Source of the DNA: an uncultured Nitrospira sp. | Lineage (GTDB): Bacteria > Nitrospirota > Nitrospiria > Nitrospirales > Nitrospiraceae | DNA: 64,000 bases | Reading direction: 5' to 3' | NCBI GenBank assembly: GCA_902500775.1 | Contig: CABVRZ010000023.1 | Coordinates: 1-64,000 of the forward strand | In this document: piece by piece, positions 1-64,000 of the stretch | Position numbering within the stretch: the stretch's first letter is position 1 | Layout of the letters: each line of letters begins with the position of its first letter | The notes under the pieces: model-generated | The model's input: only the letters and a program-made list of their open reading frames with translations | What the model was told of the DNA's origin: nothing | Databases searched by the model: none | Program-made: the position numbers and the translations under genes

Positions 1-1
1 G

Positions 2-130
2 GAAGTAAGGATTCTCGTTATGGCGTTTCCAATCCATCGTCATATGGCTGTAACAAGGGACGATCAGCTGGGGGGAATGGCCTCCGTCAGAGACCTGATG
101 GTCTGCTTGATTAATCTCCGGGGGAAATAG
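2..130 (+). CDS. C-terminal end of a CBS-domain protein (partial)
   Basis: An open frame enters from the left edge and stops at TAG 128-130. Its last residues read RHMAVTRDDQLGGMASVRDLM, which resembles the end of a CBS domain (pattern RHLPVVxDGxLVGxVSxRDLv), followed by about ten residues. CBS domains usually bind adenosine ligands and regulate attached enzymes or stand alone as pairs; nothing more can be said from 43 codons. The stop lies 9 bases before hemB, so the two may be cotranscribed. The alternative is a short untranslated stretch, because the call rests on one motif. Confidence 0.5.
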   Translation, partial: EVRILVMAFPIHRHMAVTRDDQLGGMASVRDLMVCLINLRGK

Positions 131-139
131 GAATACACT

Positions 140-1120
140 ATGGGGTTTCCAGTCCATCGCCTTCGTCGACTCAGGCAACAGGAGCCGTTACGACGAATGG
201 TGCGGGAGACGCACCTCTCGACGTCGGATTTTATTGCTCCGTTGTTTGTGCTTGAGGGACAGAATCGTCGTGAAGAAATCGGGTCGATGCCCGGTCAATT
301 CAGACTGTCCATCGATCTGCTCATCAAGGAAGCGGCTGAGCTGCTTGCGCTCGGTATTCCGGCCATCATTTTATTCGGCATTCCAGCGTCCAAGGACGAA
401 CGTGGCAGTTCGGGCTTAGACCCAAACGGTATCGTGCAGCGGGCGGTCAAAGCCGTCAAACAACAGGTGCCGGAGTTGATAGTGATCACCGATGTGTGCA
501 TCGACGAATATACCAGCCATGGTCATTGTGGAGTCGTCCGTGATGGAAAAATTCTCAATGACGAGACGTTGGACTGTTTGACGACTATGGCGCGGACCCA
601 TGCCGAGGCAGGAGCCGATATGGTAGCTCCGTCTGATATGATGGATGGGCGTGTCGCCGCAATCAGGAAAGAGCTCGATCGATCCGGATTCCAGGATCTG
701 CCTATTATGGCATATGCCGCTAAGTTCTCGTCCTGCTTCTACGCACCGTTTCGCGACGCAGCCTTCTCGACACCGCACTTTGGTGACCGACAATCCTATC
801 AAATGGACCCGGCGAATGCGCGGGAAGCGCTGCGCGAAATTGATCTTGATATCAAGGAGGGGGCCGACATCGTCATGGTGAAGCCGGCCTTGCCCTACCT
901 CGATATCATTGCCACCGCCCGACGCCGCATGCTCCTGCCGCTGGCGGCCTATCAGGTGAGTGGTGAATACAGCATGATTAAAGCGGCGGCACAGGCGGGA
1001 TGGCTCGATGAGTCGCGCGCGATGATGGAGTCCCTGTTAGCCATCAAGCGGGCAGGGGCCGATCTGATTCTGACCTACTTCGCCAAAGACGCCGCTCAGC
1101 TGCTTCGTTCATCACGATGA
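140..1120 (+). CDS. hemB: Delta-aminolevulinic acid dehydratase (porphobilinogen synthase)
   Basis: Condenses two 5-aminolevulinate molecules into porphobilinogen, the second committed step of cytoplasmic heme synthesis. The 326-residue protein has normal family length. The two Schiff-base lysines are K195 (AYAAKFSS) and K248 (MVKPALPYLD). The metal loop reads DVCIDEYTSHGHCG, with Cys120 and Cys130 but Asp122 where the classical three-cysteine zinc site has its middle Cys, so the metal site is mixed. The start ATG follows a G-rich stretch, and its opening residues (MGFPVHRLRRLR) resemble other HemB N-termini. The stop overlaps ribF by four bases (ATGA), indicating translational coupling. Confidence 0.97.
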   Translation: MGFPVHRLRRLRQQEPLRRMVRETHLSTSDFIAPLFVLEGQNRREEIGSMPGQFRLSIDLLIKEAAELLALGIPAIILFGIPASKDERGSSGLDPNGIVQRAVKAVKQQVPELIVITDVCIDEYTSHGHCGVVRDGKILNDETLDCLTTMARTHAEAGADMVAPSDMMDGRVAAIRKELDRSGFQDLPIMAYAAKFSSCFYAPFRDAAFSTPHFGDRQSYQMDPANAREALREIDLDIKEGADIVMVKPALPYLDIIATARRRMLLPLAAYQVSGEYSMIKAAAQAGWLDESRAMMESLLAIKRAGADLILTYFAKDAAQLLRSSR

Positions 1121-2061
1121 AAGTCACCCGCGGATATTCGGACAAGGCCACGCGACCGTATCCCGTGGCCACAATCGGAAACTTTGACGGACATCATCGT
1201 GGTCACCAAGCTCTCTTACAACAGGTCGTTGAAAGAGCACGCAAGAACGAGGGAACGGCGGTGGTGCTCACCTTTAATCCGCATCCAGTGAAAATCCTGG
1301 CGCCTCACGCCGATTTCAGATTTCTGACCGACGAACGTGAAAAACTGGCTCGTTTCAAGCAAGCAGGGATCGATGAGGTCATGCTCGTCGAGTTCACGCC
1401 AACCTTCGCGTTGCTGACGCCCGATCTGTTCGCCGAACAGGTACTCGCCAACGGATTGGGCCTCAAGGAGATTTTTGTCGGACAGCATTTTGCATTTGGA
1501 CACAAACGAACCGGCAAGATCGATGATCTTCAGCGCCTTGGTGAGCGGTTCGGCTTCATCGTTCATCCAACGCCTCCCGTCACCGTTGATGGAGGCGTTG
1601 TCAGCTCAACAAGAATCAGGCAGCTCATCATGGCTGGAGAGATGGCTCACGCGATGCGGTTGCTCGGCCGACCCTATGCGCTGAGTGGAATCGTCTCAGC
1701 CGGGGAGGGCAGGGGACGAACATTAGGATGTCCAACCGCCAATCTGCTGCTCCCGCCAGACCGTGTGACTCCTGCCGACGGCATTTATGCGTCGGTCACC
1801 ATCCTGGGAACCGATCGGCACAATTCCGTCACCTATATTGGAAGCAAACCGACCTTTCAAGGAGGATCACGGGGATTCGAGGTCTCCATCCTCGATGGAC
1901 AATATGACCTCTATGGGCAGATGATCACGGTTGAATTGATCGAGCGGATCCGTGGCGATGCACGGTTCGAGAGTGAGGACACCCTGAGCCGACAAATCGC
2001 ACTTGATGTGGAGTCAGCCCGACAGATCCTCCGTCACTATCACGACCGCATGGACGCATGA
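1117..2061 (+). CDS. ribF: Bifunctional riboflavin kinase / FAD synthetase
   Basis: Converts riboflavin to FMN and then FAD. The 314-residue protein shows the N-terminal FAD-synthetase nucleotidyltransferase module, with the GNFDGHHRGH nucleotide-binding motif at 21-30, VLTFNPHP near 49-57 and SSTRIR at 163-168. The C-terminal riboflavin kinase module follows, with GRTLGCPTAN around 200-209. Length and domain order match bacterial RibF. It overlaps the hemB stop by four bases. TilS follows 31 bases after its stop, so the gene sits inside a housekeeping operon rather than a riboflavin operon; no FMN riboswitch is visible. Confidence 0.96.
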   Translation: MKVTRGYSDKATRPYPVATIGNFDGHHRGHQALLQQVVERARKNEGTAVVLTFNPHPVKILAPHADFRFLTDEREKLARFKQAGIDEVMLVEFTPTFALLTPDLFAEQVLANGLGLKEIFVGQHFAFGHKRTGKIDDLQRLGERFGFIVHPTPPVTVDGGVVSSTRIRQLIMAGEMAHAMRLLGRPYALSGIVSAGEGRGRTLGCPTANLLLPPDRVTPADGIYASVTILGTDRHNSVTYIGSKPTFQGGSRGFEVSILDGQYDLYGQMITVELIERIRGDARFESEDTLSRQIALDVESARQILRHYHDRMDA

Positions 2062-2092
2062 TGGACTGTTGCAACCAACCGTATCCGATTCC

Positions 2093-3538
2093 ATGAACAG
2101 GACGGCTTGGCCTCCTCTCTTGCATCGCGTCGTTCGAACGGTTCGATCCAGAAGCCTCATTCAACCAGGACAGCATGTGTTGGTGGCCATTTCAGGTGGT
2201 CCAGATTCAGTCGCGTTATTATCGCTTCTGCATCATCTCCGATCTCATTGGAGACTGACCCTGACGGCCGTCCATTGCAACTATGGATTACGAGGAGCGG
2301 AATCCGAGGGGGACCAACGGTTTGTCGAAACGTTGTGCCACACGCTGGATGTTCCGCTCCATGTGCATGCGACGCGAGTTGGCATCCATCGTCGGCACAG
2401 CTCGTTCCAAGCTGAAGCCCGTGACATTCGCTATCGCACCCTGCGGGAGACCGGAACAATGTGCGGAGCGGAGCGCATCGCAGTCGGCCATACCGCAAAT
2501 GACCAAGCCGAGACCGTCTTATTGTGGATCCTACGCGGGGCGGGGCTGGCCGGTCTTTCCGGTATGCCGGCAGTCCGCAATGAGACTATCGTACGACCGT
2601 TGTACGAAACCACGCGGCAGGAGATCCTCGCCTATCTGCGCACATCCGGGTTATCCTATCGAGACGATTCGAGCAATGCCAAGCCGCTCTATCGACGAAA
2701 CCGAATCAGGCGAGAAGTCATTCCACTGCTTACTCAAGTTGTTCCATCTACTATCGTGGCCCTCTGTAGGCTCGGCGATCTCTGTCGAGCCGACGATCGC
2801 TATTTGGACCAAGAAACTGTAGCTCGCATGATTTCTGCTGTCACATGGGGCCCGGCCGAAGCATGGACTCTTGATCGTCTCATGCTGTTGAACTTTCCGC
2901 TTCCCTTGCAGCGCCGCTGTCTTCGGCTCCTCTTTCGCCAAGGTGACTCTGAACACCGTTCCCCCAACCTTTCCACGATCGATCGTGTGATTCGTCTCGC
3001 ATCAACTCAAAAATCTGGAACTCGAGTGCAAGTACGAGCTGGACAGATTGTCGTCACAGATCGCTCGCTCCGCTTTCTTCCATGTCCTATAGGACCTGAA
3101 TGCCATCAGGACCACAGGCCCAACCAGACAACTCCGGCCCCCCTCCCGGTACCAGGTGAACTCATATGGTCTGGAACGGGACAACGACTTCAGGTACAAG
3201 TACAGAGATACGACAGTCGACAGACCTCACTGGGGCAAGAAGGGATTCTGGTCGATGCTGACCGAATCTCCCAGCCGCTCACGGTTCGAAGTTGGTTGCC
3301 TGGCGATCGCTTCTGTCCTAATGGCATGGGCGGGCAGTCAAAAAAACTGCAGGACTTTTTTACAGATGTGAAGATCCCGATCGCAGCTCGAGCTCGTATT
3401 CCCATGGTCATAGCCCCAGAGGGCGTTGTCTGGATCGTTGGGTATCGACAGGATGAACGCTGGGTGCCGACGTCTTCGACAACGCGCTGCCTGGTCATTA
3501 GGGTAGATCCTCCACCACTCACAAAAGGACGCGACTGA
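2093..3538 (+). CDS. tilS: tRNA(Ile) lysidine synthase
   Basis: Uses ATP and lysine to convert C34 of the CAU-anticodon tRNA-Ile into lysidine, allowing AUA decoding; cytoplasmic and normally essential. The PP-loop motif SGGPDS lies at residues 34-39, the N-type ATP-pyrophosphatase domain follows, and the C-terminal TilS domain is recognisable from VRSWLPGDRF onwards. The frame opens upstream at 2003 inside ribF, but the ATG at 2093 gives a 481-residue protein whose N-terminus fits the family. A TTG at 2069 is an alternative; no strong ribosome site decides between them. The hpt start follows the stop by one base. Confidence 0.95.
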   Translation: MNRTAWPPLLHRVVRTVRSRSLIQPGQHVLVAISGGPDSVALLSLLHHLRSHWRLTLTAVHCNYGLRGAESEGDQRFVETLCHTLDVPLHVHATRVGIHRRHSSFQAEARDIRYRTLRETGTMCGAERIAVGHTANDQAETVLLWILRGAGLAGLSGMPAVRNETIVRPLYETTRQEILAYLRTSGLSYRDDSSNAKPLYRRNRIRREVIPLLTQVVPSTIVALCRLGDLCRADDRYLDQETVARMISAVTWGPAEAWTLDRLMLLNFPLPLQRRCLRLLFRQGDSEHRSPNLSTIDRVIRLASTQKSGTRVQVRAGQIVVTDRSLRFLPCPIGPECHQDHRPNQTTPAPLPVPGELIWSGTGQRLQVQVQRYDSRQTSLGQEGILVDADRISQPLTVRSWLPGDRFCPNGMGGQSKKLQDFFTDVKIPIAARARIPMVIAPEGVVWIVGYRQDERWVPTSSTTRCLVIRVDPPPLTKGRD

Positions 3539-3539
3539 G

Positions 3540-4082
3540 ATGGAACGTATGTTTGGACGTCCGATCATCACCCAAGAGCAGATGCGGAGCCGGATCCGCG
3601 AATTGGGTCGACAGATCAGCGCCGATTATGCCGGGAAGGACCTTGTGCTGGTGGGAGTCTTAAAGGGAGCCTATGCATTCTTCGCTGATCTGGCGCGTGC
3701 CATTCGAATTCCCGTGCGAATAGATTTCATTGTCGTCACCAGTTACGGCACGGGAGCCAAAACTTCGGGGAAAGTTAAGTTAGTGACGGAGTTGACCGAA
3801 CAGATTAAGAACAAGGACGTGCTCTTGGTTGAGGATATCGTCGATTCAGGGTTGACGGTTCAGTATCTGATGAAGACGTTGGCCAAGCGGAAACCGAACA
3901 GTATCCAGGTCTGCACCTTGTTGAGTAAGCCAGATCGCCGTGTCGTCAATGTGCCTGTCCAATATATCGGGTTCAAAATCCCCGATCAGTACGTAATTGG
4001 ATATGGTCTTGATTACCAGCAGAAGTATCGCAACCTTCCCTACCTTGCGGTGCTCGATCAAGCAAGTGAGAAAGACGCGTAG
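3540..4082 (+). CDS. hpt: Hypoxanthine-guanine phosphoribosyltransferase
   Basis: Purine salvage enzyme that joins hypoxanthine or guanine to PRPP, giving IMP or GMP. The 180-residue length is typical. The PRPP-binding motif VLLVEDIVDSGLT occupies residues 94-106, and the flexible-loop region SYGTGAKTSGKVK precedes it. The order tilS-hpt-ftsH is conserved in many unrelated bacteria, which supports the calls for all three genes. It starts one base after the tilS stop, so it is almost certainly cotranscribed with tilS. Confidence 0.96.
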   Translation: MERMFGRPIITQEQMRSRIRELGRQISADYAGKDLVLVGVLKGAYAFFADLARAIRIPVRIDFIVVTSYGTGAKTSGKVKLVTELTEQIKNKDVLLVEDIVDSGLTVQYLMKTLAKRKPNSIQVCTLLSKPDRRVVNVPVQYIGFKIPDQYVIGYGLDYQQKYRNLPYLAVLDQASEKDA

Positions 4083-4099
4083 CATTTTCTCGCGAGCTG

Positions 4100-4129
4100 T
4101 TGTCAATATGTGCAAGCCTGTGTTAACAT
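4100..4129 (+). promoter_or_regulatory. Candidate sigma-70-type promoter for ftsH
   Basis: TTGTCA at 4100-4105 (five of six consensus positions) is separated by 18 bases from TAACAT at 4124-4129 (four of six). It lies in the 99-base gap between hpt and the ftsH start and would give a leader of roughly 45 bases. Seen by eye only. It would let ftsH be expressed apart from the upstream genes. Confidence 0.4.
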
Positions 4130-4181
4130 CACCACAATTCCTAGACACTTTCCATCCAACGTTATTGCCAAGGAGAACTGG

Positions 4182-5993
4182 ATGAATTCCCGGGTCAAGA
4201 ACCTGCTTTTCTGGGTCGTGGTCGGCTTGTTCATGATTCTCCTGTTTAATTTGTTTAGTGTCCCGACGCATGCGCCCGAAGAAGAAGTTATCTTCAGCGA
4301 CTTTATGTCGAAGCTCGATAAAGGTGATTTTGAAAAAGTCATCATCAAGGGCAACCACATCAGTGGAGTGTTAAAAGACAAAACTCGCATCCGCACCTAT
4401 TCGGCCGACTATCCCGATTTTGTGAAGGTGCTTCGGGAGAAAGATGTGCAGATCGAGGTCAAACCACCAGATGAAAGTCCCTGGTACATCACGTTTCTCG
4501 TCACCTGGGGACCTTTTGTGCTCTTCCTCGGCCTCTGGTTTTTCCTCATGCGCCAGATGCAGATTGGCGGCAACAAGGCGCTGTCGTTTGGCAAGAGTCG
4601 CGCGCGGATGTTGACAGAAGAGCGCAAGAAGGTGACTTTCTCCGATGTTGCGGGTGTGGATGAAGCCAAAGAAGAGGTCCTGGAGATTATCGAGTTCTTG
4701 AAGGACCCCAGAAAGTTTCAGAAACTCGGGGGACGGATTCCGAAAGGTGTGTTGGTCGTCGGCCCTCCTGGAACTGGAAAGACCCTTTTGGCCAAAGCAA
4801 TCGCAGGAGAGGCTGGTGTCCCATTCTTCAGTATCAGTGGCTCCGATTTCGTCGAAATGTTTGTCGGCGTCGGTGCGTCACGGGTACGCGATCTCTTTGA
4901 GCAAGGGAAAAAGCATGCCCCCTGCATCATTTTCATCGATGAGATTGATGCGGTTGGTCGTTTGCGTGGCGCAGGTCTTGGTGGGGGACATGACGAGCGG
5001 GAACAAACACTTAATCAATTGCTCGTTGAAATGGATGGATTTGACACGACTGAAGGCGTGATCTTGGTCGCAGCCACCAATCGTCCCGATGTGCTTGATC
5101 CGGCCCTGCTGCGCCCAGGTCGCTTCGATCGACAGGTCGTCGTGAATCGGCCGGACCTTAAAGGCCGTTCTGAAATCCTGAAAGTCCATACGAAGAAGGT
5201 TCCCATCGCTGGGAATGTGGAACTAGAAAAGATTGCCCGAGGAACCCCAGGATTTTCTGGTGCAGATCTCGAGAATCTCGTGAATGAAGCGGCGCTGTGG
5301 GCGGCCCGTCAAAACAAGAAAGAAGTCGAGAATATCGACTTTGAGATGGCCAAAGATAAGGTCATGATGGGTGCGGAACGAAAGAGCATGATTCTGACCG
5401 ATGAAGAAAAGCGCATCACGGCCTATCATGAAGCCGGCCACGCCTTGATGGCCAAACTCCTCCCGGGGACCGATCCGGTTCATAAAGTCACCATTATTCC
5501 ACGCGGTCGGGCCCTCGGGGTGACGATGCAACTGCCGACGGACGATCGCCATAACTACTCCAAAGAGTTTCTCTATAATACGTTGGCTATCCTCATGGGT
5601 GGCCGTGTCGCCGAGGAACTTGTGTTTCAGCATGTCACCACTGGTGCTGGCAATGATCTCGAACGTGCCACCGATCTGGCACGGAAGATGGTCTGCGAAT
5701 GGGGCATGAGTGAAAAGTTAGGACCATTGACCTTTGGGCAGAAGGAAGACTCTGTATTTCTTGGTCGGGACTTCGCGACGAAGCGAGACGTCAGTGATCA
5801 AGTCGCTCTCGAAATCGATCTTGAGATCAAACGTTTCGTCACGGAAAACTATGAACGTGCGCGTCGTGTACTGACTGAACAGATGACTAGTCTCAAGGCC
5901 TTAGCAGAGGCGTTGCTCGAAAAGGAAGTATTGGACGCGCCAGAGATTGATCAGATTTTATTACAGTCTTCCTCTCAAACGGTTCCCGCCTAA
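4182..5993 (+). CDS. ftsH: ATP-dependent membrane zinc metalloprotease FtsH
   Basis: Membrane-anchored AAA+ protease that extracts and degrades membrane and short-lived cytosolic proteins. The ATG at 4182 follows AAGGAG at 4170-4175 and gives 603 residues; the frame opens earlier, at 4110, but that extension lacks support. Two membrane segments flank a small periplasmic domain (about residues 7-26 and 100-123). Walker A GPPGTGKT is at 194-201, Walker B is FIDEIDA, the second region of homology is present, and the zinc site HEAGH is at 416-420. Complete, with normal domain order. Confidence 0.98.
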
Positions 5994-5999
5994 TATTCA

Positions 6000-6033
6000 C
6001 ACCACGGCTCTCCTGAACGGGGAAGCCGTGGTG
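6000..6033 (+). terminator. Hairpin after ftsH, possible terminator
   Basis: A perfect 10-bp stem (CACCACGGCT at 6000-6009 pairing with AGCCGTGGTG at 6024-6033) with a 14-base loop starts seven bases after the ftsH stop. No T-run follows, so it is not a classical intrinsic terminator. It may stabilise the ftsH mRNA end or act as a weak terminator before folP. Confidence 0.45.
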
Positions 6034-6124
6034 GTACTGCCCAATAGATGAATACTGAGGCTGAGCCCTCTGCTCGGCGTCGCTCCATTCGAGCGAACGC
6101 CCTGGTGTTTGACCTTCAATTCTG

Positions 6125-7027
6125 GTGGCATTGTTGCAAAAGACTTCCGTAGAACCATCCCCCTCTGAGTATTGGGTGTTAGCCAAGGGCCATGAGCTTG
6201 ATTGCCGAACTCGCCCGCTTATTATGGGCGTGGTGAACGTCACGGCAGATTCGTTTTACGATGGAGGGCGGTATCTCATACCTGAACGAGCGATTGCTCA
6301 CGCCATGAAACTCGTCGAACAGGGTGCGGATCTGATCGACATCGGCGGGGAGTCGACCAGACCAGGTTCACATGCTGTTCGTGAACAAGACGAGCTGGAC
6401 CGTGTGGGGCCAGTCGTGAGCGAACTGGCGCGCCTGGTATCCATTCCAATTTCCGTCGACACGACAAAGTCACGAGTCGCGCAATATGCCTTGGATCATG
6501 GAGCCGCGATCATCAATGATGTGAGCGCGCTGCGACAGGATCCGGCAATGGCCTCGGTCATTGCACGATCGGGTGCTGCCGTCGTCCTCATGCACATGCA
6601 AGGCACGCCTCAAACCATGCAACTCACCCCTCGCTATTCAGACGTCACCACCGAAGTGGTGCAGTTTCTTGACGAGCGTATCCAGACTGCCCTGAAGGCA
6701 GGGATTGCCAGAACAAATATCATTCTTGATCCAGGATTTGGTTTTGGTAAGCTGATGTTCCATAACCTGGAACTACTTCGTCGATTATCAGCCTTCTTGA
6801 CCTTGCATCGTCCACTGCTCGTTGGGCTCTCACGGAAGGCATTTATCGGAACGATTGTCGACAAATCCGTCGAACATCGGGAATGGGGGACGGCAGCCGC
6901 CGTCGCATTAGCCGTGGACCGAGGAGCTCGGATTATCCGGGTGCATGATGTCGCGATGATGAAGGATGTCGTGAAACTAGCCACAGCCGCAAGTCAGGGG
7001 TGGCCAGCGTATGGAGAGGAAGGATGA
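6125..7027 (+). CDS. folP: Dihydropteroate synthase
   Basis: Joins p-aminobenzoate to 6-hydroxymethyl-dihydropterin pyrophosphate in folate synthesis and is the sulfonamide target. Family signatures are present: [11 protein letters not shown] near 34-44 (here DSFYDGG instead of the usual DSFSDGG), [13 protein letters not shown], the VDTTK strand and GLSRKAFIG. The longest frame begins with GTG at 6125 and gives 300 residues, about 20 longer than typical; in-frame TTG codons just downstream are alternative starts, so the exact N-terminus is uncertain. The stop overlaps the glmM start, and ftsH-folP-glmM is a widely conserved order. Confidence 0.95.
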
Positions 7028-8376
7028 TGCGTAGATTATTCGGAACGGACGGCGTGCGTGGTGTGGCCAACCTCGATCCGATGACGAGTGAAAAGGCCAT
7101 GCAGTTGGGGAGAGCCGCGGCACATATCTTCATGCGCCGAGCAGGGCGTCATCAGATCGTCATCGGGAAAGACACGAGAATTTCAGGGTATATGTTGGAA
7201 TCTGCCCTCACGGCGGGCATCTGTTCCATGGGGGTCGATGTGCTCCTTGTTGGGCCGATGCCGACACCGGCCATTGCTTTTTTGACCAGAAGTTTACGCG
7301 CCGATGCGGGTGTCGTCATTTCGGCCTCGCACAACCCGTACCAGGATAACGGCATCAAGTTTTTTTCAGGCGATGGATTCAAACTTCCTGATGATGTCGA
7401 GGCTCGTATTGAAGAGCTCATTGTGTCGGATGAGATTAATCACTTACGACCAACCGCCGACCTGATCGGGAAAGCCTATCGGATTGATGACGCCGATGGG
7501 CGATATATTGAGTTTGCCAAACGGTCGCTGCCAAAAGAGTTGGACTTCCAGGGCATCAAACTGATCGTGGACTGCGCCAACGGCGCAGGGTACAAAGTGG
7601 CTCCGACCGTACTCAGAGAATTGGGCGCCACTGTGGAGGTCATTGGGAACATGCCGAACGGCATGAACATTAATAACGGATGTGGTGCCGTCCATCCCGA
7701 ACTTCTTCAAGAGGCCGTCCGCCACCATAAGGCTGATCTTGGGATTGCGCTGGATGGAGATGCGGATCGAGCCATGTTTGTCTGTGAGCAAGGAACGGTC
7801 ATCGACGGTGACCATGTGATGGCGGCCCTCGGGCTCGATCTCCACCAGCAGGGTCTTCTTGCCAAACGAACGCTGGTCGGTACGGTCATGAGCAACTTTG
7901 GCCTGGAGTTGTCGATGGCCAAGGTCGGCATTCAGCTGATCCGCACACCGGTTGGAGATCGATACCTCCTTGAGCGGATGTTGGCAGATGGCTATAACTT
8001 TGGTGGTGAACAGTCCGGACACTTCATCTTTCTCGACCACAACACGACCGGAGATGGGCTGATCTCAGCCCTCCAAATCCTGTCCTTGATGAAGCGCAGC
8101 AAGAAGCCGTTATCCGAATTGGCCACGGCGATGAACGCCGTGCCACAGATCTTGGTCAACATTCAGGTCAAGCAGAAACCGGTCTTAGAATCAATTCCCG
8201 AGATTGACCAGGCTATTCAAGCAAACAACGGCCGTCTTAACGGAAGCGGTCGGGTGGTCATCCGCTACTCTGGGACCGAACCGTTGTTACGGATCATGGT
8301 AGAGGGCGAACATGCCTCGGTCGTCAAGGAAGTGGCTGACGATCTGTCACGAGTTGTGCGCAAACATATCGGTTGA
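7024..8376 (+). CDS. glmM: Phosphoglucosamine mutase
   Basis: Interconverts glucosamine-6-phosphate and glucosamine-1-phosphate on the route to UDP-GlcNAc, the precursor of peptidoglycan and of the glycans encoded later in this window. The catalytic phosphoserine is Ser102 in the ISASHNP loop, the magnesium loop is DGDAD, and the sugar-binding GGEQSGH and phosphate-binding RYSGTEP motifs are present. Two adjacent ATGs (7024 and 7027) overlap the folP stop after a GGAGAGGAAGG ribosome-binding stretch; either gives about 450 residues, normal for the family. Confidence 0.97.
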
Positions 8377-8404
8377 GCGTATCCCACATACGTGAGGAAC
8401 GCTC

Positions 8405-10933
8405 ATGCTTCCATCCCTTACTGTCGCGTTTCTTATCGGACTGGTTTGCGGAGCCCAGGTTCCGTTTTTCCCACTCTCCACCCTGACCGTCCTCCTTGTC
8501 CTTGCCGTTGCCCTCTCGCTTGTCGAGCGGGCCGGAATGTGGAGCGTACAATCTGCCCTCGTGCTATACGTCACGGTACTTTCGGGAGTCATCTACTGGT
8601 CCCTCGCCACCGCGTCACCGTCGCACCATCTATCGTCGGTGGTTCACTCCAGTGAAGCGACCGTCATGACTGGCCGTGTGATCGTTCCGGTTCAATATGG
8701 AGCCGGGCGCCAGACGATTATTCTTGAGACAGATGAGGGTACCCATCCACCGGCACGCCTACGCCTGGTCTGGCGCAATCCAGGATTCGCCCTGCATCAT
8801 GGAGATCGTGTCACTGTCCATGGCCGCTATCATCCTCCTCAAGGAGGCCTGAATCCTGGTGGATTTGACTATGCCGCCTACCTAGAGCATCAGGGTATCG
8901 ATCTCGTCGGAACGATCGCCGGAACTCAGGCGGTCACCCTGTTGGAGTCTGGATCCGGGAGTAGTCGATGGTGTGTCTGGAATAAGATCGATCATTGGCG
9001 AACCAGCATCCGAGAAGCGTCGATCCAAAGCCTACATCAACCGGCACTAGGCATTGTGCTTGGCATGATCATCGGTGAACGAGGGTATATCGAGCAAGAG
9101 CTTCAAGATTGGTTCATGGCCACAGGCACGGTTCACTTGCTTTCGATCTCAGGCTCACATCTTGGATTGGTCGGGGCAGTCGTCTATTGGATCGTAAAAC
9201 TTTTCATCGTGCGGATGCCGACCACGATCGTACTGACCATCACCAGAAGACTGACGCTCTCACAGCTTGCGATGCTCGTCACTTGGCCTGCTGTTGTCCT
9301 GTATACCCTCCTTGCTGGGGCAGAACTGGCCACGGTCCGATCACTTGTCATGATTACAATGGCCATGGTGGCTGTCTGGTTGGGACATGATCGGCATCTG
9401 CACCATACGATGGCGATCGCCCTGTTCCTGATTGTCTGGCATGATCCCCGTGCCATCTTTGATATTTCCTTTCAGCTCTCATTTCTCTCCGTGTTCGTCA
9501 TGATTCAAATGATCAGTCTTACAGCGCCATGGGACCAGGAGCCCATTCAGGATGAGAATGGGTGGGGATCCCGTGCCGCTCGTTATGGGACCAGCGCGCT
9601 GTCATTCAGTGCAGTCCTCACCATGACGACGTTTCCCTTGGTCGCATTCTATTTTAATCAGGTGCCTTGGCTGGGGATGCTCACGAATCTTGTTGCCATC
9701 CCGTTGACGGGCTTCATTCTCGTGCCATTTGGGCTTTGTCTCGCAATCTGGACCTTGCTGACAGGGTCCCATGTTCTGGCCTGGGGACAAGGGTTGGAAG
9801 ATGCCTTTATGTGGTTGATTGACGGCGTTCGCTGGTTCGCTACTCTTCCCGGAGCCCAATGGCCTGTTGCCGCGCCATCAGTTCCTACCATGATGCTGTT
9901 TTATTCCGGAGTTCTGACCGCAAGCTTCACAACGCTCTCGAAGCAATGGCGCATAGCAGGAGCCAGCCTAGCCCTCGCACTAATCGTTTGGTGGTTGGTA
10001 CCTCTAGGCTCTCGCAGCGACGGCGATCACTGGCGTGTCACCTTTCTGGACGTAGGACAGGGAGATAGTGCCCTGGTCGAACTACCTGACGGACAAACGG
10101 TCTTGATCGACGGTGGTGCTCGCTCTGACCGGTTCGACATGGGACGAAGTGTGGTTGCGCCGTTTCTGTGGAATAGAGGCGTGTCGCATATCGACCATGT
10201 TATTGGCACGCATCAGCAACTGGACCATGTCGGCGGCTTGATCTGGATCCTCCAACATCTGTCCGTGGGACAGTTCTGGGATCAAGGCGTGGAGCGAGAA
10301 GAGCACTTCGTCACGGATTTGACGGCAGCCCTGCAATCGCGCGGTATTCCAAAACGAACAGCCATACAAGGACAGGAAGTCTTGAACAGGGGGCCTTGTC
10401 ATCTCACGATTCTCAACCCCCAACAAGATGCGAGACCAGCGCTCTCCATGTCCCTTCATACTGGGACTGAGCTCAACAATCGCTCGATCGTCTCTCGACT
10501 CGAGTGCGGCGCTCATTCCATTCTCTTTGCCGCTGATATCGAGACCAGCGGCCTTCACCAGTTACCGGAGGGTGGACACCAACCGGTCACCGTTTTAAAA
10601 GTACCACACCACGGCGCACGGAGCTCATTGGACCAAGACTGGATCCGGCAGATCCAGCCAAAATATGCCATCATTTCAGTTGGATCTACCAATCCCTATG
10701 GTCATCCCGCGCCCGGCGTGATCAAGATGTACGAAGATCAAGCGATGGCCGTTTATCGTACCGACCGTGATGGAGCTGTCTGGGTACAAGGCCGCGTATC
10801 ACACAATGATCTGACAGTGACCAGTATGCGTGAGCTCCTCATTCAACCCATTGACCTATTCACCTGCCCCTGGCGCTGTGAGCAACAAAACTGGCAACGG
10901 GTACTCACGACTATCACTTTAAGTTTCAGATGA
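8405..10933 (+). CDS. comEC: ComEC/Rec2-type DNA internalisation protein
   Basis: An 842-residue polytopic inner-membrane protein of the family that forms the channel for single-stranded DNA uptake in transformation. The order is standard: N-terminal hydrophobic stretch, soluble DUF4131-like domain, competence membrane core (including MIIGERGYIEQELQDWF and LLSISGSHLGLVGA), then a C-terminal metallo-beta-lactamase-like domain starting at FLDVGQGDSALVELPDG. The nuclease motif reads THQQLDH, where most ComEC proteins have an H-x-D-x-D-H pattern, so one usual aspartate is Gln. With pilT, pilU and a pilin in the window, a role in uptake is plausible but not shown. Confidence 0.9.
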   Translation: MLPSLTVAFLIGLVCGAQVPFFPLSTLTVLLVLAVALSLVERAGMWSVQSALVLYVTVLSGVIYWSLATASPSHHLSSVVHSSEATVMTGRVIVPVQYGAGRQTIILETDEGTHPPARLRLVWRNPGFALHHGDRVTVHGRYHPPQGGLNPGGFDYAAYLEHQGIDLVGTIAGTQAVTLLESGSGSSRWCVWNKIDHWRTSIREASIQSLHQPALGIVLGMIIGERGYIEQELQDWFMATGTVHLLSISGSHLGLVGAVVYWIVKLFIVRMPTTIVLTITRRLTLSQLAMLVTWPAVVLYTLLAGAELATVRSLVMITMAMVAVWLGHDRHLHHTMAIALFLIVWHDPRAIFDISFQLSFLSVFVMIQMISLTAPWDQEPIQDENGWGSRAARYGTSALSFSAVLTMTTFPLVAFYFNQVPWLGMLTNLVAIPLTGFILVPFGLCLAIWTLLTGSHVLAWGQGLEDAFMWLIDGVRWFATLPGAQWPVAAPSVPTMMLFYSGVLTASFTTLSKQWRIAGASLALALIVWWLVPLGSRSDGDHWRVTFLDVGQGDSALVELPDGQTVLIDGGARSDRFDMGRSVVAPFLWNRGVSHIDHVIGTHQQLDHVGGLIWILQHLSVGQFWDQGVEREEHFVTDLTAALQSRGIPKRTAIQGQEVLNRGPCHLTILNPQQDARPALSMSLHTGTELNNRSIVSRLECGAHSILFAADIETSGLHQLPEGGHQPVTVLKVPHHGARSSLDQDWIRQIQPKYAIISVGSTNPYGHPAPGVIKMYEDQAMAVYRTDRDGAVWVQGRVSHNDLTVTSMRELLIQPIDLFTCPWRCEQQNWQRVLTTITLSFR

Positions 10934-10941
10934 ATTATCAC

Positions 10942-10967
10942 ATGACTGACGCCTCTGCATCAGTCAT
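10942..10967 (+). terminator. Hairpin after comEC
   Basis: An 8-bp perfect stem ATGACTGA/TCAGTCAT with a 10-base loop begins nine bases after the comEC stop, flanked by AATTA/TAATT that could extend it. There is no T-run. It is probably an mRNA 3'-end structure or weak terminator. The rest of the 214-base gap before mtnA shows no promoter or riboswitch I can support. Confidence 0.4.
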
Positions 10968-11147
10968 TCGTAATTATCATCAATTACTTGAAGCTTCACC
11001 ATAGTTGGGAAGAGAGGGGAGGAAAAAGCACGAGACGGTCGACGGAGAGCGCCCGTTTGATCCTCAAACTTATGTGCATGATCGTGCTGCCTCCGATAAC
11101 AAGAGAGGGGTTGCACTTCAGGCCCTTTCCCGCTACAAGATCACGTC

Positions 11148-12182
11148 ATGGTTCCAACGGTTGAATGGAAAAACGGTGCCGTTCGTCTCTTGGATCAAAG
11201 CCGGCTTCCTGAATCGATTGAATTCATAGACTGCCGTGATTATCAAACGGTAGCCGATGCCATCCGAACATTGAAAGTTCGTGGAGCACCAGCGATTGGG
11301 GTGACTGCCGCCATGGGTGTGGCGTTAGCCGCGCAAACAATCACTGCGACAGACTACCCAACTTTTTCACAAACCGTACTTGCCATCTGTGATGAACTGG
11401 AGGCAACCAGACCGACTGCCGTAAATCTCTTCTGGGCGATTGGGCGAATGAGACAGAAACTGGAGTCCGTGCAAGGACAGGCTGTCTCGACGATTAAGCA
11501 GGTTCTCATGTCTGAATCTCAAGTCATCCTAGAAGAAGATATTACGCTGTGTAAAACGATGGGGCGCCATGGAGCAGGCCTTATCCAAGACGGCCAGACA
11601 ATCCTCACCCACTGTAACGCCGGGTCACTTGCAACGGCTGGGTATGGAACGGCGCTGGGCGTCATTCGAGCGGCCTGGGAGCAGGGGAAGAAGATCAACG
11701 TGATCGCAGATGAAACTCGCCCAGTGCTTCAAGGAGCTCGCCTCACAGCCTGGGAGCTGATGCAGGATCAGATTCCCGTCACGCTGATTACGGATAATAT
11801 GGCTGGGTCCCTCATGAAGCAGGGGAAGATCCAACTCTGCGTCGTCGGAGCAGATCGCATCGCCGCCAACGGAGATGTGGCGAACAAAATCGGCACGTAC
11901 TCCGTGGCGGTCTTAGCCAAAGCTCATCATATTCCATTCTATGTCGCAGCGCCCTATTCGACCATCGACCTCAACACAAAAACCGGAGACGACATTCCCA
12001 TCGAGCAGCGTAACCCAGCCGAAGTCACGACCATCCACGGCAGTCATCCCGTTGCGCCAAAAAATGTCGCTGTCTACAACCCAGCCTTTGATGTCACGCC
12101 AGCCGAACTTATTACGGGCATCATTACTGAACGAGGCGTGTTCAAGCCAGGCGAGATCGCCTCACAGTTTCAGACACAGTAA
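11148..12182 (+). CDS. mtnA: S-methyl-5-thioribose-1-phosphate isomerase
   Basis: Isomerises methylthioribose-1-phosphate to methylthioribulose-1-phosphate in the methionine salvage pathway. The 344-residue length is typical. The phosphate-loop motif RGAPAIG is at 45-51, the catalytic Cys156 lies in [10 protein letters not shown], and the catalytic Asp236 in [18 protein letters not shown]. No other salvage gene is next to it. The last ~90 bases of the gene are repeated in decayed form 1.1 kb downstream at 13174-13265, which points to a rearrangement immediately after this gene. Confidence 0.95.
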
Positions 12183-12262
12183 CGTGTGCTTTCTCTCAAA
12201 TTGCCGCGATGTCCATGGACACCTCGACTCTTATGAATGTTTGTATTTATGATTACTGTTAG

Positions 12263-12471
12263 CTAGCAGTGTGTTGACAAACCCCGTGACGACCTCGGAA
12301 AGGGCGTCGTGTCTGAGATCACGGATGACATTGGCGCGCCCCACAGGCTGTTCAGAAAGGCTGTCCAGCAAGGCCGCAGTGAGCGAAGAGGCGAATCGTA
12401 CTCTCTGCCGTACGGTGAGCCTCTGAGCGAGGCGAGAACGCCGCTGGCGGCCTTTGTCAACAGCCTGCTAG
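12263..12471. mobile_element. MITE-like palindromic element
   Basis: The element is bounded by inverted repeats: CTAGCAGTGTGTTGACAAA at 12263-12281 and TTTGTCAACAGCCTGCTAG at 12453-12471 match at 17 of 19 positions when one is reversed. A second, inner palindromic unit starts at 12344 (CAGGCTGTTCAGAAAGGC) and pairs imperfectly with the same right end. There is no coding capacity for a transposase; short frames across it are incidental. It ends three bases before the antitoxin ATG at 12475, so it could supply or disturb that gene's promoter. It is the only copy I found in this window. Confidence 0.6.
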
Positions 12472-12474
12472 TAT

Positions 12475-12744
12475 ATGACCACGAGTGCTGTACGAATAGC
12501 AGACCTAAAAAGCAGGTTCAGTCAGCATCTTCGTAAGGAGCGAGCCGGACGGTCAATTACGGTGTTGGATGGAAGCACGTCCATTGCACGAATCGTCCCT
12601 TACGAGGGAGACGGGGGGGCGCTAACAATCCGGCACCCACTATCTGGAGATCCGTCACTGAAACAGATTCTTCTTCCGCCACCGCTGAAACTGCCTCGGG
12701 ATATCATCGTGCTTCTATTGGAAGAACGCCACGGCCAACGGTGA
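12475..12744 (+). CDS. Phd/YefM (VapB)-type antitoxin
   Basis: An 89-residue protein whose N-terminal half (VRIADLKSRFSQHLRK, then AGRSITVLDGSTSIARIVPY) matches the Phd/YefM antitoxin fold, which binds its own promoter and neutralises a partner toxin. The C-terminal 35 residues would be the toxin-binding tail. Its stop overlaps the GTG start of the toxin remnant (GTGA), the usual antitoxin-toxin arrangement. The partner is broken, so this is an orphan antitoxin. Its start lies right beside the MITE-like element, and no clear ribosome site is visible. Confidence 0.8.
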   Translation: MTTSAVRIADLKSRFSQHLRKERAGRSITVLDGSTSIARIVPYEGDGGALTIRHPLSGDPSLKQILLPPPLKLPRDIIVLLLEERHGQR

Positions 12745-13168
12745 TTACCTATCTCTATCTTTGACGATTGTGCTGGTGATACTGGGCCAAGTCAATGCAC
12801 TCAAAGAGTGACGATCGATCACTCAAGGGCTTGCGTCTATTCCTATTGAAGTGGAATGCCTACGCACCTTAGATCGCTTGAGATTGGCCCAAGGTTTGAC
12901 GGATGTCGAAATTGCCTCTAGGCGTGAAACGGTGTCTCGGCTGTTGAAAGCGATCGAAGTTGTGGAATTAACGAAACCCATTCTTTCGAGAGCATTGCAA
13001 TCATTACCGACGACGCTGGGTACGTTAGATACGATTCGCCTCGCGACAGCATTGCTCTGGAAGGAACGCATGGGAGTTGATCTCATCATGGCGACACAGG
13101 ATGAAGGATTAGCCACAGCACCCCACGCTAGGGGGCTTCGAGTCATCAGCTCGTTCGCGTCTGTCTAG
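12741..13168 (+). pseudogene. VapC-like PIN-domain toxin, inactivated
   Basis: The reading begins with GTG 12741 as VITYLYL and hits TGA at 12762-12764. The continuation is in another frame (IVLVILGQVNALKE), which then meets TGA at 12809-12811, and the same frame runs on as RSITQGLASIPIEVECLRTL to the TAG at 13168. The C-terminal part (LDTIRLATALLWKE, then ATQDEGLATA) is characteristic of PIN-domain ribonuclease toxins. The gene therefore carries at least one frameshift and one nonsense codon; the nonsense codon plausibly replaces a Trp codon (TGG to TGA). A GTG at 12851 could still yield a 105-residue C-terminal fragment lacking the N-terminal catalytic part. Confidence 0.8.
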
Positions 13169-13173
13169 TGTCT

Positions 13174-13265
13174 CCCAGCCTTTGACGTTACATCAGCCGA
13201 CTCATTACAGACATCATTACCGAACGAGGCGTGTTCAAGCTTCAAGAGATCACAAGACATTTTCT
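13174..13265 (+). pseudogene. Decayed copy of the mtnA 3' end
   Basis: About 92 bases align with mtnA 12080-12171 with one single-base gap and an estimated 80 percent identity, including the shared block CGAACGAGGCGTGTTCAAGC. The copy lies just after the broken toxin gene, in the same orientation as mtnA. It is shifted and degraded and cannot encode a protein. Together with the intact tail, it brackets the island at 12183-13173. Confidence 0.75.
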
Positions 13266-13294
13266 ACGCTGACGATGGACTGAAGCAGGGGCGC

Positions 13295-13732
13295 TCAGAA
13301 TATCCTTACTTGTCCCTTCCTGCAAGCCGTTTCCCATAAACCCTCGTTCATCGTTCCTGGCTCAATGGCCAACCACTGGCCTTCATTCGAGTGCCTGCCT
13401 CCACCAATGATCTCAGCCGTCCCCATGTGGCCGTAGTAGTCCGTGGAGGCGAGTGTTCGAATAAGCTTCCCAGCACAGTCGATTTGCTTACTGAGTGTGG
13501 TGGAATAGAACCGGGTCGGAGTGCGTCCTCCTTGCATCGCTTTCCAGTCGATCAAGGCCACTAGCCCGACGACATTTCCTTCTCGGCGAATGGAGCTAGG
13601 ATCGACATAGGCTATCTGCAATGGATGCGACTGGTACCGATCTGCAATGGCCACCCATTCCGCTTGCACCGGCCTAGGAAACAGGATCATGAATGGCAAC
13701 ATAAGCCAAAGACTCATCGTGTATCTGAGCAT
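13295..13732 (-). CDS. Exported surface-adhesin protein E-like protein
   Basis: A 145-residue protein with a signal peptide (hydrophobic stretch ending near PVQA, then EWVAIADRYQ). The mature part has the pattern of the Adhesin_E-like family: YVDPSSIRREG, a lysine/tryptophan strand, a conserved Cys (QIDCAGKLIRTL) and a terminal ETACRK Cys that could form a disulfide with it. The start was chosen at 13732 because AAGGAGG lies eight bases upstream; the longer frame from 13846 lacks a ribosome site and would bury the signal peptide. Periplasmic or outer-surface location is inferred; the function in this organism is unknown. Confidence 0.75.
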   Translation of the reverse strand: MLRYTMSLWLMLPFMILFPRPVQAEWVAIADRYQSHPLQIAYVDPSSIRREGNVVGLVALIDWKAMQGGRTPTRFYSTTLSKQIDCAGKLIRTLASTDYYGHMGTAEIIGGGRHSNEGQWLAIEPGTMNEGLWETACRKGQVRIF

Positions 13733-14122
13733 GGGTGCATCCTCCTTATGGAGGTCATTATACCAATCGTAGTCATTTCTCAAATGGTTGCTATTCAGTT
13801 CCTCATCCAACTCAATCCATGAGGCCCGTCTCGGCGCGATCAACACTTATTGATCCGTGGTCTCGGTTGTACTTTTGAACGGAGTTGATCCACGCGATCG
13901 GTAATACAACTGAATCGCTTCCTGGGTGGATAGGGGAATCGATAGGGGATCGGTTCCTCCTGAGGCGGCAAATGGTTCATATCGCGATAGACATTCACCG
14001 GAGCCGAATCGGCTGCCAGGTGAAACATGGACCGATAGCTCAGTCCGGCACTGGTCATCTGGTGGTCAGAAGATGGATCGTTCGTACACAGCCTGGCACT
14101 CAACTTGTCAGAGAAGCGTGTC
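13733..14122. other. Gap between pyk and the adhesin-like gene
   Basis: These 390 bases separate the pyk stop from the next - strand gene. Several overlapping open frames cross it on both strands, the longest on the - strand at 13840-14136 (98 codons, overlapping the pyk end). None has a ribosome site or a recognisable motif, and coexisting open frames on both strands suggest chance. The only supported signal is the AAGGAGG ribosome site of the adhesin-like gene near 13740-13746. Confidence 0.5.
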
Positions 14123-15562
14123 TTATGGGAGCTCATGAAGTTGGATGAGATTGGTCCCGCCTGGTTTTGCGGTATGGGTGCCGGACACGATCACGATACG
14201 GTCGCCTGGGTGGATCAGATTGTGCGATTGCAAAAGCTGTTCGGCTGCATGCAGACGGGCATCGATCTTGGCGATCTCCTCTAGGACGAAGGATCGCACT
14301 CCCCAATAGAGCGCCATCTGACGCCTGACCGACTCGCTCACAGTGAAGGCGATGATCGGCGCAGCAGGACGTTGTTTCGAGACTAGTTGACCGGTCACAC
14401 CTCGTTCCGTGAAGACAAGAATGGCCCGTGCTCCGGTCGCTCGTGCAGCAGACGCCGCCGCCACACACATCGCTTCAGGAATCGTCAGATGCTCCAAATC
14501 CGTGTGACGTTTGAGATGAAATCCCAGCCCGCCTTCGTGTTCAGCGGCCCGAATGATGCGGTCCATTACCCGTACCGTCTCGATCGGGTAGGCACCGGCG
14601 GCGGTCTCGGCCGAGAGCATGACGGCATCGGTGCCATCAAACACCGCGTTCGCCACATCCGACGCTTCGGCTCTTGTCGGGCGGCTCGACTGCGTCATGG
14701 ATTCCAGCATTTGCGTCGCGGTGATGACAAGACGGCGTTGGCGGTTCGCTTCCGCGATGATGCGCTTCTGTAAGACCGGCACGGCTTCGGGCCCCATCTC
14801 CACGCCCAAATCGCCGCGCGCGATCATCACGCCGTCGGCCTGATCCAAGATGGCATCAAGGGACGCGATGGCCTCGGCCCGTTCAATCTTCGCGATGATT
14901 GGGACGTGGCTTCCATATTCTGACAACAACGCCCGTGCCGTCTGAATATCTTGAGGGGCTCGAACAAACGACAAGGCCACATAGTCCACACCCTGCTCGA
15001 CACCGAATCGAAGGTCGTCTCGGTCCTTTTCCGTCAAGGTCGGAACCGTCACGATCGTACCAGGCAAGTTCACGCCCTTCTGCGAGGTGATCGTCCCTCC
15101 GGTCAGGACCGAACAGTCAACGAAGTCGTCGGAGATCCGATCGGCAACCAGCTCGATGAGCCCGTCATTAATCAAGATTCTGGCTCCGATCCGAAGGTCG
15201 TGGGTCAGCTGCGAGTAGGACATGGGGATTTCAGGCATCGCGGCCATGGAAGTGGGTGGGGTGGAAGGCGTGGTGGAGGACGTTCGAAGGCGCAGGGACT
15301 GGCCGGCGGTCACTGCAATGCCTTCCGGCGGGAGCAGTCCTACACGAATTCTCGGCCCCTGCAGATCTTGAATGATGGCGACAGCCGTCCCGTGCTGAGC
15401 CGCAGCCTGGCGAATGGCAGTAATCGCGGCGGCGTGTGATTCATGGGTGCCATGGGAAAAGTTCAGCCGCGCGACATCCATGCCCTGTGCGATCAACTGA
15501 GCGAGGATGGCGGGGGAACGACTGGCTGGACCGATGGTGCAGACGATCTTGGCCTTTCGCAT
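14123..15562 (-). CDS. pyk: Pyruvate kinase
   Basis: Transfers phosphate from phosphoenolpyruvate to ADP, the last step of glycolysis. N-terminal KAKIVCTIGPAS, the FSHG active-site region, a B-domain, the MIARGDLGVEMG metal and substrate signature, PTRAEASDVANAVFDGTDAVMLS and a C-terminal regulatory domain are all present. The ATG at 15562 gives 479 residues, as is usual; the frame opens seven codons earlier at a TTG, and a GGAGG at about 15577-15581 lies between the two choices, so the start is slightly uncertain. The gene is divergent from the MinD-like gene across a 248-base gap. Confidence 0.96.
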   Translation of the reverse strand: MRKAKIVCTIGPASRSPAILAQLIAQGMDVARLNFSHGTHESHAAAITAIRQAAAQHGTAVAIIQDLQGPRIRVGLLPPEGIAVTAGQSLRLRTSSTTPSTPPTSMAAMPEIPMSYSQLTHDLRIGARILINDGLIELVADRISDDFVDCSVLTGGTITSQKGVNLPGTIVTVPTLTEKDRDDLRFGVEQGVDYVALSFVRAPQDIQTARALLSEYGSHVPIIAKIERAEAIASLDAILDQADGVMIARGDLGVEMGPEAVPVLQKRIIAEANRQRRLVITATQMLESMTQSSRPTRAEASDVANAVFDGTDAVMLSAETAAGAYPIETVRVMDRIIRAAEHEGGLGFHLKRHTDLEHLTIPEAMCVAAASAARATGARAILVFTERGVTGQLVSKQRPAAPIIAFTVSESVRRQMALYWGVRSFVLEEIAKIDARLHAAEQLLQSHNLIHPGDRIVIVSGTHTAKPGGTNLIQLHELP

Positions 15563-15810
15563 TTCTGTCGGAGTGGCCTCCAAGCTGCGCGGGGGAACTA
15601 ATGAGACTCAGCATACCACAATCGATCGCGGAGCAATCAGAAAGACTCGTAACTGTTCATCGCCTTCCAAGGCTCATAGACGATTCGAAATCCTGTATTT
15701 TTCTTTTCTTTCCTCAGGCAACCGGTAGAATAACGTCATCATAGACGTCAGCTCCGTCGAGCGTGAGCTCGATCACCCGCATGTCCTCTCACACAACATA
15801 GGCAGGCACT

Positions 15811-16878
15811 ATGGCAACTCTCATTTCCGTCGCGTCTGGCAAGGGTGGCGTTGGCAAGAGTGTTGTGTCGGTCAATCTCGCATTGGGGCTGGCCAAGGCG
15901 GGACGTCGGGTCATTTTGGCGGATCTCGATGTCGGAGGGGCCGATGCGCACATTATGGTCGGACAATTGAATCCCCACGTCACACTGACGGATTTTCTGA
16001 ACAAACGGGTGAACCGGTTGGAGGATGTCGCCATTCCCGTGACCTTTCATCCGAATCTCCGTCTACTGGCGGGAACAGGGGACACGTTGGCCACCGCGAA
16101 CATGGCCTATGCGCGCAAGAAACGACTGATGAAACAGTTCCAGCATATTGATGCCGATGTGGTCGTCATCGACATCGGAGCCGGAACGAGTTATCACGCC
16201 ATCGATTTTTTTCTGATGGCCGACATCCATGTGGCCGTCGCGACACCCGAGCCGACCGCCGTCCTGGATCTCTATCGCTTTGTCAAACTGGCTGCGATCC
16301 GTCGTGTCTTATCGTGTGTCCTGGCCCGGAATCCTCTGTCTGAAGTGCTGTCCAATCGTGACTTCACGAGTGTCGAGCAAGTCCTGGAGACGGTAGGCAC
16401 CACAGATCCAGAAGGTCGCGCTGCAGCAGTGGCAGCAATCCAGTCCTTTCGCCCAGGCCTCATCGTTAACCGTTCCTCAGGTCGATCTCAGGTCAACGTG
16501 CTCTACCTTCGCAAGCTGCTCCAGGAGTACATCGGAGGCGATCTGACGCTCTTAGGCGAGATTCCGGAAGACCCGGCGGTGAGTCTGGCGATCCGGAGTT
16601 TCTTACCAGTGATCGAGGGATCGCCCACATCCTCGGCTGCCAAGAGTCTGTTGGCCATCACAGCGGCCGTGGACAAACTCCTTCTCGCTCATGTCGATGG
16701 AAAGAACGAGGAGACGACAGAACCAGACGAAACAGAAACGACCGTTCTTTTCTCGAAAGCGGAAGCTGCGCTACCACTTTTAGCCTCCGCGCCAGAAGTA
16801 CCGGAAGGCCCCCCAGCACCCTATATAGCGCAAACCAACAGAGCACCGGATCCTGTCGAGGAGGTTGGCGGCATCTAA
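15811..16878 (+). CDS. MinD/ParA-family P-loop ATPase (FlhG-like)
   Basis: A 355-residue ATPase with the deviant Walker A GKGGVGKS at 10-17, a switch motif LADLDVGGAD and Walker B VVVIDIGAGTS. Family members position cell structures (division septum, flagella, pili, chemoreceptors) by ATP-dependent membrane or DNA binding. A long insertion in the middle and a Glu/Pro-rich tail of about 60 residues after the ATPase domain set it apart from plain MinD; no MinC or MinE gene and no flagellar gene is nearby. FlhG-like or MinD2-like is the closest description; the cargo is unknown. Confidence 0.75.
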   Translation: MATLISVASGKGGVGKSVVSVNLALGLAKAGRRVILADLDVGGADAHIMVGQLNPHVTLTDFLNKRVNRLEDVAIPVTFHPNLRLLAGTGDTLATANMAYARKKRLMKQFQHIDADVVVIDIGAGTSYHAIDFFLMADIHVAVATPEPTAVLDLYRFVKLAAIRRVLSCVLARNPLSEVLSNRDFTSVEQVLETVGTTDPEGRAAAVAAIQSFRPGLIVNRSSGRSQVNVLYLRKLLQEYIGGDLTLLGEIPEDPAVSLAIRSFLPVIEGSPTSSAAKSLLAITAAVDKLLLAHVDGKNEETTEPDETETTVLFSKAEAALPLLASAPEVPEGPPAPYIAQTNRAPDPVEEVGGI

Positions 16879-16925
16879 ACAGATGGGCTGTGTTAGGGTT
16901 GAGGGAAACGCATGAGTGAGGAGCA

Positions 16926-17903
16926 CTAAAATCCTAGTTCTTTTTCCAGATCAGCCTTCTTTTTATTAAACTGCTTCTGTTCGGCCTCACTCTTCTGACT
17001 GAACATGCCTTTCATACTCTCACCCGCTTTCTCCATGGCCCGCTGAGATTCTTCTCCTTTCTTCTTGATCTGAGCAGCCATGTCTTTTCCCTTGGATGAA
17101 TCGGCAAAGTCGTAATACATCATCGCCTGCCCCTGCGTAAAAGTCGGGTCGGGACGTTTCATGATGGTGTCACCACGCTGCTCAGCACGGTCCCGTGCGG
17201 GCTTGTCTCCCCCAGACAAGTATTTCATCCAAAGAGAGGCGCTCCGGAGTTTCTCGATGGACTGCGTGCTGGCTTTGCCGAGTTCGCCGATGTTCCCGGT
17301 GAGGCCTTGAGCATCTTTCTCTTCGGCCTTCATCAGGCGATCGGCATTCATGGAGGCCACCTTCGCTAACTCTTGCCGGAATGCTGGTGGGGAACTATAG
17401 GGCTGTCTCGATCCGGTGGTGAGGTCGACCGCTCCATAGCGGCCATTGTCGATAGTCCAGACCGTCTCGAACAGACGCAGGTCCTCTGATTTCACCTGAA
17501 CGGCCTTCAGCAGCACACGATTGGCTTCCTGATGGTCGCCAATCGCTTCGTAGTACTGGAACGCTGATGTTTGTCCATCAGCTCGTACCGGGCCGGCAGA
17601 ATACAGGGCACCTTTGGCTTCGGCTGCCTTCGCCAGATCCCGCCCGAGTGTGGCCAGATTGTCCTTCGCCTTTCCCAGTGCATTCTTGTCATAACGGTCG
17701 ATGCAGTCATCAGCCATGATCTGCAGATACGCAACAAAGCGAGCGGCAGACTGGCCAGCTTGTTCAGCTTTGTGCAGTGCCGCCGATCGGGTCGATGCGG
17801 CCTTCTTTTCTTCGTCGCCCAGACAGGGATCGTCCGCATAGACGGTTGGAGCCATGAGAATCATGACCATGAGCGAATAGGCAGCCGCGTTTGTCCGATG
17901 CAT
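16926..17903 (-). CDS. Exported protein of unknown function
   Basis: A 325-residue protein with a signal peptide (hydrophobic stretch ending near VYADDPC). The mature part is helical and charged, with many Lys, Glu and Ala. A single early Cys-Leu pair (DPCLGDEEKK) is followed by a coiled-coil-like stretch, and the C-terminus (from about 270) is highly charged. I recognise no enzyme motif. It starts 15 bases after the upstream DUF4412 gene with a GGGAGG ribosome site, so the two are probably one operon and act together in the periplasm. Confidence 0.6.
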   Translation of the reverse strand: MHRTNAAAYSLMVMILMAPTVYADDPCLGDEEKKAASTRSAALHKAEQAGQSAARFVAYLQIMADDCIDRYDKNALGKAKDNLATLGRDLAKAAEAKGALYSAGPVRADGQTSAFQYYEAIGDHQEANRVLLKAVQVKSEDLRLFETVWTIDNGRYGAVDLTTGSRQPYSSPPAFRQELAKVASMNADRLMKAEEKDAQGLTGNIGELGKASTQSIEKLRSASLWMKYLSGGDKPARDRAEQRGDTIMKRPDPTFTQGQAMMYYDFADSSKGKDMAAQIKKKGEESQRAMEKAGESMKGMFSQKSEAEQKQFNKKKADLEKELGF

Positions 17904-17918
17904 CGATCTCGACCTCCC

Positions 17919-18644
17919 TTACTTTCCGAACAACCCCTTCATCATCTTGTTGACGTCCGGCATCTGCTCGCCGATGCTCTCTTTGGCTTGGTTCTCACGA
18001 GATTGTCTCTGCTGTCGTGCATTCTTCTTCAACTCTTCCATATTGGGCATGCCACCCATCATGGCACCCATGTCGTTCTTGGTATACCCCGCAGGGATTT
18101 CAAAGAGGGCAGGGTCTTGCTTTTCAATCTTCAGATTGCTCAGTTCGCTGGTCATACGCATCTTCTTATCGCCCTCTTTGGACAACATATCCATCTTCAC
18201 AGTGATGCCTTCTTTGGTTGCCCAGAAGAAGCCGCCAAATTTCCCTGAACCGTCTTTCTTCACGGCCACGATCTTGGATTTGCTGGTTTTGATACCGTTG
18301 ATCGTCTCCTGGCCGATCTCGGCCTGTTCGACGATGTCAAAGGCGTCCATGCCGGAGACCTTTGAGTCATCCATCGGCATTTCCATATACATGCGACCCA
18401 TCAGTTGCCAGATGACCTTTTTGTCCTTCCTGATGATCGATGTCATACCCTCCGATCCACCCATCTCCATTCGATCCTTATCGACCGTATGGTAGAGGCG
18501 TGACTTCATGGTCATACCTCCTTCTGTCTCCATCATGCTGTCAGCCGAGTAATCAACTGTTACTTCCGGAGGCGGTGCGGCAGTCACGGCGAGCGGAATA
18601 AGGATGGCACAGGTCAGTAGACCGGCATCACGAAGCAGTCTCAT
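17919..18644 (-). CDS. Exported DUF4412-like protein
   Basis: A 241-residue protein with a signal peptide (LLTCAILIPLAVTAAPPPE). The mature part reads as repeated antiparallel strands (VTVDYSADSMMETEGGMTMKSRLYHT, then VIWQLMGRMYMEMPMDD) typical of the DUF4412/LolA-like fold, ending with a Met- and Lys-rich tail. LolA-like proteins carry lipid or lipoprotein cargo; here that is only an analogy. AGGAGG precedes the ATG. First gene of a two-gene operon with the downstream exported protein. Confidence 0.65.
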   Translation of the reverse strand: MRLLRDAGLLTCAILIPLAVTAAPPPEVTVDYSADSMMETEGGMTMKSRLYHTVDKDRMEMGGSEGMTSIIRKDKKVIWQLMGRMYMEMPMDDSKVSGMDAFDIVEQAEIGQETINGIKTSKSKIVAVKKDGSGKFGGFFWATKEGITVKMDMLSKEGDKKMRMTSELSNLKIEKQDPALFEIPAGYTKNDMGAMMGGMPNMEELKKNARQQRQSRENQAKESIGEQMPDVNKMMKGLFGK

Positions 18645-18738
18645 ATGCGGATCCTCCTAGAGCAGAGCCTCTGTAAATGAATGGAGCCTATCGGGTCGGC
18701 ACGAGCCCGTCAATACGCAGAAATGCGAGGAATCACAG

Positions 18739-19473
18739 TCAGGACGTGACCAGCGCAATCGGAAAGGTTGCGGTATAGCCGTTGTTCGTTTCCACTGGTT
18801 GCAGCATCAAGCGATCGCCACCGTCTCGGAAAATGAAATCATGGTGATTGCGTACGCGACGACGACCGTTCAACGAGTAGGGAACCGCCAGATGGACACG
18901 ATCGGTCAGGTCATCCGGGAAGTACACTTGCGAGGTGAACTCATGGCGCCTATTCATAATCGTCGCGGTGCGGATCTTCACATGAATATGGATGGTTCGA
19001 ATAGGATACCAGCCGGGATAAATCGTGATGAACTGGGCTTCGCCCCGCGCGTTGGTCACCTGATGTCCTCGCAAAAATTTTTGTCCGGTTGTGTCGAATC
19101 CTGAGTCTTGGACATCGGAATAGATCCCTCGTGCATCACAGTGCCAGACGTCGACCTGGGCATCCGGCAGGGGCTGGCAGTCTCCGGCCCTGAGATGCAT
19201 CACCTGGAACAAGATAGTCAACGGTATACCAGGCGTCACGCGTTTGTCTGTCGGATCGGTGCGAATATCGGAACGGTGCAACCGTTCATCGACGAAATAG
19301 GGGCCTTCGGTCTGTTCTGGGCGGACAATGCAGAGGGATTGAGATATCGCAGAAGCAGCGTAGGTGGGACGTGGTATTCCACTCATCATCCAGATGATGC
19401 CGGTCGTTCTTGCCCATGCTAGGACTTCGCGACGAGTGGCCGGGTATTGCAAATACGGATCTTTTTTTCTCAC
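18739..19473 (-). CDS. Exported intradiol ring-cleavage dioxygenase
   Basis: A 244-residue protein of the catechol/protocatechuate 3,4-dioxygenase superfamily, which cleaves catechols between the two hydroxyl groups using Fe(III). All four iron ligands are visible: Tyr118 (DARGIYSDV), Tyr156 (GWYPIRT), His162 and His164 (IHIHVK). An N-terminal twin-arginine-like motif (TRREVLAWARTT) before a hydrophobic segment suggests folded export by the Tat route. The start codon is GTG. No other aromatic-degradation gene is nearby, so the substrate is unknown; a standalone exported enzyme of this type is unusual. Confidence 0.85.
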   Translation of the reverse strand: MRKKDPYLQYPATRREVLAWARTTGIIWMMSGIPRPTYAASAISQSLCIVRPEQTEGPYFVDERLHRSDIRTDPTDKRVTPGIPLTILFQVMHLRAGDCQPLPDAQVDVWHCDARGIYSDVQDSGFDTTGQKFLRGHQVTNARGEAQFITIYPGWYPIRTIHIHVKIRTATIMNRRHEFTSQVYFPDDLTDRVHLAVPYSLNGRRRVRNHHDFIFRDGGDRLMLQPVETNNGYTATFPIALVTS

Positions 19474-19523
19474 AGATTCACTGCTCTGATTTCCTCGTAA
19501 GCAGATATCGGCATGGAACCTGC

Positions 19524-20243
19524 CTAACGCCCCCTCATTCGAGGATGCACGCTTGCTGGTGGGGGAGGTGCCGGAGATGGGGAAAACCCACCGCCGCCAC
19601 CGAAATACGGGCGACCGTAGTATCCACGTCCTCCGTAATAGCCATAGGCACCAAAGGGGCCTCCAAACCCGCCGTAGGGGTAGAACCCACTATACCCGTA
19701 GGGTGGGTAGTAGGCACCATAGTATGGACTTCGATCCCTTGGTCTTTGAGCGGCGATACTGTTCCAGTCGATAATGTGCCTCACCTCAAGAATGGGATAG
19801 GTATAGTCGCTCTCGTCTAACGGTCTTGTCGTCTCGCCTCTGACTGTCCCAATCACCGTTATCGGTGTGCCCTGCGGGAGGCTGGCCGGATCAAGAAACA
19901 CTCCTCGAACCGCGAGGAACCGCCCCTCGGATCGAAGACGATCGTCCGAAAGGGGACCGTCTTTCGCTGTGGGGAGCTGCAAAACCTCCACTTCTGTTTC
20001 AACCTCTGTCCGTTTCGCGCGAATGACCGTCCCACCGATCATGACCGTACGCCCGATAAACTCACTGGGTGCTCTCTTCAGATCGGCAAAACTGACTGTG
20101 GCATCAATCTCTTGTTCGAGCCCCAGTGGAACACCCAACAGCTCCGTATCACGCTGGACTTGATGGATTGATTCTGCACAGCCCGAAAGCATCAAGACCG
20201 TCCACATCATGGAAGTCAGCACAATTGCACGAGGCATGGGCAT
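19524..20243 (-). CDS. Slp-family outer-membrane lipoprotein with Gly/Tyr-rich tail
   Basis: A 239-residue lipoprotein with a lipobox LSGC at 19-22 (lipidated Cys22). Residues 45-160 match the Slp family: ADLKRAPSEFIGRTVMIGGTVI, LAVRGVFLDPA and VTVIGTVRG are strand-rich and typical. The last 60 residues are a low-complexity run of Gly, Tyr, Phe and Pro (PYYGAYYPPYGYSGFYPYGG), common in Slp proteins of this kind and likely extended or surface exposed. The ribosome site GAGGAG is better spaced for the ATG two codons later (20237). Outer-membrane location is inferred from the family. Confidence 0.8.
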   Translation of the reverse strand: MPMPRAIVLTSMMWTVLMLSGCAESIHQVQRDTELLGVPLGLEQEIDATVSFADLKRAPSEFIGRTVMIGGTVIRAKRTEVETEVEVLQLPTAKDGPLSDDRLRSEGRFLAVRGVFLDPASLPQGTPITVIGTVRGETTRPLDESDYTYPILEVRHIIDWNSIAAQRPRDRSPYYGAYYPPYGYSGFYPYGGFGGPFGAYGYYGGRGYYGRPYFGGGGGFSPSPAPPPPASVHPRMRGR

Positions 20244-20252
20244 TCTCCTCTC

Positions 20253-20921
20253 TCAAAAGTGATACGACAGCCCTCCCAAGATATGCTGTGCCCGGTAATT
20301 CCCGCTGAACCCGCCATCAGGGCCAAACGCTCTGTCAAACGAGAACGTGGCACCAGTGTATTTATACTCTCCAAAGATCGCGATTTTAGGCGTGATAAAC
20401 GCCCGCAGACCTGTAAGCACGCTCCACGCCGCGGCGACATCGGTGTCACTTCTCACTGTAGTGGTGGCACCGATATGAGCGATGGCCGCGCCAATTCCAA
20501 CGCCGACATATGGCTGCAAGGTACGGCCAGGATAACGCGCGATAAAATTGGCGCCCACAGTGGTCACTCGAAGGTGAATACCCGGATCAGCAGGGAGGGT
20601 CGCCGTAGGCGGCAATTCCTTAAGATGCGGCGTTGTGTGAAACACCTCGCCTTCAATTCCGTACCAACTGTGTCCGGGGAAATATCCGACCTTCGCTCCA
20701 AACGTGATCGAATTTTGAAGATCAAAGTCGGGATTTTGAGCAGGGTCAAGGTCCGGCACTCCAGCCTGCGGTCCGGTGCCACCAATTGCGTTGATACGAT
20801 CCGCAAAGTTCACCCCTGCGGTTCCGGCGACATACATTTCTGCAGATGCAGGAAGAGCCAATGCGAGGGTGCTCGCGAACCCAATGAAAAAAAGGCTAAG
20901 ACTCGTTTGGTTTTGTTTCAT
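20253..20921 (-). CDS. Outer-membrane beta-barrel protein
   Basis: A 222-residue protein with a clear signal peptide (LSLFFIGFASTLALALPASA, then EMYVAGTAGVNF). The mature sequence alternates strands in the style of small 8-strand OmpA-like/porin-family barrels: YVAGTAGVNFADRI, SITFGAKVGYFPG, YIGVGIGAAIAHI, AIFGEYKYTGATFSF, and a terminal QHILGGLSYHF ending in Phe, the usual outer-membrane insertion signal. The start at 20921 was preferred to 20945 because the signal peptide then starts cleanly. It sits 9 bases upstream of the Slp gene and is probably cotranscribed. Function unknown. Confidence 0.75.
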   Translation of the reverse strand: MKQNQTSLSLFFIGFASTLALALPASAEMYVAGTAGVNFADRINAIGGTGPQAGVPDLDPAQNPDFDLQNSITFGAKVGYFPGHSWYGIEGEVFHTTPHLKELPPTATLPADPGIHLRVTTVGANFIARYPGRTLQPYVGVGIGAAIAHIGATTTVRSDTDVAAAWSVLTGLRAFITPKIAIFGEYKYTGATFSFDRAFGPDGGFSGNYRAQHILGGLSYHF

Positions 20922-21208
20922 CCCCGACCTCCGTGGAATCATCATACCAGATGTTTTATCAATACAAGTCTCCGATATACACGAGGCTTCAATAGATCAG
21001 GTTTGATTTCTAACTATTCGTGTTCAGTCTAAATACACCATCATGAATTCAGCATGCTACAAGGTCAACAGGTGATCCTTACATCTTCATCTGTTCGCCG
21101 GAATTTTACCACTTGGACTCAGCACACCACCTATGGTACATCACGTACGGATCACAGCCAGAGCGATCGATTCGCGCAGGTGTCACTTTTATAACGGAGG
21201 TATAGAGC

Positions 21209-21610
21209 ATGGGACTGATGGACCAGGTGGGACAAGCCGTCGGTGGTCTCTTGGGCGGGCAAAGTGGACAGAACCCGCTGCTGCAGGCCGTCACCAGTTT
21301 ACTGGGAAATAATAGCAGCCTTGGCGGACTCGCCGGGCTGGTTCAAGCGTTTCAAAGGAACGGGTTGGGTGAGATCGTCAATTCATGGGTCAGCACGGGA
21401 CAAAATCTTCCGGCATCACCGCAACAGATTGAGCAAGGTCTCGGAGGCGATCTGCTCCGGCAACTGGCGGGGAAAGCCGGGTTGTCTCCGCAGGATGCGA
21501 GCGCTCAATTGTCCAACCTACTTCCAAACTTGGTCGACAAACTCACTCCGAACGGTAAGATCGAGGCCGGTCCATTGGAGCAGCTCCTCAAGTTAGTTCA
21601 GGGGAAATAA
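21209..21610 (+). CDS. YidB/DUF937-family protein
   Basis: A 133-residue protein with Gly-, Leu- and Gln-rich opening (MGLMDQVGQAVGGLLGG) and a conserved SWVSTGQNLPASPQQIEQGLG centre that marks the YidB (DUF937) family. The helical C-terminus (AGKAGLSPQDASAQLSNLLPNLVDKLTPNG) completes the family pattern. There is no signal peptide. The biochemical role of YidB is not established. A GGAGG ribosome site precedes the ATG, and an 8-bp hairpin follows the stop, so it is probably monocistronic. Confidence 0.8.
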   Translation: MGLMDQVGQAVGGLLGGQSGQNPLLQAVTSLLGNNSSLGGLAGLVQAFQRNGLGEIVNSWVSTGQNLPASPQQIEQGLGGDLLRQLAGKAGLSPQDASAQLSNLLPNLVDKLTPNGKIEAGPLEQLLKLVQGK

Positions 21611-21630
21611 CGAGCTGATTCCCTTTGCCC

Positions 21631-21657
21631 CGACGGTCAGTCCCTCGCGGACCGTCG
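21631..21657 (+). terminator. Hairpin after the YidB-like gene
   Basis: A perfect 8-bp stem (CGACGGTC at 21631-21638 with GACCGTCG at 21650-21657) and an 11-base loop lie 20 bases after the stop. No T-run follows. Likely a weak terminator or an mRNA-stabilising structure. Confidence 0.45.
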
Positions 21658-21743
21658 AGGCAAACATCTTTCCTCACGTATAGACGGTGGTGAATAGGAC
21701 AGCCTAAGCCAGTTGAACCATCTTCTTCCGTAGGCTTCACACC

Positions 21744-22280
21744 ATGTCCTCACGCCCGGCCGACTCCACCGAGCCACCAGCAGGATCAGGCTCACCAAAG
21801 CCACCTGTTGTATGGACGGCAATCGGGTTGATCTGCTTAACCGTGATCTGGGCCTTGCGAGAGCCGTCTCACCAGGTGACAGCAAACAAGAGTCTGGAAG
21901 GACCAGTCACACCGGACAAAGTCCCATTGGTGACGGGGGAAGAACCGTTCGTTGACCTATTCGTACACGCCGGCTGTGCCGTCTGCCATGTGATTCCCGG
22001 CATTCCTGGAGCCAATGGCCACGTTGGCCCGCCCTTACGACTCGGAACAACCGGGACACAACGACTCACGGATCCGATGTACCATGGGGAAGCTAGGACC
22101 GTACACGAATATATCGTGGAATCCGTATTGGATCCTCAACGATTTGTGGTACAGGGATATCCTGAACACACCATGCCAACCTGGTACGGATCTAAGCTCA
22201 GTGCACTAGCGGTTGAAAAGATCGCAACGTATCTCGAACAGCAGACTGGCGAAAACGAGCAGGAGAGAGTAGGTGAGTGA
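21744..22280 (+). CDS. Membrane-anchored single-heme cytochrome c
   Basis: A 178-residue protein with one N-terminal membrane segment (about 22-38) and a C-terminal class I cytochrome c domain. The heme-binding motif is CAVCH at 78-82, and Met144 in PEHTMPTWYG is the likely sixth iron ligand. The anchor is uncleaved-looking, placing the heme in the periplasm. Family knowledge: such proteins shuttle electrons to terminal oxidases or between respiratory complexes. No oxidase gene is next to it, so its partners are unknown. The neighbour on the right is convergent (pilU). Confidence 0.85.
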   Translation: MSSRPADSTEPPAGSGSPKPPVVWTAIGLICLTVIWALREPSHQVTANKSLEGPVTPDKVPLVTGEEPFVDLFVHAGCAVCHVIPGIPGANGHVGPPLRLGTTGTQRLTDPMYHGEARTVHEYIVESVLDPQRFVVQGYPEHTMPTWYGSKLSALAVEKIATYLEQQTGENEQERVGE

Positions 22281-22356
22281 AATCGACGATCTCGTTTAAA
22301 ATCCTGCGGCGATCTCCGGGACTCTACCTCAGTGAGATTGAGCGGGAGCACGAATC

Positions 22357-23535
22357 TTATCGTTTTCGTAAGGGTGTGACGTTTCCGGATGGCCCTCCCT
22401 GAATCTTGAAGGCATCTGAGCCTGGGCCCGTCCCTGGCTGCTTATCAAGAAGGGCGTTCACAGCCTCATCGCCTTTGAGCCCTTCAAGTTTGATCTTCAG
22501 GCGAAGGTTATTCGCGCTATCAGCATTAATCAGGGCCTGCTCTAACGAAATCTTGTTGGCCTTATACAGTTGGAACAACACGTAGTCGAAGGTCTGACAA
22601 CCTTCATCTGTGCCCTGTTCCATGGCTTCCTTCAAGGTGTCGATCTCGGCCTTCTTGATCAGGTCCTTGATGCGTGGCGTGTCCATCATAATTTCTAATG
22701 CCGGTACGCGTCTGCCATCCAACGACGGGATGAGCCGTTGGGAAATGACTGCCCGCAAATTCAAGGACAGTTGCAGATAGATCTGTGCATGCCGTTCAAC
22801 CGGGAAAAAGTTCATGATCCGTTCGATCGCCTGATTGGCGTTGTTGGAGTGTAACGTCGCAATACAGAGGTGGCCGGTTTCGGCAAACGTGATCGCCGCT
22901 TCCATCGTCTCGGTATCCCGCACCTCGCCGATCAGGATCACATCCGGAGCCTGACGGAGGGTATTCTTCAGCGCGTTCTGGAAGGTGAGGGTGTCAAACC
23001 CGACCTCACGCTGTGTAATGAGTGACTTCTTATGCTGGTGAACGAACTCAATGGGATCTTCAACGGTGATGATGTGGCCTGGATAGACAGTATTGCGGTG
23101 GTCGATCATCGCCGCCAGCGACGTCGACTTTCCCGAACCGGTCGCGCCGACGACGAGCACCAAGCCACGTTTAGTCATTGCGATGTCTTTGATGATCGGA
23201 GGAAGCTGGAGCTGTTCAACGGTCTGGATTTCCGCTTTAATGTGTCGAAACACGAGTCCGACATTGCCCTTCTGCCTGAAGATGTTGACGCGAAACCGGC
23301 CTAGCTCCTTGTAATAGAGCGCCAGGTTCATCTCCATCTTCTCTTCGAATTCGCTCCGCTGTTGCCCACGCATGAGCGCGAGCGCGAGCGCTTCAAGCTG
23401 CTCATTCGTGAAGGGCGGCGCCTCCGTCTGCTGAGTGGCTCCATGTACCCGATAGATCGGAGGCGCATCGATGGTCAAATACAAGTCTGACGCCTCGCGC
23501 TCCACCATGACTTTTAAGAGGCTTCGAACATCCAT
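22357..23535 (-). CDS. pilU: Type IV pilus retraction ATPase PilU
   Basis: A 392-residue AAA-type hexameric ATPase that works with PilT in pilus retraction. Walker A GATGSGKST is at 130-138, the Asp box HIITVEDPIEF and Walker B ILIGEVRDTETM are present, and the His box ATLHSNNA follows. It is called PilU rather than PilT because of its longer C-terminus and the pattern DEGCQTFDYVLFQLYKANKI. It lies 24 bases downstream of pilT in the same operon. The pilin gene is 13 kb away on the other strand. Confidence 0.88.
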   Translation of the reverse strand: MDVRSLLKVMVEREASDLYLTIDAPPIYRVHGATQQTEAPPFTNEQLEALALALMRGQQRSEFEEKMEMNLALYYKELGRFRVNIFRQKGNVGLVFRHIKAEIQTVEQLQLPPIIKDIAMTKRGLVLVVGATGSGKSTSLAAMIDHRNTVYPGHIITVEDPIEFVHQHKKSLITQREVGFDTLTFQNALKNTLRQAPDVILIGEVRDTETMEAAITFAETGHLCIATLHSNNANQAIERIMNFFPVERHAQIYLQLSLNLRAVISQRLIPSLDGRRVPALEIMMDTPRIKDLIKKAEIDTLKEAMEQGTDEGCQTFDYVLFQLYKANKISLEQALINADSANNLRLKIKLEGLKGDEAVNALLDKQPGTGPGSDAFKIQGGPSGNVTPLRKR

Positions 23536-23559
23536 GCTCGCACTCCCCCTAACCGGGCC

Positions 23560-24618
23560 TTATGCGGCTCCAGCCACCGATGCTCCAAACAGATTTGGAT
23601 TCATGCTGCGCGACTGCGCCTCTGCTTTATGCACGACTCCACGCGTCGCAAGCTCAACCAAGGCCATGTCCATCGTTTGCATGCCGTCTTTTTGGCTGGC
23701 CTGCATGATGCCTGGGATTTGATGCAACTTGCCCTCACGAATCAGGTTCCGTACAGCCGTCGTCGCCACCATGATTTCTAGTGCCGCAACCCGCCCTCCC
23801 GTTTTTTTCTTCAGGAGTGTCTGGGTGACGACCGCTTCCAGAGCTTCAGAGAGCTGCGTCCTAATCTGTGCCTGCTGTGCTGGTGGAAACGCATCAATGA
23901 TACGATCGATGGTCTTGGGCGCACTTGAAGTGTGGAGGGTACCAAAAACCAGGTGTCCAGTTTCTGCCGCGGTCAACGCCAATTGAATAGTCTCCAAGTC
24001 ACGCATTTCGCCCACGAGCACGATGTCTGGATCCTCACGCAGCGCGGACTTCAAGGCATTCGCGAAGGAGAGGGTGTGCACGCCGAGTTCGCGTTGATTG
24101 ACCAGACACTTTTTAGATTTATGCACAAACTCGATCGGGTCTTCGATGGTAATGATATGACCTTCAAATGTATTGTTCAGATAGTCCACCATCGCGGCGA
24201 GCGTCGTCGACTTACCGGATCCCGTTGGTCCGGTCACCAGAATCAAGCCTTTCTCCTTATCGCACAGCTGCCTCAGAATCGGCGGCATACCAAGTTTCTC
24301 CAACGGGAGAATCGTCGTCGGAATATTTCTGAACACCGCACCGAGCCCTCGTTGCTGAACAAAGACGTTGACGCGGAACCGGGCGATATCCCCAAGCTCA
24401 AAGGAAAAGTCACACTCCCGTTTTTCTTCGAAGGACTTCCGTTGCGCATCGTTCATCATGTCGTAGATCAGCGCATGTGTTTCATCGGGGGTCAGCGGTG
24501 GATGATCGAGTTTTTTGAGATCGCCGTGGATACGGATCATTGGGGGTTCGCCCGCACTGATATGACAGTCGGACGCGCCCTCTTTGACCGAGAACGTCAG
24601 TAGCTTGGAAATATCCAT
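23560..24618 (-). CDS. pilT: Type IV pilus twitching motility ATPase PilT
   Basis: Powers pilus retraction for twitching and DNA uptake. The 352-residue length is typical. Walker A GPTGSGKST is at 130-138, with ITIEDPIEFVH as Asp box, IVLVGEMRDLETI as Walker B and TLHTSSAPKTIDRIID as His box. The C-terminal AIRNLIREGK-like helix appears as AVRNLIREGKLHQIPG, the PilT feature needed for retraction. It is transcribed first in a pilT-pilU pair. The upstream gap to bioF (119 bases) shows no promoter that I can support. Confidence 0.95.
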   Translation of the reverse strand: MDISKLLTFSVKEGASDCHISAGEPPMIRIHGDLKKLDHPPLTPDETHALIYDMMNDAQRKSFEEKRECDFSFELGDIARFRVNVFVQQRGLGAVFRNIPTTILPLEKLGMPPILRQLCDKEKGLILVTGPTGSGKSTTLAAMVDYLNNTFEGHIITIEDPIEFVHKSKKCLVNQRELGVHTLSFANALKSALREDPDIVLVGEMRDLETIQLALTAAETGHLVFGTLHTSSAPKTIDRIIDAFPPAQQAQIRTQLSEALEAVVTQTLLKKKTGGRVAALEIMVATTAVRNLIREGKLHQIPGIMQASQKDGMQTMDMALVELATRGVVHKAEAQSRSMNPNLFGASVAGAA

Positions 24619-24737
24619 TCCGTATGACCCCTGGTGAATGGGTTATGGCAAAGATGAAAACACCTTCGTGCATCATGCCATAGGACCTCCTGAATGCAAG
24701 GAAATAGCCTGAAGACGCCGTCTGGCGAAGCGCGAAT

Positions 24738-25916
24738 TTAGAGGAGACCGGTTTCACGACCAGCGAACTTGATAGCCTCCAGGGCTTCGTCGAGCTGGTC
24801 CGTGGTATGCGCCGCAGTGACCGTGAACCGAATCCGGCTCGTTCCCTCCGGCACCGTCGGTGGTCGAATAGCCGTGGCATACACCCCGTGGGCAAGAAGG
24901 CCATCGGCAAACGCAGAGGCCTTGGCAGCATCACCGATGAGAACCGGGAGGATAGGGCTCGCGGTGGGCGTCAGACGAAACCCTTGATGCTGGAGCCCAT
25001 TGAAGAGATAGTGGCGATTCGCCCACAGTCGAGCTCGCCGCTCAGGCTCTCGCTCAACGACCGCAATGGCCGTAGAGGCTGCCGCCGCGATCGCAGGGGG
25101 AAGAGCCGTAGTAAAAATAAAGGATCGGGCCACATTGAGTAGGTACTGCACGAAGTCATGGGATCCGACGACATAGGCCCCATAGCTACCCAGCGCTTTC
25201 CCAAGTGTTCCCATATGAAAGGGTATCCGCCGCTCCAGATCGAACTGCTCGACCGTGCCACGACCCGTGGCTCCCATAATGCCGGTTCCATGGGCATCAT
25301 CCACGTACAACATCGCATTGTATCGTTCAGCAAGCCCGACCAGATCAGGCAGCGGTGCCAGATCGCCGTCCATACTGAATAGGCCTTCCGTGATGATCAG
25401 AGTGCGACGATGGTGGGCTCGTCGCCCTAAGAGTGTTTCGAGATGCGCACAATCACCATGCCGAAACACTCGGAAATCAGCGTGACTCAATCGACAGCCA
25501 TCGATCAGGCTGGCATGACACAAGCGGTCAGCAAGAATGAGGTCCCCACGGCCGACGAGATTGGGAATGACGCCAACATTGGCAAGGTACCCAGCCCCGA
25601 ACACCAGCGACGCCTCTGTTCCTTTGAACGTTGCCAGAGTCGCTTCCAGCGAAGCATGAGGAGGAAGCGTCCCACTGACTAGCCGCGAGGCACCGGATCC
25701 TGCGCCATATCGCTCTGTGGCTTCGATGGCGGCCTGCACCACCTCCGGATGTGTGGCGAGACCTAAATAATCATTCGATGAAAGTAAGATTACCGGACGT
25801 CCAGCATAACTCACGATCGGTCCAGTAGCGGACTCCAACGGCAACAATGATCGCCTCAATGATTGGGCCGTCAATTGTTGGAGCGTGTCTTGAAAGTGGT
25901 TGGTCGACACCGTCAT
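24738..25916 (-). CDS. bioF: 8-amino-7-oxononanoate synthase
   Basis: PLP enzyme that condenses pimeloyl-ACP (or -CoA) with alanine in biotin synthesis. The 392-residue fold-type I protein shows the glycine-rich GAGSGASRLVSGT stretch, the substrate His in DRLCHASLIDG, DDAHGTG, and the Schiff-base Lys240 in HMGTLGKALGSYG. The close relative 2-amino-3-ketobutyrate CoA ligase shares these motifs, so the name rests on overall similarity. No other bio gene is adjacent. It is divergent from the TPR membrane protein gene. Confidence 0.88.
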   Translation of the reverse strand: MTVSTNHFQDTLQQLTAQSLRRSLLPLESATGPIVSYAGRPVILLSSNDYLGLATHPEVVQAAIEATERYGAGSGASRLVSGTLPPHASLEATLATFKGTEASLVFGAGYLANVGVIPNLVGRGDLILADRLCHASLIDGCRLSHADFRVFRHGDCAHLETLLGRRAHHRRTLIITEGLFSMDGDLAPLPDLVGLAERYNAMLYVDDAHGTGIMGATGRGTVEQFDLERRIPFHMGTLGKALGSYGAYVVGSHDFVQYLLNVARSFIFTTALPPAIAAAASTAIAVVEREPERRARLWANRHYLFNGLQHQGFRLTPTASPILPVLIGDAAKASAFADGLLAHGVYATAIRPPTVPEGTSRIRFTVTAAHTTDQLDEALEAIKFAGRETGLL

Positions 25917-25972
25917 TCTCCGACGCCTTGGTTAACCCGGAGGCGAGACCTTCCCGCTGCGTTCCGATTGCA

Positions 25973-26002
25973 TTGACAAGGCGCGTTACCGTTCAGTATA
26001 AA
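25973..26002 (+). promoter_or_regulatory. Sigma-70-type promoter for the TPR membrane protein
   Basis: A perfect TTGACA at 25973-25978 is followed after 18 bases by TATAAA at 25997-26002 (five of six). Transcription would begin near 26009, giving a leader of about 50 bases to the ATG at 26060 with AAGGAG at 26041-26046. The promoter lies inside the longer open frame from 25847, which argues for the later start. It faces away from bioF. Confidence 0.65.
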
Positions 26003-26059
26003 ACAACGGTTCTACGACAGAAAGCCAGTCTTGATTCGCAAAGGAGTGGATGGGTCCCG

Positions 26060-26830
26060 ATGACGTACCGAATAAAAGTTCCGCCTCGCACCTTACCGGT
26101 TGGTGAAGAACAGCTCGTGAGTGGACTTGAGCACTGGCTGATCGGCCTCAAGAACTATCGATGGTCCTTGATTGTCGGATTTGTCCTGCTCCTCCTGATG
26201 GGGATGGGCCTGTGGGGAATGTTCTGGTACGAAGAACAAAACGCGAGTAAGGCCCAAGAGCTTGAACGGGAAGCGACGCTTCGTCTGTTTACGAAGCCGA
26301 CCAATGACCAGCAGAAGACCGCCAATAACCTCAAAGAGGCGATCGCCTTGTATAAGCGGATACTCGATGAGTATCCACGCACCCCAACCGCCCCACTCGT
26401 ACAATTCAGCTTGGGGAATGCATTCCTTCAATCAAACGACGTAGATGCGGCAATTGAGGCCTACAAGCGGTTTACATCCACCTATAGCTCCAACACGTCG
26501 CTTCTCGGACTGGTGTACCAAAAGTTGGGGTATGCGTATCTTGTTAAAGGCGACTTCGACCAAGCCGCCAACGCATACTCCTCGGTAGCCGATATGACTG
26601 GTGCCATGAATCGGGACTATGCGCTGTTTGAAGTGGCTCGACTTGAAGAAAACCGGTCAAAAGGTGATGAGGCCTTGAAGCATTACCAAGAGCTCATGAA
26701 GACATATCCTAACTCCCCACTCACGAGTGAGGCGGCCGTGCGGGTAAAAGTCATCGAAGCCAAGAAAAACCCAGAGCCTACTCCGGCTCCCGCCGCGTCA
26801 GCCCCCTCCAAGCCTTCCCAAAAACCATAA
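26060..26830 (+). CDS. Membrane-anchored TPR protein (YfgM-like)
   Basis: A 256-residue protein with a cytoplasmic N-terminus, one membrane segment (about 36-57) and a periplasmic part with TPR-like repeats (EAIALYKRILDEYPRTP, AAIEAYKRFTSTY, QAANAYSSVADM, EALKHYQELMKTYPNS), ending in a Pro/Ala-rich tail. The layout resembles YfgM-type envelope scaffolds. The start was chosen by AAGGAG and by the promoter just upstream; the 327-codon frame from 25847 would run through that promoter and overlaps bioF. Partner proteins are unknown. Convergent with mltD. Confidence 0.75.
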   Translation: MTYRIKVPPRTLPVGEEQLVSGLEHWLIGLKNYRWSLIVGFVLLLLMGMGLWGMFWYEEQNASKAQELEREATLRLFTKPTNDQQKTANNLKEAIALYKRILDEYPRTPTAPLVQFSLGNAFLQSNDVDAAIEAYKRFTSTYSSNTSLLGLVYQKLGYAYLVKGDFDQAANAYSSVADMTGAMNRDYALFEVARLEENRSKGDEALKHYQELMKTYPNSPLTSEAAVRVKVIEAKKNPEPTPAPAASAPSKPSQKP

Positions 26831-26894
26831 GCTATTCATGTGAACGGGACATAGATGTGAGAGTGCGGGGATTCCTCCCGGGGTCCACCCGCCG

Positions 26895-28229
26895 CTACCG
26901 CGCAAGGTTCAGTAGTTCACCAGCTCGAAGACTAGGGCCGGAAATATTATTGCGGGACTTGATGGTCTTGATGGGAATCCCGAACTTTCTTGAAATTTTT
27001 TGAAGTGTGTCTCCCATCCGAACTCGGTACCAGTGCGATGCACTGACCTTAGGACGCGAGACCTCTCGATCCACCATCATTCTCAATGGAGGGAATTTAT
27101 GGGTTGGAACCCGTTCAAGCAGTTCGAGGACTTTTGAGCTCATCCCAACCGGAACTTTCAGGTGGTAGCCGGTTTCGTCCGGAGGTGTGGCATCCCGTCG
27201 AAGTTCTGGGTTCAACAGTCGAAGGTCATTGTATGAAATGCCGGTTACATTGGAAATGGCTCGAAAATGCAACGGGCGGCTCACGATGACCTCCTCAAAC
27301 TCATGGAGAGGAGCCTGATTTTGAGAAAACCCATACTGACCAGGATTCCGAGCGATAATCGTGGCGGCCATAATGCGAGGCACGTATTGCTTCGTCTCCA
27401 GCCGAATCAACTTCGTTCGTGAGATCTCAGAAAACGATTCCGCTTGAGCCTTGTGAAGTGCGCGCAACACCTTTCCTTCTCCGGCATTGTAGGCAGCCAT
27501 TGCTAAAGGCCAGGCTCCAAAAATATCATATAAGTCCCTGAGATATCGAGCTGCTGCCACCGTTGACTTCACCGGATCTCGTCGTTCGTCCACATAGTGA
27601 TCGATGCGTAACCCGTACAGTTTTCCCGTCCCTTTCATAAACTGCCAGGGACCGGTCGCTTTGGCCCGCGAATAGGCATACGGATTGAACCCACTTTCAA
27701 CCAGAGACAAATGCACGAGATCGCTCGGAAGGTTGAATTCTGCAAAGATGGTTTCAACCAGCGGACGGTAGCCACTAAACCGCACAAGCCACTGTTCGAA
27801 TCGATCCCGAATAGAGGTATTAAAAAAATGGATATGACTCTGCACCGACTGGTCAATTACAACAGGGATGTTATACAGCGTCTCCTGAGGCCCGGACGAT
27901 TCAGCACTGACCGCAGCCTCACCCGAGGGCGCTTCAGCGGAACCGTCGCTCGATGACAGATCCGGAGGCGACGCAGTCAACTCGGGTTCTAGGGGCATCA
28001 GGTTTGGATCTACATCATCGCCATTTTCTTGAGTGGAATCAATCCCTTCAAGTAACGTGTCTTGACTGGTAGGGTAGGACGACGAGGGGGAAGATTGAGT
28101 CGCCGCAGGTGACTCTTGTGCCACCCCCTGACAGGGCAGCATGAACAACTCGGAGCCCGCTAGACATGTAGACGCAACTCCTACAGCCCAACACCATCGC
28201 TTGACGCACATCACCACTCGAGACAGCAT
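26895..28229 (-). CDS. mltD: Membrane-bound lytic murein transglycosylase D-like protein
   Basis: Cleaves peptidoglycan glycan strands with formation of 1,6-anhydromuramic acid in the periplasm. The 444-residue protein has a signal sequence (about 10-37), a Ser/Glu-rich linker, then a family 1 SLT domain: catalytic Glu178 in LVESGFNPYAYS, GPWQFM, and MAAYNAGEGKVLRAL. A C-terminal LysM domain (HWYRVRMGDTLQKISRKFG) binds peptidoglycan. The start at 28229 makes a clean signal sequence; the longer frame from 28418 adds 63 residues without support. Only one complete LysM is seen, where E. coli MltD has two. Confidence 0.9.
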   Translation of the reverse strand: MLSRVVMCVKRWCWAVGVASTCLAGSELFMLPCQGVAQESPAATQSSPSSSYPTSQDTLLEGIDSTQENGDDVDPNLMPLEPELTASPPDLSSSDGSAEAPSGEAAVSAESSGPQETLYNIPVVIDQSVQSHIHFFNTSIRDRFEQWLVRFSGYRPLVETIFAEFNLPSDLVHLSLVESGFNPYAYSRAKATGPWQFMKGTGKLYGLRIDHYVDERRDPVKSTVAAARYLRDLYDIFGAWPLAMAAYNAGEGKVLRALHKAQAESFSEISRTKLIRLETKQYVPRIMAATIIARNPGQYGFSQNQAPLHEFEEVIVSRPLHFRAISNVTGISYNDLRLLNPELRRDATPPDETGYHLKVPVGMSSKVLELLERVPTHKFPPLRMMVDREVSRPKVSASHWYRVRMGDTLQKISRKFGIPIKTIKSRNNISGPSLRAGELLNLAR

Positions 28230-28426
28230 GAGTGAGAGCCTATCGGTCCCCCGTGAACTTGTCAAGAAATTGCCTGGCCGTCCTTCTGGTGCTTTTTCAT
28301 CTTTGACTGAGTCGGCATACAAGCCACTCTCGGTTCCGGGTCTCATATCCGTGAAGTCAGGAGGTGGGGCACTACCTGCGACTCTTCCAGAACCGCCGCA
28401 CAGATGCAATCCGGCCATTCAATTTC

Positions 28427-28456
28427 TTGACAGGCTCCTAGGGCAAATGGTAGCGT
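28427..28456 (+). promoter_or_regulatory. Candidate promoter for the aminotransferase-serA operon
   Basis: A perfect TTGACA at 28427-28432 lies 18 bases before TAGCGT at 28451-28456, which is weak but preceded by an extended TG (TGG TAGCGT). The start would be near 28463, about 60 bases before the ATG at 28522, which has a strong GAGGAGG ribosome site. Confidence 0.45.
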
Positions 28457-28521
28457 ACGGCCTCTCCAAGACAGCTATCCTACCGGATTTACATTGTTAT
28501 TTTGTGAGGAGGTATTAATCA

Positions 28522-29664
28522 ATGCTGAAGCGCTATCTCTTGGCTCCCGGCCCGACGCCTGTTCCCCCGGAGGTGTTGCTGGCGATGGCTCGTCCGATGA
28601 TCCATCATCGCGCCCCCGAATTTGACCCGATTTTTGCCGAGGTGCGCGAGGGGCTGAAATGGCTGTTTCAGACACAAAATGATGTCCTGATGTTGGCCGC
28701 ATCCGGCACAGGCGGGATGGAAGGATCCGTCTCCAATTTCCTCTCTCCTGGAGACAAGGCCCTATGTATCAATGCTGGAAAGTTCGGAGAACGCTGGGGG
28801 AAGCTCTGTAAAACGTTTGGGGCTCATCCCACTGAGATTAAAGTCGAATGGGGCCACGCGGTCAATCCCCAACAAGTCGCCGATGCCCTAAAAAAAGATC
28901 CATCGATCAAAGCGGTGTACGTCCAGGCCAGTGAAACCTCAACAGGAGTATCGCACGACGTCAAGGCGCTGGGGGAGATCGTCAAAGGCTGCGAGAATAC
29001 GATTTTGGTGGTCGATGCGATTACGGCACTTGGCGTGTTCGATATTAAGACCGATGCCTGGGGCCTGGATGTCGTCATCACTGGTTCCCAAAAAGCGCTG
29101 ATGCTTCCGCCTGGGATGGCATTCGTGAGCGTCAGCGACAAGGCCTGGGCCTTAGCCGATAAGGCCAAGAACGCCGCCTTCTACTTCAACTTCAAGAAGG
29201 AACGTGAAAATCAAGTCAAGAATCAAACGGCCTTCACTCCAACCGTCTCGCTGATCATTGGGTTACAAGAAGTGTTTCGGATCATGAAGGCCGAAGGGTT
29301 GGAGAAGATGTTCGCCAGACAAGGGCGTTTAGCTCAGGCTATGCGCGAAGGACTCAAGGCCGCCGGTTTGGCACTATTTCCGAAAGAATCACCAAGCGAT
29401 GCCTTGACAGCCGTCTGCGCCCCAGATGGAGTCGATGGACAGGCCATCTATAAGAACCTCCGTGTCCAATACGGCATGACCGCAGCTGGTGGGCAAGACC
29501 ACCTCAAAGGGAAAATTTTCCGCCTCTCGCATATGGGATACGCTGACTCGTTCGATGTCATCGCCGCATTGGCGGCAACAGAAATGGTCCTGAAAGGACT
29601 TGGCCATCCCGTTAAATTGGGGAGCGGAGTTGGAAAAGCACAAGAACTCTTGATGGCGAAGTAA
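28522..29664 (+). CDS. Class V aminotransferase (serine-pyruvate/phosphoserine type)
   Basis: A 380-residue PLP aminotransferase of the alanine-glyoxylate/serine-pyruvate group. It has LLAPGPTPVPPEVL at the start, the GTGGMEGSVSN cofactor loop, VVDAITALGVFDI for the PLP-binding Asp, and Schiff-base Lys191 in TGSQKALMLPPG. It is followed after 17 bases by serA. In several lineages such class V enzymes replace SerC and convert 3-phosphohydroxypyruvate to phosphoserine; the pairing here suggests that role. A serine-glyoxylate role is the alternative. Strong GAGGAGG ribosome site. Confidence 0.85.
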   Translation: MLKRYLLAPGPTPVPPEVLLAMARPMIHHRAPEFDPIFAEVREGLKWLFQTQNDVLMLAASGTGGMEGSVSNFLSPGDKALCINAGKFGERWGKLCKTFGAHPTEIKVEWGHAVNPQQVADALKKDPSIKAVYVQASETSTGVSHDVKALGEIVKGCENTILVVDAITALGVFDIKTDAWGLDVVITGSQKALMLPPGMAFVSVSDKAWALADKAKNAAFYFNFKKERENQVKNQTAFTPTVSLIIGLQEVFRIMKAEGLEKMFARQGRLAQAMREGLKAAGLALFPKESPSDALTAVCAPDGVDGQAIYKNLRVQYGMTAAGGQDHLKGKIFRLSHMGYADSFDVIAALAATEMVLKGLGHPVKLGSGVGKAQELLMAK

Positions 29665-29681
29665 CCACGGTGAGGAGTGAT

Positions 29682-31280
29682 ATGGCCGTAGCGGGAATGA
29701 AAATTCTGATCAGCGATAGTTTGTCGAAGCAGGGGGTTGACGCCTTGGAAAAGGCGGGATTCACCGTGGTGGTGAAGTCCAAGCTGCCGAAGGATGAACT
29801 CTTTAAGGAAATCAAGGATGCCGATGGGTTGATCGTACGATCCGGCACCAAAGTGACCGAAGAACTTCTGGCCGTCGCTGAAAAACTCAAGGTAGTTGGA
29901 CGGGCAGGGTCCGGTCTCGACAATGTTGATACGCCTGCGGCAACCCGTCGTGGCGTTGTCGTGATGAATACCCCAGGCGGCAATACGGTCACGACGGCCG
30001 AGCACACGATGTCGATGATCTGCGCCATGAGTCGGCGCATTCCCCAAGCCACCGCCTCGGTCAAGTCTGGCAAGTGGGAGAAGGATAAATTCATGGGAGT
30101 CGAGCTCTATAACAAAGTGCTCGGCATCATCGGCGCTGGACAGATCGGCAGTCACCTGACCAAGATGGCGCAGGGGATCGGGATGAGCGTCGTGGCCTTT
30201 GATCCATACTTGGCCCCTGAGCGGGCCGAGCGAATGGGGATCACGATGTTGGAGTTCGACGAAGTGCTCCGTCGAGCCGACATCATCTCTGTGCACACAC
30301 CGCTCACACCGGAAACGCGCGGCATCATTAACGCACACGCCATCGCGAAGATGAAGCCCGGAGTCCTCATCGTCAACTGTGCACGTGGTGGGATTATCAA
30401 TGAACAGGATTTATGCGAAGCACTGAAAACCAAGCGAGTCGCCGCCGCCGCCTTCGATGTCTTCGAAGAAGAGCCGGTGAAGCCTGACCATCCACTCCTC
30501 GCATTGGATAACTTTATTTGTACGCCGCACATTGGGGCGCAAACGGCCGAAGCTCAGGAAAATGTAGCCGTTGGGATCGCGGAACAGGTGGTCGATTACT
30601 TCACCAAAGGAGTGGCTAAAGGAGCCGTCAATATCCCGTCAATCGCCCCGGAACTCCTCCCTCGACTGCAACCCTTCCTCACGCTAGCTGAAAAGCTTGG
30701 TTCCCTTCAAACGCAGTTGGTCCATGGCGGCATCGAACGCGTGACGGTCGAGTACAGTGGAGAAGTCGCCGCACTCTCCGTGGCCTCGCTGACCATTGCC
30801 GTCCTGAAAGGCCTGCTCAACCCGATCATGGAACATCCCGTGAATTATGTGAACGCTCCCATCGTGGCAAAAGAGCGGGGCATCGAAGTGAAGGAGATTA
30901 AGAGTACTGATGCTGGAGACTTCACGAGCTTGATTCGGGTTCGCGTCGAGGCAGGGAAAACCTCGCACCAAGTTGCCGGCACGCTGTATCACAAAAAAGA
31001 AGCCCGCATTACCGAGATCGGCCAATTCAAGGTTGAGGTCGTACCGGAAGGACACATGCTGCTCATTCACAATGTTGACCGTCCGGGGGTCATTGGCATG
31101 GTGGGGAAAGTCCTCGGCGATCGGGCGATCAATATTCTTCGTATGCAGTGTGCGTTGGAGAAACGTGGAGGCGATGCCCTCCTGATCATCGGATCTGATA
31201 CGGAGTTTCCTGCTGCGGCACTGGACGAGATTCGTGCAAGCTCAAATATTCGCTCCGTCAAGATCGCAAACCTGTCCTAG
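29682..31280 (+). CDS. serA: D-3-phosphoglycerate dehydrogenase
   Basis: First step of serine synthesis: oxidises 3-phosphoglycerate to 3-phosphohydroxypyruvate with NAD+. The protein is the long form (532 residues): substrate domain, NAD domain with LGIIGAGQIGSHL, catalytic Arg in NCARGGIINE and His in CTPHIGAQT, then the intervening allosteric substrate-binding domain and a C-terminal ACT domain (MLLIHNVDRPGVIGMVGKVL) that usually binds serine as feedback inhibitor. The ATG at 29682 has GAGGAG upstream; a GTG at 29670 and an ATG at 29697 are alternatives. Confidence 0.96.
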   Translation: MAVAGMKILISDSLSKQGVDALEKAGFTVVVKSKLPKDELFKEIKDADGLIVRSGTKVTEELLAVAEKLKVVGRAGSGLDNVDTPAATRRGVVVMNTPGGNTVTTAEHTMSMICAMSRRIPQATASVKSGKWEKDKFMGVELYNKVLGIIGAGQIGSHLTKMAQGIGMSVVAFDPYLAPERAERMGITMLEFDEVLRRADIISVHTPLTPETRGIINAHAIAKMKPGVLIVNCARGGIINEQDLCEALKTKRVAAAAFDVFEEEPVKPDHPLLALDNFICTPHIGAQTAEAQENVAVGIAEQVVDYFTKGVAKGAVNIPSIAPELLPRLQPFLTLAEKLGSLQTQLVHGGIERVTVEYSGEVAALSVASLTIAVLKGLLNPIMEHPVNYVNAPIVAKERGIEVKEIKSTDAGDFTSLIRVRVEAGKTSHQVAGTLYHKKEARITEIGQFKVEVVPEGHMLLIHNVDRPGVIGMVGKVLGDRAINILRMQCALEKRGGDALLIIGSDTEFPAAALDEIRASSNIRSVKIANLS

Positions 31281-31302
31281 TTGGCCGTCTCCCTAGGCTA
31301 TT

Positions 31303-32679
31303 ATGGCTGCTGTTCCTTCGGAGAAGGTGCCTCTCGTGCGTGAACGCTCACTCGTTCCGGTTGGGATGGCTACCATTCTCCCGGAGGCCACTCATCACGT
31401 TCGTCGTTTGGAATCAGAACTTCTCCGATGGTTCTACGGATCTGGCTATGACGAAATCATCCTGCCGACCTTTGAGTATCTCGACGTGCTGGCGCCCGGT
31501 TTAGAGCCACGGCTGACGGAGAACTCCTATAAAATCATCGATAGGACGACCGGTCGCATCCTACTCTTGAGGCCGGACGTCACCGCACAGATTGCTCGGA
31601 CGGTCGCCATGGGGATGGTCGGCGCTCGTCTCCCATTACGATTGTCGTATCGCGCGACGGTGTTTCGCTACGAACCAGAACATGTCGGCCGGGACCGGGA
31701 GCTCTTCCAAGTGGGTGCCGAGCTGATTGGCGTCGACAATCCATCCACCGACTGTGAAATCATCACGCTGATGATCGAATCGCTTCGTCAGATTGGGCTT
31801 CAGTCATTCAAGGTATCCCTCGGGCACGTTGGGTTTTTTAAGGGCCTTCTAGTCTGTGCAGGGCTTTCCAGCGATGGCCGGAAACGGGCAGAGGAGGCTG
31901 CCGCCAGAAAGGATTTACCGCGGCTGGACGAAATTCTCCTGCACGAGCGTGTGAACCGGCGTTCTGCGCGTCGGATCCTGAATGCGCTTGAACTCTGTGG
32001 AACCGCTGAGGTTTTAGCGAAAGGACGCACCCTCGCCCAAGGTGAAAAACCTCTCGTACAGGCGTTGGATCGATTGGCCAGCGTCTACAACACTCTCTGC
32101 GCCTCAGGGTTCAATGATGTGGTTTTACTGGATTTGGGAGAGTTTCGAGGATTCGATTACTATGATGGCGTCGTCTTTGATGTGTTCTCAGATGGCATCG
32201 AGGTGGAATTAGGCGGGGGTGGGCGGTACAACCACCTCATCGGACGGTTTGGTCGCGATCTCCCATCCACTGGATTTGGGCTGAACGTCGATCGTCTCTT
32301 CCGAAGCCTCAATCTGTCCGGCACCATGAGGCCTCTTGAGTCCACAATCCTTGTTGTAGGCCCCCCTCACACATCCCATGAACTGATCTCGATCGCTCGA
32401 GGCCTTCGCCAAGCTGGGTTAAGAGTGCTTCAGCAATCCATCGCTGCCTCTGGTCCGAATTTGATCCCCATCGCTGCTGAGATTGGCCGACAGTCAGACA
32501 TCGTCACCACGATTGTGGTCGGTGCTGATCGGTCCAACCGGGATTGTGTCCTGCTGTTGCAACAGCCTAGGGCACAACGAATCGCACACATGACAAGAAC
32601 GCCCCAGGTTCAGAAACGCACGGTCCTCAAGCAGGACCTTGTTCGCATACTGTGTGACAATCCTAAAGAGGCACTATGA
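31303..32679 (+). CDS. hisZ: ATP phosphoribosyltransferase regulatory subunit
   Basis: A histidyl-tRNA-synthetase-like protein that forms a complex with the short HisG and confers histidine sensitivity. The 458-residue sequence shows class II synthetase motif 2 (YRATVFRYEPEHVGRDRELFQVG) and the EFRGFDYYDGVVFDVFS region but reads as HisZ rather than HisS: the N-terminal PVGMATILPEATHHVRRLE is typical. The C-terminal ~100 residues resemble the anticodon-binding domain. No hisG is nearby. The stop overlaps dnaB by four bases. HisS is the alternative and would need a structure-based alignment to exclude. Confidence 0.8.
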   Translation: MAAVPSEKVPLVRERSLVPVGMATILPEATHHVRRLESELLRWFYGSGYDEIILPTFEYLDVLAPGLEPRLTENSYKIIDRTTGRILLLRPDVTAQIARTVAMGMVGARLPLRLSYRATVFRYEPEHVGRDRELFQVGAELIGVDNPSTDCEIITLMIESLRQIGLQSFKVSLGHVGFFKGLLVCAGLSSDGRKRAEEAAARKDLPRLDEILLHERVNRRSARRILNALELCGTAEVLAKGRTLAQGEKPLVQALDRLASVYNTLCASGFNDVVLLDLGEFRGFDYYDGVVFDVFSDGIEVELGGGGRYNHLIGRFGRDLPSTGFGLNVDRLFRSLNLSGTMRPLESTILVVGPPHTSHELISIARGLRQAGLRVLQQSIAASGPNLIPIAAEIGRQSDIVTTIVVGADRSNRDCVLLLQQPRAQRIAHMTRTPQVQKRTVLKQDLVRILCDNPKEAL

Positions 32680-34028
32680 CGGTTGGCGGTGCAGTTGATC
32701 TCTCTCAACCGAAGCTTCCACCACAAAACTTGGAGGCCGAACAGTCGGTACTCGGTGCCATTCTCCTCGATAACGCTGCCATGCCGAAGGCGATGGAACT
32801 ACTGGTGGAGGACGATTTCTACCGCACGGCCCACAAAAAAGTCTTTCAAGCAATGCTTGAACTAGCAGACACGGGAGAGGTGATTGATCATATCACGCTG
32901 ACTGAGCGACTCAAGGCCCGTAAAGAACTCGAGGCGATTGGTGGCGCAGCCTACCTCGCTGAATTGGTTCAGATCGTCCCAAGTTCGGCTAATATTCGCT
33001 ACCACTGCAAAATCGTTCGAGACAAGGCCGTTGCCCGTCAGTTGATCAGCACATCGACAGAGGTCCTGACCAGAGGATATGAGGGAACGGCCTCCATCGA
33101 TGATCTGCTCGACTTTGCGGAACGGTCGGTGTTCAGTATCGCCCAAGGGAAACTAGAGCGATCATTTAGCCCGATCAGTCAGGTCATTAAGGAAAGCCTG
33201 GATGTCATCGATAAGTTGTCGAAACGAAAAGAGCATGTTACTGGCGTGCCGACCGGTTACTACGACCTGGATGACATTACCGCTGGGCTTCAGGCATCGG
33301 ATTTGGTGGTCGTAGCAGGGCGGCCAAGCATGGGGAAAACCAGTCTGGCGCTGGGATTCGCGACTCATGCTGCCATTCACGCCAATACGACTGTCGGCAT
33401 CTTCAGCTTGGAAATGTCCAAACCCCAAATCGTTCTGCGTATGCTCAGCTCCGAAGCCCGGGTCGATTCACATGCCCTCCGTACAGGCAAGCTGCAGAAG
33501 GAAGATTGGTGGAGACTGGCAGAGGCAGCCGGTCGATTGGAACAGGCCCCGATCTACATTGACGACACCGGGGGAATCACCGTGCAGCAGATGCGCGGAA
33601 AGGCACGGCGCCTCAAGGCAGAGAAGGGACTGGATCTGCTCATTGTCGACTACCTGCAACTGATGCAAGGCCGAAGTGATTCTGAATCGCGCCAACAGGA
33701 GATCTCTGATATCTCCCGCTCGTTAAAGGCCTTAGCCAAAGAACTCAATGTCCCTGTGGTTGCCCTCTCGCAGTTGAGCCGTGCTGTGGAAGCACGTAAA
33801 CCGCCGATTCCCATGCTGGCCGATCTTCGAGAAAGTGGAGCGATCGAGCAGGATGCCGATGTGGTCATGTTTATCTACCGTGAAGACGTGTACGATCAGA
33901 ACTCAGAGCGCAAAGGGATTGCCGATATCATTGTCAGTAAACATCGAAACGGGCCCATTGGGAAGAAAGAACTCTTTTTCCAGGATCGCTATGCTAAATT
34001 TGAAAGCCTCGATCTTCGGGAAGCCTAA
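32676..34028 (+). CDS. dnaB: Replicative DNA helicase DnaB
   Basis: Hexameric helicase that unwinds DNA ahead of the replication fork. The 450-residue length is typical. The N-terminal primase-interacting domain starts at PPQNLEAEQSVLGAIL; the RecA-like domain has Walker A GRPSMGKT at 215-222, Walker B LLIVDYLQLMQG and SQLSRAVEARKPPIPMLADLRESGAIEQDAD. No intein or insertion. It is coupled to hisZ by an ATGA overlap, an unusual pairing that probably reflects operon reshuffling rather than shared function. Confidence 0.97.
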   Translation: MTVGGAVDLSQPKLPPQNLEAEQSVLGAILLDNAAMPKAMELLVEDDFYRTAHKKVFQAMLELADTGEVIDHITLTERLKARKELEAIGGAAYLAELVQIVPSSANIRYHCKIVRDKAVARQLISTSTEVLTRGYEGTASIDDLLDFAERSVFSIAQGKLERSFSPISQVIKESLDVIDKLSKRKEHVTGVPTGYYDLDDITAGLQASDLVVVAGRPSMGKTSLALGFATHAAIHANTTVGIFSLEMSKPQIVLRMLSSEARVDSHALRTGKLQKEDWWRLAEAAGRLEQAPIYIDDTGGITVQQMRGKARRLKAEKGLDLLIVDYLQLMQGRSDSESRQQEISDISRSLKALAKELNVPVVALSQLSRAVEARKPPIPMLADLRESGAIEQDADVVMFIYREDVYDQNSERKGIADIIVSKHRNGPIGKKELFFQDRYAKFESLDLREA

Positions 34029-34217
34029 TTGGCCAGGGAACCACGTTGCGACCTTGACAAACCTCGCCCACGAACGATCTCGAGATGTTCAAGCAGACGT
34101 TCAAGCGACCACCTCACGTGAAGAGGTTGACACGTACTCGTTGCCACACCGTACGCCGTTGAGGGAGACATGAACAACGCTGGAGAGTCGTTCGACATCC
34201 TGTAGGCATTGAGTGGT

Positions 34218-34246
34218 TTGCGCATCCTTTCGTCACTCGGTATAAT
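34218..34246 (+). promoter_or_regulatory. Candidate promoter for the TPR lipoprotein gene
   Basis: A perfect TATAAT at 34241-34246 is preceded after 17 bases by TTGCGC at 34218-34223 (three of six). Transcription would begin near 34253, about 48 bases before the ATG at 34301. It lies in the 272-base gap after dnaB, which otherwise shows nothing I can support. Confidence 0.5.
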
Positions 34247-34300
34247 CTCCTTGTACCCATGCCTAACCAACCGTATTCAGATAGTAAGTAGGACCTAACT

Positions 34301-36124
34301 ATGACCTGTGGCAGCCGATCGTCGACCGGAAGCGGTTTTCTTCCACAAGGAGCAAGTTGGCTCATCCCTTGTGTCCTTGTTGCCTGTGCAGCCGCCCCTC
34401 AACCGCAAAAAACCGTTCAGCCCCCAACTGCCGCGCAACAGCTGTCTCCAGCGGCACCAGAATCTGATGCGACGTATCATTTCATGATGGGTCATCAGGC
34501 GGAGCTCTCTCAGGATATCGAAACGGCTCTCAAGGAATATCAAGCTGCCTTAAAGATCGATCCGAAGTCACGAGAAGTCCAATCCCGCTTGGCAGCCATC
34601 TATTTTGCGTTGGGGGATTTTCCACAGGCTGTTCGGTACGCCGAAGAAGTGGGCGAGGGGACGGGACAAGAACCACAGGTCCTCACACAGATGGCCGGCA
34701 TCCTTGCCGGAGCCGGGAAAGCGGATCATGCCCTTGAACTGTTGGATAAGGCAATCGACAGGACCCCAGAGCGAGGAGAGTCCTATTTTCCAAAAGGGTT
34801 GATTCTCTTAAACCAGAAGCGAATTGCCGAGGCAGAGCAAGCCGTGAAAAAGGGCCTGCAATATAGCTCGGATTCCCCGATCGGCCACTATTACTTAGGC
34901 CGGATCTCACTTGAGGCAGGCAATACTGACCAAGCGATCACAAGCTTTGACCGTGCCATTACGGTCAATCCCGCGTTTGAGCCCGCCTACCTCGCTCAGG
35001 CGTCTGTGTTTGAATCACGGCAAGAGAAGGACAAAGCGATTGCCATTCTGAGGAAGTATCTAGAGCAGGTGAATCCACGCAATCGAGACATTCGGCAACA
35101 TTTGGTCCAGCTCTACATCGCGACCAAAGATTATGCCGGAGGCCTCGCAGAACTTGAAACGATGTTGCAGGATAATCCTGGTGATCTGGATGCCCAATTG
35201 CGGATGGCGTTGATCTATGGAGAAATGAAAGAGTTCGCCAAAGCGATCAGTCGATTGACCGATATTTTGAACGCCAAGCCGGCCGAACTCAAGGTACGTG
35301 ACTATCTTGGATATTTATACGAAGAAACAAAAGATTTTCCCAAGGCCATCGAAACCTATCGGTACAACATCCAGCTGGACCCAAAGTTCTCTGATAGCCA
35401 CATACACCTAGGCGTGCTACTTTATCGACTTAAACAGTTTCCACAAGCCGCTACGCATCTCGGTGAGGCTGTGCATCTGGTACCGAAGCAACCGGAACCG
35501 CACATCGTGCTGGGATTGGCACATTTGCAAAATGATCAGTTTGAAAAGGCTGCGCAAGCGTTTGAAGAAGGGATTCGGCATCATCCCAAGAACGCTGACC
35601 TTCATTTCAACCTTGGCACGGCCTACGACAAACTGAATCGATTCGAAGACGTAGAGCACGCGATGGAGACTGCGCTCTCCCTTGATCCTCATCATGCCGA
35701 TGCTTTGAACTATCTCGGATACAGCTATGCCGACCGCGGGATCAAGATTGACCAGGCCTTATCCCTGACGAAACGGGCCGTTGCGCTAAAACCGGAGAAT
35801 GGATATTACATAGATAGCCTCGGATGGGCCTTCTATAAGTCCGGCATGCTCACCGAGGCCCTCACCGAAATTAGGAAAGCCGTCACCATGGTCGGTGATG
35901 ACCCCGTGATCTATGAGCACTTAGGGGACATCTACATGAGGCAAGAGAAGTCCTCTGATGCGCGTGACGCGTGGCTTCACTCCCTGGAGCTTGACCCTTC
36001 CAACGACAAATTGCTCCAACGGTTCCGTGAGCAAGGCATGACCAACCCCGCTTATGAAGAGCGAATCCAGCAGGCCAAGCGCCGTGTTGCAGAGAAGACA
36101 CAGGGTCAACTAGCCACTCCCTAG
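34301..36124 (+). CDS. Large TPR-repeat lipoprotein
   Basis: A 607-residue protein with a signal peptide ending in the lipobox LVAC at 26-29 (lipidated Cys29), a short Pro/Gln linker, then about 14 tetratricopeptide repeats to the C-terminus (for example ALKEYQAALKIDPKSREVQ, AITSFDRAITVNPAFEPAY, AIETYRYNIQLDPKFSDSH, AAQAFEEGIRHHPKNADLH). TPRs make protein-binding solenoids; lipidated TPR proteins of this size often serve in envelope assembly, secretion or polysaccharide export. Its place just before the pilin and glycan genes suggests an envelope role. No enzyme motif is seen. Confidence 0.8.
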   Translation: MTCGSRSSTGSGFLPQGASWLIPCVLVACAAAPQPQKTVQPPTAAQQLSPAAPESDATYHFMMGHQAELSQDIETALKEYQAALKIDPKSREVQSRLAAIYFALGDFPQAVRYAEEVGEGTGQEPQVLTQMAGILAGAGKADHALELLDKAIDRTPERGESYFPKGLILLNQKRIAEAEQAVKKGLQYSSDSPIGHYYLGRISLEAGNTDQAITSFDRAITVNPAFEPAYLAQASVFESRQEKDKAIAILRKYLEQVNPRNRDIRQHLVQLYIATKDYAGGLAELETMLQDNPGDLDAQLRMALIYGEMKEFAKAISRLTDILNAKPAELKVRDYLGYLYEETKDFPKAIETYRYNIQLDPKFSDSHIHLGVLLYRLKQFPQAATHLGEAVHLVPKQPEPHIVLGLAHLQNDQFEKAAQAFEEGIRHHPKNADLHFNLGTAYDKLNRFEDVEHAMETALSLDPHHADALNYLGYSYADRGIKIDQALSLTKRAVALKPENGYYIDSLGWAFYKSGMLTEALTEIRKAVTMVGDDPVIYEHLGDIYMRQEKSSDARDAWLHSLELDPSNDKLLQRFREQGMTNPAYEERIQQAKRRVAEKTQGQLATP

Positions 36125-36456
36125 GCTCCTTGCCTACCCACCGATCATTTCATTGACTACCTGTGCCCTGCTGGAACTGGACGACCTGGCTTGATAGCCC
36201 GGTTGCAACCTGCCCTAAAGCCGGTCCAGGTGCCAATTCTTGGCGATTCAGAACACATTGCGGTCACAGAACTGTTCGACAGGAGCCACGCTCCCGACTC
36301 ATCTTTCGTAACCTATTGCAACATCAGGGATCAGTGGTACACGTCATCGTGTCTCTCAGCGGCATTGAACCTGCTATGAGAACCCATAGGCGGCAACTCA
36401 GGCGCCGCAGGTTATGACCATAGCCGTCAGTGAACCATCAACAAGGAGGCAGTACA
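36125..36456. other. Leader region before the pilin gene
   Basis: These 332 bases between the TPR lipoprotein gene and the pilin hold no supported gene; short frames here have no motifs. They contain a candidate sigma-54 promoter at 36360-36375 and the pilin ribosome site AAGGAGG at 36442-36448. No terminator for the upstream gene is evident. Confidence 0.5.
36360..36375 (+). promoter_or_regulatory. Candidate sigma-54 promoter for the pilin gene
   Basis: CGGCATTGAACCTGCT has GG (36361-36362) and GC (36373-36374) separated by exactly ten bases, as required for the -24/-12 class (consensus TGGCAC-N5-TTGCT). Matching bases include GGCA and TGCT; two conserved positions differ. Transcription would begin near 36386, about 70 bases before the ATG. 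Pilin genes of many bacteria are driven by RpoN with PilSR. Confidence 0.35.
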
Positions 36457-36957
36457 ATGTTGACGTCGCTTCGCAAACAAGAGGGTTTTACCCTCATCGA
36501 GTTGATGATCGTCGTGGCGATCATTGGAATCCTGGCGGCCATCGCCATTCCCAACTTCGTGACGTACCAATCGAAATCGAAGCAGTCGGAAGCCAAGGTC
36601 AGCCTTGGGGCAATTTACACATCAACCGTGGCGTTTCAAGCTGAACAGCCAACATCAACCTATATCGCGCCAAACATCACAGCGATTGGTTGGGCGCCAT
36701 CAGGAACGCCGAGATATTCCTTCTGGTATGATGTGACCACCGCACCTCGGTCGTTCAGCGGCAGCAACCTGAATAACGTTTCAGGCTGCGACCTCGCGAC
36801 AGAACCGGTAGGTGGTGGTGCTCCGGTTGCTACGTCTACGGCATTCACGACTTCTGCAAAGGGGCAGATTGACACAGATCCCACCTGTGACGTCTGGACA
36901 ATAAGCGATTCCCGAGCGCTCATAAACGTGGCGACCTTCAACGACGTCGCTCAATAG
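36457..36957 (+). CDS. pilA: Type IV major pilin
   Basis: Subunit of the type IV pilus fibre. The 166-residue prepilin has a short basic leader with the prepilin-peptidase site KQEG^[13 protein letters not shown]; processing after Gly10 would leave Phe1 (methylated) and Glu5. The hydrophobic helix is followed by a globular domain with two cysteines (SGCDLATE and DPTCDVW) placed to form the C-terminal disulfide loop. An AAGGAGG ribosome site precedes the chosen ATG. A strong intrinsic terminator follows, so the transcript is probably abundant and monocistronic. The adjacent ligase-like gene raises the possibility of pilin glycosylation. Confidence 0.93.
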
Positions 36958-36991
36958 TACAGCACGTCTTGTGAGGTGCCGAAAAGCCGAT

Positions 36992-37022
36992 GAGGGGCTC
37001 CACTTAGGGGCCCCTCTTTTTT
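36992..37022 (+). terminator. Intrinsic terminator of the pilin gene
   Basis: The 7-bp stem GAGGGGC (36992-36998) / GCCCCTC (37010-37016) is followed directly by six T residues. It is the clearest rho-independent terminator in the window and lies 35 bases after the pilin stop. Confidence 0.85.
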
Positions 37023-37060
37023 AATTCTGCGACCAGTCTGTGTCGCAAAACAAAACTTTC

Positions 37061-37089
37061 TTGACGGTTCATCCCGTTCAATTTAACGT
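37061..37089 (+). promoter_or_regulatory. Weak candidate promoter for the ligase-like operon
   Basis: TTGACG at 37061-37066, a 17-base spacer, then TAACGT at 37084-37089. The -35 is five of six, the -10 only three of six. It lies after the pilin terminator and 70 bases before the next gene, where a promoter is expected. Confidence 0.3.
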
Positions 37090-37158
37090 ATTTTTGTGTG
37101 GCTCGATCGGCTACATGTCTAGATATATCCCGCGAATATTGGCGGGGATCCTGATCCA

Positions 37159-39180
37159 ATGCATAAGGATATCCATCTCTCAGCGTTTGATGCGGATTCG
37201 CTTCAACCATTCAATGGGTTGCATGGACAAAGTCGTGCGCCTCGCGGAGATCTGAATGAAATTGGAATACTCCTCGGGCTCATGTTTTTCGTTCCGCTGA
37301 TTGACGGTGGAACCACCTACCTTCCTATCCTAATCCTACGTCTTGTTCTTATTGCCTGGCTGACTATCAGGATCTTCCGATCGCTCCGGGACGGGACACT
37401 TATCCTGTATCGGAGTCCCATGCTGCTTCCGGTTGTAGTGTTTCTTGGAGTCGCTTCCATAGGGATCTGGCACTCTTCGTACACAGCAGTGTCAATACAG
37501 GGGGTTGTGGGCCTGTTCATGTATACCGTGTTTTTCTTCCTGCTCTTCCATCAACACTATCTCCGCGCGTCTCTGCGTGTACTGACGCTAGGAATCATCT
37601 CACTTGGCCTGCTCGAAGGGCTACTGGGAGTGATCCAATACTTATGGCTGGGCGAAATACGAGCCAAGGGAACATTCTTCAATCCCAATATGTTTGCTGC
37701 CTATGAAGCGGTTACGGTCATTCTTACACTCAGCCTCTTGGCGTGGATGAAATGGACTGAACACGGCTGGGCAGACAAAGGCTTAATTGGCACTGCCTTT
37801 GGTATTTCGCTTCTGGCATTTGTGATGGCCCAATCGAGAGGGGCACTCGGCGCACTCCTCGTCGCGTTGCTGTTCGTAGGCTTGTGTCGCTCATGGAAAC
37901 TATCCATTTTCTGCCCTCTTGCGATGCTCATCGCAGTGATCACGTTCCCAAACCCTATCAAACAGCGGGTGCTGACCGTGTCGGATCAGGATCAATACGC
38001 CTATACGCGGTTTGATATTTGGAGGAATTCACTCAACCGCATTGCAGATCATCCACTGGGAACAGGATTAGGCACCTATAAGCACCTCTCATTCAAGTAC
38101 CGCTTTCCTCTTGAGGATGAGATCGCGCGGTATGGAAAGCGTGCTGAATCGGCGCATAACGAGTACCTTCAAATGGCCGTGGAGTTGGGAGTAGGGGGGC
38201 TCGTACTGTTTGTTGTTGGTGTCGGTATCTGGGGATGGGAAGTGAAAGAAGTGCTGCGGAGAGACTTGTCCTCATGGGAAAGAGGGACCGTTGTGGGCGT
38301 ATCCGGTGGCGCTCTCGTCATCTTGGCTCATGCCGCTGTAGACTCTTTATTCCATGAACCTGCGCTGGTCTTACTCCTGATCCTCTGTGGAAGCACAGCC
38401 TTGATCGTGAAACGTTTTGCTACGTCCTGTGGTCCTCTCACTTGGGCCATTCCGTTTCCATATCATCCAGCCCGCGCAGTTCTGGTATGCCTCCTCGCAA
38501 CAGCCTCAGCACTTCTCGTCATTCAACCAGCTGCCGCGTGGTTCGCATACGAGCAGGGGAATACCGCTTCACAAAGTGGTCACATTGAACAGGCTGGGCA
38601 ATGGTATCACCGTGCGATTCTAATCGATCCTGGAATAACGGCCTATCGAGATGCAGCCGCTCGGATAAACGTGTCGGGATACTACGCCTCAGGTGATCCT
38701 CAGCGACTGATATCCGCCGTGGACGAAATGGTGATTGCTCAGCAGTTAAATCCATTGGACGGTCGAACGCCCTCTCGCTTAGGAATGCTCTATGTATTGC
38801 TTGCGAAACGAGCGGTGTCTATCGATCGCCGGGAAGATCTTCTTGCACAGGCCGCGAGGGCTTACGAAGGAGCAATTAACGTTGACCCATTCTCACCATT
38901 CAACTATGTCGAGCTAGGAGCAATTCGGTGGCGGCAGGGGAACTCACGTGAAGCACAAGTCCTCCTGGCACAATGTCTCGACTACGAACCAAACTTCTTG
39001 CCGGCAAGGGCTCTACTCGCTCAGCTGGCCACTGAAACTGGCCATAATGAGATTGCTCATGCCCAACATACGGCCATTGAACGCATCCAAGCACAATACA
39101 AGGGACGTGCGGTGAGTCCCCTTGAACGTCGCTTTCTAAGTGTAGATCTTAATGCCCGCGATCAAGAGATAAAAGAGTAG
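37159..39180 (+). CDS. O-antigen ligase / pilin oligosaccharyltransferase-like protein with C-terminal repeats
   Basis: A 673-residue inner-membrane protein of the Wzy_C (O-antigen ligase, Wzy polymerase and PglL/PilO-type oligosaccharyltransferase) group. About twelve membrane segments fill residues 35-450. The large periplasmic loop (around 275-350) contains YAYTRFDIWRNSLNRIADHPLGTGLGTYKH and SAHNEYLQMAVELG, the family signature, and GTFFNPNMFAAY lies earlier. After about 450 there is a soluble TPR-like region (QWYHRAILIDPGITAY, AYEGAINVDPFSPFNYVELGA). Members transfer undecaprenyl-linked glycans to lipid A or protein. Its place after a pilin gene makes pilin the leading acceptor hypothesis; lipid A is the alternative. 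Confidence 0.8.
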   Translation: MHKDIHLSAFDADSLQPFNGLHGQSRAPRGDLNEIGILLGLMFFVPLIDGGTTYLPILILRLVLIAWLTIRIFRSLRDGTLILYRSPMLLPVVVFLGVASIGIWHSSYTAVSIQGVVGLFMYTVFFFLLFHQHYLRASLRVLTLGIISLGLLEGLLGVIQYLWLGEIRAKGTFFNPNMFAAYEAVTVILTLSLLAWMKWTEHGWADKGLIGTAFGISLLAFVMAQSRGALGALLVALLFVGLCRSWKLSIFCPLAMLIAVITFPNPIKQRVLTVSDQDQYAYTRFDIWRNSLNRIADHPLGTGLGTYKHLSFKYRFPLEDEIARYGKRAESAHNEYLQMAVELGVGGLVLFVVGVGIWGWEVKEVLRRDLSSWERGTVVGVSGGALVILAHAAVDSLFHEPALVLLLILCGSTALIVKRFATSCGPLTWAIPFPYHPARAVLVCLLATASALLVIQPAAAWFAYEQGNTASQSGHIEQAGQWYHRAILIDPGITAYRDAAARINVSGYYASGDPQRLISAVDEMVIAQQLNPLDGRTPSRLGMLYVLLAKRAVSIDRREDLLAQAARAYEGAINVDPFSPFNYVELGAIRWRQGNSREAQVLLAQCLDYEPNFLPARALLAQLATETGHNEIAHAQHTAIERIQAQYKGRAVSPLERRFLSVDLNARDQEIKE

Positions 39181-39192
39181 GTTCGGCGTGTG

Positions 39193-40071
39193 ATGATGTT
39201 GCGAGTTCAGCACATACTACTGGCGGTCGTTGGCCTCTTTCTCTTATTGGGATCAGGCCTTCTCCAGATGCGCCTTGAGCAGAGTCGTGAGAGCATTCCC
39301 AAACTTCAACGGTTTATGTTCTTGCCCCAGGCAGAAGTCCTGAAAATACTTTCATTGGGATATCATTCCGTTGTTGCAGATTTCCTTTGGCTTCAAACTA
39401 TTCAAGTTATGGGAGAAAAGAAGGTTACAGAAGAAGCCGGATATTGGATGTATCGAGCATTAGATACGGTGACGACACTTGATCCCCAGTTTGTGCGGGC
39501 ATATGAGGCTGGAGGTCTCGCGCTGTGCACATTGGTGGTTCTCCCGGACCAGAGCAATGCGCTGCTGGAAAAAGGCATGAAGCACAATCCAGAAGTCTGG
39601 CAACTCCCATTTTACCTTGGGATCAACTATTACTTCGAGATCGGAGACGACAAGAAGGCTGGTGACTACATTGCCAGAGCCGCACGACTTCCGGGAGCAC
39701 CAGACCATTTAGCTGGTTTAGCTGCTCGATTGTATGTGTCAGCGAAGGCTCCTCAGAATGCGGTGGAACTGTTGGCCTCGCTATATGAACGCACACCGGA
39801 GGGCGAAACGCGACACGTCTTGGAGCAGCGCTTGAAGCAAGCGATCGTCGCACGTGACACTCAGATCCTGAGCGAGGCCATTGGGCGCTATCGTGATCGC
39901 TTTTTAAGTTGGCCTCACCAGCTTGAAGACTTGGTCATACAGGGAATTCTCACGGCACTCCCGCGCGATCCGTCTGGAGAACACTATCTGTATGATCCTT
40001 CCAGTCAGATGGTTACGAGCAATTCGATCGAAGAGAAACTGATCATGAAGGGGCATAGGCGGCGAGGATGA
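39193..40071 (+). CDS. PilG-like accessory protein (membrane anchor plus helical repeats)
   Basis: A protein of about 292 residues with an N-terminal membrane segment (ILLAVVGLFLLLGSGLL), a DFLWLQTIQVMGEKK motif, and TPR-like helices (ALDTVTTLDPQFVRAYEAGGLAL, KGMKHNPEVWQLPFYLGINYYFE). The order pilin, this gene, ABC ATPase, ABC permease matches the pilA-pilG-pilH-pilI order described for Myxococcus pilus genes, so PilG-like is an inference from context. Starts at GTG 39190, ATG 39193 or ATG 39196 are all possible. It overlaps the ATPase gene by four bases. Confidence 0.6.
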   Translation: MMLRVQHILLAVVGLFLLLGSGLLQMRLEQSRESIPKLQRFMFLPQAEVLKILSLGYHSVVADFLWLQTIQVMGEKKVTEEAGYWMYRALDTVTTLDPQFVRAYEAGGLALCTLVVLPDQSNALLEKGMKHNPEVWQLPFYLGINYYFEIGDDKKAGDYIARAARLPGAPDHLAGLAARLYVSAKAPQNAVELLASLYERTPEGETRHVLEQRLKQAIVARDTQILSEAIGRYRDRFLSWPHQLEDLVIQGILTALPRDPSGEHYLYDPSSQMVTSNSIEEKLIMKGHRRRG

Positions 40072-41000
40072 AACCGCTACGAATACACGGTTTGACAAAA
40101 GAATATCGGATCGGGTTTAGCCGGCGATCCGTTCTGGCCCTCGACCATCTGGATTTGGAAATAGATGAAGGCGAAGTCTTTGGTTTCCTGGGTCATAATG
40201 GAGCCGGAAAAACAACTACTATCAAACTGCTCATGGGACTTGTCTATCCTACCGCCGGGGAAGCCTGGATCTTAGATCGTTCAATTCGTGACGTAGGTGT
40301 TAAACAGAGCATTGGATTTCTCCCTGAGTCTCCATTTTTCTACGAATACCTTACGGCCGAGGAATTTCTGACGTTCTATGGCCAATTGTTCGGAATCGGC
40401 GGTGTAACGCTCACCAAGAAGATTGACGAACTCTTAGAGCTGGTATCGATGACGGATGCCCGTCGTCGTCCGCTACGGAAGTTTTCAAAAGGGATGCTCC
40501 AGCGAATCGGCATCGCTCAAGCGTTGATCAATGATCCCAAACTGGTCATCCTTGATGAACCCATGTCTGGATTGGACCCCGTTGGACGGCGAGATGTGCG
40601 TGACATCATTCTTCGTCTCAAACAAGAAGGCAAGACCATTTTTTTTAGTTCCCACATTCTTCCCGATGTCGAGATGATCTGCGATAGGATTGCAGTCCTC
40701 GTGAAGGGACGACTGAAGGCAGTGGGAACTGTTCAGGAGCTCGCAGGAGCCTCCTCGGTCACGTCTATCGAGCTTGTGGCTCAAGACGTTTCTGAATCCA
40801 CGGTTGCAGGAATTCAGGATTGGGGTGCAACAGCAACCAGGCGTGGCCATCACATTTTGATCAAATTGGAGGATGACAAACGAGTCAATGACGTAATTGA
40901 GCGAATCATCAGACAGAATGGGCGAATCGTCTCGCTCACCCCACACAAGCAATCATTGGAAGAATTCTTCCTCACGGAGTCAGGGATGAATCGCATATGA
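40068..41000 (+). CDS. ABC transporter ATP-binding protein (PilH-like)
   Basis: A 310-residue ABC ATPase of the CcmA/NatA group. Walker A GHNGAGKT is at 42-49, the signature is FSKGMLQRIGIAQAL, Walker B is LVILDEPMSGLDP, and the switch His lies in FFSSHILPD. A C-terminal regulatory extension of about 90 residues follows. Coupled by ATGA overlaps to the genes on both sides. In Myxococcus the equivalent PilH-PilI transporter is needed for pilus assembly or pilin export; the cargo is unknown here. Confidence 0.85.
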   Translation: MKPLRIHGLTKEYRIGFSRRSVLALDHLDLEIDEGEVFGFLGHNGAGKTTTIKLLMGLVYPTAGEAWILDRSIRDVGVKQSIGFLPESPFFYEYLTAEEFLTFYGQLFGIGGVTLTKKIDELLELVSMTDARRRPLRKFSKGMLQRIGIAQALINDPKLVILDEPMSGLDPVGRRDVRDIILRLKQEGKTIFFSSHILPDVEMICDRIAVLVKGRLKAVGTVQELAGASSVTSIELVAQDVSESTVAGIQDWGATATRRGHHILIKLEDDKRVNDVIERIIRQNGRIVSLTPHKQSLEEFFLTESGMNRI

Positions 41001-41764
41001 ATCGGATGTTTGCCATTGCCTCCAACACATTCAAGGAAAATCTACGAGATAAGATTCTCTACAATCTTGTTTTTTTTGGTTTACTGTTGATTGGAGGCTC
41101 CGTTCTCCTTGGAAGCTTGGCAATAGGAGAACAAGGCAAGATCATAAAAGATCTTGGATTGGCAAGCATCAATGTCTTCGGAATCCTGATCGCAATCTTT
41201 GTCGGAATCGGATTAGTCAGTAAGGAAATTGAGAAACGGACGATCTACACCATAATTGCCAAACCCATCCCTCGCTATCAGTTCCTTCTTGGACGATACT
41301 CAGGTCTTGTTCTCACCCTTGTTGTTAACATCGCCATCATGACAATAGGGTTTTTTGCCACGCTCATGCTGGCCGGGATTGGTTTTGATGGAGGGCTTTT
41401 GAAAGCCATCGCCATGATCGTTCTGGAACTGCTTCTAATTGTTGCCGTGGCCGTAATGTTCTCAACGTTCACGACCCCCACCCTGAGCGCGACATTTACC
41501 TTGGCGATCTATGTCATTGGGCATATGACGGAGGATCTACAAGTGTTGGCCAATAAGCTCGAGAACCCGGTGATCAGCTGGACATTCAACGCCCTGTACT
41601 ATGGCCTTCCAAACCTTGGGTACTTCAATGTCAAGGGTGAAGCCGTGCATGGTTCTCCGATTAGCATGAACTACCTGCTACTCACGACAAGCTATGGGAT
41701 TGCCTACACGGCACTTCTCATGATTGCCGCCAGTCTGATTTTTCAACGACGGGATTTTAAATAG
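40997..41764 (+). CDS. ABC-2 type transporter permease (PilI-like)
   Basis: A 255-residue integral membrane protein with about six membrane segments, opening with MNRMFAIASNTFKENLRDKILYNL, which is typical of ABC-2 permeases of the NatB/NosY sort. The cytoplasmic coupling helix VSKEIEKRTIYTIIAKPIPRYQFLLGRY interacts with the ATPase in relatives. It overlaps the ATPase gene by four bases, so the pair forms one exporter. It closes the operon; a 433-base gap follows. Confidence 0.85.
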   Translation: MNRMFAIASNTFKENLRDKILYNLVFFGLLLIGGSVLLGSLAIGEQGKIIKDLGLASINVFGILIAIFVGIGLVSKEIEKRTIYTIIAKPIPRYQFLLGRYSGLVLTLVVNIAIMTIGFFATLMLAGIGFDGGLLKAIAMIVLELLLIVAVAVMFSTFTTPTLSATFTLAIYVIGHMTEDLQVLANKLENPVISWTFNALYYGLPNLGYFNVKGEAVHGSPISMNYLLLTTSYGIAYTALLMIAASLIFQRRDFK

Positions 41765-42197
41765 CAGGGCTTCGGAATACACAGATGATTGGGGCATCCA
41801 AGCCCACGATGGCCCAAACTGGACCCTGGACAATACTGATTATCATTTGCCTAAAATTCGGGTCAGCGGCAAAATTACTCAGAGCGGTGGAGGTTGTATC
41901 GCTAGGATACCACGCGGAGAGAAAAGAACCATGACACTCGCGGTCTCTCTCCGGTTGAAAGTTTATTTCTGCTCTGCTTGGCATCGCAAAACGCAACATC
42001 CCCGTCTTTTTCCCTCTACATGTTTAATCGAGGCTGGTTGAACCGTGAACGTCCGAAGGAATGTGTCACAGAACAGTATGGGACCAAAGCAAATCCTATC
42101 GTGCTGCAGCACACACATGTTTCCGTGCACGCTCATCTAACCGTGGGAACAACTTCTCAATGGACAAACGTGGGCGCAATCAGCTTATCAGAGGTGG
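41765..42197. other. Gap between the pilus block and the polysaccharide locus
   Basis: These 433 bases hold no supported gene: frames are short and lack motifs or ribosome sites. No terminator with a T-run and no consensus promoter was found, although the locus downstream must be initiated somewhere. It marks the left border of the glycan cluster. Confidence 0.5.
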
Positions 42198-44897
42198 ATG
42201 GTGAGTGGTCGGCTATGGTTTAGAGTGATAGACGTGAGCCTCATGTTTACGTTAACCGGGCTGGCCTGCGCCGTTGCCATGAGCCGTCGGATCTGCCAAC
42301 TGGCTGGGTTGTGCCGAGTAGCAGAGAGTTTCGATGGACTTCCCAAAAGAGTGGTTTGCATCATTCATGATCTTGGTTGTGGGGGAGCACAGAGACAATT
42401 GGTTTTATTCTTAACCCACCTCAATCGCACACAATGGCTTCCTGAAGTTGTTGTGATGGATAGGACTGATGCGTTTTTTGCTCAAGAACTTGAGCAGTTA
42501 GGTATACCCATCGTTCAGATTCCACCGCACCCAATACTCTGGAGCACTGTCATCTGGCGGCTAGCCATACATCTGAGGAAGAACCCTTGTCATATTCTCC
42601 ACAATTGGCTCCCCAATTCAATACACGCTGGTGCCATAGCAGGAACAATAATCGGTGTTCCGGTGATCATCGCTGCGGTGCGTAGCGAGGCCCCTGATTG
42701 CGTCGCGGAGAAGGTGGAGCCGTGGCGACGCACGATGGATAGAATCACAGCAAAGCTGAGTACCGTTTTCATCGGAAACTGTCATGCCGTTTGTTCCACC
42801 ACTCGATCGTGGGCGCGCGTGCCTTGGAATCGAATGGAACTGGTATACAACGGGGTGGCGCAAGCCTCAATCCCGGACATGACTCAAACCATGCGCCGGC
42901 AGCTACGTGCTCAAATGGGCATGCACCCAGACGTACCAACCGTCGGGATCATCGCTCGGCTAGACGAGGACAAGGATCATGTCACCTTTCTGCGTGTGGC
43001 ACAAGAACTCCACACACAGAGGCCTGATGTTCGGTTTGCCATCATTGGAGATGGACCGCTGCGCGAGGATCTAAACCAGGTGATCGTTCAGTGGAAGATG
43101 CAAGAGTATGTCACGATGCACGGTCGTTCATCCGACGTGTCACGCATGATGCAGCTGTTGGATATTATCGCATTGACATCGGTTTCAGAAGGATGCCCCA
43201 ACGTGCTTCTCGAGGCCGCATCGTTAGGAGTGCCGGTGGTTACAACAGCGGCAGGGGGAGCTGCCGAATTGGTTGTGGACGGCGAGACGGGATTTGTCGT
43301 GCCATGTCAGGACAGCAGAGCCATGGCGGATCGGATCATCGAGCTGATTGACAATCCAACTATGCGTAACTCTTTCATTGAGCGGTCTCGGCTTCGTGCC
43401 AGAAGTGAATTTTCACCGCATAAGATGGTTGCAAACATCGATCATGTTTACCGACGTGCACTGGCACGAAAAGCTGTCCTTAAACCGATCGAGAGTCCGC
43501 TACGCGTCTGCTTTGTTATGTCTCAAGCGTATGGTGTCTTCCGTCCTCGTTCAGATAGGGTATTCGGTGGAGCTGAAGTTCAGGTGGCCAATCTGGCAAA
43601 ACGGTTGGTCCAACAAGGGAACTGTAACGTCTATGTTGTAACGGGTGAACATCAGCGAAGAGGCACAGAAGAAATTGACGGCGTCACGGTCATACTAGAT
43701 CCTTTCTGTGCACCAAGTTACGCTTCCTCCGCGCCTTCCAATCCCTCACACCCACACCTCAATAATAATTCCCGATCGACACTAGTGGAGTGGGGCTACC
43801 GGTGGCTTGCGTGGTGCCCACCACCTCTTCGTGACCTCTCGCGCTGGCTCGTTCGTGGAGGAGTCAAAGGTAAATGGGTGTTGCGTCACGTGTTTCCCAT
43901 TGACTGGTGCGTCCGTACATATCGCAATATTCAGTTACTGCGCCAGTGGATTCATCTTTTCCGTTCCATTGATGCTGATATCTACGTCACACGTTGTGCC
44001 GGCACAGCAGTTGGTTTTATGCAGCTGGCCTGCTCATTCATCAGACGGCCCTTTGTATACATGGTGGCGCATGACATGGATGTGTCAGGGGAATATATCG
44101 CCGCTTATCCGATCGAGGGGAAATGGTTTGGGAGAGGGCTGCGCCACGCGGATGTCGTGATCTGCCAGAATGAGACACAAGCTAATCTACTATTCAGACA
44201 GCATGGTCGGCACGGTAGCGTGATTCCGTCGCTCTGTCCATTTGAAATTTCCACAGAGCTCGATCACGCATATCGCACATCAGTCCTCTGGATGGCACGG
44301 GTCGATGATTGGAAACAGCCGGAATTATTCATTGAGCTGGCGTCTCGCATTCCTGATCAGCATTTCACCATGGTGGCTGTCGCAAGCCAAGTGAGCCCCA
44401 CACAACTGGATATTCTTCATAAAGCGGCTCAAAGAACTCCCAACCTCACCATACGACCGGCGGTACCACTGCACGAGACCATTAAGCTGTTCCAGAACGC
44501 GGCAGTGTTTGTGAACACATCGAAAGTGGAGGGGTTCCCCAATACGTATATGCAAGCAGCCGCATCAGGGACGCCCATCGTGTCATGGGCGGTAAACCCA
44601 GACGGCATGTTAGAGCGCTATGCGATCGGCTTTTGCGCGGAGCAAGATTGGCTACGGTTTGAACAAGCAGTCCAACGGCTCTGCAGCGATCGTGCACTGC
44701 GGGAACGAATGGGGCAGAACGGGTTGGATTACGTGAACCATCGGCATCATCCTGAAAACATCGCAGCAACATACCTGACGTTTTTTTCTGAGCTTCGGGC
44801 AGGAAAGGCTTCCCGTGAGTTCCGTGTATACCATGGTGACTACCGTAAGGAGAAGACAGGCGATGCATATTTGTCGTCTGTCAAGGCTCGATCATGA
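42198..44897 (+). CDS. Fused double GT4-type glycosyltransferase
   Basis: An 899-residue protein holding two complete GT-B glycosyltransferases. The N-terminal one (about 48-425) opens with RVVCIIHDLGCGGAQRQL and carries the retaining-enzyme motif SEGCPNVLLEAAS (two Glu eight apart) with GIIARLDEDKDH for the nucleotide site. The second (about 436-899) opens with LRVCFVMSQAYGVF and FGGAEVQVANLAKRLV; its equivalent motif is KVEGFPNTYMQAAAS, with Gln for the second Glu. The second half is clearly related to the separate gene at 51875. A hydrophobic N-terminus may belong to a later start (ATG 42243 or 42279). Cytoplasmic face, glycan assembly inferred. Confidence 0.88.
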   Translation: MVSGRLWFRVIDVSLMFTLTGLACAVAMSRRICQLAGLCRVAESFDGLPKRVVCIIHDLGCGGAQRQLVLFLTHLNRTQWLPEVVVMDRTDAFFAQELEQLGIPIVQIPPHPILWSTVIWRLAIHLRKNPCHILHNWLPNSIHAGAIAGTIIGVPVIIAAVRSEAPDCVAEKVEPWRRTMDRITAKLSTVFIGNCHAVCSTTRSWARVPWNRMELVYNGVAQASIPDMTQTMRRQLRAQMGMHPDVPTVGIIARLDEDKDHVTFLRVAQELHTQRPDVRFAIIGDGPLREDLNQVIVQWKMQEYVTMHGRSSDVSRMMQLLDIIALTSVSEGCPNVLLEAASLGVPVVTTAAGGAAELVVDGETGFVVPCQDSRAMADRIIELIDNPTMRNSFIERSRLRARSEFSPHKMVANIDHVYRRALARKAVLKPIESPLRVCFVMSQAYGVFRPRSDRVFGGAEVQVANLAKRLVQQGNCNVYVVTGEHQRRGTEEIDGVTVILDPFCAPSYASSAPSNPSHPHLNNNSRSTLVEWGYRWLAWCPPPLRDLSRWLVRGGVKGKWVLRHVFPIDWCVRTYRNIQLLRQWIHLFRSIDADIYVTRCAGTAVGFMQLACSFIRRPFVYMVAHDMDVSGEYIAAYPIEGKWFGRGLRHADVVICQNETQANLLFRQHGRHGSVIPSLCPFEISTELDHAYRTSVLWMARVDDWKQPELFIELASRIPDQHFTMVAVASQVSPTQLDILHKAAQRTPNLTIRPAVPLHETIKLFQNAAVFVNTSKVEGFPNTYMQAAASGTPIVSWAVNPDGMLERYAIGFCAEQDWLRFEQAVQRLCSDRALRERMGQNGLDYVNHRHHPENIAATYLTFFSELRAGKASREFRVYHGDYRKEKTGDAYLSSVKARS

Positions 44898-45077
44898 AGA
44901 GGTTGCCTCTCCCGCTGTATTTACGGTTCTACGATAGTTCAGAACCATTGCAAGCACCGATGCCAGATGTTTACCGATATTCCCGGTGGCTGTACAACTC
45001 GTGTTCGACTGTTGTGTTGTTGGTGAAAAGATAATCAGGGAGTGCCTGCGACTTCGTAGGACATAACGGAAACCGCC

Positions 45078-46994
45078 ATGTGTGGAATCGCCGGACAGCT
45101 CAATTTTGATCGCACACCAGTTCTGCCTCAGCGCATTGCCGCTATGGGTGCCAGTCTACGCCACCGCGGCCCCGACGATGCGGGGATCTATGTGCACGGC
45201 GAAATTGGCCTTGCCCACCAACGGCTGAGCATCCTCGATCTGAGTCCAGCTGGGCATCAACCCATGCCAAATGAGGACGAAACCGTCTGGGTCACGTTTA
45301 ATGGTGAGATTTATAACTTTGAAGAATTGCACAGACAACTCCGTGACCGGCATACCTTTCGCTCACGAACAGATACGGAAGTCATCGTTCATCTCTACGA
45401 AGAATACGGGCTGGGCTGTGTGGCCATGTTACGTGGGATGTTTGCAATCGCGATTTGGGACGCACGCAAACATCGGCTCCTATTGGCCAGAGATCGGGTC
45501 GGCAAAAAACCGCTGTACTATACACAGGGGAAAGACAGCCTTGTCTTTGCATCGGAGCTCAAAGCACTGCTGGTAGGTGAGCAGCCTTACGATGTTGACC
45601 CAGTGGCACTACATCACTATCTCACCTTCCAGTACGTTCCAGCGCCATGGTCGATTTTCACGGGAATTAAGAAACTTAGCCCAGGCCATATTCTTGTCTG
45701 TGAGCAAGGCACGATAACCGAACAGACTTATTGGACTCTGTCCTATCATGAACATCCCAGGCCTCGCAGCGAACAGGATTACAAAGAAGAGTTTCTCTCG
45801 CTCCTACGAGAGTCAACGCGGTTGCGTCTGGCCAGCGATGTACCCTTGGGTGCTTTCTTGAGTGGAGGGCTCGATTCGAGCACCGTCGTGGCGCTAATGA
45901 GTGAGCTTACGACACAACCGGTAAAAACCTTCTCCGTCGGTTTTAAGGAAGATGCATTTAACGAACTGCCCTATGCACGAGAAGTGGCAGCACAATTTCA
46001 CACAGACCATCATGAGCTCATTGTTGAGGATTCTGCCATCGATATACTACCCACATTAGCTCGTGTGTTTGATGAGCCATTTGCGGATTCATCTGCCATA
46101 CCGACGTACTATCTATCCCAGCTGACCAGAAAGTTTGTCACCGTTACCTTGAACGGCGATGGGGGTGACGAGCTGCTTGCAGGTTATCCCAGATACCACC
46201 TTTCGGCTTTAGATCTTGCACTACAGGAATGTCCGATATCGATGCGAAAGCGAATCGCGCATATGATCCACTGCTTGCCGGCGACCAGCGGTCTGCTCGC
46301 GGCGTTACAGAATAGATTGGAACGATTAAGCCAACCGTTCAGCCATACATACCTTGGACGTATTTGCTTTTTTGGACCTGAGGAGAAAGACGAACTCTAT
46401 ACCACGGAGTTTAGTCGCGCAGTATTGAATGATAACTCGCTCGATCTTCTCACCGACTGGTTCGATCGCGTGACGGCAACTGGCCTCCGTAACCGGCTAC
46501 TGGGTGTCGATACAATGAGTTATTTGCCTGATGACTTGCTGGTTAAGGTCGATCGTGCAACGATGGCACATGGTCTGGAGGCACGATCACCATTTCTAGA
46601 TCACCATGTATTGGAATTCTGTGCCGCTCTACCGACTGACTATAAGATTAGGGGTGGAGTATCAAAGTATCTTTTAAAAACAGTGATGAGGGACAGGCTC
46701 CCACCAGTCGTCCTTCAACGATCAAAGATGGGATTTGGCGTGCCAATCGATCAATGGTTTCGTGGATCGTGCCGAACGCTCGTCGAGGACATCCTATTGT
46801 CTTCTCGATGTTTGCAACGAGGGTATTTCAAGCCTGACCTCATTCGTCGCCTGGTTGAAGAACAGCATCAAGGCCGGACAAGTTATGGGTCGCGTGTCTA
46901 TGCACTCTTGATGCTGGAACTGTGGCACCGAGAATATGTGGATCGTACGGATTGGAATCGGTTGAGTGAACCGGAGATCCGCGCTGTTGCATGA
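45078..46994 (+). CDS. AsnB-type glutamine amidotransferase (first copy)
   Basis: A 638-residue class II amidotransferase. The nucleophile is Cys2 after Met removal (MCGIAGQL); the glutaminase domain has RHRGPDD and NGEIYN; the synthetase domain has the PP-loop SGGLDSS at 262-268. The enzyme activates a carboxylate by adenylation and amidates it with ammonia from glutamine. Asparagine is the textbook product, but in O-antigen and capsule loci such proteins (for example WbpS) are linked to amidation of sugar acids. Placement between a glycosyltransferase and the exporter favours that role. Confidence 0.88.
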   Translation: MCGIAGQLNFDRTPVLPQRIAAMGASLRHRGPDDAGIYVHGEIGLAHQRLSILDLSPAGHQPMPNEDETVWVTFNGEIYNFEELHRQLRDRHTFRSRTDTEVIVHLYEEYGLGCVAMLRGMFAIAIWDARKHRLLLARDRVGKKPLYYTQGKDSLVFASELKALLVGEQPYDVDPVALHHYLTFQYVPAPWSIFTGIKKLSPGHILVCEQGTITEQTYWTLSYHEHPRPRSEQDYKEEFLSLLRESTRLRLASDVPLGAFLSGGLDSSTVVALMSELTTQPVKTFSVGFKEDAFNELPYAREVAAQFHTDHHELIVEDSAIDILPTLARVFDEPFADSSAIPTYYLSQLTRKFVTVTLNGDGGDELLAGYPRYHLSALDLALQECPISMRKRIAHMIHCLPATSGLLAALQNRLERLSQPFSHTYLGRICFFGPEEKDELYTTEFSRAVLNDNSLDLLTDWFDRVTATGLRNRLLGVDTMSYLPDDLLVKVDRATMAHGLEARSPFLDHHVLEFCAALPTDYKIRGGVSKYLLKTVMRDRLPPVVLQRSKMGFGVPIDQWFRGSCRTLVEDILLSSRCLQRGYFKPDLIRRLVEEQHQGRTSYGSRVYALLMLELWHREYVDRTDWNRLSEPEIRAVA

Positions 46995-47132
46995 GTCTTT
47001 TACCGCTGCAAAATCTCAGGTTCCCCTTTGATTCTCGCGGAGAACAAATGTCGTTATATCAGAAGATCCTTCTAGTTCATTATCGATGGAGACGATTCTT
47101 GAGCCACCTGATATCGGGGGTGTAAGTCTACA

Positions 47133-47906
47133 ATGCACATTGTCAAGATGGCACAGCTAGTCTTGAACCTCGCTTGGCATGAATTACGGGCTCAGCGTAA
47201 AGATACGTTATTGGGATGGGGGTGGGTTGTTCTGTGGCCTGTCCTTCAGGCTGCCGGACTTCTCTTTGCCGTAAACGTACTCAGGGGAAACACCGGCATT
47301 CCAAGCATGCGAGCGATGCTGATCACCTATTTGGGAGTCTTGGTCTGGACCACAAGTGTGGCTGTCATTGTGAGTAATCTCGGACTTCTTCAAGCGCATC
47401 GCGAAATGATTCTTCATATCCGCTTCCCATTCATTGTTCTCCCAATCGTCGATGTCACCGTGAAATTTGCAACCTTTCTTATCCAAATTGTGATTGGTGT
47501 AAGTTTATGGTTATGGCTGGTTCCTCAAGTGGCATGGCCATTGATACTCGTATGTGCGATTGTGTTCGTCGTGAGTTTTTATTTCGCACTCATTACGACG
47601 GCCTGGATTACCTCGCTCCTTGGGCTGGCAGTTCCAGATCTGTCTTTTATTTTGCCACCGGCATTCTTATTGCTGCTGACGATCTCGCCGGTGTTTCATC
47701 TTGGTGCGAATCTGCCCCCTGCTGCGCAGTATCTTGATAACCTCAACCCGCTTTCTTTTTTCATAAGCTCTTGGTATGCCGCGATAGATGCACAGGCAGT
47801 CGGTGCACACTTACCGTGGACATTCTTGATTGCCACCACGCTCGCGCTGCCAGCCGCATATAAAGTCTCCACAGCTATGTACCGTGAAGTTGCAAAAGTT
47901 TTGTAG
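47133..47906 (+). CDS. wzm: Polysaccharide ABC exporter permease (Wzm-like)
   Basis: A 257-residue ABC-2 permease with about six membrane segments. The opening is the typical cytosolic amphipathic stretch LAWHELRAQRKDTLLGWGWVVLWPVLQAAGLL, and the family pattern SFILPPAFLLLLTISPVFHL and LNPLSFFI lies near the C-terminus. With the adjacent Wzt it would flip an undecaprenyl-linked, fully assembled glycan to the periplasmic side of the inner membrane. Wzt starts 11 bases after its stop. Confidence 0.88.
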   Translation: MHIVKMAQLVLNLAWHELRAQRKDTLLGWGWVVLWPVLQAAGLLFAVNVLRGNTGIPSMRAMLITYLGVLVWTTSVAVIVSNLGLLQAHREMILHIRFPFIVLPIVDVTVKFATFLIQIVIGVSLWLWLVPQVAWPLILVCAIVFVVSFYFALITTAWITSLLGLAVPDLSFILPPAFLLLLTISPVFHLGANLPPAAQYLDNLNPLSFFISSWYAAIDAQAVGAHLPWTFLIATTLALPAAYKVSTAMYREVAKVL

Positions 47907-47917
47907 GTCATTGGCAA

Positions 47918-49246
47918 ATGTCTGACCGAATGTGCCTCACACCAGGAGCAATCAGTGTCAACGATCTCGTTGTTGAGTATCCAATATACCGCCAGATGAT
48001 TTGGGACCGTTTCTGCGCATTGCTTGGGATGGCCTTCCCTGCCTATAAACCACCTGTTCGCAGGGTCTTGGATCGTATTTCTTTGTCAATACGACCAGGA
48101 GAGACTGTTGCGCTAGTGGGCCGCAACGGAGCAGGCAAGACATCATTGCTCAAAGTGATCTCGGGTCTTTTGAGCCCCACGGCTGGCACGGTGCAGGTGA
48201 ATGGACGGATCATGGCGCTTTTGGCGATGGGGATTGGCTTCAGACCTACGTTTACTGGCAGAGAAAACCTCGTATACTGCGGTCTTCTGTTAGGTCTCGA
48301 CCGTCACCAGACCCTGGCACTGATCCCAACAATTGTTGAGTTTGCTGAACTAGAGCCCGCCATTGATCAACCCTTGTTTACCTATTCATCAGGCATGAAG
48401 GCACGCTTGGCTTTTGCACTGGCTGTTGCCATACCTGCCGACATTTTTATTCTCGATGAAACTCTAGCAGTCGGAGATGCCAAGTTTGTGACGAAATGTT
48501 ATCGGCGCCTGCGTGAAATTGAACAATCGGGTAAGACCATTTTGATGGTCTCACACCAACTTGGCGAGATCGCCAGAGTGGCATCGCGTATAGTAGTCAT
48601 TGACAGAGGAGCCATCCTATATGATGGAAATATGCTTGATGGTTTACGCCTGTACGAGGAGACGTTGATAGACACGGTCGTGGAAGACGGTGCGCACTCT
48701 GATGACTCCGGTTCTCTTCGTATTTCGATCCAGATTTATAACGAACATGCTGAAGCAGTGAGCTCCGTGAACATAGGAGAGCAAGTCAGCATGGTACTGA
48801 CGATGGAAGCCCCTCACGATATGGGAGAACGGTTTGTCGTGCTTCGTCTGACCGATATTGGGCGTGGACAGTTGTGTTCCTACCTGATGCCAAGTCGTTG
48901 GAATACGCTCAGAAACCAACGTGCGGTTGGTGACGACAATATTTTTGTGGGCGCGGGAACAACACGGGTAACGTGGGAAATTCCTCACTGGGTGGGAGGA
49001 GAAGGGCTTTACTCGTTCGATGTCTACCTTGGCCCACCAACGCATATTGCAACATTAGATCTGTCACAAGGACGCTTTTGGACGGCTGTCGCCAAAATTG
49101 CCGTCCGTTGCAAAAACGTGTGGCTAAAGGGGAGTTCAACTGCCATCGAAATCCCAGTCAGCGACGTCCGTATAGCCCGTGATGGCCGGCTGTTGGCTCC
49201 ATTTGCGGGTACACAGGCTACCGATGAATCATCGCGTGCCGCATGA
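47918..49246 (+). CDS. wzt: Polysaccharide ABC exporter ATPase with glycan-binding domain (Wzt-like)
   Basis: A 442-residue protein. The N-terminal ABC domain has Walker A GRNGAGKT at 68-75, the signature YSSGMKARLAFA, and Walker B IFILDETLAVGDA. From about 255 a strand-rich Wzt_C-like domain follows (ISIQIYNEHAEAVSSVNIGEQVSMVL to VGGEGLYSFDVYLG). In E. coli O8/O9a such domains recognise the capped non-reducing end of the finished glycan before export. Three methyltransferase genes follow directly, consistent with a methyl cap being read here. Confidence 0.9.
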   Translation: MSDRMCLTPGAISVNDLVVEYPIYRQMIWDRFCALLGMAFPAYKPPVRRVLDRISLSIRPGETVALVGRNGAGKTSLLKVISGLLSPTAGTVQVNGRIMALLAMGIGFRPTFTGRENLVYCGLLLGLDRHQTLALIPTIVEFAELEPAIDQPLFTYSSGMKARLAFALAVAIPADIFILDETLAVGDAKFVTKCYRRLREIEQSGKTILMVSHQLGEIARVASRIVVIDRGAILYDGNMLDGLRLYEETLIDTVVEDGAHSDDSGSLRISIQIYNEHAEAVSSVNIGEQVSMVLTMEAPHDMGERFVVLRLTDIGRGQLCSYLMPSRWNTLRNQRAVGDDNIFVGAGTTRVTWEIPHWVGGEGLYSFDVYLGPPTHIATLDLSQGRFWTAVAKIAVRCKNVWLKGSSTAIEIPVSDVRIARDGRLLAPFAGTQATDESSRAA

Positions 49247-49256
49247 GAATCTAATC

Positions 49257-50066
49257 ATGGCCTTTACCGGCATGCATAGGATGCGCAACATTGCGCGTAG
49301 TCTTTTGGGCCGACAAGGCTTTCCAACACCTCTAGGAAATGTGACTCCAGAACCACACCGATCTGCGGAGAACGAAGAAAGACGGAAGATTTGGGAGACA
49401 GTGCAGCCATATACGATGGTCCCTGAGCCAGCAATCGATTTTTTGATCGACCAAGTGATTACACTTCTTACCAGTAGGGTGTCAGGCGTCTTGGTAGAGT
49501 GTGGTGTTTGGCGGGGGGGATCCAGCATGGCAATGCTTCTAGCCCAACAAGCAGCATTTGGGCGAGTGGAACGCCCCGTCTACATGCTAGATAGCTTTCA
49601 AGGGTTACCTCCAGTGACGGCTAAAGATGGACCGCTGGCCAGCAAATGGCAGCAAGGAGCTGATCCTGAAAACTTTCTCGATAACTGCCGAGCAGTCCGA
49701 GAAGAAGTGGACCATGCCCTTGCCCGCATGGGTTTCGTACCAGGCGATTATACGATTGTCGAAGGTTGGTTCGACCAGACCGTCCCTCGTCTAGCGGAAG
49801 ATATTTCCCCAAATTCAATTGCCCTCCTTCGTCTTGACGGCGATTGGTATGATTCTACGCGCTGTTGCTTGGACACTCTTATGCCGTTGGTCTCGGAAGG
49901 TGGCGTGGTAATTATTGACGATTATTATGCCTGGGATGGCTGTGCGCGCGCCGTACACGACTATTTATCGAGCCACGACGTCGCATATCGGATCCGGTCG
50001 CTCCCTCAGTGGTACGGAGCCTATTTCATCAAGAAAGCGGCCAGAGACAGATTTGATGTCCTATGA
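49257..50066 (+). CDS. TylF-like sugar O-methyltransferase
   Basis: An SAM-dependent methyltransferase of the TylF (macrocin O-methyltransferase) family, with VECGVWRGGSSMAM for SAM, MLDSFQGLP, and LRLDGDWYDST plus VVIIDDYYAWDGC for the metal-linked catalytic Asp residues. Family members methylate sugar hydroxyls on secondary metabolites or glycans. The frame opens at 49179, inside wzt; ATG 49224 and ATG 49257 are both possible, and 49257 was chosen because it follows the wzt stop. Overlaps the next methyltransferase by four bases. Confidence 0.8.
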   Translation: MAFTGMHRMRNIARSLLGRQGFPTPLGNVTPEPHRSAENEERRKIWETVQPYTMVPEPAIDFLIDQVITLLTSRVSGVLVECGVWRGGSSMAMLLAQQAAFGRVERPVYMLDSFQGLPPVTAKDGPLASKWQQGADPENFLDNCRAVREEVDHALARMGFVPGDYTIVEGWFDQTVPRLAEDISPNSIALLRLDGDWYDSTRCCLDTLMPLVSEGGVVIIDDYYAWDGCARAVHDYLSSHDVAYRIRSLPQWYGAYFIKKAARDRFDVL

Positions 50067-50872
50067 GCATTTCGGACGACTCACCGAACATGATTACGTG
50101 GACTCCTGAATTGGTTGAGCGGTTTTGGACAGGTGTGGCCAATACACGGCTGTCCGAAATAAACAGTTCCCGCAATTGCGCTGACCGATTACTAGAGCTG
50201 GTCGCGCCACACTTAAATCCGGTCGGTCGGTTCTTAGACTATGGAGCTGGTGATGGTGACCTTGTTGCTGCAATGGTACAGAAGGGATATCGGACAGCGG
50301 CCTATGAACCCAATAGGAGCCGATCAAGTAAATTACCTCGCGCGATCATCGAGCACCCGAACTTTCTGGGAGTTGTGTCAGAGCACACTCGGGAACCGTT
50401 TGATGGCGTGTTGATGATCGAGGTCATCGAACATATCCTCGACCCACAGGTGAATGACGTATTCCAGCATGTGCGGAGTGTTCTGAAACGCGACGGTCAC
50501 CTCATCGTGACCACTCCATTCACAGAAGATTTAGAGCTCAACGGTGCCTTCTGTCCGTCATGTCACACACATTTCCATCGTTGGCAACACGTTCGATCTT
50601 TCCATCCTGATACGCTGAATGACTTTATGTCCCAACAAGGCTTTTACTGCGAGTCACAGCGTGTTGTTGATTTCTCGAATAACCGCCACATGGTGGAAGA
50701 GTTGAATGTCATGAATGCCGAGATTGATCGCTTGCATGCGGTCATCGCCCAGTCTTTTTGTGAACGAATCAAACGTCTGTTCGGCGGGAAGACCGAACAC
50801 CGAAAAAGATACCCTCGCGTGTCGCTTCTCGATCTCCCGACCAACATCGTGTATGTGGGCCGCCTGGCCTGA
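50063..50872 (+). CDS. Class I SAM-dependent methyltransferase
   Basis: A 269-residue protein with motif I FLDYGAGDGDLVAAM, the acidic YEPN strand end, and LMIEVIEHILDP before GHLIVTTPF, the usual Rossmann methyltransferase layout. An extra segment FCPSCHTHFHRWQHVRSF with two Cys and several His resembles related sugar or lipid methyltransferases in glycan loci. Acceptor unknown. Coupled to the TylF-like gene (ATGA) and followed after 14 bases by another methyltransferase, so all three are likely one transcript. Confidence 0.82.
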   Translation: MSISDDSPNMITWTPELVERFWTGVANTRLSEINSSRNCADRLLELVAPHLNPVGRFLDYGAGDGDLVAAMVQKGYRTAAYEPNRSRSSKLPRAIIEHPNFLGVVSEHTREPFDGVLMIEVIEHILDPQVNDVFQHVRSVLKRDGHLIVTTPFTEDLELNGAFCPSCHTHFHRWQHVRSFHPDTLNDFMSQQGFYCESQRVVDFSNNRHMVEELNVMNAEIDRLHAVIAQSFCERIKRLFGGKTEHRKRYPRVSLLDLPTNIVYVGRLA

Positions 50873-50886
50873 CGCACTACTGACAG

Positions 50887-51645
50887 ATGTTTTCCATTGA
50901 ATTTCTCAACGTTGTTCGCGACTACGAAATCAGAAAAATTGTACCGCATTTATCGCCTGGTGCCTCAGTGTTGGAAATCGGTGGCGGGACAGGTTGGCAG
51001 GCCAAGCAACTGGCCGATCGAGGGTTTGCCGTTACCTCGATCGATGTACAAGATTCCAACTATAGAGCTAACAAGGTGTTTAACGTCGTCATTTATGATG
51101 GCAAACGATTCCCGTTTGACGAACCCACGTTTGACCTCATCTTCTCTTCAAATGTTCTTGAGCACATTGGCGATCTTGACCAGCTTCACCGCGAGAGCCG
51201 ACGAGTGCTGAAGGCAAACGGGTATTGTGTCCATGTCATGCCGACAGGCGTCTGGCGGTTCTGGACGTCCATTGCGCACTACGTAGAGATGGTGCAACGC
51301 TTGGGAGCCCTTCTACCAACGTTGATCCCCGAGACTGTTCATCCACGAGAGATTCTTCGACCCCTGAGGGTCTTCAGAATGGCATGGTCGATACTCCGTC
51401 AGTATCGTGTACCTCCCAGGCATGGTGAAACTGGTAATGCCCTGTCTGAAATTTGGACGTTTAGCACCAGGTATTGGATGAAGCATTTTAACAGTCATGG
51501 CTTTGACATCATTGATCATCAGCCATTGGGGCTGTTCTACACAGGACATATGGTTCTAGGAAGCCGCTGGGGGAACACCTCTCGTGAACAGGCTGCAAAG
51601 ATTCTGGGAAGCGCCTGCACGCTCTTTAAGCTGAGGCCCAAATGA
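50887..51645 (+). CDS. Class I SAM-dependent methyltransferase
   Basis: A 252-residue protein with motif I VLEIGGGTGWQAKQLADRG, an acidic strand end SIDVQDSNY, and LIFSSNVLEHIGDL followed by VLKANGYCVHVMPTG, the Methyltransf_11 pattern. The C-terminal half, rich in Arg and Trp, is probably the acceptor-binding part. It ends the methyltransferase trio. A 229-base gap with nothing recognisable separates it from the next glycosyltransferase. Substrate is inferred to be a sugar of the exported glycan. Confidence 0.82.
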   Translation: MFSIEFLNVVRDYEIRKIVPHLSPGASVLEIGGGTGWQAKQLADRGFAVTSIDVQDSNYRANKVFNVVIYDGKRFPFDEPTFDLIFSSNVLEHIGDLDQLHRESRRVLKANGYCVHVMPTGVWRFWTSIAHYVEMVQRLGALLPTLIPETVHPREILRPLRVFRMAWSILRQYRVPPRHGETGNALSEIWTFSTRYWMKHFNSHGFDIIDHQPLGLFYTGHMVLGSRWGNTSREQAAKILGSACTLFKLRPK

Positions 51646-51874
51646 ATATGAAATGCTTCCTTCCTCACTGCACCGATCGTGACGAGAGCTGAGCCATCAG
51701 CGATGGATGTATCCCTCCTACAATCTTCCGCCGAATAGGGCATTTTAGACTGCCGCTCAATCAGCCATAAACTGTTACTTTTGTTGACAAAACATGGCTA
51801 CCGAGAGACGCTAAACCTAATTGATGGTATTGGAAGCTCACCGCATCACTTTCCTCAGAATCTAGAGGCATTGT

Positions 51875-53074
51875 GTGTCACAAGCAGTGGAAGTTTCTGG
51901 AGTTATTCCTCAGCTTGGGAAAGTGTGTTTTATCTCCCCCTTGGGATATGGCCTGTACAATCCAGCCAGCGCCTATCCGTTCGGAGGTGCTGAAGTACAA
52001 TTCTTCCTCCTTGCTCGGCAACTCGCTGAAGATGTGAGGTTTGAGGTGTCGGTGCTGACCACTGTGAGAGAGGGCAGCAGTAGCGAGCCGTATGGATCAT
52101 TGAGAATATTCAAGCGCACCGCTCAAGGTCGCCTCTCCGTACCACCGAAGATGACGATGATGACCGCTGCAAAACTGTTCGGTGGTTTTATCGAGGCGTT
52201 TCTGAGTATGGCACGCCAATTCCGACAGATTGGCGCCGATGTGTATTTCCATGCTGGGGCGGGCGTAGAAGTAGGGGCCTACGCCTTGTTGTGCCGTCTG
52301 ATGAGGAAACGATTTACCTTTGTCGTGGCCTCTTCGGTTGATGTATCGACTCCCTACGGACTGGTCACTGGTCCCTTGAAATGGTTGTTCCCATTGGGTG
52401 TTCGATTGGCCCACGCTGTCGTTTGCCGGACAGAAGATCAGCAACGGTCGCTTCAGGAGAGATATGGGCACAGAGGGGTATTGATACGAACGGCACACCC
52501 TTTGCCACAGAGGCGAGATATTCCAAAGTCGTATGTCCTTTGGGTCGGAAGGGGACACCCACTCAAACAGCCAGAGATCTTCATTGGCTTGGCGGCTCGA
52601 CTGCCGGAACAACAATTCGTGATGGTGGTTTCCAGAGAAGAAAGACACAGCGACCTCTTCAAACAGCTACGGAACCAGGTGAGGACATTGCACAATATCG
52701 AGTTCCGTGAAAATGTGCCCTGGTGTGAGATGAGCCAGCTATTTGAGGGTGCGTGCCTGCTCGTGAATACCTCGTTGTATGAAGGGTTTCCTAATACGTT
52801 CGTTGAGGCCGCATTGTCTGCAACACCGGTGGTATCCCTCAGCGTCGATCCTGATGAAATCCTAACAAAACAGCTCATCGGGGTCTGTGCTGAAGGAAGC
52901 ACTGAAAGACTCTATGAGTTGACGAGTGCCTTGTTGCACGATCCGCCACGCATAATCCGTCTTGGCAGATCCGCGCAATCGTATGCGTTGCAACATCATG
53001 GTTTGGAGAATGCGCTCCATCGCCTGAAAGACCTGATCAGGACGCTTACTGGACAGCCATATGGTGCCGGTTGA
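51875..53074 (+). CDS. GT4-type glycosyltransferase
   Basis: A 399-residue GT-B retaining glycosyltransferase, GTG start. It opens with KVCFISPLGYGLYNPASAYPFGGAEVQ and carries SLYEGFPNTFVEAALS with both conserved Glu residues. It is a paralogue of the second half of the fused enzyme at 42198: FGGAEVQ, VLWxxRxDxxKQPE-like (VLWVGRGHPLKQPEIFIGLAARLPEQ) and LLVNTSLYEGFPNT match closely. The donor and acceptor sugars cannot be told. It overlaps the next glycosyltransferase gene by one base. Confidence 0.85.
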   Translation: MSQAVEVSGVIPQLGKVCFISPLGYGLYNPASAYPFGGAEVQFFLLARQLAEDVRFEVSVLTTVREGSSSEPYGSLRIFKRTAQGRLSVPPKMTMMTAAKLFGGFIEAFLSMARQFRQIGADVYFHAGAGVEVGAYALLCRLMRKRFTFVVASSVDVSTPYGLVTGPLKWLFPLGVRLAHAVVCRTEDQQRSLQERYGHRGVLIRTAHPLPQRRDIPKSYVLWVGRGHPLKQPEIFIGLAARLPEQQFVMVVSREERHSDLFKQLRNQVRTLHNIEFRENVPWCEMSQLFEGACLLVNTSLYEGFPNTFVEAALSATPVVSLSVDPDEILTKQLIGVCAEGSTERLYELTSALLHDPPRIIRLGRSAQSYALQHHGLENALHRLKDLIRTLTGQPYGAG

Positions 53075-54207
53075 TGAGCCGTCTCAATCTTTGCTTTATC
53101 GGGCCCGCTGAGAACATCACCACGCGACGCTGGGTGGAGTGGTTTACAGCTCGAGGACATACGACAACTGTAGTGACTGTTGAACCGACACAGCATATAC
53201 ATCGCTTTAGGCAGATTGATCTGAGCTGTTCCACTGGCGGACGAAAGATAGGACGGATCATTGCGGCAGCACGTTTAGGTCATGTCGTGCGTCAGGTGCG
53301 CCCAGATGTCCTACATGTTCACTACGTGAGGGGATTTGCATGGGGTATTCCATTCGTTCCGTCTTGTCCAATCGTGGCCTCTCCATGGGGCAGTGATGTC
53401 TTAGACGAACAGGGAGCTTTTAAGGAATGGTATAGCCGGTGGTTGACCCGACACGTGTTGGCATCCGCAGATCTCGTCACGGTGCACTCTCGCTATATGG
53501 AACATCGGGTGCGCCCACTCTTACCGCAGGGGAGTCGTATGGTCCGGATCGGATGGGGAATCAATTTGCAGGCGTTCAAACCAGACTTGGATGTGACGAT
53601 TCTTCGCGCGCGCTGGCAACTTAGCCCAGAGCATCAGGTGATTTTCAGCCCCCGTTTGGCACAACCCTGCTATCGGCATGACCTGATCATCCGTGCGTTC
53701 TCGCTCGTGCGAAAAGACAATCCGCATGCCGTCCTGATACTACCGGAACAATTCGCGAACCACGAATACATGCGGCAGCTACACACATTGGTCTCAGAGC
53801 TCAGTCTCAGTCCTTGGGTGATGTTTATAGGAGCTATCCCATATCCGGATATGCCCTTATGGATGAACCTTGCCGATGTCATGGTGATGGCTCCAGAATC
53901 CGACGGAATGCCCAATAGTTTGTTGGAGGCCATGGCTTGCGGTGCATTTCCCGTGTTGAATCAATTACCACAATACGCAGAAATCATCCATGACGGAATC
54001 AATGGCCTGCTTGCTCCCGATAATCCAGAAGATATAGCTCGTGCGTTGCTCCGCGCGTTGTCAAGTCAACGCCTGAGATCAGACGCCGCCTCGTTGAATA
54101 GAGAGTTCATAAAGACGGAAGCTGATCAAGACCAAGAGATGGCCCGAATGGAAGCTTGGTATGAGGACCTCCGAAGAGGGACCAGCCAACGGCATCAGAG
54201 GACGTAA
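53074..54207 (+). CDS. GT4-type glycosyltransferase
   Basis: A 377-residue GT-B enzyme. The N-terminal domain (LNLCFIGPAENITTRRWVEWFTARGH) binds the acceptor and the C-terminal domain holds HQVIFSPRLAQPCYRHDLIIRAF and PESDGMPNSLLEAMACG, where Asp replaces the usual first Glu of the EX7E motif. Start at ATG 53074 (TGATG overlap with the previous gene) preferred over TTG 53071. It ends four bases before the second AsnB gene. Substrate unknown; part of the glycan assembly line. Confidence 0.82.
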   Translation: MSRLNLCFIGPAENITTRRWVEWFTARGHTTTVVTVEPTQHIHRFRQIDLSCSTGGRKIGRIIAAARLGHVVRQVRPDVLHVHYVRGFAWGIPFVPSCPIVASPWGSDVLDEQGAFKEWYSRWLTRHVLASADLVTVHSRYMEHRVRPLLPQGSRMVRIGWGINLQAFKPDLDVTILRARWQLSPEHQVIFSPRLAQPCYRHDLIIRAFSLVRKDNPHAVLILPEQFANHEYMRQLHTLVSELSLSPWVMFIGAIPYPDMPLWMNLADVMVMAPESDGMPNSLLEAMACGAFPVLNQLPQYAEIIHDGINGLLAPDNPEDIARALLRALSSQRLRSDAASLNREFIKTEADQDQEMARMEAWYEDLRRGTSQRHQRT

Positions 54208-54211
54208 TAGC

Positions 54212-56137
54212 ATGTGTGGAATTGCAGGAATCGTGAGCTTGAGCGGACGTCTGTTTGACGCGTATACGCTCGAAGCCATGACCCGCTCCTTAGCACATCG
54301 GGGTCCTGACGGAGAGGGGTATGTACTGCTTGCTCACCAGAGAGCAGAGAAGCCAATTACGGCAGTCGGGCGACTAACCGATTCACTACCATCGGTTTGT
54401 CATGGGTACGCGATAGGATTGGGCCATCGTCGCCTTGCAATTCTTGATCGTTCCGCCTTAGGCCATCAACCGATGGGGTCTGAAGACGGAGCCATCTGGA
54501 TCACCTATAACGGTGAACTTTATAACTACATTGAGCTTCGTGATGAACTGAGGCGTTTGGGATGGCAGTTTCGATCCATGACCGATACGGAGGTTGTCCT
54601 GCGATCCTATCAGCAATGGGGAACGGAGTGCCTGAATCGTTTCAATGGCATGTTCGCATTTGCCATATGGGATGGGTTACTGGGCCGCCTGTTTTGTGCC
54701 AGAGATCGACTTGGGATCAAGCCCTTCTATTTTCGAACAACATCCGATGGCATGATGTTCAGCTCAGAAATCAAAGCCTTACTTCAGGACCCGACCTATG
54801 TCCGGTCTGTGAACAGAAAAGCCGTGCATGACTTCTTGCTCCTTGGCCTGCAGGACCATACCGAGGGCACGTTTTTTTCAGACGTCTCGCAATTGCGCGC
54901 AGGGCACGCTTTGGTGCTCGATCAAGAACGACTACAGGTATATCGCTGGTGGGACTTACCACCATCACAGCCGGATGACGGGATGGAAGACGGTGTGGCA
55001 GCAGAGTCTCTTCGCACACTGTTTCAGGACGCCATTCGCCTTCATCTTAGAAGCGATGTGGCGGTGGGAAGTTGCCTGAGCGGTGGGTTGGATTCATCAT
55101 CGATCGTATGTGCCATGCGGCAAGCACTCCCAAACCAGTTGATCAAGACATTTTCGGCGTATTTCGATGATGCAAGGTATGACGAGCGGCACTATGCAAA
55201 CGCAGTGGTCCGTCAGAGTGCCGTACAGTCCGTATTTATTTCACCGGATGCACAACACCTCTTTGAGGAGCTTCCCCTGATGTTGTGGTATCAAGATGAA
55301 CCCTTCAGCGGGGCGAGCTACTTAGTACAGTGGGCTGTGATGAAAACCGCTTCAGAACATGGAATGAAAGTGTTATTGGACGGTCAAGGCGGTGATGAGC
55401 TGTTGTGCGGCTATCCTGGCTACTGGGGCTCGCACATTGGAGATCTGCTCTCATCGTTTTCACTTGGCAGTGCATGGAGCGCCTTGAATGCCACCTATCG
55501 ACGCCAATCCAAATTTGACCTGCTGGTAGCTTCGAATTGTACCAGGGCACTGCTGCCAGCGCCGCTGGTTTCACGGTGCCGCTCATGGATGAAAGCGGAT
55601 GCAAGCTGGGTCAGTCCGGAGTTTGTTTCGTGCTATCCAATCAACCCCGGATATGAGAGTCGATATCCCACCGCACTGGAGAATCATGTCGCGGCCTATT
55701 TGCAGACACACAGCCTTCCCGCTCTCCTGCATCATGAGGACAGGAGCTCTATGGCTTTCTCGATTGAAGCGAGACTGCCCTTCCTGGACACAAGGCTCGT
55801 GGATCGCCTGTGGACATGGCCAGCTAGACTTAAGCTTCGAGCCGGTGTGAACAAGTTTGTCATGCGTGAGGCCATGAAAGGGCTTGTGCCGGAACAAGTC
55901 CTACGGCGTCAGGACAAGATGGGTTTTGCCACTCCTCAAGACAGTTCGCTGTGTAACGTATGGCGTCCCGAGTTGGAAGCTCTCTTCTCGTCTCCTGCCT
56001 GTGCTCAGCGCGAGTATTGGGACTCGAGTCGATTACAACACTCGTATAGACAGTATTGCACGGGCGACTTAGACATCGGCACGAGCATGTGGCGTTGTAT
56101 GACGTTGGAGCTCTGGCATCAGCAGTGGCACGTATAA
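54212..56137 (+). CDS. AsnB-type glutamine amidotransferase (second copy)
   Basis: A 641-residue class II amidotransferase with Cys2 nucleophile (MCGIAGIVSLS), RHRGPDGEG-type loop (LAHRGPDGEGY), NGELYNY, and the PP-loop SGGLDSS at 290-296. The start at 54212 is fixed by the requirement for Cys at position 2; the open frame begins earlier at 54161. It is clearly diverged from the copy at 45078 (for example an insertion AEKPITAVGRLTDSLPS in the glutaminase domain). Two different AsnB proteins in one glycan locus suggest two distinct carboxylate substrates. True asparagine synthesis cannot be excluded for either. Confidence 0.87.
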   Translation: MCGIAGIVSLSGRLFDAYTLEAMTRSLAHRGPDGEGYVLLAHQRAEKPITAVGRLTDSLPSVCHGYAIGLGHRRLAILDRSALGHQPMGSEDGAIWITYNGELYNYIELRDELRRLGWQFRSMTDTEVVLRSYQQWGTECLNRFNGMFAFAIWDGLLGRLFCARDRLGIKPFYFRTTSDGMMFSSEIKALLQDPTYVRSVNRKAVHDFLLLGLQDHTEGTFFSDVSQLRAGHALVLDQERLQVYRWWDLPPSQPDDGMEDGVAAESLRTLFQDAIRLHLRSDVAVGSCLSGGLDSSSIVCAMRQALPNQLIKTFSAYFDDARYDERHYANAVVRQSAVQSVFISPDAQHLFEELPLMLWYQDEPFSGASYLVQWAVMKTASEHGMKVLLDGQGGDELLCGYPGYWGSHIGDLLSSFSLGSAWSALNATYRRQSKFDLLVASNCTRALLPAPLVSRCRSWMKADASWVSPEFVSCYPINPGYESRYPTALENHVAAYLQTHSLPALLHHEDRSSMAFSIEARLPFLDTRLVDRLWTWPARLKLRAGVNKFVMREAMKGLVPEQVLRRQDKMGFATPQDSSLCNVWRPELEALFSSPACAQREYWDSSRLQHSYRQYCTGDLDIGTSMWRCMTLELWHQQWHV

Positions 56138-56151
56138 CTGGCATGTGAGAC

Positions 56152-57321
56152 ATGTTGCTCCGACCAAAACCACGCGTTCTACTCGTAACAGTCGGGCTCG
56201 ATGTCGGCGGGACCGAAAGCCAAATATTGGAGATTGCAGGCCGTTTAAATTGTGAACGGTTTGAGGTTCTGGTCTGCGCGTTGAAAGGGGAGGGCACCAT
56301 CGGGGATGAAATGCGGAATCGAGGGATCCGAGTGATCACACTCAATGGATCCGGTCGGATGGATCCTCGAGTCCTAACTCGGCTGTCCCGTCTGATCCAC
56401 ACTGAACGCCCCGATATCGTCCATTCTTTTCTCCCCATCGCCAACTATGCTGCAGTGATCGTCGGCTTTCTGTTACGCGTTCCGATCCTCGTGGCTTCTT
56501 ACCGCGCTGTCGAGCCATGGCGAAAGGTGCCTGGAATATGGCTAGACCGGCTGGTCGTCAAACTCGTGAAACGAATCACCTGTTGTTCGGATGCCGTTCG
56601 TTCGTTCGCGATTCAAAGATTCGGAGGGGATCAAGCAAAGTACATGACCATCTACAATGGGATTGATATTGAACGGTTTCGTCATGGAACAGCGACCAAG
56701 AAAGCTCTCTTAGGACTCCAAGAGACCATGGCAACCATAGGGACAGTCTGTCGGCTTGATGAGCCTACCAAAGGAATCGCGGTCTTATTGGTGGCCATCT
56801 CGCAGCTCAAAGCCATGAAGCAGATCCCTCCCTTTCAGTTGGTGATCATTGGAGAAGGTCGCTCAGCCGAAACATTATGCCAATTGAGAGATGATTTAGC
56901 ACTCTCCGAAATTGTCATATTCGCTGGCCTGCGACGTGATGTCGACCGTATCCTTCCGCTCTTGGACCTCTTCGTATTGCCTTCCCTTTCCGAAGGATTT
57001 GGCATTGCACTGATAGAAGCCATGGCTTCCGGCTGCCCCGTCGTCGCAACAGCAGTTGGTGGCATTCCAGAAATTGTATCGTCAACACACACAGGCCTGT
57101 TGGTCCCAGCAGGAGATGCAGCTGCCCTCGCGCACGCGCTTGCGGATTTATTGTGCAACCAAGATAAATCTCGGAGGCTTGGAAGGGCTGGACAAGAATG
57201 GGCGTGCGCGAACTTTTCCGTATCGACTATGGTGAAGCATCATGAGCGCCTTTATGAGCAACTTCTAGAGACCGTGATGTCAGGCAATGAGCGAACCGAG
57301 AAGAACACCGTCCGAGTATGA
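56152..57321 (+). CDS. GT4-type glycosyltransferase
   Basis: A 389-residue GT-B enzyme. N-terminal VLLVTVGLDVGGTESQILEIAGRL is the classic acceptor-domain start, TIYNGIDIERF marks the domain junction, and SLSEGFGIALIEAMASGCPVVA carries both conserved Glu residues. It resembles the N-terminal half of the fused enzyme at 42198 (ASYRAVEPWRKVPGIWLDRL vs AAVRSEAPDCVAEKVEPWRR). It overlaps the WecA-like gene by four bases, so it may add an early sugar to the lipid-linked acceptor. Confidence 0.87.
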   Translation: MLLRPKPRVLLVTVGLDVGGTESQILEIAGRLNCERFEVLVCALKGEGTIGDEMRNRGIRVITLNGSGRMDPRVLTRLSRLIHTERPDIVHSFLPIANYAAVIVGFLLRVPILVASYRAVEPWRKVPGIWLDRLVVKLVKRITCCSDAVRSFAIQRFGGDQAKYMTIYNGIDIERFRHGTATKKALLGLQETMATIGTVCRLDEPTKGIAVLLVAISQLKAMKQIPPFQLVIIGEGRSAETLCQLRDDLALSEIVIFAGLRRDVDRILPLLDLFVLPSLSEGFGIALIEAMASGCPVVATAVGGIPEIVSSTHTGLLVPAGDAAALAHALADLLCNQDKSRRLGRAGQEWACANFSVSTMVKHHERLYEQLLETVMSGNERTEKNTVRV

Positions 57322-58364
57322 TGCTTCTAACACTCACATTGGTTCTCGCGTTTATGCTTTCCCTCTACGGCGTCCCTATCGCCCGACAGGCAGCACTAAA
57401 GTTCGGCATCGTCGATGCCCCTGACGGACGCCTCAAACACCAGAAAGAACCCGTCCCATACTTCGGAGGACTGGCGATCTATCTGGCCTTCTTAATGAGT
57501 CTCGCATTCACGTTTGAATTTCGGCACGACGTGCTCGGGATCATTCTCGGTGCGACCATCGTGGTCATGCTGGGACTTATCGATGATTTTGGCGTGCTCT
57601 CGCCGACGACGAAGCTGATTGGACAACTCCTTGCCGTGTTTGTCTTAATCAAGAGCGGGATCCGCATTCAAATCGCGGCACTGCCGGAATGGGTAGACCT
57701 CGCATTGACGGTATTGTGGATGGTCGGGCTCATCAATGCCTTCAACCTCTTGGATATCATGGATGGCCTTTCTGCCGGGATCGGAGCCGTGAGCGCAACC
57801 TGCTTACTCCTGGCAGCCTTACTCCAGGGGGATCAGGTTGTCGCCTTCATGCTTGCCGCGTTGATCGGAAGCCTCGTCGGCTTTCTGAAATATAATTGGC
57901 AACCGGCTCGGATTTATATGGGTGACACAGGCGCCATGTTCATCGGCTTATTGCTAGGGGCCATGGCGATGATCGGGCAATTTCCAAGCACACACCCGCT
58001 ATCGCTACTCACCCCCGTGTTCATCCTGGGGATTCCAATCTTTGATACCCTCTTCGTCATGTATATCCGCTATCAACGAGGCCTCCCGATCTTCCTCGGC
58101 AGCCCGGACCATATTGCTATTCGACTCCGACAGTGGGGGATGTCGACCAGACAGATCGTGGTCGTCAGTTATCTCGCAACCGCCGTTGTTGGGGTCGTCG
58201 GGCTCATGCTCATGATGGTGACCTATGAGGTCGCATGGGGCCTGTGTCTTGGGACCGTTGGAATACTCCTCGTCCTGACGTTGACGCTGAAACGAATCGA
58301 GGTCAGGAAAGTCAGACGTGTGGAGGTTGAGACCTCCTTAGAAGAAAGAAGGCGAGCGGCATGA
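57318..58364 (+). CDS. WecA/MraY-family undecaprenyl-phosphate sugar-1-phosphate transferase
   Basis: A 348-residue polytopic membrane enzyme that transfers a HexNAc-1-phosphate from a UDP-sugar to undecaprenyl phosphate, starting glycan assembly. About eleven membrane segments; motifs LIDDFGVLSPTTKL (metal-binding Asp pair), NAFNLLDIMDGLSAG, IYMGDTGAMFIGLLLG and SPDHIAIRLRQWG (HxxxR-type loop) are present. WecA (GlcNAc-1-P) is the closest description; the exact sugar is not predictable. Overlaps the flavoprotein gene by four bases. Confidence 0.87.
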   Translation: MMLLTLTLVLAFMLSLYGVPIARQAALKFGIVDAPDGRLKHQKEPVPYFGGLAIYLAFLMSLAFTFEFRHDVLGIILGATIVVMLGLIDDFGVLSPTTKLIGQLLAVFVLIKSGIRIQIAALPEWVDLALTVLWMVGLINAFNLLDIMDGLSAGIGAVSATCLLLAALLQGDQVVAFMLAALIGSLVGFLKYNWQPARIYMGDTGAMFIGLLLGAMAMIGQFPSTHPLSLLTPVFILGIPIFDTLFVMYIRYQRGLPIFLGSPDHIAIRLRQWGMSTRQIVVVSYLATAVVGVVGLMLMMVTYEVAWGLCLGTVGILLVLTLTLKRIEVRKVRRVEVETSLEERRRAA

Positions 58365-59689
58365 TCCTTATTGTTGGCGCCGGCCTTGCCGGATTGAGTA
58401 CCGCCTATCACCTCACGGGAGTTCCGTACCGACTCTACGAGCGCGAATCGGAGGTTGGGGGCCTGTGTCGTTCTTATCGCAAAGACGGGTTTACCTTCGA
58501 CTACACGGGACACCTGTTACATTTCCGTCAACCACCGATCAAGGCACTGGTTGAGCAGTTGCTTGCCGACAAACTGCAGAAACACCAGCGGAAGTCGTTC
58601 ATATACTCACACCACACCTACACCGAATATCCCTTCCAGGTGAATATCCATGGCCTTCCACCAGCAGTCGTACGCGAGTGTTTGATGGGATTCATTACCA
58701 CCCTGCTACAACCAGTCTCTGCGAGTGATCCGAAAGACCTCTGTTTCAAGCAATGGATCCTGCAGAACCTTGGAGAAGGAATGGCCAAACACTTTATGGT
58801 TCCCTTCAACGAAAAACTGTGGAAGGTGTCATTGGAGGAACTCACATCCGACTGGGTCTCGTGGCTGGTACCGAAGCCGGAGCTGAACGATGTCATCAAT
58901 GGTGCCTTGGGCATCAAGGATAAGGCATTCGGCTACAATCCCTCGTTCCTCTATCCAGCATCTGGCGGCATCAGCGTCCTACCAGAGTCCTTCCTCCCTG
59001 GTATCACGGATATCACAACCAACATCGAACTCCTTGAGGTGGATACGAAACGCCGGCGTGCACGCTTCCATAATCGATGCAACGGCACGACCATGACTGA
59101 GCACTATGAGTCACTCGTCTCGACGATTCCCGTTCCGGAGCTCGTACGCCGGTGCCTCGACCTACCCACGCATCTCAAAGAGGCCGCTGACGGACTGCGA
59201 TGGGTGTCGGTCTATAACCTCAATATGGCCGTGGCACGCGAACAGGTGTCGGACAAACATTGGCTCTATTTTCCTGAACCAGAGTTTCCTTTTTACCGCG
59301 TCGGATTTCCAATGAATTTTTCCCCGTCGTTGGGACAACCAGGCTGTAGCTCTATGTACGTGGAAATCTCACACCGTCCGACAGAACACCAGTCAATCGA
59401 TCAGCTTACCGCGCAAGCCAGGGCGGGATTGGAGCGGGCCGGCATCTTACAGCCCAATGACGGCCTGGTCGTCTCAGACCTGAAGGATTTGCACTACGCC
59501 TATGTCTACTTCGATCGCCATCGCGCGCGCGCGATTCCCGCCATTCTCTCCGAGCTGGAGCGGCGAGGGATCTATTCCATCGGGCGATACGGCCGGTGGG
59601 AACACACCTCTATGGAGGATGCTATCGGGCAGGGGAAACTCCTCGCAGAACGACTCAGATCGGAACAGGATCAAGCTCTCTCTGCCTAA
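58361..59689 (+). CDS. UGM/protoporphyrinogen-oxidase-like FAD enzyme
   Basis: A 442-residue FAD protein of the amine-oxidase/UDP-galactopyranose-mutase structural group. The N-terminal Rossmann motif is VGAGLAGLSTAYHL (GxGxxG at 6-11), with ERESEVGGLCRSY close behind; the C-terminal GRYGRWEHTSMEDAIGQG closes the FAD site. Similar proteins recur in polysaccharide loci and are annotated as protoporphyrinogen oxidase-like or NAD(P)-binding proteins without proven function. Here a sugar-nucleotide isomerisation or oxidation is likelier than heme synthesis. The next gene starts within its stop (TAATG). Confidence 0.8.
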   Translation: MILIVGAGLAGLSTAYHLTGVPYRLYERESEVGGLCRSYRKDGFTFDYTGHLLHFRQPPIKALVEQLLADKLQKHQRKSFIYSHHTYTEYPFQVNIHGLPPAVVRECLMGFITTLLQPVSASDPKDLCFKQWILQNLGEGMAKHFMVPFNEKLWKVSLEELTSDWVSWLVPKPELNDVINGALGIKDKAFGYNPSFLYPASGGISVLPESFLPGITDITTNIELLEVDTKRRRARFHNRCNGTTMTEHYESLVSTIPVPELVRRCLDLPTHLKEAADGLRWVSVYNLNMAVAREQVSDKHWLYFPEPEFPFYRVGFPMNFSPSLGQPGCSSMYVEISHRPTEHQSIDQLTAQARAGLERAGILQPNDGLVVSDLKDLHYAYVYFDRHRARAIPAILSELERRGIYSIGRYGRWEHTSMEDAIGQGKLLAERLRSEQDQALSA

Positions 59690-60894
59690 TGGCAAGTATC
59701 GTGGACACGATTTGCCATATCATCACGAAACTTGAGCTTGGAGGAGCGCAGGAAGTCGCGCTCCATGTCGTCTCACATCTGGATCGCACGAAGTATCGAG
59801 CCATATTGATCACTGGTCCTGGGGGGCTTCTGACCGAGGAAGCCCAACGCATACCTCATGTCGAGGTGCGCATTCTTCCAGCACTGGGGAGGCAGATCTA
59901 TCTGTTCGATGATCTAGCCGCCCTGGTTCAACTCACGACACTCCTGCGTCGTATTCGTCCATCAATCGTCCATACACACAGCTCAAAAGCAGGTATTCTT
60001 GGTCGTTGGGCCGCATGGTTTGCCGGCATTCCAGTCATCATCCATACGATCCATGGGTATGGAATCACCCCAGTACAGTCTCGCTGGGTCCAACGGCTAC
60101 TGGTCATGGTAGAACGGATGACCGGGTGGATTACCACTCAATGGGTTGCCGTCTCGAAGGCTGACATCAGGAAGGGGCGAACCTGGCGCCTCTTCAGAAA
60201 CAATGTCCAATTGGTACGGCCAGGGATCGACCCAAGGCCCTTCCTAAAACTAGCCGGGAACTCCGACCGAAACCTGTTGAGGAGGGAACTGGGTGCTCCG
60301 GCCGGGACACGCTTGATTGGAACTGTAGCCTGTCTCAAGCCGCAAAAAGCTCCTGAGGATTTCATCGAAGTCGCAAAGCTGGTTAGCGTATCACATCCCA
60401 ACGTCCGGTTCGTCCTCATCGGAGACGGCGAATTACGAACAACAATAGAATCATTGATCGCACGCTATGGCCTTCACGATCATGTGCAGCTAACTGGGTG
60501 GAGGCGTGACGTTCCGGCTATCCTGCAGGCGCTTGATATCTTTTTGTTAACCTCCCACTGGGAGGGATTACCTCGCGTGTTACTTGAAGCACGAGTCGTA
60601 GGGCTGCCCATCGTTGCCACGAACGTCGGAGGCGCCGATGAAGTCGTAGTCGAAGCGGCGGTTGGAGCACTCTGTCAGGCAGGAGACATTGAGGGAATGG
60701 CAACTGCAGTCACTCGCATCTTGTCGTACGGGACAGCATCGGCGAATGCGAATTCAGCGGAACCTCCGCCACTTCCATACGAATTTCATATCGATGAAAC
60801 CGTTCGACAGTATCAACAGTTATACGATCAGCTGCTCGAGAAATATCGAGATAGCAGGATCCCACCAAGAGCCATTTACTCCCAATTCAATTAG
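59689..60894 (+). CDS. GT4-type glycosyltransferase
   Basis: A 401-residue GT-B enzyme. The start at ATG 59689 overlaps the flavoprotein stop; the longer frame from 59596 would run through that gene. It opens with TICHIITKLELGGAQEVALH, has THSSKAGILGRWAAWFAGIP, KPQKAPEDFIEVAKLV for the nucleotide site, and SHWEGLPRVLLEARVVGLPIVA with both conserved Glu residues. The pattern is close to enzymes that act early on undecaprenyl-linked sugars. It follows wecA-like and flavoprotein genes with overlaps, so these act as one unit. Confidence 0.87.
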   Translation: MASIVDTICHIITKLELGGAQEVALHVVSHLDRTKYRAILITGPGGLLTEEAQRIPHVEVRILPALGRQIYLFDDLAALVQLTTLLRRIRPSIVHTHSSKAGILGRWAAWFAGIPVIIHTIHGYGITPVQSRWVQRLLVMVERMTGWITTQWVAVSKADIRKGRTWRLFRNNVQLVRPGIDPRPFLKLAGNSDRNLLRRELGAPAGTRLIGTVACLKPQKAPEDFIEVAKLVSVSHPNVRFVLIGDGELRTTIESLIARYGLHDHVQLTGWRRDVPAILQALDIFLLTSHWEGLPRVLLEARVVGLPIVATNVGGADEVVVEAAVGALCQAGDIEGMATAVTRILSYGTASANANSAEPPPLPYEFHIDETVRQYQQLYDQLLEKYRDSRIPPRAIYSQFN

Positions 60895-60960
60895 GTGCGG
60901 TATGTGGAACAGCTGCAGAAGTGTCGGGTCAATTCACGCGTAGGCATCGGGAAATCAGAC

Positions 60961-62076
60961 ATGATGAAAGACGTAGAAGGTTTTCTCACACCGCTGAATG
61001 TGAGTGTAGCCTTAATTACCGCTACGATTGTCTGTATGTTTGGAATAACTCGTCCTTACCATAATTGGGATATGATTGGGTATGTCGCATCTGCGTATCA
61101 GAAGGACGGATATCGTGGCAATGATCTATTGGAGCAAACATATCGAGATGTAAGGGCTGACGTGAGCGATACGATGTTCAAAGAGCTTATTTCTGCTGGC
61201 TACAGGGAAACGGTTTATAATGACCCTAAGGCCCTAGAACAGCAAATCCCGTTTTACTCTATTCGAGTTGCGTATCTTGAAATGATACGGCAACTTTCGC
61301 ATCTCGGGCTAACGTACTCGAGGTCAACATACATCGTAAGCTCGATTTTTGCTGCCCTAAGCGTTTGCATGTTGGCTATTCTCATTGTCAACGCGAACGT
61401 GAGCATCGTCACGCTTCCACTTGTCGTGCTGCCTACCGGCATTCTCGACCTCGCCAGACTATCGACGCCTGATGCGATCGCCTGTTTTTGGGGGTTGTTA
61501 TGTATAGTTACATTGCTGGCAAACAGTCGCTGGTCTCTTCTGCTCGCGGCGATTCTGCCGATTGTAAGGACAGACTTTGTCCTGCTATCGTTCCTCGTAG
61601 GAATCTATGAATTCTCGAGAGGGAGAAAATTACAATCGGTGATAGCACTCGTAACATCGTTTCTCATCTGTGTTGCCATAAACAAATCGTCAAGCAACTA
61701 TGGCTGGCTGACGCTCTTTAATTTCACATTCATGGGGTTAACTCCATACCCTGCCGACCTCGTACCTTCTGTAAATATAAGCGACTATCTGCGACCCTAT
61801 TTCACAGTAGCCACGCACATCATTTCCCATTCGCATTTTCCAATTTACCTAGTGGCCTCCTATGCTCTCGTTACCAGCTCACGACGACTCATCGATCTCC
61901 ATGAAACAATTGTGCTGGTCGTTCTTCCGATGATGTTTGTGTTGTTTCATCTGGCGCTTTATCCTGCTTACTTTCCTAGATTTTTTGTTTTTTCCGCAGC
62001 GGTGGTTTTCGTATGGTTGCTCTCACAGTTTCGCCTGCCCTACAGCACAGGCGCACGTGGACAGAACCAGTTGTGA
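60961..62076 (+). CDS. Polytopic membrane protein of unknown function (GT-C-like)
   Basis: A 371-residue protein with eight or more hydrophobic segments and a long periplasmic-looking loop after the first one (HNWDMIGYVASAYQKDGYRGNDLLEQTY). Asp in that loop (NWDMIGY) recalls GT-C glycosyltransferases or EpsG-like proteins, but no firm motif is visible. Start ATG 60961 was preferred to GTG 60895. By eye the base composition is lower in GC than the neighbours, and codons ending in A or T are common, hinting at later acquisition. Last gene of the glycan locus on this strand. Confidence 0.6.
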   Translation: MMKDVEGFLTPLNVSVALITATIVCMFGITRPYHNWDMIGYVASAYQKDGYRGNDLLEQTYRDVRADVSDTMFKELISAGYRETVYNDPKALEQQIPFYSIRVAYLEMIRQLSHLGLTYSRSTYIVSSIFAALSVCMLAILIVNANVSIVTLPLVVLPTGILDLARLSTPDAIACFWGLLCIVTLLANSRWSLLLAAILPIVRTDFVLLSFLVGIYEFSRGRKLQSVIALVTSFLICVAINKSSSNYGWLTLFNFTFMGLTPYPADLVPSVNISDYLRPYFTVATHIISHSHFPIYLVASYALVTSSRRLIDLHETIVLVVLPMMFVLFHLALYPAYFPRFFVFSAAVVFVWLLSQFRLPYSTGARGQNQL

Positions 62077-62282
62077 CTCTACCCTGGCACCTCAGCTGAT
62101 CGATCAGGTGCAGGCATACTCATTGATGAGTTTTAACTAGTTGGGCAGGGTTCACGGTCATCCCTTTTGAACTCATGCAGAATGTTTGGATGGGGATTCC
62201 ATCAGTGGCAAGGCTTACCCAGCGTGCACAGTCACAGCTACTTGGGCGGTGTGTTTGGGAAATCGGTCGCGAAAAGTCAGCG

Positions 62283-63956
62283 TTAGCTCGTCACGGCACC
62301 TTCTGACGCGGACGAGACATGGCGAGCGTATTTCCCCATGACACCAGAGATGTACCGCGGCATCGGTCGTTTGACCTTCTTCAGTCGGGCCGCCATCTCT
62401 TTTTTCGAGAGCTTCACATCAAGGCGCCGTTTGGGAATATCGAAGGTAATGAAGTCGCCGTTCTTGAGTGCGGCGATGGGACCGCCTTTCACTGCTTCAG
62501 GCGCGACATGGCCTGCCATCAGTCCATGCGTCGCCCCGGAGAAACGACCGTCCGTGAGTAATGCCACGGAATCGCCGAGCCCTGCACCGACAATCGCCGC
62601 CGTCACTCCCAGCATCTCGCGCATCCCAGGACCACCTGACGGGCCTTCGTATCGAATCACGACAACGTCACCGGCCTTGATTTGCCCAGCCTGGACCGCA
62701 ACGAAGGCATCCTCTTCTTGATCATACACCTTCGCTGGTCCTTGAAATTTGGTCATTGAATGGCCTGCCACCTTCACCACACAGCCTTCAGGCGCCAGGT
62801 TCCCTTTTAAGATGACCAGGCCGCCGGTTGGCTTGACCGGGTGGGCGAGGGGACGCAGCACTTGCTGTCCGGAGGCTTCCTGGGCTTTCGATGCCTCTTC
62901 ACCAATCGTCCGACCGGTGACCGTCGGCTGATTCCCATGGAGCAATCCGGCGTCGAGTAATCGCTTAGCGACTAAGGTGGTGCCTCCAGCGGCATAGAGA
63001 TCCGCCGCCGCAAAGCGCCCCCCTGGCTTCAGATCGGCCAATAGAGGGACCTTGCGATTGATCCTGTCGAAATCGTCAATGCTCAGCTTGATCCCTGATT
63101 CACGGGCAATGGCGAGCAGATGCAGCACGGCGTTCGTTGAGCCGCCCGTCGTAGCCACAGCAGCAATCGCATTCTCCAATGACTTTCGCGTGATGAGCTG
63201 ACGCGGACGAAGATCCTGCTTCACCAGTTCCATCACCATCTTGCCACACTCAAACGCGACATCATCTTTTCGCCCATCCATGGCGGGTACGCCATTACGG
63301 CCCATCGGAGAAATGCCAAGGAACTCGAAGGCAATCGCCATGGTATTCGCCGTAAACTGACCGCCACAAGCTCCAGGCCCCGGACAAGCATGATCCTCCA
63401 GATCTTTCAACTCGGCATCGGTCATCTTTCCTGATGCATGCTTACCGACAGCTTCAAACACATCTTGAATGGTCACATCGTGCCCCTGAAACTGCCCCGG
63501 CATAATCGACCCGCCGTACAGCATGAGCGACGGCAGATTCAACCGAGCGAGGGCCATGACAGTGCCAGGGATCGTCTTGTCGCAACCAGAGAGGGCCACG
63601 ACCGCATCAAATAAATGGCCACGTGCTACGAGTTCAATCGAATCGGCAATAACCTCACGGCTGATGAGCGAAGCCTTCATGCCCTCGGTGCCCATGGAAA
63701 TTCCATCGGATACAGCGATTGTGTTGTATTCAATGGGAGTGCCGCCAGCAGCTCGGATGCCGGCTTTGACACGCTCGGAAAGCCGGCGCAAGTGAAAATT
63801 ACACGGCATAACCTCAATCCACGTATTGGCCACGCCGACAATTGGTTTCGACAAGTCGTCGTCCGTAAAACCGACGGCTTTCAACATGGCCCGAGCCGGC
63901 GCACGGTCGGCTCCCACCAGGAGATCATGACTGTGAAGCTTACCTTGTTTTTTCAT
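62283..63956 (-). CDS. ilvD: Dihydroxy-acid dehydratase
   Basis: Iron-sulfur enzyme that dehydrates 2,3-dihydroxy-isovalerate and 2,3-dihydroxy-3-methylvalerate in valine, isoleucine and leucine synthesis. The 557-residue length is usual. Cluster ligand candidates are Cys52 (VMPCNFHL), Cys125 ([10 protein letters not shown]) and Cys197 ([10 protein letters not shown]), the three-Cys pattern of the family. The C-terminal swivelling domain with [10 protein letters not shown] is intact. The 206-base gap to the glycan locus contains only weak hairpins, for example GCACCT/AGGTGC at 62087-62111, which could end the + strand transcript. Confidence 0.96.
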
Positions 63957-64000
63957 CGATCGTTTCGGTCCTCTTTCTGAATCTCGTATCTCACAAACAA

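Follow-up and report, generated by a model that had tools for sequence, protein, structure and literature searches.

Methyltransferases directly behind Wzt in a Nitrospira surface-glycan cluster: a possible variant of methyl-cap export

Export of surface glycans that carry a methyl cap is already known from WbdD, WsaE and Aquifex. In an uncultured Nitrospira sp., the gene for the ATPase of a glycan exporter is followed directly by three methyltransferase genes, and the question is whether these enzymes make a chain end that the exporter reads. The locus is found on contig CABVRZ010000023.1, of which positions 1 to 64,000 (64,000 nucleotides, the window) were analysed. A first-pass annotation had proposed a methyl-cap export system here, with cap enzymes and reader inherited together.

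The five genes lie between 47133 and 51645, all on the + strand, and ORF calls give the order Wzm, Wzt, TylF-type methyltransferase, MT5 and MT6. Together with the Pfam matches, this bears out the row of one TylF-like and two class I methyltransferases behind Wzt that had been described earlier. The Wzm-type ABC-2 permease (47133..47906, 257 aa) matches Pfam ABC2_membrane at 4.1e-5, its 23.6 bits being slightly below the cut-off of 26.9, and is 43-44% identical to the Wzm of genomes G027 and G017. The Wzt-type ATPase with a C-terminal sugar-binding domain (47918..49246, 442 aa; Pfam ABC_tran 1e-21) shows Walker A (GRNGAGKT), signature (YSSGM), Walker B (IFILDE) and H-loop (SHQ) motifs; its top PDB sequence match, Aquifex aeolicus Wzt (8dku, 8.1e-47), covers the ATPase part only. 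Next come the TylF/MycF-type enzyme (49179..50066, GTG start; Pfam TylF 2.2e-39), MT5 (50063..50872, 269 aa; Methyltransf_23, 3e-20) and MT6 (50887..51645, 252 aa; Methyltransf_11, 2.9e-16). The genes had also been called overlapping. This is correct for TylF and MT5, whose reading frames share 4 bases (ATGA), and for Wzt and TylF only with the GTG start of TylF, for which an ATG at 49260 is the alternative; MT5 and MT6 are instead 14 bases apart. Between Wzm and Wzt there is a gap of 11 bases.

Two features of capped, ABC-dependent export are seen outside the Wzt C-terminus, namely Wzm and Wzt encoded together and WecA-type initiation. The WecA-like polyprenyl-phosphate sugar-1-phosphate transferase (57318..58364, like all genes of the cluster named here on the + strand) matches Pfam Glycos_transf_4 at 9.1e-33 and the NCBIfam WecA model at 2.1e-28, the latter under that model's cut-off. 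Upstream of the exporter are a glycosyltransferase with two GT4-type units (42198..44897, 899 aa; Pfam, synteny), with syntenic relatives in G027, G017 and G069, and the asparagine-synthase-like amidotransferase AsnB1 (45078..46994; Pfam Asn_synthase 2.5e-102). Downstream are two GT4-type glycosyltransferases (51875-53074 and 53071-54207; Pfam, synteny), a second such amidotransferase, AsnB2 (54161..56137; TIGR01536 2.1e-127), and another GT4-type glycosyltransferase (56152..57321; Pfam). No flippase was found among the cluster proteins scanned with Pfam. A membrane protein with a Wzy_C/O-antigen-ligase domain and TPR is encoded further upstream (37159..39180; Pfam Wzy_C 8.1e-20) and is a possible candidate for the ligase of the completed glycan.

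Whether Wzt could read a chain end depends on its C-terminal part (48671..49243, residues 252-442), which has no Pfam match, including to Wzt_C (PF14524); a relative (L025) scores 19.3 bits against that model, with a cut-off of 30.4. Its structure was predicted from an alignment of two sequences, with a mean pLDDT of 69.6. The best PDB matches of the model are 6o14 and 8dky (Foldseek E 1.3e-5), which superpose with Z 11.9 and 11.8 at an rmsd of 3.0 over 127-128 residues, compared with Z 8.9 for the best unrelated chain. In a profile-profile comparison, four other Wzt C-termini match it weakly as well (hhalign 76%, E 2.2e-5). Because the predicted fold matches 6o14 and 8dky where Pfam is silent, a Wzt-type sugar-binding domain is supported by the model. 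The glycan-binding domain postulated in the first-pass annotation is thus borne out by predicted fold, and the structure comparison suggested there gives the Aquifex aeolicus domain as best match (Z 11.9). The ligand of this domain, the closest one with a solved structure, is a chain end carrying a 3-O-methyl group (PMC9445017). The Nitrospira domain is about 15% identical to it, and the methyl-pocket residues differ. In the alignment, L300, T346 and A348 of the Aquifex pocket correspond to R310, D368 and Y370, so that three of the four residues lining the 3-O-methyl pocket are substituted, the fourth, W362, not being stably alignable; Aquifex His350 corresponds to G372. This replacement by Arg, Asp and Tyr, with Gly for His350, counts against the reading of a methyl cap. 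The hinge tyrosine (Aquifex Y233) is retained as Tyr246, just upstream of the domain.

Among the three enzymes, the TylF-type protein scores 135.8 bits against Pfam PF05711 (TylF), passing the cut-off of 23, and matches 5i10 (1.4e-25), NovP (2.8e-23) and MycF (1.9e-22) in the PDB. It shares the family and the DGDxYxST and IDDY motifs with TylF, MycF and NovP, with LRLDGDWYDST and IDDYY at the conserved places, and is predicted to be a sugar O-methyltransferase, a type of enzyme that acts on a sugar hydroxyl and uses a metal ion and SAM. Characterised members of the TylF family methylate sugars, and the known ones act in antibiotic pathways. MT5 carries a CPxC...FHRWQHVRSF motif. Both MT5 and MT6 match solved structures only weakly. 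Among 196 genomes from the order, 6 have MT5 and 10 have MT6 at E<=1e-20.

This window is not alone in having a methyltransferase next after Wzt. Random samples of Wzt and Wzx loci, one per genome and with more than 6.5 kb required on the low side, were drawn from 131 of at least 150 Wzt_C matches and 115 of at least 148 typed Wzx matches; the methyltransferase models were seeded from enzymes adjoining TylF and then re-estimated on the pooled ORFs. Among the matches listed, a methyltransferase gene comes first behind the exporter (+1) in 14 of 37 Wzt loci and in 1 of 38 Wzx loci (p 1e-4). Two of the 14 (G075 and G136) were known beforehand from the TylF search. Leaving out five near copies of one genus gives 9/32 at +1 (p 0.004), again among the matches listed. 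Overall methyltransferase density is equal in these samples of the matches listed, at 46/426 ORFs for Wzt and 50/413 for Wzx. When a methyltransferase anywhere among the first three genes after the exporter is counted, 18/40 Wzt and 14/40 Wzx loci are positive among the matches listed (p 0.49), and this similarity counts against a cap. As gene order, the coupling of Wzt and methyltransferase in Nitrospirales is real. For TylF itself, 10 of 77 matches lie within 1.5 kb of Wzt, every one downstream and on the same strand. Annotation covered 61 of the 77, the remaining 16 being mostly the weakest or second matches per genome; in 13 of the 61 loci TylF is near Wzt, and the tree forces at least four changes of this label.

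The proposed coinheritance of reader and cap enzymes holds only in part, as the three enzymes and this reader do not form a unit. The reader type is found in 3 of 196 genomes, and all three have MT5 and MT6, in G017 on a contig other than that of Wzt. The co-occurrence check is in this respect favourable to the earlier proposal, but TylF is present in only two of the three, not being found in G027 at either search threshold, and the enzymes also occur with other readers. In G010 the row TylF-MT5-MT6 stands behind a canonical Wzt_C reader, and in G069 the same is true of MT5-MT6, so MT5 and MT6 do not require the divergent reader. Strict coinheritance of the reader and all three enzymes as a general rule is ruled out by G027, G010 and G069. 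The order Wzm-Wzt-TylF-MT-MT recurs with different methyltransferases in L075. Outside the main genome set, a search of genome contigs found the reader type at one locus (L037, a Nitrospirales MAG), which is the same contig as C68 of G017; none was found among 33 viral-contig candidates, and a profile search gave one chance match only (E 0.15) against PDB sequences. The Wzt tree places the clade of the window away from L028 and puts the latter together with L044 (99/98). In AU tests, a clade enlarged by just L028 (p 0.143) or just L027 (p 0.121) is not rejected. Rejected are L028 with L027 (p 0.005) and L028 with L036 (p 0.003), two groups chosen once the tree was known. As evidence for swapping, the tree is weaker than the gene orders.

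Compared with known systems, separate enzymes with a divergent reader look like a variant of the cap-and-export scheme. Aquifex aeolicus WzmWzt (8dku, 8dky) has Wzm/Wzt, the C-terminal fold (Z 11.8-11.9) and the hinge tyrosine in common with Nitrospira; its cap is 3-O-methyl-Man/Rha (PMC9445017), whereas the Nitrospira cap and cap enzyme are putative. In the S-layer glycan cluster of Geobacillus stearothermophilus (wzm-wzt-wsaE) the methyltransferase gene is directly behind wzt, as in Nitrospira, and a methyl cap has been proposed as export signal; WsaE, however, is one methyltransferase fused to two glycosyltransferases (PMC2943079), in contrast to Nitrospira, where the three methyltransferases are proteins of their own and include a TylF-type enzyme. 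E. coli O9a (WbdD) and Klebsiella O7 (ORF6) share ABC dependence, the WecA-type start and the Wzt sugar-binding domain, but their terminators include a kinase as well as a ruler formed by a coiled coil (PMC3482155, PMC11231755), neither of which is seen in the Nitrospira cluster. A crude scan of our own, superseding a first version that could not tell fused proteins from others, finds no coiled coil of more than 44 residues in 15 cluster proteins and stretches of 74-86 residues in 3/3 fused proteins of g30/G105. In the g30 genomes, the +1 gene encodes a large methyltransferase fused to glycosyltransferases with a coiled-coil-like stretch, which is the layout of the known terminators (PMC11231755). 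That the window's cluster is without such a long stretch, and that the wider MT6 family occurs in flippase clusters, both count against a cap. The literature search found nothing on point for Nitrospira O-antigen or for TylF within O-antigen clusters, and nothing of use on the common polysaccharide antigen of Pseudomonas.

The reading that we prefer, tentatively and at slightly under an even chance, is an ABC-dependent glycan cluster with O-methylated chains, of which the end methyl, likeliest from MT5 or MT6, is read by the Wzt domain. The cluster would be the export and modification part of a surface-glycan locus at a conserved Nitrospirales chromosomal site. The WecA-like enzyme would start the chain on the lipid carrier, and the GT4 enzymes would extend it in the cytoplasm. 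O-methyl groups would come from the TylF-type enzyme, MT5 and MT6, with one such group, most likely the work of MT5 or MT6, at the non-reducing end. The divergent domain would read this methyl, and Wzm/Wzt would then export the chain. Methyl-cap export as first proposed gains from the reader fold and the +1 enrichment, and loses from the lack of a unit with the reader, from the replaced pocket and from G113, where a distant TylF-MT5-MT6 trio in the same order stands behind a MurJ-type flippase with no cap reader there. That trio, and the MT6 relatives in other MurJ-type flippase clusters, agree better with another possible but somewhat doubtful reading, that all three enzymes are ordinary decoration inside the repeat unit or at side positions and that Wzt reads a different end, such as a sugar or a uronamide. 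The polar reader pocket points the same way, as do the UDP-sugar dehydrogenase upstream in G027 and G069 and the fact that three enzymes exceed the need of a single cap. MT6 is moreover accompanied most steadily by an AsnB-type amidotransferase, in this window AsnB1: of the 12 MT6 loci with both on one stretch, 9 have the two genes no more than 6.5 kb apart, compared with 5/40 Wzt and 8/40 Wzx loci in the random samples among the matches listed. Decoration leaves unexplained why methyltransferases crowd directly behind Wzt and not Wzx.

Since TylF occupies the place directly behind Wzt, it alone could be the cap enzyme, with MT5 and MT6 decorating. All four members of the window's TylF clade are behind Wzt, with two different reader types. 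In G027, however, where the window's reader type recurs with identical substitutions, no TylF was found at the thresholds used, and this division of labour is improbable. Equally little probability is given to action of the methyltransferases on soluble molecules, lipid or protein, adjacency to the exporter then being chance or operon history. Class I methyltransferases are versatile, and the weak structure matches of MT5 and MT6 would allow this; the repeated adjacency to Wzt in several genera and the sugar substrates of characterised TylF-family members speak against it. Unlikely, but less so, is that in Nitrospirales different chain-end methyltransferases can take each other's place directly behind Wzt. 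A fused, ruler-bearing terminator would here have been replaced by separate enzymes without a ruler. The polar pocket of Arg, Asp and Tyr would have evolved in the reader to fit a new kind of capped end, such as a methylated uronamide produced jointly with AsnB.

If an end methyl is indeed read here, cap-and-read export would extend to environmental nitrifiers, with a reader that does not belong to Pfam Wzt_C and has a testable ligand, and the question would be raised of what determines the length of the chains when no coiled-coil ruler is present. In other respects this is an ordinary surface-glycan locus with parts exchanged among relatives. The rule of a methyltransferase directly behind Wzt may help in the search for cap enzymes elsewhere.

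Five genes lie on the + strand at 47133-51645 in the order Wzm, Wzt, a TylF-type methyltransferase (TylF) and two class I methyltransferases, MT5 (Methyltransf_23) and MT6 (Methyltransf_11), as seen from the ORF calls, and protein family searches bear out the families given to them in the first-pass annotation. The overlapping order described there holds for TylF and MT5 (4 bases), but Wzm and Wzt are separated by 11 bases and MT5 and MT6 by 14, and any Wzt/TylF overlap depends on the TylF start codon taken. Neighbouring genes encode GT4 glycosyltransferases, two asparagine-synthase-like amidotransferases (AsnB) and a WecA-like initiating enzyme. One 899-aa glycosyltransferase (42198-44897) contains two GT4-type units, and its counterparts in the genomes G027, G017 and G069 have about 500 aa. 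The two amidotransferases (45078-46994 and 54161-56137) are different, and the pair is retained in G027 and G069. Upstream, the glycan cluster adjoins a block (36430-41764) that encodes a type IV pilin, a TPR-containing protein with a Wzy_C/O-ligase domain and a pair of ABC-2 transporter components; the block also borders a different Wzm-Wzt-TylF cluster in G075 (locus L036), and its ligase-like protein may transfer glycan onto pilin or lipid A. The window's genome has two more Wzt genes with other C-terminal domains (L033:10179-11720 and L034:9563-10918), probably making three such exporters.

The C-terminal domain of Wzt (residues 252-442, here called the reader) matched no family in a Pfam search, and its relative in G017 scores 19.3 bits against Wzt_C, under the cut-off of 30.4. 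Compared profile to profile, the domain matches four other Wzt C-termini of these genomes weakly (hhalign 76%, E 2.2e-5). That this is a Wzt-type glycan-binding domain, as first proposed, agrees with structure comparison: using an AlphaFold2 model of moderate quality (two-sequence input, pLDDT 69.6), the best matches are 6o14 and 8dky from Aquifex aeolicus (Z 11.9 and 11.8), then the O12 domain 5hno (Z 9.9) and 2r5o, "C-terminal domain of wzt" (Z 9.3), with unrelated chains ranking below these Wzt sugar-binding domains, at Z 8.9 and lower. According to an excerpt of PMC9445017, the Aquifex domain reads 3-O-methyl mannose via Leu300, Thr346, Ala348 and Trp362, together with His350, while a hinge-helix residue, Tyr233, aids chain binding. 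In three concordant MAFFT modes, Leu300, Thr346, Ala348 and His350 correspond to Arg310, Asp368, Tyr370 and Gly372, which are invariant across all three members of the window's reader type; Tyr233 is retained as Tyr246, and Trp362 has no placeable counterpart. By its structural matches the modelled reader has the fold of a cap reader, but with these pocket residues replaced its ligand is probably not that of the Aquifex domain.

Among 196 genomes of the Nitrospirales, the order to which the window's genome belongs, this reader type is found in three (the window's, G027 and G017), MT5 in six, MT6 in 10, and relatives of TylF (E<=1e-20) in 30. The suggestion that reader and methyltransferases might be coinherited is borne out only partly. 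MT5 and MT6 occur in all three reader genomes, although in G017 they are on a different contig from Wzm-Wzt-TylF; but G027 has Wzm-Wzt-MT5-MT6 without TylF in between, and none was found in its genome at either search threshold. Moreover, the enzymes also follow Wzt proteins with a normal Wzt_C domain, as TylF-MT5-MT6 in G010 (5.7e-27) and as MT5-MT6, one gene away, in G069 (2e-26). The G069 and G027 loci sit at the window's chromosomal site: in both, one flank carries pilin, ligase-like and housekeeping genes, and in G069 the other flank carries ilvD (89% identical to the window's). Between G069 and the window the exporters differ, but there are matching glycosyltransferases, AsnB genes and MT5-MT6, which would fit an exchange of exporter or modification genes. 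The Wzt tree is in line with such exchange, but in AU tests a shared clade is rejected only when both canonical readers, or one of them plus L036, are added to it.

A methyltransferase directly behind Wzt is a wider pattern. Ten of the order's 77 TylF hits are no more than 1.5 kb from a Wzt C-terminal domain, each of them downstream of it and in the same orientation, and Wzt is at most three genes away in 13/61 ORF-annotated TylF loci. The TylF tree needs six changes of this label, of which well-supported branches impose at least four. All four members of the window's clade (window, G017, G010, G075) follow Wzt. In G149 (L075) the full Wzm-Wzt-TylF-MT-MT order recurs with methyltransferases not close to MT5 or MT6. 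As a control, 40 Wzt_C and 40 Polysacc_synt (flippase, Wzx) loci were drawn at random, one per genome, among the matches listed. Here a methyltransferase stands at +1 in 14/37 cases behind Wzt versus 1/38 behind Wzx (Fisher p 1e-4; p 0.004 without five near copies), while overall density is equal (46/426 versus 50/413 ORFs). There is no clear difference in these loci at +2 (12/31 versus 9/37) or anywhere from +1 to +3 (18/40 versus 14/40). Separately, an AsnB - unknown - MT - TylF - MT order is conserved in Nitrospira relatives with no nearby Wzt (L067-L071, L073, L074; the first MT of L067 was not recognised).

In five g30 genomes the protein at +1 exceeds 1000 residues, and two of these, scanned with Pfam, combine a methyltransferase, GT2 and a WbsX glycosyltransferase in one chain. 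A crude scan gave a coiled-coil-like stretch of 74-86 residues in each of three fused proteins, two from g30 and one from G105; across 15 proteins of the window's cluster no such stretch exceeded 44 residues. Large proteins (1093-1535 aa) with methyltransferase, coiled-coil-like stretch and GT modules are encoded directly behind Wzt at L110:6950-11068 and L107:7107-10385, both with a WbsX domain, and as the third gene at L125:8154-12758, with a second methyltransferase. In layout the g30 and G105 proteins match two terminators already described, Klebsiella O7 ORF6 and WbdD, going by excerpts of PMC11231755 and PMC3482155.

MT6 may have a role other than capping. In its near clade of eight sequences, seven have an ABC exporter and the eighth is on a short contig; the seven include two G017 copies and G097, which has a flippase near MT6 plus a Wzt 14 kb off. 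The wider family is accompanied by MurJ-type flippases (over the Pfam cut-off in L029, L030, L040 and L041, under it in L032), and L029 has a distantly related TylF-MT5-MT6 trio (27, 33 and 42% identical) directly behind the flippase. In the DNA retrieved, every one of the 13 genomes with MT6 has an AsnB relative. It lies within 6.5 kb of MT6 in 9/12 loci with both on one stretch, versus 5/40 Wzt and 8/40 Wzx loci. Since MT6 relatives occur with both ABC exporters and flippases, and with AsnB, MT6 at least is probably a modifier of a sugar unit, regardless of the export route. The two G017 copies (L024:706-1506 and 3588-4364), which share 61 and 56% identity with MT6 of the window, flank a 692-aa membrane protein related to a PMT_2-like protein of G069.

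Methyl caps read by Wzt are established in E. coli O8/O9a, Klebsiella and Aquifex. In Geobacillus such reading is proposed in the excerpted text of PMC2943079, where wzm, wzt and wsaE overlap and wsaE has a methyltransferase at its N-terminus. A literature search of open-licence papers found none describing a Nitrospira cluster of this kind. In the window, the chain would most likely be assembled in the cytoplasm and O-methylated by TylF, MT5 and MT6, and an end modification would license export via Wzm/Wzt. If one of the three makes the signal common to this reader type, it would be MT5 or MT6, because the reader type is shared with G027, a genome without TylF. Compared with the known methyl-cap export systems, the window would hold a variant in which the enzymes are separate and the reader has diverged.
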